Shown: one piece after another, positions 1 to 33,271 of the stretch
Layout of the letters: the number at the start of each line of letters is the position of its first letter
Numbering within the stretch: position 1 is the stretch's first letter
Origin: Fulvivirga lutimaris
Lineage (GTDB): Bacteria; Bacteroidota; Bacteroidia; Cytophagales; Cyclobacteriaceae
Assembly: GCF_009711525.1 (NCBI RefSeq)
Contig: NZ_SMLV01000436.1
Coordinates: 65,913 to 99,183 of the forward strand
Direction of reading: 5' to 3'
DNA: 33,271 nt
Notes under the pieces: generated by a model
Told to the model about the DNA's origin: nothing
Seen by the model: the letters and a program-made list of their open reading frames with translations, nothing else
Databases searched by the model: none
Position numbers and translations under genes: made by a program

Positions 1-2
1 CC

Positions 3-125
3 ATCTATGTGAACCAAAACTGGTTATGGTTCACGGCATTTGTTGGTGCCAATTTGCTCCAGTCGTCTTTCACCAAGTGGTGCCTGATGTCAGACATTTT
101 GGCGAAGCTTGGGGTGAAGAATTAA
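3..125 (+). CDS. DUF2892 family inner-membrane protein, C-terminal fragment (5' end outside window)
   Basis: The window opens inside a reading frame (third frame) that runs 40 codons to a TAA at 123-125. The translated tail contains WFTAFVGANLLQSSFTKW followed by MSDILAKLGVKN. This matches the end of DUF2892 (YgaP-like transmembrane) proteins as I remember them: a second membrane helix with an LLQSSFT-type turn, then an amphipathic tail ending near KLGVK. The family consists of small two-helix membrane proteins, free-standing or fused to rhodanese domains, with no firmly known function. Only the C-terminus is visible, so a rhodanese fusion cannot be excluded. An overlapping 60-codon frame at 26-208 is not credible because it runs through the palindromic repeat that follows. 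Confidence 0.6.
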   Translation: MYVNQNWLWFTAFVGANLLQSSFTKWCLMSDILAKLGVKN

Positions 126-135
126 ATAATTACTA

Positions 136-210
136 CGTCATTCCTGACTTGTTCAGGAATCTCAACTCCATAACTTTCGGAAAGAGATTCCCGCCTTCGC
201 GGGAATGACG
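136..210. repeat. 75-bp palindromic dispersed repeat (REP/MITE-like)
   Basis: The ends are complementary (CGTCATTCC at 136-144 and GGAATGACG at 202-210). Each end also forms its own hairpin: TTCCTGA/TCAGGAA on the left and ATTCCCGC/GCGGGAAT on the right. The element can therefore fold as two hairpins or one long stem. Intergenic palindromes beginning GTCATTCC and ending GGAATGAC occur in many copies in many bacterial genomes. This one lies between the DUF2892 stop and the stop codon of the converging exporter gene, where it could help end transcription from both sides. Only one copy is in the window. Confidence 0.7.
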
Positions 211-219
211 TTCCCTTTT

Positions 220-1956
220 TTAAATCCTCGCCTGATACTGATGCAAGTTATGATAGCGCCCTTCTTTAGCTATCAGCTCATCATGCTGACCACGCTCAAC
301 GATCTGACCATTTTCCACCACCAAAATCTGATCTGCCTGACGAATAGTGCTTAATCTGTGAGCAATTACAAAAGTAGTTCTGCCTTCCATAAGCTTTTTT
401 AAACTTTGCTGAATGTAAGCTTCACTTTCCATATCCAGGTTAGAGGTAGCTTCATCCAAAATCAAAATTCTTGGATCTGCTAAAATAGCTCTGGCTATTG
501 CAATTCGTTGCTGCTGACCTCCAGAAAGTTTTACACCACGCTCTCCAATTAAAGTATCCAACCCTTCTTCAAATCGATCTGTAAATTCATCCACATGCGC
601 TGCTTTTACCGCTTCCATTAATTTCTCTTCACTTGCATCTGGTCTTGGGAAAAGAATGTTTTCTCTGATGGTACCTTCAAAAAGAAAATCGTTCTGCAAC
701 ACCACACCTAATTGACTTCTAAAACTTTCTAATGTGATGGTTGACATGTCCAATCCATCAACAGTAATGTTTCCTTTGGTAGGGTTGAGGAAGGAAGCCG
801 CCATTCCGGCAATAGTGCTCTTACCTGAACCTGAAGTACCCACCAAAGCGGTGACTGTACCGTGTGGAGCGCTAAAGCTGATATCTTTGATTACCTCTTT
901 ATTTTCCTCATAAGCGAATGACACATCTTTGAATTCAATATCGCCCTTTATTTGACCAATTGCGTTTACCCGCACAGTTGGATCATCTTCTAATGGAGTG
1001 TTTAAAATTTCTTCTGTACGGTCTAGCCCTGCAAAAGCTTCAGTCAACTGACTTCCGATATTACTCATCTGCACAATTGGGGCAATCATAAAACCGAGAT
1101 ATAAGGTAAATGCAAGGAAATCTCCGAAAGTCATATCACCATTCATGATCATATAACCACCGATACCCATTATACCCGTAGAAGCCAGACCCAATAAAAA
1201 AGTAGCTGAGCTCGTAAGCAAGCTTGTAGAAGTCAAACTCTTCTTAATGTTGAGAAACAGCTTGGTTACGCCATCCTCAAATGTTTTGATCTCCTGCTTT
1301 TCGGCATTGAACCCTTTAATTACTCTTACACCACCTAATGTTTCTGTCAATCGGCCTGTTACCTGAGCATTAATTACTCCTCTTTCTCTGAATATTGGTC
1401 TGATTTTACCGAATGCCTTCAATGATATGAATCCAAAAATGGCCACTGGAACCAATACGTATACCGTCATCATCGGACTGATGTTGATCAATAAAAACAA
1501 ACAGATAATGGAAGTCAAAATCCCTCCAAAAAGCTGGGCTAAACCTGTCCCTACTATATTTCTCACACCCTCAACATCTGTCATAATCCGGGATACGAGC
1601 TCTCCGGTTTTTGTATTATCAAAAAACCTGACCGGTAATTTTATAATGTGAGCCTGAACCTGGACTCTCAATTTTGAAATCAGGTTTTGAGCTTCTACAC
1701 TTAGTATTTGAGTTAATGCAAAGGAGGTAATGGCCTGAACTAAAATGGCTCCTGCCACAGCAAGAAGCAGCAATTTTAGCGTTTCCATGTTATTGTTTGG
1801 AATAACATCATCCATCAAATACTTGGAGGCGCCCGGAAGCACCAAGCCTGCCAAACGGCTGATTACAATTAATACAAGGCCAACAAGAAGCTGATTTCTT
1901 CTGGGCCAAACAATGGTCTTAAATACGTGACCAATAGTAACTTTCGTCTTTGCCAT
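220..1956 (-). CDS. ABC exporter, fused membrane and ATPase domains (MsbA/lipid A type half-transporter)
   Basis: This 578-aa half-transporter has an N-terminal six-helix exporter domain (about residues 20-310) and a C-terminal ATPase domain (about 334-578). All ATPase motifs are present: Walker A GTSGSGKST near residue 374, Q-loop VLQND, signature LSGGQQQR near 479, Walker B ILILDEATS near 498 and the switch histidine in VIAHRLST. Length and order fit the MsbA/multidrug exporter family, which works as homodimers or heterodimers in the inner membrane. No second half-transporter is nearby, so a homodimer is likely. The substrate cannot be read from the sequence; lipid A or lipid flipping and drug export are both possible. 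The gene lies 74 bp downstream of the permease array behind a hairpin, so it may have its own promoter. A -7-like TAACTTTC sits just upstream of the ATG but would leave almost no leader. Confidence 0.93.
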   Translation of the reverse strand: MAKTKVTIGHVFKTIVWPRRNQLLVGLVLIVISRLAGLVLPGASKYLMDDVIPNNNMETLKLLLLAVAGAILVQAITSFALTQILSVEAQNLISKLRVQVQAHIIKLPVRFFDNTKTGELVSRIMTDVEGVRNIVGTGLAQLFGGILTSIICLFLLINISPMMTVYVLVPVAIFGFISLKAFGKIRPIFRERGVINAQVTGRLTETLGGVRVIKGFNAEKQEIKTFEDGVTKLFLNIKKSLTSTSLLTSSATFLLGLASTGIMGIGGYMIMNGDMTFGDFLAFTLYLGFMIAPIVQMSNIGSQLTEAFAGLDRTEEILNTPLEDDPTVRVNAIGQIKGDIEFKDVSFAYEENKEVIKDISFSAPHGTVTALVGTSGSGKSTIAGMAASFLNPTKGNITVDGLDMSTITLESFRSQLGVVLQNDFLFEGTIRENILFPRPDASEEKLMEAVKAAHVDEFTDRFEEGLDTLIGERGVKLSGGQQQRIAIARAILADPRILILDEATSNLDMESEAYIQQSLKKLMEGRTTFVIAHRLSTIRQADQILVVENGQIVERGQHDELIAKEGRYHNLHQYQARI

Positions 1957-2014
1957 AATAGTTGAAAGTTACATCAACGCTTTTTTTGGTTATTAGTTCA
2001 TTCAAAGAAATTTT

Positions 2015-2042
2015 AAAGAGGAGTAAAATTTTACTCCTCTTT
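2015..2042 (-). terminator. 28-nt perfect palindrome at the end of the permease operon, overlapping its last codons
   Basis: AAAGAGGAGT and ACTCCTCTTT form a 10-bp stem around AAAATTTT. On the minus strand the left arm is made from the last codons (Lys-Glu-Glu-stop) of the fifth permease. A short T run and then AT-rich sequence follow. It probably ends or weakens transcription of the permease operon before the exporter gene, although the T tract is too short to be certain of full termination. Confidence 0.55.
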
Positions 2043-4424
2043 AAGAATGTTAGCAGGGTTAGTTAGGGCGGGCTTAAAAGCTCTTACTAAAACTATTACA
2101 AAGGCAAATGCCAACACAATGACTAATGCATAAATAAAATACCAGACTTCCATTGTTGTGCGGTATGAGAAAGTAGCAAGCCACTCGTTCATAGAAAGTG
2201 CTGCTAAAGGAATTGCAAAAACTGCCGCGATAAGGATAAGTTTTAAATACCTTTTAGAAACCAACTGAATAATTTGTGTTGATGAGCTGCCCAATACTTT
2301 TCTGATACCAATTTCTTTGGTTCTTTTCTGAATATTAAAGCCAATTAATCCAAAGAGACCCAGAAATGAAATGAGTAAGGATAAGATGGCAAAAACATTA
2401 AAGATTTGACCAAATCTCAGGTCATTTTCATAATTGTAAAAGAGCGCATCATCCTGAAATCTATAATCAAAAAGCTCTTCTGGAAAATGCTTTTGCCATG
2501 CATGTTCAACTTCTTTTAGTAGCTGCTGGGAGTTGTTGCCTTTTATCGTTATTCTGGAAAAATAACTGTGAGGTAAAGTCAAACAGAGCGGCTCAATTTC
2601 ATGGTGTAATGAGTTATAATGAAAGTTTTTTGTTACTCCAATGATATTTCCGGTATTACCACCCAATGTCAATTCCTTGCCAATGGCCTCTTGAACATCC
2701 CAATTAAAGGCTTTGGCCGTGCTTTCATTGATGATGTAGCTTTGCGTGTAGTCAGTAGGATGATCTAAAGAGAAATTACGTCCACTCAATAGCTGAATGC
2801 CATAAGTGTTAAAATAATCATAATCTATTCTCAGACGATAGAGTTTCTCGAACTGCTTTTCTCCTTTTTCATTAATTATTCGCCCATTAACATTGCCAAG
2901 GCCCCCAACTATCATTGAGTTTGAGCGAGCAACAGACTGAATTTCAGGGGTGGTTATCAAGGTGTTTTTAAAAGCATCAAAATTACTTATTACCTCTTCA
3001 CTTCCGTTTACAGCAAGAACTAGCAGATTATTTTTATCATAGCCCAGATCTTTCGATTGGACAAAATTTAGCTGCTGCTGAACCACAATAAGTGAAATGA
3101 TGATGAATAATGTTACCGAAAATTGAAATACAACCAGTCCAGATCTCAATGCAGAGGTGTTGCTTTTATTCACTTTTCCTTTTAAAGAGCTTACAGTATT
3201 TACATTAGCCAAAATTTTGGCCGGAAAATAGCCGGCAATCAAAACAAGCGGAATACAGATGGAAAATAACTGTAAGAGTATTGTAGTGAGGTCAAATTTG
3301 ATGTCGGTTTTACCTGTAATTGAATAGAAAACAGGCTTAACAATTTCTATCATTAGGCCACAAAGCAATATTGATATTAACACTAGTATTATGGTCTCGG
3401 CAAAGTGTTGTTTTACAAGCTGAGATTTGTGCGCTCCGAGTACTTTTCTAACACCAACTTCTCTCACCCGATCGAGAGAAAATGCGGTTGATAGGTTGAT
3501 GTAATTAACACAGGCGAGGGTTAAAATAAGCATTCCAATAGCTCCAAAAACCCATACCAGCTCTATATTTCCATTGGCTCTAAATTCATATTGAATGTCA
3601 GAGTGCAGGTGTATATCTGTTATTGGTTGCAGATAAAAGCGGTAAGAAAGATCATACTCTTCCATTTCTTCGCCCATATTCAACTGGATTAAATCTGGCA
3701 GTTGGGCTTCGATATCTTTAGGGTTAGTCCCATCCTTTAATTTGACATAGGTATGGTAGCTGTTGTTCATCCATCGGGTCATGGCTTCAGGGTTCACACT
3801 TTCTATGGTGCTGATGGAGCCTAGCATGTTGAAAGTAAAATGAGAATTGTGCGGAGGATCAGCAATTACACCTGTTACGGTATAATCAACACCCTTGCCA
3901 TTCGGGTCATATTGATGTATTTTTAATGTCTTGCCTAACGGATCTTCACCAGCAAAATATTTATCGGCTATAGTTTCTGTCAGTACTATTTGATAGGGAT
4001 TAGACAGCGCATTTTTTTCATTTCCTTTAAGCAAGTGATAGTCAAATACATTAAAAAATTCCGGGTCTGTCAGGATGATGTAGTCTTCTATATATTTAAC
4101 CTCACCTCGAGAAACAAGGGCATTATTTTTATCAAGCCTGGCCTGCGCTACAATATTGGCATAGGTGTCTCGCATGCTTGGCCCCAAGGGTAGGCTAGTG
4201 ACCGACTGATGCCACTTGTCATCTCCAGTGCCTGCCTCAGCGGCTACTCTGTAGATATTTTGGCTGTTTCTGATGTGCCTGTCATAAGACAGCTCATTCT
4301 GAACCCAGTTAAAGATAAAGACAACACATAATAGGCCTGAGGAAAGACCCACTACATTAATGAGTGCAAAAACTGATTTTCTGCGTAAGGTTCGTATAGC
4401 TATTTTAATATAATTTTTGAGCAT
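2031..4424 (-). CDS. FtsX/MacB-type ABC transporter permease (fifth and last of the array)
   Basis: This 797-aa permease has the double architecture of COG0577 proteins. A membrane helix at about 20-42 is followed by a periplasmic MacB-like core, three FtsX helices at about 290-405, another helix near 435-455, a second periplasmic core, and three more helices near the C-terminus. The first core has the VTGVIADPPHNSHFTFN box and EDPLGKTL; the second has IGVTKNFHYNSL. The two cytoplasmic coupling loops read VREVGVRKVLGA and TKEIGIRKVLGS, and the tail reads NPANILKEE. There is no ATPase domain, so an ATPase encoded elsewhere is required. Such proteins transmit force across the envelope or export compounds; the substrate is unknown. 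It starts 12 bp after the preceding permease stops. Its last codons form the terminator-like palindrome. Confidence 0.92.
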   Translation of the reverse strand: MLKNYIKIAIRTLRRKSVFALINVVGLSSGLLCVVFIFNWVQNELSYDRHIRNSQNIYRVAAEAGTGDDKWHQSVTSLPLGPSMRDTYANIVAQARLDKNNALVSRGEVKYIEDYIILTDPEFFNVFDYHLLKGNEKNALSNPYQIVLTETIADKYFAGEDPLGKTLKIHQYDPNGKGVDYTVTGVIADPPHNSHFTFNMLGSISTIESVNPEAMTRWMNNSYHTYVKLKDGTNPKDIEAQLPDLIQLNMGEEMEEYDLSYRFYLQPITDIHLHSDIQYEFRANGNIELVWVFGAIGMLILTLACVNYINLSTAFSLDRVREVGVRKVLGAHKSQLVKQHFAETIILVLISILLCGLMIEIVKPVFYSITGKTDIKFDLTTILLQLFSICIPLVLIAGYFPAKILANVNTVSSLKGKVNKSNTSALRSGLVVFQFSVTLFIIISLIVVQQQLNFVQSKDLGYDKNNLLVLAVNGSEEVISNFDAFKNTLITTPEIQSVARSNSMIVGGLGNVNGRIINEKGEKQFEKLYRLRIDYDYFNTYGIQLLSGRNFSLDHPTDYTQSYIINESTAKAFNWDVQEAIGKELTLGGNTGNIIGVTKNFHYNSLHHEIEPLCLTLPHSYFSRITIKGNNSQQLLKEVEHAWQKHFPEELFDYRFQDDALFYNYENDLRFGQIFNVFAILSLLISFLGLFGLIGFNIQKRTKEIGIRKVLGSSSTQIIQLVSKRYLKLILIAAVFAIPLAALSMNEWLATFSYRTTMEVWYFIYALVIVLAFAFVIVLVRAFKPALTNPANILKEE

Positions 4425-4436
4425 GTTGTTATTGGA

Positions 4437-6824
4437 TTATTCTTCTTTTAAAGCATCAATTGGATTAGAAATAGCAGCGCTTAATGACTGATACAATATT
4501 GTAAGCAGTGCTATAATTAACGTTGCCACTCCGGCAATGATGAAATAAAAAGGATTGAGGGAAATACTGTAGGCAAAATTTGAGAGCCATTCATCAGCAA
4601 ATAGCCAGGCCAATGGCCACGCTATAAGGTTAGCTGCCAATACTAGCTTGGTAAACTGGCTGCTAAGCTGCAATGAGATATTATAGACCGAAGCCCCTAA
4701 CACTTTACGAATACTAATCTCCTTAGATCTTTGATTAGCTGTAAATGCTGCCAGACCTAAAATGCCCAGGCAGCTTATTCCAATGCTGGTGAGGCTAAAC
4801 AATATGAATATGTTCTTTTGAGTAACTTCTTCATTGTACATGGCTTCTATTTTCGCATCCAAAAACTGATATTCAAAAGGGTATACATTTACAATTCTCT
4901 TGTATTCAACTTCAATATCAGCTAGCTGTTGTTGCACATTTGTACTTGATAATTTAATGGCAATTTTCCATGCTCGTCTGCTAGGAGATAATACCAAAGC
5001 CTCCATTTTGTCCTTGAGTGAGGAAAAATTATAATCCTTTACCACCCCAATAATTTCTCTGAAAGCTGAGTCTGCAAATTGATTTTTTAAGCGCTTGCCT
5101 AATGCATCTTCTGGAGTGGCGAAACCGAAGCTTTTAGAAGCAGTTTCATTTATTACTATGGCATTTTCTAAGTCGGGTTGGTTGTCCTTTCTAAAAAAGC
5201 GGCCAGTACTCATTTCTAAGCCAAAGGTTTGAAAATATGAAGCATCACAAAATACAGTTCGCATGGCAAATCCATCTTCATTGCCTTCAAGATGCAGTGA
5301 ATTCGTATCATGAAAACCTCCAGGTTCTCCAGTCATAGTACTTACGGTCTGTACACCATTAACTTGTTCCACTCTTTCTGTAAACAGGTCTAGATTGGAT
5401 TGTAAATCCTGATTGTTATTATTGATGAGCACAACATATTCCTTGTCAAAACCAAGTGGTTTTGATGATAAAAAGCTCATTTGACCGGAAATTACCAGTG
5501 TGGCTATAAACAGAAGAATAGAGCATGTAAACTGAAAAATCACCAAACCTTTTCTCAGAAGGGCTGACATTGTTCCCGATGCCGCCACTTTGCCTTTAAT
5601 AGTATTTAATGGGTTGAAGGAGGATAAAAGCAGAGCAGGATAAACCCCTGACAGAGTAACTAAAATTAGAACGGTTGATGACCCATAAATGATAGTTTGC
5701 TTGTTAAACCAGTTAATTTGAAGGTCAAGATTATACAGGCTGTTGAATTGTGGCAATAATATCTCCACCAGCATAAATCCCACTATTACGGAAAAACCGC
5801 AGATGGCGAATGCTTCTAACATATATTGAGTTAGAAGCTGTTTTTTATTTGACCCGAGAATTTTTCTAACACCAACTTCCTTGCTTCTTAACGATGAAAC
5901 GGCTGTGGTAAGGTTTACAAAATTGATGCAGGCTATGACGATAAGAAATATTCCGACCCAAAGGAATATGTAAACCGTGTCAATATTTCCATGAACATAA
6001 TTGTCGTATTGCACATCACTATCAAAATACATATCACGTATTTTCTGGAGCTCAAGCCCCATTTTTCTGCCTGTTTTTATGAAATCTTCACCAAAGTATT
6101 TCTCCATAAACCCTGGGAAAAGAGCTTCCAACTTTGTTTGAGAAGATGCTTCACTAACTTTCACATAGGTGACGAGGTTATTACTCCACCACTGCTTGAA
6201 AAAATTGAAATTTCTAATGACATCAATTCTACTGATCATATTAAAATCCAAATGCGATTTAACCACAGGCACTTTAATAACCCCAGTAACTATGAACTCG
6301 AAATCTCTGTCTAACCGAATCGTTTTATTAATAGGATTTTTATCGCCATATAACCTTTTTGAAGTGGCCTCAGTCAGGATAACTGACTGTGGGTTTGTGA
6401 AAGACGTACTTGCATCACCATAAACAAACTCATAATTAAAAAACTCGAAGAAGTTTGAGTCGGCCAAATAGAAAAAGTCTTCATTATAATGTGTTTCATC
6501 ATTTACAGAAACCAGGCCATCGGTGGGCATTACCCTTAGTGTGGATTCAACTTCATTAGGAAAATCATTAACCAGCGCTTCTGCAAAAGGACCTGAAGTT
6601 ACTCCTACTCTATAATCCTGACCATCCCTTACCGAATTACGCAACAATCTATAAATGTGCTCTGATTTGGCGAGACCTTTATCTGTGGAAAATTCAGTAT
6701 TGACATAGAGAGCTATGAGTGTGCTTATGAGCACTCCTAAAGTGAGCCCCAGCACATTCAGCATCAAAAAGAAAGGCCTCTTTTTGAGATTTCTATAGGT
6801 TGCTATTACATAATACTTGAGCAT
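4437..6824 (-). CDS. FtsX/MacB-type ABC transporter permease (fourth of the array)
   Basis: This 795-aa paralogue has the same helix/core/three-helix/helix/core/three-helix plan. The first core carries VTGVIKVPVVKSHLDFN and a slightly altered DKNPINKTI in place of the usual EDP(I/L)GKT. The second core carries IGVVKDYNFSSL. Coupling loops are SKEVGVRKILGS and SKEISIRKVLGA, and the C-terminus is NPIDALKEE. The membrane segment around residues 285-305 (IFLWVGIFLIVIACINFVNL) is the most conserved part among the five paralogues. The gene begins one base after the upstream permease ends, so translational coupling is likely. The periplasmic cores are the most divergent parts, suggesting different ligands or partners rather than simple gene dosage. 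Confidence 0.92.
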   Translation of the reverse strand: MLKYYVIATYRNLKKRPFFLMLNVLGLTLGVLISTLIALYVNTEFSTDKGLAKSEHIYRLLRNSVRDGQDYRVGVTSGPFAEALVNDFPNEVESTLRVMPTDGLVSVNDETHYNEDFFYLADSNFFEFFNYEFVYGDASTSFTNPQSVILTEATSKRLYGDKNPINKTIRLDRDFEFIVTGVIKVPVVKSHLDFNMISRIDVIRNFNFFKQWWSNNLVTYVKVSEASSQTKLEALFPGFMEKYFGEDFIKTGRKMGLELQKIRDMYFDSDVQYDNYVHGNIDTVYIFLWVGIFLIVIACINFVNLTTAVSSLRSKEVGVRKILGSNKKQLLTQYMLEAFAICGFSVIVGFMLVEILLPQFNSLYNLDLQINWFNKQTIIYGSSTVLILVTLSGVYPALLLSSFNPLNTIKGKVAASGTMSALLRKGLVIFQFTCSILLFIATLVISGQMSFLSSKPLGFDKEYVVLINNNNQDLQSNLDLFTERVEQVNGVQTVSTMTGEPGGFHDTNSLHLEGNEDGFAMRTVFCDASYFQTFGLEMSTGRFFRKDNQPDLENAIVINETASKSFGFATPEDALGKRLKNQFADSAFREIIGVVKDYNFSSLKDKMEALVLSPSRRAWKIAIKLSSTNVQQQLADIEVEYKRIVNVYPFEYQFLDAKIEAMYNEEVTQKNIFILFSLTSIGISCLGILGLAAFTANQRSKEISIRKVLGASVYNISLQLSSQFTKLVLAANLIAWPLAWLFADEWLSNFAYSISLNPFYFIIAGVATLIIALLTILYQSLSAAISNPIDALKEE

Positions 6825-6825
6825 A

Positions 6826-9189
6826 TTATTCTTCTTTCAATGAATCTACCGGGTTGGTTACTCCGGCTTTCAATGCGTGATAGGAGACAGTTATAAATGC
6901 GATTACAATAGCACTTAAAATGGCCAAAATATAAACCTCAGCCCCAATGCTAATTCTATAAGCAAAGTCATGAAGCCAGTCGCTCATTCCATACCATGAG
7001 ATTACCACAGCAGGTATAGCAGAAGCTAAAACGACATATAGATATTGCTTTGAGAAGGAGGTAATGATGCTACTGATAGAAGCTCCCAGTACTTTTCTGA
7101 TGGCTATTTCTTTAGTTTTCAACATTACACTGAAAGAAGCAAGAGCATAAAGTCCGAGGCATGAAATTACAATGGCCAAAATCATGGCATAAGTGAGCAC
7201 ATTGGCGATATTCTCTTCTGTCTCATAAAGGTCTCTGAATCGCTCTGCCGGGAAATAGTATTCATAGTTCAAACCGAAATCCATTTTCTCCCAGGTGCTG
7301 GCAATTGAAGCAAGCGTACTTTCTCTTGATTTGGGATTTAGTTTTATAGAGATAAATCGATAAGATCTAGCGCTATCTCCACCATAGTAATGCACTAATG
7401 GTTGCACAGGATCACGTAATGACTGCACATTAAAATCTTCTACCAGTCCAACAATATCAAGCTCTTCTCTGGACCTGGGAAATAATAATTTTTTGCCCTC
7501 AATAGATGACCAGCCAATTTGTTCCATAGCCGTTCTGTTAAGAATTACCCCATGCTCAAAGTCATTGGCTGACCCTTGAATGTACGAGCGACCTTGAAGC
7601 ACATCTACACCATAAGTATTAAAGAAATCATGATCAACAACGGCTACTTGCCAGTCCAGAGGAGGCATGTCTTCTTTACCTTTTGGCAGAAATAAGGTAA
7701 ATGATCTTCTATAGTTTCCTGGCACTGAGCTGGAACCCGTAACGGCCTCAACTCCAGGTAGCTTTTTAAGCTCATTTCTAAATGACACAACTCTTGGAAG
7801 TGCAGCTTGAGGGTCTTCAAAATCCCTTAAAGATAATGGGACTACCATCACATTGTCCTGATCAAAATTTAAGTCATGGGATTTCATAAAATCTATTTGC
7901 TGCATGATAATGCCCAAACTTCCCATCAAGGCAATTGCCAAAATAAACTGAATGCTCACCAATAGGTTACGCACCGTCATTTTACCGGAAACCTTGTCTC
8001 CCTTGAAGATCGAAACGGACTTCATTCTGGAGACAAAAAGTGCAGGGTAGCTACCAGAGATAAAACCGATGGCTAGTGCCAGAAGTAGCATTATTGACAG
8101 GTTAATAGGTGAGTAAACAATGTCCAGCTGGATACCAATCAGGTCGTTGAATTTAGGTAAAAGAAGCTCTGCTAACAGTCCGCCAAGAAGCAAGGCTAGG
8201 AGACTCATAATCATCGATTCGCCAATAAATTGACTAATGAGGCCTCCTTTTTTAGCACCTAAAACTTTTCTTACGCCTACTTCTTTGGTTCTTAATAAAC
8301 TCTGAGAAGTAGAAAGGTTAGCAAAGTTGATGATGGCAATGAATAAGATGCCAAAGGCAACAATTAGCATGATATAGGCATATTGCTTTTGGCCAGTCAT
8401 TTTATCAAAATAGTCTTTGATTGGTAAGATTAGAAAATCGCCCCTTTCTTGTTCTACTACATATTTATCCATGAGGATGTGCAACTGATCGGCAAGTTGT
8501 TTGTCATCTGCACCAGCTTTTAACTTGATAAAGGAGTTACAGAAAGACCCACCCCATAAATTCTCGCCAACCCAGTTATGAACCACCCTGTCATTCATAG
8601 GAACAATACATTCAAAAGTGAAAGATGAGTTAGAAGGGATTTTTCCCAGAACTCCAGTCACCACACGCTCGTTGTTAAAACCAAAAGTTAGTGTTTTGCC
8701 TATAGGGTCTTCATCACCAAAGAATTTGTTGGCTACTTCTTCAGAGATTATTACCGCATCGATCTCGTTTAAGGCAGTTAATGGATCACCTTTGATCATT
8801 GGGAAGGAGAACACATCAAAGAAGTTAGAGTCCGCATAAGTGAGGGATTGTTCAAAACCCTTATCCCCTCTTTGGATCATGGTGTTACCAATGTTCACAC
8901 TTCTTGTTCCTTCGGCAATTGTAGGAAATTCTTCTTTAGCCACATCTACCAAAGGATACCAGGTGTCAAAGACATCTAACCTGCCATCTTCGGTTGGCCT
9001 GTCTCTGTACATGAAATATATCTGGTCAGAATCGGCATGAAACTGATCATAGGATAAGATGCTTTGAGCATAAATCAGTATCAGTATGGTTACGGCAATA
9101 CTACCGGCCAGACCTGCAATATTGATAATGGAGTAGGACTTGTGTTTGAGTAAGTTCCTAATAGCGACTTTGATGAGGTTTTTAAACAT
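6826..9189 (-). CDS. FtsX/MacB-type ABC transporter permease (third of the array)
   Basis: At 787 aa this is the shortest of the five. The N-terminal helix begins after FKNLIKVAIRNLLKHKSYS, a basic start common to these permeases. The first core has VTGVLGKIPSNSSFTFEC and EDPIGKTL; the second has VGLVEDFNVQSL. Coupling loops are TKEVGVRKVLGA and TKEIAIRKVLGA, and the tail is NPVDSLKEE. The loop after the second-core box (DSARSYRFISIKLNP) fits the usual periplasmic fold. It lies 21 bp after the second permease and 1 bp before the fourth. The required ATPase is not in the window. The family is certain; the transported substrate or mechanotransmission role is not. Confidence 0.92.
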   Translation of the reverse strand: MFKNLIKVAIRNLLKHKSYSIINIAGLAGSIAVTILILIYAQSILSYDQFHADSDQIYFMYRDRPTEDGRLDVFDTWYPLVDVAKEEFPTIAEGTRSVNIGNTMIQRGDKGFEQSLTYADSNFFDVFSFPMIKGDPLTALNEIDAVIISEEVANKFFGDEDPIGKTLTFGFNNERVVTGVLGKIPSNSSFTFECIVPMNDRVVHNWVGENLWGGSFCNSFIKLKAGADDKQLADQLHILMDKYVVEQERGDFLILPIKDYFDKMTGQKQYAYIMLIVAFGILFIAIINFANLSTSQSLLRTKEVGVRKVLGAKKGGLISQFIGESMIMSLLALLLGGLLAELLLPKFNDLIGIQLDIVYSPINLSIMLLLALAIGFISGSYPALFVSRMKSVSIFKGDKVSGKMTVRNLLVSIQFILAIALMGSLGIIMQQIDFMKSHDLNFDQDNVMVVPLSLRDFEDPQAALPRVVSFRNELKKLPGVEAVTGSSSVPGNYRRSFTLFLPKGKEDMPPLDWQVAVVDHDFFNTYGVDVLQGRSYIQGSANDFEHGVILNRTAMEQIGWSSIEGKKLLFPRSREELDIVGLVEDFNVQSLRDPVQPLVHYYGGDSARSYRFISIKLNPKSRESTLASIASTWEKMDFGLNYEYYFPAERFRDLYETEENIANVLTYAMILAIVISCLGLYALASFSVMLKTKEIAIRKVLGASISSIITSFSKQYLYVVLASAIPAVVISWYGMSDWLHDFAYRISIGAEVYILAILSAIVIAFITVSYHALKAGVTNPVDSLKEE

Positions 9190-9210
9190 GAGATTTTGAG
9201 TTTTAGGTTT

Positions 9211-11634
9211 TTAATCTTTCAGCACATCTACAGGATTTCCTTTTGTTGTTCTAAATGTCAGATGTCCTATGGTTATCAGCGCTACGACAATTAGTGCCGT
9301 AGCAGCGAGGGCAAAATCAAACCAGTTAATATTTATGTGATATCTGAAATTTTCCAGCCAGCGGGTCATCACCCACCATGCTGTGGGTATTGCTACCACA
9401 ATGGCAATGAATATCAGCCTGCTAAAATCGTGAAGTAGTAGTTTTAACAATGCCTTAGTGGAGGCACCTAATATTTTTCTAATGCCTACCTCTTTCTTGC
9501 GTTGTGAGTAGCTTAATGAGGCCATTCCGAAAAGGCCAAAGCAGGCAATAAATATGGCGATGGCCGAGAACCCTGAAAATACTGTAGCCGTTTTGTTTTC
9601 GCTGCTGTAAAGCTGACTCAGGTCTTGAGATAGTACGGTATACTCAAAGCCAAAACGATCTTCAAACTGCTGCCAAACTTCCTCGATAGAGGCTACTGTT
9701 TCTCTAATATCACCAACCTTGGTTTTAATAATGAAGCTATTGTAACCAGGAAAGCGATTAAAAATTAATGGCCGTACGGGCTGATGTAATGAGTTGAAAT
9801 GGAAATCTTTCACAATCCCGATGAGTGTTCCTCTTAATGGCTCGGCACCATTATTATCCCAATGCCATACTATTTCAGAACCAATACCATTGGTTAGATT
9901 CAACTGTTTGGCTGCAGTCTCATTAATGATAAAAACAGAAGTGTCCTTTTTGTAGTCCTTGTTGAAATTTTGGCCTTCAAGGAATTCTATGCCCAATGTT
10001 TTGAAGAAGTCATGTTCTACCAGCACCTCTGAGGCATTGATAAGCATGTTAGGATCATTCGCCAGAGAAACAGCATTCTGGTTGAACTGCTGACCAGGAA
10101 TATTGGAGCTACCAGATACACTTTCAACATTTGGAATCCGAAGCATTTCGGCTTTCATTTCCTGAAATTTTGAATACAGAGCGTAGTTCTTAAGTGGAAC
10201 TACAATCACCTTTTCACTATCAAAGCCAAGGTCTTTGCTATTTACAAACTGTAGCTGGTGATAGATAACGATACTCCCAACGATTAATATCATTGAAATC
10301 GCAAACTGAAAAACCATCAATGACTTCCTTAATAAACTTCCTTTTGGGTTAATCTTTTCAATACCTTTAAGACTAACAGCGGCATTTAAATTGGAAAGAA
10401 ATAGTGAAGGATATAGACCCGCAATTAGTCCTGAAATCAGGGTGCTTCCTACCAAAATTACCAGCAGTATGGGTTGATTGATATAAGAAATAACTAAGGA
10501 TTTGCCTGTGATTGAATTGAAGATCGGTAATCCAACTTCTGCAATAAGACCAGCAAAAATCATTGCTAGAATGGCAATCAGAAACGACTCCCCAAGAAAC
10601 TGAAAAGTGAGTTGCTTTTTAAAAGCCCCTAAAGATTTTCTAATGCCTATCTCTTTGGAACGCATAACAGAAAGTGAAGTGGCCAGGTTCATAAAATTGA
10701 TGCAGGCGATTACAAGAATAAGAATAGCGGCAGCCAGCATAATGTAGATGTACTCTATATTACTATTTGACTCCAACTCCCATCTAATGTTAGATTTTAG
10801 ATGAATATCTGTGATACGCTGCAATTCGAAATGATCGCCAGCCTCTTTGGCATTTTTCCACTCTTCTGGAGATACATCAACATATTTCTCAGCCCAGCTC
10901 ATCAATTGGCTTTGCAATAGATCAGGGTTACTGCTATGCTTTAATCTGATATAATTGAAATGACCAAAATCTGCCCAGGCAAAAAACTGATCCCCGGGCT
11001 CACGCATAGACTTGTTGGCCACATAAGAAACAAGAATATCAAAATGGAAATGGGAGTTGACGGGTACATCTTCAAATACACCTTCTACCGTTACTTTGAG
11101 GTCATCAAAGTTTATTGACAACTCCTTGCCCATTGGATCTTCGTCTCCAAAGTACTTTTTGGCAATACTTTCTGAAATCACCACTCCTTGAGTGCTTCTA
11201 AGTACCTTGTCTTTATTACCTCTGATCAGATTAAATGAAAACACATCGAAAAACGTGCTATCTACACTCAGTAGTTCTGTTTCATCGTAAGTGATATCCT
11301 TTTCAAGGTTACGAACTGAGAAGCGTTGTTTGGTTAAACCAGGTCCCCAAAGAGGAGAGAGAGAGACTGCTGTTTCTACCTGAGGAAACTCGGCTACAAG
11401 GCCCTGAGCCATTGGGTGCGGGGTACGGGTTTGTGGGTCATCAGACCACCATGCAATACGGTAAATGTCATCAGCATCTTCATGAAACTGATCATAGCTT
11501 AATTCATCAATGATAAATAAGCTAATCAACAGCACGGACGCTAAACCAACGGCTAGGCCGGTGATATTGATGGCCGCATGCACCCTCGATTTGAGGATAT
11601 TGCGAAAGGCGATTTTAAGATAATTTTTGAGCAT
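9211..11634 (-). CDS. FtsX/MacB-type ABC transporter permease (second of the array)
   Basis: At 807 aa this is the longest of the five. The first periplasmic core has VEGVFEDVPVNSHFHFD and EDPMGKEL; the second has IGIVKDFHFNSL. Coupling loops are SKEIGIRKSLGA and KKEVGIRKILGA, and the C-terminus NPVDVLKD lacks the usual final Glu-Glu. Eight membrane helices are expected in the standard order. The start ATG (complement of 11632-11634) gives the family-typical beginning MLKNYLKIAFRNI. It is 11 bp downstream of the first permease and belongs to the same transcription unit. Assignment rests on architecture and conserved boxes. Identity to its neighbours appears modest, so the duplications are not recent. 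Confidence 0.92.
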   Translation of the reverse strand: MLKNYLKIAFRNILKSRVHAAINITGLAVGLASVLLISLFIIDELSYDQFHEDADDIYRIAWWSDDPQTRTPHPMAQGLVAEFPQVETAVSLSPLWGPGLTKQRFSVRNLEKDITYDETELLSVDSTFFDVFSFNLIRGNKDKVLRSTQGVVISESIAKKYFGDEDPMGKELSINFDDLKVTVEGVFEDVPVNSHFHFDILVSYVANKSMREPGDQFFAWADFGHFNYIRLKHSSNPDLLQSQLMSWAEKYVDVSPEEWKNAKEAGDHFELQRITDIHLKSNIRWELESNSNIEYIYIMLAAAILILVIACINFMNLATSLSVMRSKEIGIRKSLGAFKKQLTFQFLGESFLIAILAMIFAGLIAEVGLPIFNSITGKSLVISYINQPILLVILVGSTLISGLIAGLYPSLFLSNLNAAVSLKGIEKINPKGSLLRKSLMVFQFAISMILIVGSIVIYHQLQFVNSKDLGFDSEKVIVVPLKNYALYSKFQEMKAEMLRIPNVESVSGSSNIPGQQFNQNAVSLANDPNMLINASEVLVEHDFFKTLGIEFLEGQNFNKDYKKDTSVFIINETAAKQLNLTNGIGSEIVWHWDNNGAEPLRGTLIGIVKDFHFNSLHQPVRPLIFNRFPGYNSFIIKTKVGDIRETVASIEEVWQQFEDRFGFEYTVLSQDLSQLYSSENKTATVFSGFSAIAIFIACFGLFGMASLSYSQRKKEVGIRKILGASTKALLKLLLHDFSRLIFIAIVVAIPTAWWVMTRWLENFRYHININWFDFALAATALIVVALITIGHLTFRTTKGNPVDVLKD

Positions 11635-11645
11635 TTATTTTGAGT

Positions 11646-14021
11646 CTAAGATTCTTTTAAAACATCAGCAGGCTTTGTTAATGCAGCTTTTAGCGTGCTA
11701 TAACCAACTGTGAGAAGGGCTATAGATATGGCTGAGCCGCCAGCGATAATGAACGGCATAACACCCACCTCTATGTGATAGGCATAATTAGAGAGCCAGT
11801 ACTTTCCGTAAAAGAAGGCAATAGGGGCAGCTATAATAAACGAGATAAAAACCAATGTTGTAAAACCTTTAGAAAACAGAATAAGAAGGCTGGCCTCTGA
11901 GGCTCCAAGCACTTTTCTGATACTGGTTTCTTTTGATTTTTGTTCAGCAACAAATGCTGAAAGTCCGAATAGGCCAAGGCATGAAATAATGATCGCTGCT
12001 ACGGCAAATACACTGCTTAATTTACCAGCGGTATCAATGTCACTATACTTCTGCTGGTACAAGTCATCAACAAAGTTGTATTCAAATACATACTCATCTT
12101 CATACTTTGAGTAAACTGATTGAATAGCCTTAAGAGCATCTTTCTTAGATTGATCAGAGGCAATACTGATAAAAGCGTTCCATGTTTCCTGTGGGTTGCA
12201 AATGATCACTACGGGCTCTATTGACTGAGCTAAAGATTGATGGTGGTAATCTTTGATCAACCCAACTACTTTGCCTTCATGACCCCAGACCGTTAAATCC
12301 ATCCCGATTGGATTTTCAACCATTATGGCTTTGGCCGCTGACTCATTGATAAGGAAAGTTTTTTGATCGTTGGAGTTATTTTTTTCAAACGCTTTGCCCT
12401 CGAGTATTTCAATTTCAAAGGTTTCTGTAAAGTCCTGATCCACCTGAATTACATTGAAAAAGATGTCCGTGTCCTCTGGTTTTCCCGGCCAAAAAACACC
12501 AGCGTTAGCATTATCAGTGCCGAATGGATCCTGCTCAGTAAAAGTTACTGACTCAACTCCTGGTATTTGTAGCAGTTCGCTTTTATAAGTGTCTTGCTTA
12601 CCTCTAATTCCGTTAAGGGCATGCCTTACTATATTGCTTTTCCTTATACCAAGCTCTTTGTTTTGGATAAAATCCACTTGGTCAAAAACAAGCAGTGTAA
12701 AGACTATAAAGACTATAGATAATGTAAACTGAAAAATCACCAGGCCTTTGCGAAGTCCTTTCAATCCATCAGTGATAGAGCCATTACTTTTTAATGTTTT
12801 AGTAACATCAAAAGAGGAAAGGAAAAATGCAGGATAAATGCCCGCTAAAATGCCAATGATTAAAGTTGAACCAACCAGCAGCAAAATAAATCCAACCGAG
12901 CTAAAAGGTACCACTATGGCTTTTTGGGTAAGTAGGTTGAATGAGGGCATTAGCACCTCAACAAAGGCAATGGCGATAATAAAAGCGAAGGCTGAGATAA
13001 TTAAAGATTCAGTTAAAAACTGAAATACGATCTGACCCTTTTTTGCTCCTGCAGTTTTTCTAAGGCTTACCTCTTTAGCTCTTTTATGAGCAATGGCTGT
13101 GGAAAGATTAATAAAATTGATGCACGCAATTAAGAGTACAACGAGGGCTATAAAGAACAATAATTTAACATATTTGATTCTTCCTGTAGGCACTCTTCCA
13201 TTAGAAAAATCTGAGTGTAAGTATACCTCTTCAAATGGATAAATAAAGATTTCATCATTGGTTTCTTCGGGCAGATACTTTTGAAAGAGCGAGTTTAATT
13301 TGGCTTCAAAGTCTTTGGTATTTATACCGTCCTGCAGTTGAGCATAGGTGGTAAGGTTAAAATTTGAAAAGGCCCATCTATTGCTCTTCCCCCACCATGG
13401 ACGAGACTCAGATTCAAATTTGTCATAAGGTAAAAGGTAGTCGAATGAAAGTGAAGAATAGCCCGGCAGGGACTCTAGAACACCAGTAACTATATACTGC
13501 TGCTTTTCCTTTTGTACAATGTCAATATACTTTCCTAATGCAGATTGTCCGGGGAAGTATTTTTCAGCTAATTCGGCTGATATAACTACGGAGTGAGTTT
13601 CTCTAAAGGTATTTTCAATGGCACCTTCCTTTAAAGGGAAGTTAAAAATCTTTAGAAATGATGAATCGACATAAAGGCCTGATTCTGAGAACTTAAAAGC
13701 ATCTTTTGAAAAAACGACCTTTGATGGAAAGACTCTGGTAATATTTTCAACTTCTGGCAATTGATCAATGACAGGCTCAACCATGGCAGAAGGAAAGTAA
13801 GGCCTGATTAGTCTTTCACCATCGGGTCCCACTTCACCAAAGAGCTGATAGATGTTGACTCCATTGTTATGGAATTGGTCTTGTCTTAGCTCGTCCCATA
13901 CCCATAATGATATAAAGGCAAAGCAGGCTATGCCGAAGGCAAGGCCTAAAATATTCACGGTAGTGAACACCTTGTTTTTGACAAGATTTCTTAGTGCTAT
14001 TTTAAGGTAATTTCTGAGCAT
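11646..14021 (-). CDS. FtsX/MacB-type ABC transporter permease (first gene of the sigma-54 operon)
   Basis: This 791-aa protein is the first gene transcribed in the array. The N-terminus MLRNYLKIALRNLVKNK leads into helix 1. The first core has VTGVLESLPGYSSLSFDY and QSALGKYI, where the usual EDP is lost. The second core has VGLIKDYHHQSL. The first coupling loop is unusual (AKEVSLRKTAGA instead of ..GVRKVLGA); the second is standard (SKETSIRKVLGA). The tail is KPADVLKES. Its ATG lies about 26 bp from the -12 element of a sigma-54 promoter, implying a leader of about 15 nt. An enhancer-like pair of operators lies about 100-120 bp upstream of the predicted start. Production should therefore depend on an NtrC-type activator, most likely the one encoded at 18964-20331. 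Confidence 0.92.
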   Translation of the reverse strand: MLRNYLKIALRNLVKNKVFTTVNILGLAFGIACFAFISLWVWDELRQDQFHNNGVNIYQLFGEVGPDGERLIRPYFPSAMVEPVIDQLPEVENITRVFPSKVVFSKDAFKFSESGLYVDSSFLKIFNFPLKEGAIENTFRETHSVVISAELAEKYFPGQSALGKYIDIVQKEKQQYIVTGVLESLPGYSSLSFDYLLPYDKFESESRPWWGKSNRWAFSNFNLTTYAQLQDGINTKDFEAKLNSLFQKYLPEETNDEIFIYPFEEVYLHSDFSNGRVPTGRIKYVKLLFFIALVVLLIACINFINLSTAIAHKRAKEVSLRKTAGAKKGQIVFQFLTESLIISAFAFIIAIAFVEVLMPSFNLLTQKAIVVPFSSVGFILLLVGSTLIIGILAGIYPAFFLSSFDVTKTLKSNGSITDGLKGLRKGLVIFQFTLSIVFIVFTLLVFDQVDFIQNKELGIRKSNIVRHALNGIRGKQDTYKSELLQIPGVESVTFTEQDPFGTDNANAGVFWPGKPEDTDIFFNVIQVDQDFTETFEIEILEGKAFEKNNSNDQKTFLINESAAKAIMVENPIGMDLTVWGHEGKVVGLIKDYHHQSLAQSIEPVVIICNPQETWNAFISIASDQSKKDALKAIQSVYSKYEDEYVFEYNFVDDLYQQKYSDIDTAGKLSSVFAVAAIIISCLGLFGLSAFVAEQKSKETSIRKVLGASEASLLILFSKGFTTLVFISFIIAAPIAFFYGKYWLSNYAYHIEVGVMPFIIAGGSAISIALLTVGYSTLKAALTKPADVLKES

Positions 14022-14046
14022 GGTTTAATCATTTGAAATTATGATA

Positions 14047-14062
14047 AGCGTAAACAGTGCCA
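14047..14062 (-). promoter_or_regulatory. rpoN-dependent promoter: Sigma-54 (RpoN) promoter of the permease operon
   Basis: Read on the minus strand the site is TGGCACTGTTTACGCT. It has the full -24 TGGCAC, exactly the right spacing, and GC plus T at -12 (consensus TGGCACGNNNNTTGCW). Only the two Ts before GC differ from consensus. The transcription start would fall near 14036, about 15 nt before the permease ATG. A paired operator upstream and an NtrC-family activator gene in the same window support the call. Confidence 0.8.
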
Positions 14063-14122
14063 TATCATAAAATTAAGGTTTAATCACTTTAAAGTACGAT
14101 TTGATCCTGTTCCAAATGCAGA

Positions 14123-14166
14123 ACTGTTCCGAACTGAAACATCTTATTGTTTCAGTTCGGAACAGT
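14123..14166. promoter_or_regulatory. Enhancer (UAS): perfect inverted repeat of two 17-bp activator sites
   Basis: ACTGTTCCGAACTGAAACA at 14123-14141 is followed, after six bases, by its exact reverse complement at 14148-14166. Each arm contains a site of the form TGTTYC-N5-GAAACA or its complement (14125-14141 and 14148-14164), itself an imperfect dyad. Site centres are 23 bp apart, about two helical turns. The centres lie roughly 97 and 120 bp upstream of the predicted sigma-54 start, the usual distance for a bacterial enhancer-binding protein. The same paired site occurs upstream of the regulator gene. Confidence 0.78.
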
Positions 14167-14247
14167 CTACAACTAATATGCTGATCATCAGGCAGCAACA
14201 TTTTCCAATTAATATGGTATAAAATATCAATTAGAGCAGTATTATAT

Positions 14248-14277
14248 TTTGACTACCACAATTTCAATGTAACTTTC
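14248..14277 (+). promoter_or_regulatory. Housekeeping-sigma promoter for the lipoprotein / T9SS protein genes
   Basis: TTTG at 14248-14251, an 18-base gap and TAACTTTC at 14270-14277 resemble the Bacteroidota -33 TTTG / -7 TAnnTTTG promoter, with the last G replaced by C. The start would be near 14284, giving a leader of about 30 nt to the ATG at 14316. No GG-N10-GC sigma-54 pattern is seen on this side. Confidence 0.45.
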
Positions 14278-14315
14278 AAGCTATTTTATTACTGTAAACC
14301 AAACTATTAATCAAA

Positions 14316-14723
14316 ATGGCAAAAGTCCTTGCTTTACTATCGCTATGCTTTTTTGTCGCATGTAATGCCTCTAAGGCTCCCCAGGATGTAGAAAACCATG
14401 AAAAAGTAGAGGAAGCAGCACTGAAAATGTTAGGGGGTGACGTTATTTATCAACCCAATGTAACCAAAACTTATATGTTATGTTCTACAAGTAAGGTAGA
14501 AGACAATGTAAGCAGAGTGGTATTCATAATTTATGACCTAAATAAGAACGAGGTTATATATGAATCAAAAGAACGAATAAGAAAGGTATCCTGGCAATCA
14601 GAAAACGAAGTGCGAGCTGATTTGATATCAGGTATCCCAGTTGTTGATAGTTCAAACAACTATTATGTGTACAATGTTGAAACTAAAAAAAGGGAGTCTG
14701 CTCCTGACCTAAACCAAGAATAA
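14316..14723 (+). CDS. Small lipoprotein of unknown function
   Basis: This 135-aa protein begins MAKVLALLSLCFFVACNAS. That is a short basic start, a hydrophobic stretch and a Cys after F-V-A, a plausible lipoprotein cleavage site with Cys16 or so as the lipidated residue. The mature part alternates hydrophobic and polar residues in short strands (VVFIIYDLNKNEVIYES, NNYYVYNVETKK), suggesting a small beta-sheet fold. I do not recognise a family. The stop lies 4 bp before the large secreted protein, so the two are very probably co-transcribed. It could be an outer-membrane partner or anchor for that protein, which is inference from position only. Confidence 0.7.
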   Translation: MAKVLALLSLCFFVACNASKAPQDVENHEKVEEAALKMLGGDVIYQPNVTKTYMLCSTSKVEDNVSRVVFIIYDLNKNEVIYESKERIRKVSWQSENEVRADLISGIPVVDSSNNYYVYNVETKKRESAPDLNQE

Positions 14724-14727
14724 TTAA

Positions 14728-17700
14728 ATGAAAAAGTCCGCCTTCAAATTGATTATGGGTGCAGTATTTTCTGCTGTACTCATCATGATGTCATTATTAC
14801 AATTTAATGACACACGAAAAGATAATTTCGTTGCCAAATCTAAAAGCAAAACACATAAAAAATCTATTGTTGTAAATGGAAGAACTTATGATGGGCCAGA
14901 AAAATATGCATATTATCAGGCTGCGATTAGAGCAGGACAAGAAGATTTGGATGCTCCTTTTAAGCACCCTCAGTATAAATTTGATTATAAGAATCAAGAA
15001 TTATTAAAGGCCAAAAAAGGGAAAAGGTTTAGTTCTAGAACTGAATCTACACCTACCTTTAAAGAAAGGGGGCCAGTTAATGTGCCTGGAAGAACCCGGG
15101 CTATTATTGTTGACCCGGATGATAATTCAAGTCAAACATGGTTTGCAGCAGGTGTGAGTGGTGGAATTTGGAAAACAACGGATGGAGGAATATCATGGCT
15201 TGAAATAGCCCCTGAAATTGAAAATTTACAAGTGGTATCATTGGCCATGTCTGCTTCAAATAGTTCCGTAATGTATGCCGGTACGGGGGAATCATTTGGT
15301 GGTGGAGCGCCCTTTGGTCAAAATGGTAATGGGATTTACAAATCTGAAGATAAAGGTGTTACATGGAGTTTATTGGCTAGTACGGTCAATAATGATTTTG
15401 GTAATGTAAGTAGAATAATTGTTGACCCTACCAACGAGAATACTCTGCTGGCTAGCACAGCAGGAAAGAGAAGTTTGGGATTTGATTTTGGAGATGGTGC
15501 GATCATGCGCTCAACTGATGGTGGAGTTTCATGGAATAAGGTGTTTCAAAGTGCTGGAAGGCCTGTCCAGCAAGTCATTGCTGCACCATCCGACTTCAAT
15601 ATACAATACGCGTCCGTCTTGGCAGAAGGGGTTGTTAAATCTATTGATGCCGGATTAACATGGACAGAAGTAAGTACCGGGTTAAGCCTAAGTAATAGAT
15701 TAGAGTTAGCCATATCTCATACTAACCCTAATAAAGTATATGGATCTGCTGTAGGAACTAGATCCGGGGCAGGTGCTGACTTGTATTTAACAGAAGATGG
15801 GGGAGCAATTTGGAATTTAGTCGAAGTAATCTTTGACGATGCACCGATAGACTTTTTAGTTCAGGGCTCCTATGACAATTGTATATTAGTAAATCCTTTT
15901 AATGATGATAATGTATATTTTGGAGGGGTAAGTTTGTTTAGCCTTACCAGAAACCCTTCTTTAGATGGAGAGACTACTACTTTTTATGGTTTGGAAGCCG
16001 ATGAAGTAAAGGACTTTGTTAGTTTTTCAAATTTTTCAAATGTAAGTGATGCAGGTGGAAGGCTTGATGTAAAACCTGCAGAAGCAGAAGATAAGACTGT
16101 AGAAATCCGTTTTGGTCCAGGCATAAGTCAGATGGCACATCGCTTCACAATACCAACGGGACAAGGCTCTGGTGTAGAAGCTAATAACTACTCATTTCAA
16201 GATTATATTGAAGTTCCCTTTGAAGTCTGGAATGTTACGGATGATGTGCAGTTAATGGTCTCCTTTAGAGATCAACAAGAAGACGGTGAATTTAACTTAA
16301 TTGTCGAAAATTTTGATGGTGATGGCACTACGCAAAGCCGAGAATATTTATTTGTTAATAATGTTCCTTACAGTGCCTCTACTCCTGATGAAAACATTGC
16401 TCTTAATGGAGGACATGAACACAAAGAGATGTATACCGTTTTTCCAACATTGACTGAAGGAGGCGTTTGGAATGCTGCTGCACTCCCGAGTTCAAAAGTG
16501 ACTATTTCGCGATTTACATCCGCTATTCTGGGTGGGGACCTTACTGTAGTTACGGATGCGCGACAGACCTTCAACAGTAATAACCTCCATATTCAGGGAA
16601 CTACAAATGGTGTGCACCCTGATAATCATGTTATGGTTCCTATTATTACCAATCAATCTGAAAGTGAGTTTAAAATATTATTAGGTACAGACGGGGGCAT
16701 TTATGCTTCAGATCCTGGTACTGCACCAGGTGTTTCCAATGGCAGTTGGACTTGGTTAGGCTCCGGGTATAATACAAGTCAGTTTTATGGTGCTGACAAG
16801 ATTTTAGGCAGAGAGCAATACATGGGCGGTACTCAAGATAATGGTACTTGGTTATCATCTGCCTCTGAAGATGCTTCAAGTACTTCCGTCTATAATTTTT
16901 TTATTGGAGGAGATGGTTTTGAAGTGGTCGCGCACTACACAGATCCATTAAAGTTTATTGGAGGTTCTCAGAACAATGGGTTTGTAGGAACTGATGATGG
17001 TGGAGAAAGTTTTTATAATGCCACAAATGGACTAAGTGAAGATGGGGGACCATTTGTTTCAAGGCTGTCCTCGTCATATCAAGACACAGACGTATTATTC
17101 ACTGTAGAAGAAACAGGAGTATATAAAAGCATTGATTTTGGAAGAAATTGGAGGGAAATACCAATATCTGAAAAGTGGGGCTTCTGGAGTGGTTCTGATG
17201 TGGAGGTATCAAAAGCTGACCCAAGAATTGTCTGGGCTGGAGGCAGAATGACCGAAGAGGGCTCTTTATTTGTTTCTGTTGATGGAGGAGAGTCTTTTGA
17301 GCCAGTGCCCAATTTTGCCAACCTTGGGTTGTGTACCGGAATATACTCACACCCGACTAAGGATAGTACTGCTTTTGCAGTCTTTTCTGTTGCAAACTCT
17401 CCCAAGATTATTAGGACAAATGATCTTGGTCAAACTTGGACAGATATTTCTGGATATAGTGCAGGAAGTACAAGTAATGGCTTTCCTGATGTAGCAACTT
17501 TTGCCCTTCAGGCCATGCCTTATGACGAAAATACCTATTGGGCGGGAACAGAAATAGGCATATTCGAAACAACCGATGCAGGAGCTAACTGGTCTTTATT
17601 AGATGAATTTCCTTCGGTATCAATATGGGATTTTAAAATAAAAGATGGTCAAGTAATAATAGCAACTTTTGGACGTGGCATTTGGACAGCGGACATTCCA

Positions 17701-18834
17701 GAATTAGCGGACTTTAAAGCTCCTGAAGTGCCGCTGGCTCCAGTTATTGCTTCTATAGGAAAATCGCTTACTGAACTGGCAATTGAACTTACTATTGATT
17801 TAAGATCAGCTTATGACAGCACTCAGGTATTTGCTAACGATTTATATGCAGGCAGTATTGAAGAAAACGCTGCACCTGAGTCATTAGAAGCATCATTATC
17901 TGTAAGTGTCGCTGGTAATTATGAAATTCAGGCAATTAGCTACGTAAGTGGCGTTCCTTATTTCTCAAGTGTATCAGCCATTAATGTAACCGAAAATCTA
18001 GAACCAATTGTATCTTATTATTCTGACTTTGAGAATATCAACAATGATGTTGACTTTATTAAAGATGGTTTTACAATTAACATAGCATCAGGCAGTGGTG
18101 CCACAAGAGCACTAAATACTGATCACCCATATCCTACGGCTGAAAGCCTTGGGGTAAATGAGGTAAATCTTACCGCACAATTAGTAACCCCAATTATTGT
18201 AGCTGAAACTGATGCCTTTATAAGGTTTGATGAGATTGTTTTGGTAGAAGAAGGTGAAGCAGGAACAGTGTTTGGCGACCAGGAGTTTTGGGATTATGTT
18301 ATCGTAGAGGGTTCAAAGGATGGTAATAACTGGGTGCCATTGCTTGATGGTTACGATTCAGATGCTGACGAGGCTTGGGATGGCACATCCAATACAGCAA
18401 CAAAAAGTTTGTATAGACCTCGGGAAATAGATATCAAGAATACTTTTGAGTCAGGTGATATCATTCAGCTTAGGTTTAGATTGTTCTCAGATTTTGGTGC
18501 TAATGCCTGGGGCTGGGCAATTGACAATCTAAGGATTCAATTTGATGATGATGACATACCAACTGGCATATTAAAAGAAGTTGATAGCGATGTATTAATT
18601 TATCCTGTACCTGCTAATGAGCAGCTTACAATTGGGGTTAATAATACATTCAAAGGGTTGACTACTGTGCAGATCGTTGATCTAAATGGAAAAGTCAAAT
18701 GGGCAAAGTCAGTAGAAATGAATAACCAGGCTACTGAATTCAGCATTGACGTAAGTGCCTTTGCTCAGGGCATTTATTTGGTGAAGATTAAAGACAGTTC
18801 GTCTTCTTTAGTCAGAAGAATATCCATTCAATAA
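14728..18834 (+). CDS. Secreted T9SS-sorted protein with BNR/sortilin-type beta-propeller repeats
   Basis: This is a 1368-aa protein. Residues 1-30 form a signal peptide or membrane anchor (KLIMGAVFSAVLIMMSLL). At least ten BNR/VPS10-like motifs follow, for example IWKTTDGGISW, IYKSEDKGVTW, IMRSTDGGVSW, VYKSIDFGRNW and IFETTDAGANW. They support one or two large beta-propellers. Residues of about 410-570 lack the motif and look like an inserted beta-sandwich. About 1097-1270 resembles a jelly-roll domain (FWDYVIVEGSKDGNNW, WGWAIDNLRI). The last 83 residues (from DSDVLIYPVPANEQL to VRRISIQ) form a type A T9SS sorting domain, so it should be exported by T9SS and attached to the cell surface or released. 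Catalysis is not evident: BNR repeats occur in sialidases, but the sialidase Arg triad and FRIP box were not seen. Adhesion or glycan/protein binding is as likely. Confidence 0.88.
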   Translation: MKKSAFKLIMGAVFSAVLIMMSLLQFNDTRKDNFVAKSKSKTHKKSIVVNGRTYDGPEKYAYYQAAIRAGQEDLDAPFKHPQYKFDYKNQELLKAKKGKRFSSRTESTPTFKERGPVNVPGRTRAIIVDPDDNSSQTWFAAGVSGGIWKTTDGGISWLEIAPEIENLQVVSLAMSASNSSVMYAGTGESFGGGAPFGQNGNGIYKSEDKGVTWSLLASTVNNDFGNVSRIIVDPTNENTLLASTAGKRSLGFDFGDGAIMRSTDGGVSWNKVFQSAGRPVQQVIAAPSDFNIQYASVLAEGVVKSIDAGLTWTEVSTGLSLSNRLELAISHTNPNKVYGSAVGTRSGAGADLYLTEDGGAIWNLVEVIFDDAPIDFLVQGSYDNCILVNPFNDDNVYFGGVSLFSLTRNPSLDGETTTFYGLEADEVKDFVSFSNFSNVSDAGGRLDVKPAEAEDKTVEIRFGPGISQMAHRFTIPTGQGSGVEANNYSFQDYIEVPFEVWNVTDDVQLMVSFRDQQEDGEFNLIVENFDGDGTTQSREYLFVNNVPYSASTPDENIALNGGHEHKEMYTVFPTLTEGGVWNAAALPSSKVTISRFTSAILGGDLTVVTDARQTFNSNNLHIQGTTNGVHPDNHVMVPIITNQSESEFKILLGTDGGIYASDPGTAPGVSNGSWTWLGSGYNTSQFYGADKILGREQYMGGTQDNGTWLSSASEDASSTSVYNFFIGGDGFEVVAHYTDPLKFIGGSQNNGFVGTDDGGESFYNATNGLSEDGGPFVSRLSSSYQDTDVLFTVEETGVYKSIDFGRNWREIPISEKWGFWSGSDVEVSKADPRIVWAGGRMTEEGSLFVSVDGGESFEPVPNFANLGLCTGIYSHPTKDSTAFAVFSVANSPKIIRTNDLGQTWTDISGYSAGSTSNGFPDVATFALQAMPYDENTYWAGTEIGIFETTDAGANWSLLDEFPSVSIWDFKIKDGQVIIATFGRGIWTADIPELADFKAPEVPLAPVIASIGKSLTELAIELTIDLRSAYDSTQVFANDLYAGSIEENAAPESLEASLSVSVAGNYEIQAISYVSGVPYFSSVSAINVTENLEPIVSYYSDFENINNDVDFIKDGFTINIASGSGATRALNTDHPYPTAESLGVNEVNLTAQLVTPIIVAETDAFIRFDEIVLVEEGEAGTVFGDQEFWDYVIVEGSKDGNNWVPLLDGYDSDADEAWDGTSNTATKSLYRPREIDIKNTFESGDIIQLRFRLFSDFGANAWGWAIDNLRIQFDDDDIPTGILKEVDSDVLIYPVPANEQLTIGVNNTFKGLTTVQIVDLNGKVKWAKSVEMNNQATEFSIDVSAFAQGIYLVKIKDSSSSLVRRISIQ

Positions 18835-18855
18835 TTAAAGCAATAACTCTAACAT

Positions 18856-18881
18856 AAAAGGCCTCAATTGAGGCCTTTTTC
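18856..18881 (+). terminator. Intrinsic terminator after the T9SS protein gene
   Basis: AAAAGGCCTC, AATT, then GAGGCCTTTT form a 10-bp GC-rich hairpin, with a run of Ts continuing as TTTTTCTTTT. It begins 21 bp after the T9SS gene stop. It separates that gene from the regulator downstream and works in both directions by symmetry. Confidence 0.85.
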
Positions 18882-18902
18882 TTTTACAAATTTTAAATTC
18901 TA

Positions 18903-18942
18903 TGTTTCATTATGAAACATAAAAATGTTCCGTATTGAAACA
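18903..18942. promoter_or_regulatory. Paired operator upstream of the NtrC-type regulator (same motif as the permease enhancer)
   Basis: TGTTTCATTATGAAACA (18903-18919) and TGTTCCGTATTGAAACA (18926-18942) match the two sites in front of the permease operon. They have the same 17-bp length and the same 23-bp centre-to-centre spacing. The second site ends 21 bp before the regulator ATG. No sigma-54 promoter (GG-N10-GC) is found between the sites and the gene. A weak -7-like TATGTTTC overlaps the first site, so binding here may repress rather than activate. Confidence 0.7.
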
Positions 18943-18963
18943 TTTTAATAAATTGCCAACAAT

Positions 18964-20331
18964 ATGAATGATGCGCATATATTGGTAATCGATGATGATG
19001 TAGATGTGCTACATACAGCACGCATTGTCTTAAAACCACAATTTTCAAAAGTGGTGGTGGAGAGTAATCCACAGCAGATTAATTTTTTGCTCAGTAATCA
19101 GCAATTTGATGTGGTTTTACTGGATATGAATTTCACTACTGGGGCTACTAACGGACAAGACGGTCTTACCTGGCTACAAAAGATCCGTGAGATTAAACCA
19201 GACCAACAAGTGGTAATGATGACCGCCTATGGTGACATCAAGCTTGCGGTTGAAGCCATGAAGCGTGGGGCTGCGGATTTTATAGTTAAGCCATGGGAAA
19301 ACGAGAAGTTTTTGGCAACCATACAATTGGCCTATGAGCATGGTAAATCCAAAGAAGAGATTAAAACTTTAAAGGCACAGCAGAGCTCCATTCACCAAAT
19401 GCTGATAGCCAGTGATGATATTGTAGAGGGTGAATCTGAAGCCATGAAGCAAGTGCTAAAGCAAGTGCAGAAGGTTGCCGGTACTGATGCTAATGTTCTA
19501 ATTCTTGGTGAGAATGGAACTGGAAAGGAAGAAATTGCTAAACTGTTGCATAAGAACTCACTCCGAAACAAAGGGCCATTTATTAAGGTTGATTTGGGCG
19601 CTATTACAGAAACGCTATTCGAATCGGAGCTATTTGGACATGTAAAAGGCGCTTTTACTGATGCTAAAGAAGACAGGCATGGTAGGTTTATTTTGTCAGA
19701 TGGAGGCACCTTGTTTTTAGATGAAATTGGCAATCTATCATTAGCTATGCAGGCGAAACTTTTATCTGTATTGCAGAATAAGGAAGTAACTCCAGTGGGT
19801 GGATCCAAACCTACTAAAGTTAATAATAGGGTTATAGCGGCTACCAATAGTGATATCCAAAAAGGAATAGCCGAAAAGGCTTTTAGAGAGGATTTACTTT
19901 ATAGATTAAATACAGTAACTATAGTATTGCCTCCCTTACGGGAACGTGTAGAAGACATACCAGCGCTAGCTAATCACTTTCTTAAGTCTTTTAACAACAA
20001 GTATGGTAAATATGCATCCTTTGGTGCAGGAGTCATTGATGAGCTGAAAGGATATAGTTGGCCTGGCAATATTCGTGAGTTGATGCACGCCATAGAGCGA
20101 GCGGTGATCATGTCAGATGCAGATTCCCTCACTATGAATGATTTTCTTATCAACCAAAATAATTTGGCCAACCCTTTGGTAGACACTGTGAACCTTGATG
20201 ACATCGAAAAGAACACGATAGAAAGGGCCATCAAAAAGTATGAAGGCAATATTAGCAAGGCAGCCAAAGAGTTGGGTTTAGGACGTACCACCATTTATAG
20301 GAAGATGGATAAATATGGCATCAAATATTAA
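18964..20331 (+). CDS. Sigma-54-dependent response regulator (NtrC family)
   Basis: This 455-aa regulator has three domains. The receiver (about 1-125) has the acidic group Asp10-12, phosphoacceptor Asp54 and Lys109. The AAA+ domain (about 155-385) has Walker A GENGTGKE at 182-189, Walker B GGTLFLDE at 247-254, and the sigma-54 contact loop at 229-234 reading GAFTDA instead of GAFTGA. A Fis-type helix-turn-helix lies at about 430-448 (ISKAAKELGLGRTTIYRKM). When phosphorylated it should form a ring, bind upstream dyads and remodel sigma-54 polymerase. The kinase gene follows 3 bp later. Operators in front of its own gene and the permease operon mark both as targets. The match to the permease sigma-54 promoter makes the regulon assignment strong, but direct binding is inferred. 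Confidence 0.95.
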   Translation: MNDAHILVIDDDVDVLHTARIVLKPQFSKVVVESNPQQINFLLSNQQFDVVLLDMNFTTGATNGQDGLTWLQKIREIKPDQQVVMMTAYGDIKLAVEAMKRGAADFIVKPWENEKFLATIQLAYEHGKSKEEIKTLKAQQSSIHQMLIASDDIVEGESEAMKQVLKQVQKVAGTDANVLILGENGTGKEEIAKLLHKNSLRNKGPFIKVDLGAITETLFESELFGHVKGAFTDAKEDRHGRFILSDGGTLFLDEIGNLSLAMQAKLLSVLQNKEVTPVGGSKPTKVNNRVIAATNSDIQKGIAEKAFREDLLYRLNTVTIVLPPLRERVEDIPALANHFLKSFNNKYGKYASFGAGVIDELKGYSWPGNIRELMHAIERAVIMSDADSLTMNDFLINQNNLANPLVDTVNLDDIEKNTIERAIKKYEGNISKAAKELGLGRTTIYRKMDKYGIKY

Positions 20332-20334
20332 GGC

Positions 20335-21672
20335 ATGAGTTTTAAATTCCATGTCATATTCCGCTGCTTACTTATCCTTCTGGCATCGTTGGTACTTTCC
20401 TGGGTGCTGCTCAATCGTGATTGGTTTTTCACGCCTTTAGTATTAGTCCTGATCTTATCGGGGCTTGTGGCGAACCTCATATATTATGTAGAAAAGACCA
20501 GTCGTAATCTTGCTCAGTTCCTGTTGAACGTCAAACAAGGAGGATTCACACACTCTTTCAAAAACGATCAGGAAGGACATAATAAGCTTAACAAGGTTTT
20601 TAATGATGTTATAGAAGAGTTTCATCGTGTATCTATGGAGCGTGAGTCGCACTATTTATACCTGCAAACACTCAACGAAAACCTGGGTGTTGCGCTTATT
20701 AGTTATGACGAGGAAGGTAAGATCGATTTACTAAACCCTGCCGCTAAAAATTTATTAAAACGCCCTATCCTCAGACACATTGATGAGTTGAAAGAAATTG
20801 ATGATGGTCTTTTAAGCATGGTAAAATCACTGCAATCCGGTGATCGTAAGGTGTTAAAAACCATTATTGATAATCAGTTGATCCAGCTATCTATTCAGTG
20901 CAAACTTTTTAAGGTGCAGGATAAAACCTTTACGCTATTATTGATCCAAAATATTAACGAAGAGCTTGAGCAAAAGGAAGTGGAGGCCTGGCAAAGGCTG
21001 GTTAGTGTTCTGACACATGAGATTATGAACTCAGTAACCCCTATTGCTTCTTTAAGTGATGCCTTCAATAACCTATTGGAAAGAAAGAAGTCATTCAACA
21101 ACTTTAGTGAGGAAGAAACACAGGATTTATCAGAAAGCCTAAAAACAATAGAGAGACGAAGCAAGGGCCTGATGAAATTTGTGAATGCCTATAAAGATTT
21201 TGCGAAAAACCCTGATTTAAACATTACCCAATTTGAATTGAATGAGCTCTTGCAGCGCATCATAAAATTATTTCAGCCTGATCTGGAGAGTGCTCAAATT
21301 GAAATTAAATATCAGTATGCCAAAGAGGGCTCAACTATAGCGGCAGATTATGACTTGATGGAGCATGTAATTATCAATCTGATAAAAAATGCCATTGAGG
21401 CATTACGGGGAAAGGAAAATGCAGTGCTGGGCATTCAGCTTGCGAAAAGTAATCGTCAGATTTCATTAAAAATAATTGATAATGGCCCCGGTATAGCGGC
21501 TGAAGACATGGATAAAGTGTTTATCCCCTTCTATACCACCAAAAAGGCGGGGTCAGGTGTTGGTCTCAGCTTAGCAAGAAAAATAATAAAGCTGCATGAC
21601 GGCAACCTTTTGGTTAAATCAATTCCTAATCAATACACCTGTTTTACCATTGAATTAGAGGCTCTGAAATAA
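20335..21672 (+). CDS. Membrane sensor histidine kinase, NtrB/NtrY-like, partner of the NtrC-type regulator
   Basis: This 445-aa kinase has two N-terminal membrane helices (about 6-26 and 33-52) separated by only a few residues, so it has almost no periplasmic domain. A HAMP-like or linker region and a PAS-like domain (about 110-210, LGVALISYDEEGKIDLLNPAA) follow. The dimerisation/phosphoacceptor helix carries His228 in LTHEIMNS. The ATPase domain has the N box NLIKNAIEAL, G1 DNGPGIAAED, the F box FIPFYTTKK and G2 GSGVGLSLARKI. The lack of an extracytoplasmic sensor suggests it senses a membrane or cytoplasmic cue, or envelope stress through a partner. It is encoded 3 bp after the regulator in one operon. 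The signal is unknown; a role in reporting envelope or antimicrobial stress to the permeases is inference. Confidence 0.94.
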   Translation: MSFKFHVIFRCLLILLASLVLSWVLLNRDWFFTPLVLVLILSGLVANLIYYVEKTSRNLAQFLLNVKQGGFTHSFKNDQEGHNKLNKVFNDVIEEFHRVSMERESHYLYLQTLNENLGVALISYDEEGKIDLLNPAAKNLLKRPILRHIDELKEIDDGLLSMVKSLQSGDRKVLKTIIDNQLIQLSIQCKLFKVQDKTFTLLLIQNINEELEQKEVEAWQRLVSVLTHEIMNSVTPIASLSDAFNNLLERKKSFNNFSEEETQDLSESLKTIERRSKGLMKFVNAYKDFAKNPDLNITQFELNELLQRIIKLFQPDLESAQIEIKYQYAKEGSTIAADYDLMEHVIINLIKNAIEALRGKENAVLGIQLAKSNRQISLKIIDNGPGIAAEDMDKVFIPFYTTKKAGSGVGLSLARKIIKLHDGNLLVKSIPNQYTCFTIELEALK

Positions 21673-21749
21673 AGTGTGGATAACCCCGTGATTATCAGTA
21701 AATAATGGTTGATAAACACCTGCTTTTAAGGCCAATTTTTTGTTCAAAA

Positions 21750-21780
21750 CTTGTGGGAAACAACAACCTTAAAAAGTTTG
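21750..21780 (+). promoter_or_regulatory. Candidate promoter of the noncoding RNA
   Basis: CTTG at 21750-21753, a 19-base gap and AAAGTTTG at 21773-21780 fit the Bacteroidota -33 TTTG / -7 TAnnTTTG pattern with one mismatch in each box and correct spacing. The predicted start is at about 21785-21788. It lies 78 bp after the kinase stop. Confidence 0.5.
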
Positions 21781-21784
21781 CGAT

Positions 21785-22265
21785 TGCAAAAATAATGATG
21801 ACCTTAGATTCACCAAGTGAGAGATACTCTCGGCAAACACAAAAGAGTGTTAGGTCAGTAAAGTTAGTTTCGTGATGTAATTGTACAAGGGTTTCGGACT
21901 TCGGTTTAGAAATTGAGATGACTAAAGTCGCAGGGTCAATTCATTATAGAATAGTTCTTCTAAATAACTGTTAATACAGCTTGCTGAATTAATAAGATTT
22001 AAGAGAATTTGATGTTAAGGGTGAAAGGTCAGCTGCCTCGGTAGACTGTCTGAGATGACTAATAGTTGCAAAAAGCTTTAATATCAAGTATCACCTAAGG
22101 GAGTGGTATTATTTGAGAGAGTAGCATGAAAGCCAGACGTAGAATGAGCACCTCGGTGCAATATCGCTACAAAAGCCAGATAACTGTAGCTTGGTCACAA
22201 TAGCAGCTACGGTTGCTAAAAGTGAAATGGAGATTTTTCGTTAAGAGAAATCTCCATTTTTGTTT
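21785..22265 (+). ncRNA. Unassigned structured noncoding RNA of about 480 nt
   Basis: This stretch has no credible open frame but has many hairpins in a row. They are a three-way junction closed by TGACCT/AGGTCA (21799-21857), a UUCG-capped hairpin at 21892-21912, TTAAT.CAG/CTG.ATTAA at 21971-21992, and a CUCG-loop hairpin at 22030-22048. They continue with an 8-bp stem at 22087-22110, GTAGC/GCTAC at 22121-22170 enclosing GCAC(CUCG)GUGC, and an 11-bp stem at 22181-22215. An intrinsic terminator ends it, and a promoter lies just upstream. The landmark sequences of tmRNA (tRNA-like ends, tag ending ALAA), RNase P RNA (GAGGAAAGTCC) and SRP RNA are absent. Twelve bases, TGAGATGACTAA, occur twice (21914 and 22051). 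The 5' end is approximate. Pairings were found by eye, without energy calculation or covariation. Confidence 0.6.
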
Positions 22266-22266
22266 T
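22225..22266 (+). terminator. Intrinsic terminator of the noncoding RNA
   Basis: AAATGGAGATTT (22225-22236) pairs perfectly with AAATCTCCATTT (22248-22259) around an 11-base loop. TTGTTTT follows directly. The T run is present only on the plus strand, which fixes the direction of the transcript it ends. Confidence 0.85.
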
Positions 22267-22270
22267 ATGA

Positions 22271-22303
22271 CCATCTACTAATCCTTGAAGGATTAGTAGA
22301 TGG
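22271..22303. repeat. 33-nt near-perfect palindrome
   Basis: CCATCTACTAATCCTT is followed by one G and then its exact reverse complement, giving 16-bp arms with a single central base. No T run follows on either strand, so it does not look like a classic terminator. It could be an operator for a dimeric protein, a small dispersed palindrome or a cruciform site. It stands 5 bp after the noncoding RNA's T run. Confidence 0.7.
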
Positions 22304-22334
22304 GTGTTTCATTATAAGTAGCCAGGCAGAGATA

Positions 22335-22378
22335 CCGGATAAATAAAGGTTTTAAAAAGATAAACCTTTATTTTCCGG
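22335..22378 (-). terminator. Inverted repeat downstream of the DPP-IV-like gene, probable terminator
   Basis: AATAAAGGTTT and AAACCTTTATT pair as an 11-bp stem, flanked by CCGG on both sides. It lies 22-65 bp beyond the stop of the minus-strand peptidase gene, the usual place for a terminator. The stem is AT-rich and there is no clean T run outside it, so efficiency is uncertain. Confidence 0.45.
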
Positions 22379-22399
22379 CATGACAGCAGCTTCCTTAGC

Positions 22400-24568
22400 T
22401 TACAAATTCTCTTTCACCCAGTTGGTCAACATAGTGAATAAATGCATTCTGGCATTGTCTTTTGAAATACCATGAGCCCTGTCAGGGTAGTAGAATGAAT
22501 CAAACTGCTTGCCTTCATGGATCAGCACATTCTGCAATGTCACTGCATTTTGGAAATGCACATTATCATCACCAGTACCATGCACTAAAAGGTAATTGCC
22601 TTTAAGTTTAGCTGCATGGGTAGTTGGCGAGTTACTGTCATAGCCATCAGCATTATTTTGTGGCGTATCCATGTAACGCTCAGTGTAGATGGTATCATAA
22701 AATCTCCAGTTGGTCACAGGAGCAACGGCAATAGCCGCTTTGAAAAGTCCTTCACCCTGAAACATTGCCAATGACGACATATAGCCACCATAGCTCCATC
22801 CCCAAATACCAATTCTCTCTTCATCAATGTATGGAATATTACCCAGATATTTTGCTCCGGCCTGGTGATCGATAGACTCATATTTACCTAATTGCTTATA
22901 AGTAAGCTTCTTAAATTTAGCTCCTCTTCCTCCTGTACCTCTAGGGTCAATAACAACAACAATATAACCTTCTTGAGTTAGCATCTGGTGCCAGTAAAAG
23001 TTGCTACCACCACCCCAGTTGTTCCATACCTGCTGAGAACCCGGACCGCTATATTGAAATACTAGCGCAGGATATTCCTTATTCTCATCAAAGTTGGCCG
23101 GCTTAATCATATAGCCATTAATTGATGTACCATCTACTGTATTGTAAGTAAAAAACTCTTTCTTTTGAACATTATATTCTTTGATAGTCGCCTCTAGTTT
23201 TTGATTGTCTTCTAAAGTCTTCACCAGCTTGTTTTTAGCCGTGCTGTAAAGATTCACATGACGTGGGTGATCATTGCTGCTGTGACTATCAATATAATAT
23301 TTAAAATCACTACTCATATTAATGCTGTGAACACCAGGTTCAGCCCTTAGCGATTTCTTGTTCTTACCATTAATATCTACTGAATAGAAAAGTCTATCCA
23401 TTGGAGAGTATTCTGTTGAGGTGAAATACAACTTGGCGGTTCTTGAAGACTCATCTACCCCTAAGAAATTATCTACTTCCCAATTGCCAGAAGTAATCTG
23501 ATTTTTCAGTTTCCCGTCAATTCCGTACCAGTAAAGGTGCTTGTAACCACTTTTTTCACTGGCAAAAATGAATGATTTACCATCCTTCAAATAGGTAAGG
23601 TCATCTACAAAATCAATGTCAATATAAGTATCTGTAGTTTCAGACAAGATCACTTTAGCTTCAGCCGTTTTAGTGTTAACATGCAGCAGGTCAATCTTAT
23701 TTTGAAGTCTATTTAGCCTGATCAATGATAACTCATTAGGGTTTGGGGTCTGGCTAATTCGTGCAATATAATACTCGCCTTCACCTACTTTTACCTCCTT
23801 CTTGGCTTTAGTAGAAAGGGTGTAGATAGTTGCCTTTAATTTGGAATTGTCTTCACCAGCTTTTGGGTATTTAAACCTGTAATCTGTTGGGTACAACTGC
23901 CCCTTATTCCACACCTGCATGTTGTATTCTCTAACTCCACTTTCATCAAAAGTCAGATAAAACAGATCATTATTTCCTGACCATTCAAAAGCTCTGGTTG
24001 AAGACAGTTCCTCCTCATAAACCCAGTCAGTGCTACCGTTAATGATGTGGTTAAACTTGCCATCATCAGTTACCTGCACTTCACTGCCATCTGATAGATT
24101 AACATAGAACAAATTGTTACCTCTCACAAACGCCACTTTAGTTCCGTCAGGAGATAATGTAGCATAAGACTGCTTTCCATTATCAGAAAGTTTGGTCAAA
24201 GACTTACTCGCGAAGTCATAGATATAGAACTCGGCCGTATAAGACCTTCTGTAAATACTTTCTCTTTCTGTTAATAACAACACCTTGCTCTCATCAGCAT
24301 TAAATGAGTAGCTCGAAAAGTCAATTTTTGGGCTCAGGGCATCACCATCCAAAATAGTTTCCACTATCTCGCCAGTAGTGATATCATATTTTACAATATC
24401 ATTACCCTCAAGTGCGCTGTAATACTGCCCGGCATTCATCCAGTTGATTCCTCTAACTGAGGCTTCGCTAAATGTCCCCTTCTGATAAATGTCTGCGACA
24501 GTAATTTTCTTTTGAGCATGTAAGGCCATACTCATGCCAGCAAAAATTATAATAAGAATATTTCTCAT
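22400..24568 (-). CDS. Dipeptidyl-peptidase-IV-like serine peptidase (family S9B), exported
   Basis: This 722-aa enzyme begins with a signal peptide (about 1-19, MRNILIIIFAGMSMALHAQ). An eight-bladed DPP-IV beta-propeller region follows, with DWVYEEEL at 181-188, whose glutamates grip the peptide N-terminus. The C-terminal alpha/beta-hydrolase domain has Ser592 in GWSYGGY, Asp667 in GTGDDNVHF and His699 in DRAHGIS. Spacing is close to the human enzyme (Asp-His interval identical at 32). It should remove Xaa-Pro dipeptides in the periplasm, helping peptide use. Related enzymes are common in asaccharolytic and proteolytic Bacteroidota. The gene is 37 bp downstream of the trans-sulfuration gene on the same strand and may share its transcript. 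Specificity for proline rather than another residue is inferred from the motif. Confidence 0.93.
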   Translation of the reverse strand: MRNILIIIFAGMSMALHAQKKITVADIYQKGTFSEASVRGINWMNAGQYYSALEGNDIVKYDITTGEIVETILDGDALSPKIDFSSYSFNADESKVLLLTERESIYRRSYTAEFYIYDFASKSLTKLSDNGKQSYATLSPDGTKVAFVRGNNLFYVNLSDGSEVQVTDDGKFNHIINGSTDWVYEEELSSTRAFEWSGNNDLFYLTFDESGVREYNMQVWNKGQLYPTDYRFKYPKAGEDNSKLKATIYTLSTKAKKEVKVGEGEYYIARISQTPNPNELSLIRLNRLQNKIDLLHVNTKTAEAKVILSETTDTYIDIDFVDDLTYLKDGKSFIFASEKSGYKHLYWYGIDGKLKNQITSGNWEVDNFLGVDESSRTAKLYFTSTEYSPMDRLFYSVDINGKNKKSLRAEPGVHSINMSSDFKYYIDSHSSNDHPRHVNLYSTAKNKLVKTLEDNQKLEATIKEYNVQKKEFFTYNTVDGTSINGYMIKPANFDENKEYPALVFQYSGPGSQQVWNNWGGGSNFYWHQMLTQEGYIVVVIDPRGTGGRGAKFKKLTYKQLGKYESIDHQAGAKYLGNIPYIDEERIGIWGWSYGGYMSSLAMFQGEGLFKAAIAVAPVTNWRFYDTIYTERYMDTPQNNADGYDSNSPTTHAAKLKGNYLLVHGTGDDNVHFQNAVTLQNVLIHEGKQFDSFYYPDRAHGISKDNARMHLFTMLTNWVKENL

Positions 24569-24605
24569 CGATGTATTATTAGGTTTACGTATTAAAATAA
24601 TTCAA

Positions 24606-25745
24606 TTAGTTTTTCAGCGCCTGATCCAGGTCTGCAATAAGGTCTTCGGCATCTTCAATACCCACTGACAGCCTCAAAAGATTGTCTTTGATGCCAGCCT
24701 CTGCACGCTGTGCCGCTGATAGTTTAGAGTGCGATGTTTTCAATGGTGACGAAACGGTTGACTCAACACTACCCAGACTTATGGCCACCTTTATCAGTTC
24801 GAGTTTTTTAACAAATGCATCCTGATCTCCCTTTACCTCAAAGGAAAGCATGCCGCCAAAGCCTGTCATTTGAGCTTTAGCAATAGCATAAGATGGATGA
24901 CTTGGCAAGCCAGGATAATAGACAGCAGGCACATCAGTATGCTGCTCTAAAAATTCGGCTACCTTTTGGGCATTTTCATTCTGCTGTTTTACCCGCAAGG
25001 CTAGTGTCTTCATGCTGCGCTCGAGCAGGTAAGAAGTCTGTGGGTCGAGACTGCCTCCATAATTGACCGCTGCCTTGTAAATTTTATCACCAAGTGGCTT
25101 AGAAGTCACCACGGCTCCGCATGTAATATCGCTATGCCCGCCCAGGTACTTGGTGCCACTGTGTGTTACCACATCAATCCCAAAATGTATCGGTTTTTGG
25201 TTGATGGGTGAAGCAAAGGTGTTATCGATAACAGAGATAATGCTATTCGCCTTGCACAGTTCTGCAATGCCCTTTAAGTCAACAATCTTCAAAAGCGGAT
25301 TGGAAGGAGTCTCAATATAAATCAGCTTAGTTTCTTTCTTTATGTGCTTGGCAAAATCATCTACTTCCAGACCTGAGGTAAAAGAAAATTCTATACCAAA
25401 TTTTGACAATTCGCTGGTTATAGCATGATGTGTTCCACCATAAATGTCGCCCTGAAAAATAGCATGATCACCCGATTTCAATAATGCCAGCAAAACTGTA
25501 GTTATTGCTGATAAGCCGGAACTAAATACCAGTCCAAATTCACCATCTTCAAGCACTCTTATTTTTTCGCCAACCACATCCTGATTGGGCGTGTTAAAAT
25601 AGCGTGGGTATTTTAATGGACCCTCCACCAAATAATCATAAGCCGTAGAAGTGTGTATAGGTGTAACTACCCCTCCAGTTCTGTCATCGATGATTCCACC
25701 ACTATGCACGCACTGGGTGGCTTCTTTTACTTTATTTACTTCCAT
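24606..25745 (-). CDS. PLP-dependent trans-sulfuration enzyme (cystathionine gamma-synthase / gamma-lyase / beta-lyase family)
   Basis: This 379-aa protein covers the whole Cys/Met metabolism PLP enzyme fold. Lys199 in SGTKYLGGHSD is the pyridoxal-phosphate lysine. Other family features are YPRYFNTPNQ (Tyr-Arg phosphate contacts from the neighbouring subunit), FSSGLSAITT, IYIETPSNP, VIDNTFASP and SLGSVESTVSSP near the C-terminus. It converts between homoserine esters, cystathionine, cysteine and homocysteine or methionine. Synthase and lyase activities cannot be told apart safely from sequence alone. The protein is cytosolic and normally a tetramer. Its ATG lies inside the last codons of oxyR (10-bp overlap), so translation is probably coupled and the enzyme is expected to share OxyR's transcript. 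Confidence 0.92.
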   Translation of the reverse strand: MEVNKVKEATQCVHSGGIIDDRTGGVVTPIHTSTAYDYLVEGPLKYPRYFNTPNQDVVGEKIRVLEDGEFGLVFSSGLSAITTVLLALLKSGDHAIFQGDIYGGTHHAITSELSKFGIEFSFTSGLEVDDFAKHIKKETKLIYIETPSNPLLKIVDLKGIAELCKANSIISVIDNTFASPINQKPIHFGIDVVTHSGTKYLGGHSDITCGAVVTSKPLGDKIYKAAVNYGGSLDPQTSYLLERSMKTLALRVKQQNENAQKVAEFLEQHTDVPAVYYPGLPSHPSYAIAKAQMTGFGGMLSFEVKGDQDAFVKKLELIKVAISLGSVESTVSSPLKTSHSKLSAAQRAEAGIKDNLLRLSVGIEDAEDLIADLDQALKN

Positions 25746-26668
25746 TTTATAACCTCTCCATTTTTCTTAATATCCACTTTATCAGGAATGGCCTCCAATA
25801 TTTCTTTATGCAGCGCCTCTACCAGTTTTCGCTTTAAATAGCTGCGGTGCATCACCAGACTCACTTCCCTTACAGGCTTGGGATCTACAAACTGCTTGAT
25901 CTTCTTTCTGTGCTTTTCTTCAATATCTAGTGTTGCCAGCTGAGGCAGCAGGGTCAAGCCTCCATGTATGTCTACTATTCTTTTAAGCGCTTCCAAAGAG
26001 CCACTTTCATATTTAAACTGTGAATCGTGCTCCTTATATATCTGACATAAATTGATAACCTGCTCCCTAAAACAATGCCCTTCATTAAGCAGCAAGATGC
26101 TATCTCCTTTCAGGTCATCGGCCGTCACCTTATCCTTTTTATATACCTCACTTTTTTCAGAAACATAGGCATAAAACTCCTCATAAAACAAGGGCTTGGC
26201 CACCAAGCCTGGATCATCATAAGGGGTAACAATTATACCAATATCTATAATCTCATTTTTTAGCCTTTTCACTACCTCTTCGGTAATCAGCTCATAGATT
26301 TTAACCTTTACATTAGGATAACGCTCTATAAAATTATGAATGAACAGCGGCAACAGGTAAGGTGATAATGTAGGTATTATACCAATGGACAACTCCCCGG
26401 CTATCTCTCCCTTTTCTTCCGCTACAATTTCGTTCAGCCTTTTTGCCTCATTGACCACCTTTCTTGCCTGGGCTATAATAGTCTTTCCCATTTCTGTGGG
26501 TACGACAGGTTGCTTGCTTCTATCAAAGATCAGTACCCCAAGCTGGTCTTCCAGCTTTTGAATTTGCATACTCAGCGTAGGCTGAGTAACAAAACAGGCA
26601 TCAGCAGCCCGCCCAAAATGGCGATAATTATCTACCGCTATGATGTATTCAAATTGAATAATGGTCAT
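25736..26668 (-). CDS. oxyR: Peroxide-sensing LysR-type regulator OxyR
   Basis: This is a 310-aa LysR-family regulator. The winged helix-turn-helix occupies about 1-60 (HFGRAADACFVTQPTLSMQIQ), followed by a linker helix and a periplasmic-binding-protein-like effector domain. The redox switch is intact: Cys199 in NEGHCFREQ and Cys208 in INLCQIY, at the same numbers as the Escherichia coli protein, where a disulfide forms on peroxide. It should activate peroxide defence genes, none of which is next to it here. Its immediate neighbour is a sulfur amino-acid enzyme that overlaps it. A 195-bp gap separates it from the divergent gene at 26864, where its own binding site would be expected; I could not recognise a clear one. 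Identification is strong. Confidence 0.95.
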   Translation of the reverse strand: MTIIQFEYIIAVDNYRHFGRAADACFVTQPTLSMQIQKLEDQLGVLIFDRSKQPVVPTEMGKTIIAQARKVVNEAKRLNEIVAEEKGEIAGELSIGIIPTLSPYLLPLFIHNFIERYPNVKVKIYELITEEVVKRLKNEIIDIGIIVTPYDDPGLVAKPLFYEEFYAYVSEKSEVYKKDKVTADDLKGDSILLLNEGHCFREQVINLCQIYKEHDSQFKYESGSLEALKRIVDIHGGLTLLPQLATLDIEEKHRKKIKQFVDPKPVREVSLVMHRSYLKRKLVEALHKEILEAIPDKVDIKKNGEVIKWK

Positions 26669-26863
26669 GCCGCTAATTTACCATCTATTGAATGAATTTA
26701 TCTTCCGTTCATACAAAAAACATAGTATGCTGATAGTGAATAAGTTAGGATATTGGAAAATATAAATTCATGACATTTTTGCTTTTTTATAGTATTAAGC
26801 AGTGGTCAGTTGAAGATTAAATTTTAATTTAAGTGATATTTTAACATTTAAATTATAACTATT

Positions 26864-27199
26864 ATGGCTTTTAATGGAAGAGAAGGCAAGCCTATACCTT
26901 TAGGCATTGCCAAAAAATGGACTAAGAATTATAGAGATGCCAACCCTGGCAAAACCAAAGCGATTTTCTACGGAAAAGAAAAGATACAAGCATTATTAGA
27001 TGAGCCAGGTGCTATGGGAATAAGAGTATACTTTGGACAAGATGATGATAAAAATCCACAACTGGTGATTGTTTCTGCTAAAGAGGATGGGAGCAATATT
27101 TTACCAAATCAAGAGGAAAAAGATGGAGGGGGAACTCTTTTAGATTCAGGGAAACCTTGCCCACCAGATTGCCCACCAGAAGGCGACCCTTTAAGCTGA
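26864..27199 (+). CDS. Small conserved-looking protein of unknown function
   Basis: This 111-aa protein has no signal peptide or membrane helix. The N-terminal half (NGREGKPIPLGIAKKWTKNYRDANPGKTKAIFYGKE split by a predicted helix) is followed by a strand-rich part (AMGIRVYFGQDDDKNPQLVIVSA). It ends in a flexible acidic and glycine-rich tail with two cysteines among prolines (CPPDCPP). I recall similar hypothetical proteins in Bacteroidota with the WTxNYRxxNPG..KA.F.GKE pattern, but no function. It lies 44 bp before two seven-helix membrane genes and a two-component system and is probably the first gene of that operon. A role as soluble partner or cue of the membrane proteins is only a suggestion. 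Confidence 0.75.
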   Translation: MAFNGREGKPIPLGIAKKWTKNYRDANPGKTKAIFYGKEKIQALLDEPGAMGIRVYFGQDDDKNPQLVIVSAKEDGSNILPNQEEKDGGGTLLDSGKPCPPDCPPEGDPLS

Positions 27200-27226
27200 T
27201 ACTAGCTAAAGTATAAAAATTACAGT

Positions 27227-27255
27227 AATATAGTCCATTCCGTATGGACTATATT
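27227..27255 (+). promoter_or_regulatory. Hairpin covering the start codon of the first membrane gene
   Basis: AATATAGTCCAT (27227-27238) pairs perfectly with ATGGACTATATT (27244-27255) around a five-base loop. The right arm begins with the gene's ATG, so the start codon would be locked in a 12-bp stem. Alignment with the paralogue (DYIVDFIFYISLTTA against KLFFDIIFYTSFITA) supports that start. It may limit translation unless melted by heat, a protein or ribosomes arriving from the gene 44 bp upstream. Confidence 0.6.
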
Positions 27256-27930
27256 GTTGATTTCATTTTTTACATATCATTGACTACGGCTACCATTGGA
27301 GGTATCTATGGTTTTAGTCTATTGAAGAATAAGGCTATAAACTATTTAGTTCTACTACAATTGGTTTCTGCAATAGCAGATATAATCGGTGCCATTAGTT
27401 CTCATTATTACATCTACTACCAAATTGACTTAGGAATTAGAGGAGTATCCGCTACCTATCAAATTATAGAATTCCTTCTTTTAGTCTTCTTTTTTTGTTG
27501 TTTAAAGTTTAACAAAAATCTCAAGAGTCTATTAAAAGTTGCCTCATTGGTTTTCGTTATTTACTTTATTAGCATCCAACCAGCCTTTTTTAAGATATTT
27601 GTTGATACGACAAGCCTGCGATTGACATGTGCGACACTGGTCATCATTTTTAGCATGTTGTTTTTTAAAAATATCATTACAAAAATGGAAATCCCCAACA
27701 TTAGCACTTGGCCGCCCCTTTATTTCATTAGTGCTCTTTTTATATACTTTAGCGGTGTTTTTGTTTCATTCTTTGTTATTATTCCAATTCAGCGTATTGA
27801 CATAAATATGGGAAATTATGTCTGGGTCTTTCATAACTGCTTTCTAATAGTTAGAAATGTATTGCTAATCATGGGCTTCTATTATACCTATAAGACAAAA
27901 TATAAATGGGAGTCAATCAGTATACCATAG
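27244..27930 (+). CDS. Seven-helix membrane protein, first of a tandem pair
   Basis: This 228-aa protein is almost wholly hydrophobic, with seven predicted membrane helices beginning at about residues 3, 29, 68, 96, 120, 150 and 193. Conserved polar points are shared with the next protein: DLGIRGV, SLRL, ITKMEIP, TWPPLYF, FHNCFLIVRNVLLI and the C-terminal YYTYKTKYKW. About half the residues appear identical to the next gene. I do not recognise a characterised family; similar hypothetical proteins sit beside NarL-type kinases in Bacteroidota as far as I recall. The conserved basic C-terminal tail should face the cytoplasm, where the downstream kinase acts. A sensing role is inferred from context. 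The start codon lies in a hairpin. Confidence 0.8.
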   Translation: MDYIVDFIFYISLTTATIGGIYGFSLLKNKAINYLVLLQLVSAIADIIGAISSHYYIYYQIDLGIRGVSATYQIIEFLLLVFFFCCLKFNKNLKSLLKVASLVFVIYFISIQPAFFKIFVDTTSLRLTCATLVIIFSMLFFKNIITKMEIPNISTWPPLYFISALFIYFSGVFVSFFVIIPIQRIDINMGNYVWVFHNCFLIVRNVLLIMGFYYTYKTKYKWESISIP

Positions 27931-27975
27931 AGTCAAAAGCCTAAATAATATTTATCAAAGTATTACTACCTAGTT

Positions 27976-28662
27976 ATGAAGCTGTTCTTTGATATCATCT
28001 TTTATACCTCTTTTATAACAGCAGGTTTGGCTGTTGTCTTAGGGTTAAAGCTTTTGAAGGAAAAAGTCATTAACCTATTTGTTATTCTAGTTACCATTTC
28101 ATTTTTTGCTGATGTTTTAAACGCTAGCAGCTCTTACTACTACCTAAAAAAAGGTATTGACCTTGGTATAAGAAATGTTGGGGACGTATACAGAATTTTA
28201 GAATTGATACTTCTTACGCTCTTTTTTCAATCCTTTGATTACAAAAAGATTATAAAGATAACTCTTATCACCTTTGTAGGTCTGTCAATACTTTATTTTG
28301 TAATTATATACCAGCAATTTTTTCAAATTGACCAAGACTCAACTCCGATGAGGTTATCAAGTGCTTTTGTTTCAATTACTTTTGGGTTGCTATTCTATAA
28401 AAGTGTAATCACTAAAATGGATGTTCCTCTAATAACATCATGGCCCCCATTCTACTTTGTAACATCAGTCTTTATTTATTTTTGTGGAGTGGTGATAGCT
28501 TTCCTTTTGTATTATCCTCTTTTCAAAATAGATAAAGAAACAGGCTTATATTTATGGTCTTTTCATAATGCATGGCTTATTATCAGAAACATTCTATTGA
28601 TCATAGGTTTCTACTACACTTATAAAACAAAATATAAATGGAGTCCAATCTCGATACTTTAA
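27976..28662 (+). CDS. Seven-helix membrane protein, second of a tandem pair
   Basis: This 228-aa paralogue has exactly the same length and helix pattern as the preceding gene. Shared boxes include DLGIRNVGDVYRILEL, ITKMDVP, SWPPFYF, FHNAWLIIRNILLI and GFYYTYKTKYKW. Duplication clearly came before considerable divergence. It lies 45 bp after its twin. Its last 25 bases overlap the start of the histidine kinase gene, so translation of membrane protein and kinase is probably coupled. That overlap, and the kinase having no sensor domain of its own, suggest this protein (perhaps as a heterodimer with its twin) is the kinase's input module. The function itself is unknown. Confidence 0.8.
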   Translation: MKLFFDIIFYTSFITAGLAVVLGLKLLKEKVINLFVILVTISFFADVLNASSSYYYLKKGIDLGIRNVGDVYRILELILLTLFFQSFDYKKIIKITLITFVGLSILYFVIIYQQFFQIDQDSTPMRLSSAFVSITFGLLFYKSVITKMDVPLITSWPPFYFVTSVFIYFCGVVIAFLLYYPLFKIDKETGLYLWSFHNAWLIIRNILLIIGFYYTYKTKYKWSPISIL

Positions 28663-29423
28663 TTATCATAGCCATAGCAGGCACCTCCATTTTCCTTTTT
28701 ATCTCTGGGTTTGTGGTGTTTTTTGTGGTGTTCTACCAAAAGAGGATGCTCCAAAAGAAAATGGAGCTACAGAATATAGAAGCCGAATATCAACGGAATA
28801 TGCTGCAATCTACCATTGACTCTCAGGAGAAGGAGCGCAAGAGAATTGCCTCAGAACTGCACGATGGTGTAGGCGCTATGCTATCAGCGGCCAAGTTAAA
28901 TTTAGGTATGTTACTTTCTGGTGCCATACCCAAAGAAGAAAGTAATGAGGCGGTAGATGAAACCAAAGCCATGATAGACGAGACCATAGAAACGGTAAGA
29001 AGGATATCAAAAGACCTGCTGCCTTCCTCTTTGGAGCAGTTCGGAATCTCGCAGGCGGTGGAAGAGCTTTGTGAAAAGCTTTCTAACCCCTCTACCAAAA
29101 TCTCTTTCGAACATTTTGGTGACAAAATTGACCTTGATGTTCAACAGGAACTGCTGCTTTATCGTATCACCCAAGAGCTGATCAATAACGCTTTAAAACA
29201 TGCCCAGGCCAGCGAAATAAAAGTTCAGCTGCATGCTGATCCTATTTCATTATCTGTGGTTGATAACGGAGTTGGGTTTGACAAAGAGCTAATTGAAGGT
29301 GATATTAAAAAAGGAGTGGGTTTATATAATATAGAAAACCGCGTAAGTTTATTGAATGGTGAGCTGATCTTTGATACTGAAATAGCGAAAGGAACATCAA
29401 TAACCATTAAATTAGCATCATAG
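28638..29423 (+). CDS. Sensor histidine kinase, NarL-partner type (HisKA_3), without sensor domain
   Basis: This 261-aa kinase has one membrane helix (about 8-33), a coiled-coil linker (about 34-66), and a HisKA_3 dimerisation helix with phosphoacceptor His75 in ERKRIASELHDGVGAML. A GHKL ATPase domain follows: N box ITQELINNALKHA, G1 VVDNGVGFD and G2 GVGLYNIENRVSLLNG. The start ATG at 28638 is inside the previous gene in another frame. A later start would lose the membrane helix, so this one is preferred. Only a few residues precede the helix, leaving nothing to bind a ligand outside the cell. It should phosphorylate the response regulator encoded one base downstream. Confidence 0.92.
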   Translation: MESNLDTLIIIAIAGTSIFLFISGFVVFFVVFYQKRMLQKKMELQNIEAEYQRNMLQSTIDSQEKERKRIASELHDGVGAMLSAAKLNLGMLLSGAIPKEESNEAVDETKAMIDETIETVRRISKDLLPSSLEQFGISQAVEELCEKLSNPSTKISFEHFGDKIDLDVQQELLLYRITQELINNALKHAQASEIKVQLHADPISLSVVDNGVGFDKELIEGDIKKGVGLYNIENRVSLLNGELIFDTEIAKGTSITIKLAS

Positions 29424-29424
29424 C

Positions 29425-30081
29425 ATGAGCAAATTGACCGTATATATAGCAGACGACCAGACACTTTTTCGTAAAGGAATGAGTCGCTTGGTAAAATCCT
29501 TTGGTCAGGTGAAGGAAGTAAAAGAAGCTGAAAACGGTAAAGAGCTATTGGCTATGGTAAAAGAGCAGCAGCCAGATGTCATACTCATGGACCTTGAGAT
29601 GCCCGTGATGGATGGTGTTGAAGCCACCGAAAAGATCATTGCCAAATATCCAGATGTTAAAATCATTGTGCTTTCTATGCACGATACCCAGCAGCATATT
29701 TTTTATCTGATGGAAATAGGTGCTCATGCCTTTCTGTTAAAAAATGCAGAACCCGAAGAGGTTAAAGAAGCAATAGTCTCAGTTATAAAGCATGATTTTT
29801 ACCAAAATCAGATAGTCATTGAAGCCCTGCGTAAAGGAGCCATTGACCAAAGGAAGCAAAAGCAGGTACGCCCAATATTTCAGGAAACGGCTCCTCTTAC
29901 CGATCGTGAAAAGGAAGTTTTACAACTCATTTGCAGAGAACTGACCATGAAAGAGATTGGCGATAAACTGGCCTTAAGTGAGAAGACCATCCAAAACCAT
30001 CGCGCACGAATAATGGTCAAACTGAACGCACGAAATACAGTAGGTTTGGTAAAATATGCCTACGAATCAGGCCTGATTTAA
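29425..30081 (+). CDS. Response regulator of the NarL/FixJ family
   Basis: This 218-aa regulator has an N-terminal receiver (about 1-125) with Asp10-Asp11, phosphoacceptor Asp56 in ILMDLEMPVMDG, Ser in VLSMH and Lys in LLKNAE. The C-terminal LuxR-type helix-turn-helix (about 153-212) reads PLTDREKEVLQLICREL, then EIGDKLALSEKTIQNHRARI. On phosphorylation by the kinase encoded immediately upstream (1-bp gap) it should dimerise and bind DNA. Targets are not known. The nearest candidates are its own operon and the four-gene cluster that follows. All receiver key residues are intact, in contrast to the degenerate receiver at 30281. Confidence 0.95.
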   Translation: MSKLTVYIADDQTLFRKGMSRLVKSFGQVKEVKEAENGKELLAMVKEQQPDVILMDLEMPVMDGVEATEKIIAKYPDVKIIVLSMHDTQQHIFYLMEIGAHAFLLKNAEPEEVKEAIVSVIKHDFYQNQIVIEALRKGAIDQRKQKQVRPIFQETAPLTDREKEVLQLICRELTMKEIGDKLALSEKTIQNHRARIMVKLNARNTVGLVKYAYESGLI

Positions 30082-30083
30082 AG

Positions 30084-30132
30084 AATGCCACTTTAGGCAT
30101 TATCACTCAATTTGTTAGGTGTTTTTACCTAA
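30084..30132 (+). terminator. Two small hairpins after the regulator gene, possible terminator
   Basis: AATGCC/GGCATT (30084-30101) begins three bases after the stop. TTAGGT/ACCTAA (30115-30132) follows, and then TGTCCTTTT. Both stems are perfect over six base pairs, with G-U extension of the second. The weak T tract makes this a modest terminator at best. Confidence 0.4.
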
Positions 30133-30280
30133 TGTCCTTTTAGACCTCCAAAATACAACTCATTAACCGCTAGTCACTTACACAAAATGTATATATAAGG
30201 TGTACCGATTGCTTTTTTAAACTGCCAATCAGATAATTTAAGTATGCATAAATTGTCCTTTGAATCTAAAATACAAAGAC

Positions 30281-30733
30281 ATGAAGGGACAGAAAGTACT
30301 AGTAATTCATAACAACGAAATAGCCAGAAAAAGCATCCATCAAACATTGGCTCATTTTAACCTTCATTTTATATTCGCTTCCGATGGCCTTGACGGGCTG
30401 GCAGCAGCAAAATATGAGTGTCCTGACTTGATTATCACCAACATTAATCTGGCAGTGCTTGATGGGATGTCCATCTCTAAAATGCTCAGAAAAGATTGCT
30501 GCACAGAAGGCAAACCTATCATTCTATTGCACGATCAGCTAGACTATGACCTCCTTAGGGAAGCCAAGAAGCTAAATGTTAAGGCGCTTCTAACGAAGCC
30601 ATACTTGGACAACACTCTGATTTATGCAGTTAAGCGTGCCTTACAAACTCCATTGGAAAGAACCCTCGACAGGGTGCCAAGATATGAAGAAGTGGTGACC
30701 CGCAGACAGCCGGTGCATCGCTTTGCCAACTAA
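30281..30733 (+). CDS. Degenerate receiver-domain (CheY-like) protein lacking the phosphoacceptor Asp
   Basis: From the ATG at 30281 this is 150 aa; an upstream TTG at 30260 is less likely. The receiver fold is recognisable (VLVIHNNEIARKSIHQTL, SDGLDGLAAAKYECPDLIITNIN, VLDGMSISKMLR, LNVKALLTKPY). However, the chemistry residues are largely gone. The acidic pair is His10-Asn11-Asn12, the phosphoacceptor position is Asn54 (TNIN where TDIN or LDIN is usual) and the Thr/Ser position is His84. Only Lys106 remains. It cannot be phosphorylated in the normal way, so it is a pseudo-receiver that probably acts by protein binding. No output domain follows; the last 30 residues are basic and disordered-looking. 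It is the first gene of a same-strand cluster with two CHAP-like genes and a patatin gene. Confidence 0.82.
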   Translation: MKGQKVLVIHNNEIARKSIHQTLAHFNLHFIFASDGLDGLAAAKYECPDLIITNINLAVLDGMSISKMLRKDCCTEGKPIILLHDQLDYDLLREAKKLNVKALLTKPYLDNTLIYAVKRALQTPLERTLDRVPRYEEVVTRRQPVHRFAN

Positions 30734-30749
30734 TTTAAATACAGACCTA

Positions 30750-31202
30750 ATGAACTCCTTACTAAAACTAGCAATAAGAGAACTTGGTCATAACACATAT
30801 ATCAACCCAAAACATGATCTCTCTAAGCTTTACCAAAAACTAAAATCAAAAAGCTCAAAACAAGCTGATGATCTATCAGTTTGGAGCAGTGCCTTTATCA
30901 ATTGGGTCACCCGAAAGGCTGGCATCAAGCATGATGATGTTTACGAAGCCCAGGACTGGTTAGAAGTTGGTGAGAACAGCTCTGAAAAACCTGAAGCTGG
31001 AGATTTAATCATTATTGAATGGGAAGAGGACGGACTTAAAAAAGCCTATGTTGGCTTTTACATCTGGTATTCCAATGACAACACTCAGGTATACTGTCTT
31101 GGCGGTAAGCATGACAATGAAGTGGCCATAGTGGCCATGCCTGCAAAGCATATCTCAGGTTTAAGGAGATTGGATAGCGTAAATATCGCCATGAGCGCAT
31201 AG
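30750..31202 (+). CDS. CHAP-like (TIGR02594-type) protein with catalytic residues replaced, probable pseudoenzyme
   Basis: From the ATG at 30750 this is 150 aa; the TTG at 30723 would overlap the preceding gene and lacks homology to the paralogue. It aligns over its full length, with almost no gaps, with residues 1-144 of the next protein: NSLLKLAIRELG against NSVLQIAAAELG, SSAFINWVTRKAG against CSTFINWVAFKAG, and QVYCLGGK against RVYCLGGN. The catalytic Cys46 of the paralogue is Ser46 here, His100 is Tyr100, and Asn120 is Lys120. It also lacks the peptidoglycan-binding domain. It is therefore unlikely to cut peptidoglycan. It may bind the same substrate or the active paralogue, as an inhibitor, chaperone or immunity protein. 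No signal peptide is seen. Confidence 0.82.
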   Translation: MNSLLKLAIRELGHNTYINPKHDLSKLYQKLKSKSSKQADDLSVWSSAFINWVTRKAGIKHDDVYEAQDWLEVGENSSEKPEAGDLIIIEWEEDGLKKAYVGFYIWYSNDNTQVYCLGGKHDNEVAIVAMPAKHISGLRRLDSVNIAMSA

Positions 31203-31230
31203 ACTCTGAGAATCAAAAAAAGTCGAAGAA

Positions 31231-31899
31231 ATGAATTCAGTTCTTCAAATAGCAGCGGCCGAACTGGGCCAACAAGAAATTAGCGGTCCCACTAACAATC
31301 AAAGAATAGTTGACTACGCTACAGCATCAGGGATCATCGGGGTTAGCAACGATGAAGTTCCCTGGTGTAGCACTTTTATCAACTGGGTTGCTTTCAAGGC
31401 AGGGCTGGCAAGAACAAATAAGCCTAATGCCCGCTCATGGCTATCGGTGGGCCAAAACGTTGACAATGCTCCGGAGCCTGGTGATATTGTCATATTCTGG
31501 CGAGAAAAGATCAATTCCTGGAAGGGCCATGTGGGTGTTTTTCTAGGGTTCTCAAAAGATCAGCAAAGAGTGTATTGTTTAGGTGGAAATCAAGGTAATC
31601 AGGTTTCGGTGTCTGCATATCCTACAGATACGGTGCTGGGATTTAGACGACTGGAGGCCTCATCCGTCATCAAGCTACCAGAACCTGTTCTGCAAAATGG
31701 AGATGCCGGACCTGATATCAAATTGCTGCAAGATGCCCTCAAGTTAGCAGGCTTTAATTGCGGCACCTCTGATGGTGACTTTGGCAACAAAACTGAGGCC
31801 GCACTAAAACAACTGCAAGCCGCCAGCGGCACACTCAAGATTGATGGGGTATATGGTAAGAAGACCCGGGATCATTTGCTTAACCTACTTAGTGTTTAA
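31231..31899 (+). CDS. CHAP-like (TIGR02594-type) peptidoglycan hydrolase with C-terminal peptidoglycan-binding domain
   Basis: This 222-aa protein has a papain-like CHAP domain at about 1-145 with Cys46 (VPWCSTFINW), His100 (WKGHVGVFLGF) and Asn120 (GGNQGNQV) as a likely catalytic set. A linker and a PG_binding_1 domain at about 155-220 follow (GDAGPDIKLLQDALKLAGF, DGDFGNKTEAALKQLQ, DGVYGKKTRDHL). It is expected to cleave peptide bonds in peptidoglycan as an amidase or endopeptidase. The N-terminus MNSVLQIAAAELG goes straight into the enzyme fold without a signal peptide. Export would need another route (phage-like lysis, a contractile injection system or a non-classical route), or the protein may act on recycled muropeptides. 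It lies 28 bp after its dead paralogue and 80 bp before a patatin gene. Confidence 0.88.
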   Translation: MNSVLQIAAAELGQQEISGPTNNQRIVDYATASGIIGVSNDEVPWCSTFINWVAFKAGLARTNKPNARSWLSVGQNVDNAPEPGDIVIFWREKINSWKGHVGVFLGFSKDQQRVYCLGGNQGNQVSVSAYPTDTVLGFRRLEASSVIKLPEPVLQNGDAGPDIKLLQDALKLAGFNCGTSDGDFGNKTEAALKQLQAASGTLKIDGVYGKKTRDHLLNLLSV

Positions 31900-31979
31900 T
31901 TATCAAAAGATCAATATTGACTTCTACAGATTAATGGTACTTCTTAGTCCAATCACCAAATCATTAAAACACCCTCCGT

Positions 31980-32990
31980 ATGAAAAACACTAACTATAAA
32001 AATCTGGTCTTTGAAGGTGGTGGAGTGAAAGGTATTGCCTATGGCGGAGCATTGGACATACTCGATAGTTCAGGTATTCTAAAAAACATCAAGCGCGTTG
32101 CCGGTACTTCTGCAGGAGCCATTAATGCCACGCTGCTTGCCCTTGGTTACACCTCAGCCGAAGTATCTGACCTCATCGCTAAAACCAATTTCAAAGATTT
32201 TGAAGACCATAGCTGGTTTTTCCCAACCAACATAGCCAGAATTTTAAGGAAGTATGGCTGGAATAAAGGTGATGCCTTTCACAAGTGGATTGGCGAACAG
32301 ATCAATAAGAAAACTCAAAATACAAACTTTACTTTCGGTCAGCTGAAAGAGGCTATCGATAATGGCAATGATAGTTTTAGGGAATTATATGTCGTGGCCA
32401 CCAATCTATCCCAACAAAAGTCTGTTGCTTTCTCACATGAAACCACTCCAGACATGTCCATAAAAGACGCTGTTAGAATGTCAATGTCCATCCCGCTCTA
32501 TTTCGCAGCATTTAATCTTGCCAACGACATGATGGTTGATGGTGGAGTATCTTACAACTACCCCATCAACATATTTGATAATGAAAAATATCTTGCTAAT
32601 CCAGCCAATGGCGACAAGGTAGACTACAGTAATGTAGAAGGCTATGTATTTAATTATGAAACCTTGGGCTTCAGACTTGACTCAACAGAGGTAATAGAAT
32701 ATGCCAAACGGGACTGGGCAAGTCCACCAGAAAAAATTACCAATATAAAGTCCTACTCAGGGGGCCTTGTCAATTACCTTATGGAAATGGCTAACAAAGT
32801 CCATCTGCACAGCAACGACTGGAATCGTACCATTTTCATCGATACACTAGATGTGCAAACCACGGATTTTGACCTGCCAGAGAATAAGGTTATTGAATTA
32901 ATAGCAAGTGGCAAAAATGGAGCTGAGAAGTATTTCGAATGGCGCGATAATGATCCCGTTTGGGGCTCCAAACCAGAATCGATAACCTAG
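31980..32990 (+). CDS. Patatin-like phospholipase
   Basis: This 336-aa protein has an N-terminal patatin domain. The oxyanion loop is GGGVKG at 13-18, the nucleophile Ser44 sits in GTSAG, and Asp187 in DGGVSYNYPI completes the Ser-Asp dyad. SMSIPLYFAAF (168-178) is the conserved stretch before the Asp. These enzymes hydrolyse acyl esters of phospholipids. The C-terminal 100 residues contain helix-forming sequence with no further domain I recognise. There is no signal peptide or clear membrane segment, so the protein is made in the cytosol. Patatins without signals occur as housekeeping lipases, as secreted effectors and as membrane-damaging effectors of anti-phage systems. The neighbouring peptidoglycan hydrolase favours an envelope-attacking module, but that is inference. 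Confidence 0.9.
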   Translation: MKNTNYKNLVFEGGGVKGIAYGGALDILDSSGILKNIKRVAGTSAGAINATLLALGYTSAEVSDLIAKTNFKDFEDHSWFFPTNIARILRKYGWNKGDAFHKWIGEQINKKTQNTNFTFGQLKEAIDNGNDSFRELYVVATNLSQQKSVAFSHETTPDMSIKDAVRMSMSIPLYFAAFNLANDMMVDGGVSYNYPINIFDNEKYLANPANGDKVDYSNVEGYVFNYETLGFRLDSTEVIEYAKRDWASPPEKITNIKSYSGGLVNYLMEMANKVHLHSNDWNRTIFIDTLDVQTTDFDLPENKVIELIASGKNGAEKYFEWRDNDPVWGSKPESIT

Positions 32991-33110
32991 CCGTTATTAG
33001 AGGTTATTATAAATGACTTCTACATCAACAAATCATTAACCTTCCTTAACAAACGAACAATAAACCTTCAAACTCGTTAGATTAGATGTACAACCACTAA
33101 TTGTAACGAA

Positions 33111-33271
33111 ATGGAAAATTTGACTAAAAAACAGGCCATTGTCCAGTCGCTTGAGTCAATGAACTCAAAGGAGCAGGAGCAGCTCATTGACTTTATCAAA
33201 GAGATGCTTTACGAACCAGAAAGAGACATTGACTACACCGAATTTAAAGAAAATGCACTGAAAGAAATCCA
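33111..33271 (+). CDS. Start of a small unidentified gene (3' end outside window)
   Basis: An ATG at 33111 opens 53 codons that remain open to the window end. The product begins MENLTKKQAIVQSLESMNSK, then reads EQEQLIDFIKEMLYEPERD and DYTEFKENALKEI. It is helical, acidic and soluble. Short proteins beginning with a helical KKQAIxQSLExM segment are sometimes antitoxin or addiction-module proteins, but too little is visible to say so here. It is on the same strand as the patatin gene, 120 bp beyond it. Confidence 0.55.
   Translation, partial: MENLTKKQAIVQSLESMNSKEQEQLIDFIKEMLYEPERDIDYTEFKENALKEI

Follow-up and report, generated by a model that had tools for sequence, protein, structure and literature searches.

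The window, by which we mean the whole stretch of 33,271 nucleotides of Fulvivirga lutimaris DNA analysed here, contains a gap between a histidine kinase gene (20335-21672) and a minus-strand DPP-IV-type peptidase gene (22400-24568), both named according to Pfam. No ORF of at least 80 aa was found within 21672-22400, and the longest ORF within 21673-22399 comprises 56 aa on the plus strand. This bears out an earlier reading made from the letters alone (the sequence-only reading), which had seen no credible open frame between the two genes. The segment from approximately 21811 to 22265 looks like an independent, non-coding and highly structured RNA of about 455 nt. This claim is based on sequence and covariation, from which we infer transcription; the predicted features are collected in Table 1.

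Several further observations were made around the locus. A row of five ORFs of 787-807 aa occupies 2031-14021 on the minus strand, of which the one tested (2031-4424) carries MacB and FtsX permease domains; next come an NtrC-type response regulator and the kinase (18964-21672). Two perfect inverted repeats lie 3′ of the RNA: one of 16 bp around a 1-base loop (22271-22303), just behind the terminator and itself terminator-like on the plus strand, and one of 12 bp around a 9-base loop (22341-22373), near the 3′ end of the opposite-strand peptidase gene.

Table 1. Predicted features of the RNA locus (positions in the window)
Feature	Position	Strand	Basis or remark
Three DnaA-box-like sites: TGTGGATAA (21675-21683), GGTTGATAA (21707-21715), TGTGGGAAA (21752-21760)	21675..21760	+ (RNA strand)	
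-33-like element TTTG	21777..21780	+	resembles the Bacteroidota-type consensus
-7-like element GACCTTAG, TAnnTTTG-like; relatives TACATTTG, TACCTTTG and similar	21800..21807	+	comparison of 67 loci
Predicted structured non-coding RNA	21811..22265	+	start placed by promoter, end by terminator and T run
Conserved 5′ box CCAAGTGAGAGA (AYCAAGYGAGRGATA in relatives); 21813-21818 is the P1 5′ strand	21813..21824	+	
P1 closing helix	21813-21818/22189-22194	+	long-range, covariation
P2 long-range helix	21832-21834/22175-22177	+	3/3 pairs changed on both sides, 83.3% of cells paired
P3 hairpin AACAC/GUGUU	21836..21851	+	alignment
P4 long-range helix	21853-21855/22132-22134	+	100% of cells paired, 2/3 pairs changed on both sides
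P7 hairpin, outer stem 21889-94/21909-14, UUCG cap in window	21889..21914	+	5/6 pairs changed on both sides
P8 hairpin, first copy of repeated TGAGATGACTAA motif	21919..21930	+	repeat and covariation
P6 long-range helix	21949-21953/22110-22114	+	98.6% of cells paired, 3/5 pairs changed on both sides
P9 hairpin, second copy of TGAGATGACTAA motif	22056..22068	+	4/4 pairs changed on both sides
P10 hairpin, CUCG-capped inner hairpin in window	22139..22170	+	4/4 pairs changed on both sides
Conserved 3′ box ATAACTGTAGCTTGG; 22189-22194 is the P1 3′ strand	22180..22194	+	
P12 hairpin GCAGC/GUUGC	22203..22216	+	covariation
Intrinsic terminator, stem 22224-22239/22245-22260 and T-rich tail	22224..22265	+	predicted, covarying

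Predicted ends and fold of the RNA

The TTTG at 21777-21780 and GACCTTAG at 21800-21807 resemble the Bacteroidota-type -33/-7 promoter consensus. When 67 distinct loci were searched for TTTG-N17..22-TAnnTTWG with one mismatch allowed, such a pair was present just before the 5′ box in 42, compared with 1.3% at random positions, and was missing under this test from the other 25. The two elements thus place the predicted transcript start near 21811 and not at 21785; RNA polymerase would start about 4 nt past the -7 box and stop at the terminator-like site found at 22224-22260. A Bacteroidota-type promoter, a strong plus-strand terminator and defined ends had all been proposed in the sequence-only reading, and the recurring promoter-like pair and the covarying terminator of the relatives agree with this. 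Its 3′ end at 22265 stands, while its start at 21785 and its length of about 480 nt should be corrected to approximately 21811 and 455 nt. A minus-strand promoter in the conserved 5′ region was also considered and dropped; the relatives have a plus-strand TAnnTTTG at a fixed distance from the RNA. No same-strand gene lies directly downstream, as a cis-regulatory leader or riboswitch would have it: the terminator is followed by the opposite-strand peptidase gene, and the neighbours differ among relatives.

For the plus strand of 21785-22265, none of 100 dinucleotide shuffles folds as well (z −3.26). Folded from 21811, z is −3.48 and the minimum-energy structure closes P1 by itself. The result for the minus strand of 21785-22265 is less clear (z −2.01, with 2 of 100 shuffles equally good). 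In an alignment of 14 full-length sequences from Fulvivirga and two near genera, the 62 proposed pairs are formed in 95.6% of cells and 38 of them have changed on both sides. Two-sided changes were counted in 120 cells, compared with 35.5 (sd 6.0) after shuffling and 9-28 with the partners slid; for the four long-range helices alone the numbers are 35 and 12.0. Covarying stems, which the sequence-only reading had named as support for it, are present, and the UUCG- and CUCG-capped hairpins described there can be read in the sequence. The picture of a series of local hairpins, however, did not hold, as four long-range helices which had not been named join both halves of the RNA.

Because the helices had been chosen on nearly the same alignment as was used for this test, parts of the fold were tested on other loci. 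The outer P1 pair is formed in all of 54 further loci (the 67 minus 12 used earlier and one of doubtful distance), namely as C-G in 17, U-A in 15, U-G in 20 and A-U in 2, and never as C-A (Fisher p 0.0009); the inner four P1 pairs carry little information here, since the selection of the loci largely predetermined them. For the 3′ hairpin and terminator, 24 loci outside the covariance model of the 3′ part (R2, built from 38 sequences) were used, i.e., 23 class loci and the locus L236 in an alignment fitted to the model, and 160 two-sided cells were found versus 59.1. Constraint thus acts on base-pairing, with strands up to about 380 nt apart. The distance from 5′ box to 3′ box ranges from about 200 to 625 nt across loci, so that the body varies around a constant P1 core. 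The RNA would form a nested, multi-branched body closed by P1, and P1 would join the two most conserved segments, AYCAAGYGAGRGAUA and AAUAACWGUARCUUGR. A helix proposed at the 5′ end (GACCT/AGGTC) is broken in several relatives and was not kept. The 12-base motif TGAGATGACTAA occurs twice in the RNA (21914-21925 and 22051-22062) with a covarying hairpin at each copy; the covariance model of the 5′ part (R1, 13 sequences) gives a second match inside some relatives.

The upstream array and the replication origin

Three sites above the promoter are DnaA-box-like. Such sites were counted as TGTKNAWAA, and the DnaA box itself as the strict TGTGNATAA. Over the 132 bp that precede the promoter in 67 loci, TGTKNAWAA was found 140 times on the strand of the RNA but only 4 times on the opposite one (background in downstream sequence 0.017 per strand and locus), and TGTGNATAA 55 times versus 0.55 in shuffles. 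The loci compared are related, so neither sites nor distances are independent events. At least one site is present in 64 of the 67 loci and at least two in 50, with none in three. Neighbouring sites are spaced at multiples of about 11 bp, 71 of 76 distances being 11-13, 21-25, 32-36, 43 or 46; the remaining ones are 19, 65-67 (four) and 77. These sites played no part in finding the loci.

The array has the arrangement of DnaA-regulated promoters, several DnaA-box-like sites lying upstream and in phase, and from the likeness of its sites to DnaA boxes we infer binding of DnaA. Sitting on this helically phased array, some 40-150 bp upstream, DnaA or a different oligomeric protein whose site is DnaA-like would control the promoter, and the output of RNA would follow the replication or cell-cycle state.

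Once the DnaA-like boxes had been seen, the possibility that the locus is oriC was taken seriously. In Fulvivirga, sampled GC skew locates the RNA close to the switch, within the top 7.7% (G014), 4.6% (G004) and 2.4% (G011; permutation p 0.09) of chromosome positions, and it is also near the fitted switch in G006. It lies away from the switch in four genera outside Fulvivirga (G136, 33%; G147, 39%; G191, 60%; G042, 99.7%, i.e., on the opposite side). A search for DnaA-box pairs in 12 genomes revealed that G014, G004, G147 and G191 have other clusters close to the fitted switch, while the distance is up to about 0.3 Mb in G042 and about 0.2 Mb in G136. In G011 this search found none near the switch, and G006 is ambiguous, since the RNA and other clusters both fit a broad optimum. 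Clusters far from any switch also exist in G014 and G004, and a cluster alone is thus no origin marker. Candidate box pairs of the real oriC were noted near the switch at about 2.25-2.29 Mb (G014:C1), 1.42 Mb (G147:C1), 2.35 Mb (G191:C1) and 0.854 Mb (G004:C1).

In the sampled genomes other than G011 and G006, the array is not the DnaA-box cluster nearest to the skew switch. Given the off-switch RNA in four other genera and the other DnaA-box clusters, oriC is unlikely for the class of loci, though an origin role may apply in Fulvivirga G011 and G006. The array travels with the RNA wherever it is located, and the RNA may have a place-tied role in Fulvivirga, where it is near the switch.

The locus could also be another kind of replication-control site, either one that titrates or reactivates DnaA in the manner of datA and DARS, or an accessory origin. 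The RNA would then act there in cis, e.g., in DNA opening or as a primer. We consider this unlikely. It would agree with the phased array beside the promoter, with the origin-proximal position in Fulvivirga G014, G004, G011 and G006, and with the lack of another cluster near the switch in the box-pair search of G011. On the other hand, a structure kept over the whole transcript, with strands about 380 nt apart, is needless for a cis site, and the RNA is off the fitted switch in G042, G191, G147 and G136. Furthermore, up to 35 of the 93 family genomes matched by R2 have at least two matches, some of them weak or overlapping.

Distribution and relation to known RNA families

By blastn, the RNA was detected in 12 of 15 Fulvivirga genomes, and the 3′ model adds G006 (13/15). 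A wider scan gave some match in 16 of 98 genomes, which are the same 12 Fulvivirga genomes, G025 of the same family, and three (G044, G053, G061) with matches of 23-35 bases that were left out of the count. R1 detected 19 of 148 family genomes and 5 of 194 order genomes; three of these five belong to the family, among them the genome of the window itself, and the other two, from outside it, appear to be false. The R1 matches L051-L053 were discarded as they contain neither box, and L052 and L053 are repeat-rich and coding-like (L054 is from the same genome as these two). With matches of E 0.001-0.01 included, R2 gave candidates in 93 of 196 family genomes (44 of 84 genera; one match, G174, on two overlapping strands looks false) and 47 of 395 class genomes. 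In the phylum, 9 of 395 genomes had a match at E up to 0.001, and the single one outside the class looks false. Among 23 class loci outside the family, the 5′ box stands at a fitting distance in 18, plus L176. L236 is a plausible but distant relative, and the phylum match L237, without 5′ box or array, was not counted.

A pattern scan of named genomes recovered 19 stretches, from Cyclobacterium, Cecembia, Algoriphagus, Aquiflexum, Pararhodonellum and Fulvivirga, from records named to family level only, and from one distant metagenome bin (L147). At L145, L146, L148, L036, L037/L047 and L038/L049, at least two diverged copies of the RNA lie about 0.7-7.5 kb apart, and every copy that was inspected has boxes upstream. 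In named contigs the distance between copies is about 0.8 to 7.3 kb.

The spread is patchy: under filters that lose weak matches, no match was obtained in 103 of the 196 genomes from the family or in 348 of the 395 from the class. Among 220 ORFs neighbouring the RNA, no protein family is common to more than four genus groups, the most widely shared group comprising 13 ORFs from four. Patchiness and several copies in some genomes would be expected of a selfish or phage-derived structured RNA on mobile elements, like some large ornate RNAs. We regard this as improbable, however, as two exact patterns (and these only as exact patterns) had no match in viral contigs, no neighbour family extends beyond four genus groups, and promoter and array are kept with the RNA.

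At gathering thresholds, Rfam 15 gave no match in the window, in 12 loci that come mostly from the same genus, or in 13 loci drawn more widely. With E up to 10, 17 matches were obtained in 21650-22400, all far below the gathering score of their own family. Specifically, there was no match at the locus to RF00010 (RNase P RNA), RF00023 (tmRNA), or RF01685 and RF00013 (6S RNA), and ARAGORN detected a tmRNA neither in the window nor at 11 related loci, in agreement with the sequence-only reading, which had noted that the landmarks of tmRNA and RNase P RNA are absent. The tmRNA of the draft genome itself was not found above the cut-off, and in the own-genome search with RF01685 the controls had no match either; the tmRNA and 6S RNA of this genome are thus not established and those functions cannot be assigned by elimination. 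A strongly diverged form of tmRNA, 6S RNA, RNase P RNA or another known housekeeping RNA would suit the size range and these two gaps, but it is very improbable in view of the Rfam and ARAGORN results, an RNase P RNA of 270.7 bits on another contig, and a predicted 3′ end that is a terminator and no tRNA-like CCA end.

Structured Bacteroidetes RNAs with Rfam accessions, 6S-Flavo (RF01685) among them, appear in PMC2864571 and would by these accessions be covered by the Rfam scan. No description of the RNA was found in titles and abstract openings of the open-access literature; it may still be an unnamed entry in a large prediction catalogue such as PMC8040213 or one of the independent transcripts of PMC9723704.

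In summary, sequence and covariation give strong support to the view that the segment is a stand-alone structured non-coding RNA gene, one of a Bacteroidia class of about 280-700 nt that belongs to no Rfam 15 family. What is new is this predicted RNA class, outside every Rfam 15 family. The main proposal of the sequence-only reading, an independent structured RNA, is supported: no known family matched at gathering in the window or in 25 relative loci, and blastn and covariance matches in many genera and in other families of the class reach far past near-identical strains.

Proposed mode of action and comparison with known systems

That no common neighbour gene was found suggests action in trans, and an own promoter and an own terminator together with changing neighbours likewise point to a trans-acting RNA. 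We favour, with moderate confidence, a trans-acting structured RNA controlled by DnaA or a DnaA-like oligomer, whose transcription, DnaA binding and function are all deduced from sequence. The RNA would act as a protein-bound scaffold or regulator, and its conserved P1 core would bind a protein. More tentatively, and with clear doubt on our side, this could be a Bacteroidia-wide class of large structured RNAs whose transcription is coupled to DnaA by a phased array of boxes, mostly off oriC. The RNA would then signal how replication initiation stands and act back on genes of replication or the cell cycle. If true, it would be an RNA arm of the DnaA regulon. Across much of a bacterial class, compensatory changes back the fold; the ends are predicted, and the DnaA-box-like array hints at how the RNA is controlled. 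Whether replication control is linked to a structured RNA can be tested directly in named relatives such as Fulvivirga, Algoriphagus and Cyclobacterium.

New classes of large structured RNA seldom come to light, and several described earlier have proved to be enzymes, scaffolds or RNA-only assemblies. OLE, GOLLD and ROOL are bacterial RNAs that comparative genomics revealed, and they too are large, intricate and stand-alone. The likeness to the window RNA is in style only: they belong to another clade, whereas the window RNA has no Rfam match and carries a DnaA-box-like array above its promoter. The raiA motif RNA (ModT) is likewise described as a conserved structured RNA, present in thousands of species and expressed on its own. 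That description names Bacillota and others, and the window RNA has no Rfam match. 6S-Flavo (RF01685) and the other RNAs of PMC2864571 are likewise structured and from Bacteroidetes, but they are in Rfam and have no match in the window. Finally, oriC, datA and DnaA-regulated promoters share with the window several same-strand TGTGNATAA-like sites at helical spacing. An array of the window type differs from such DnaA-box clusters in that it is followed by a promoter and a structured RNA, and in that it lies off the skew switch in four genera other than Fulvivirga.
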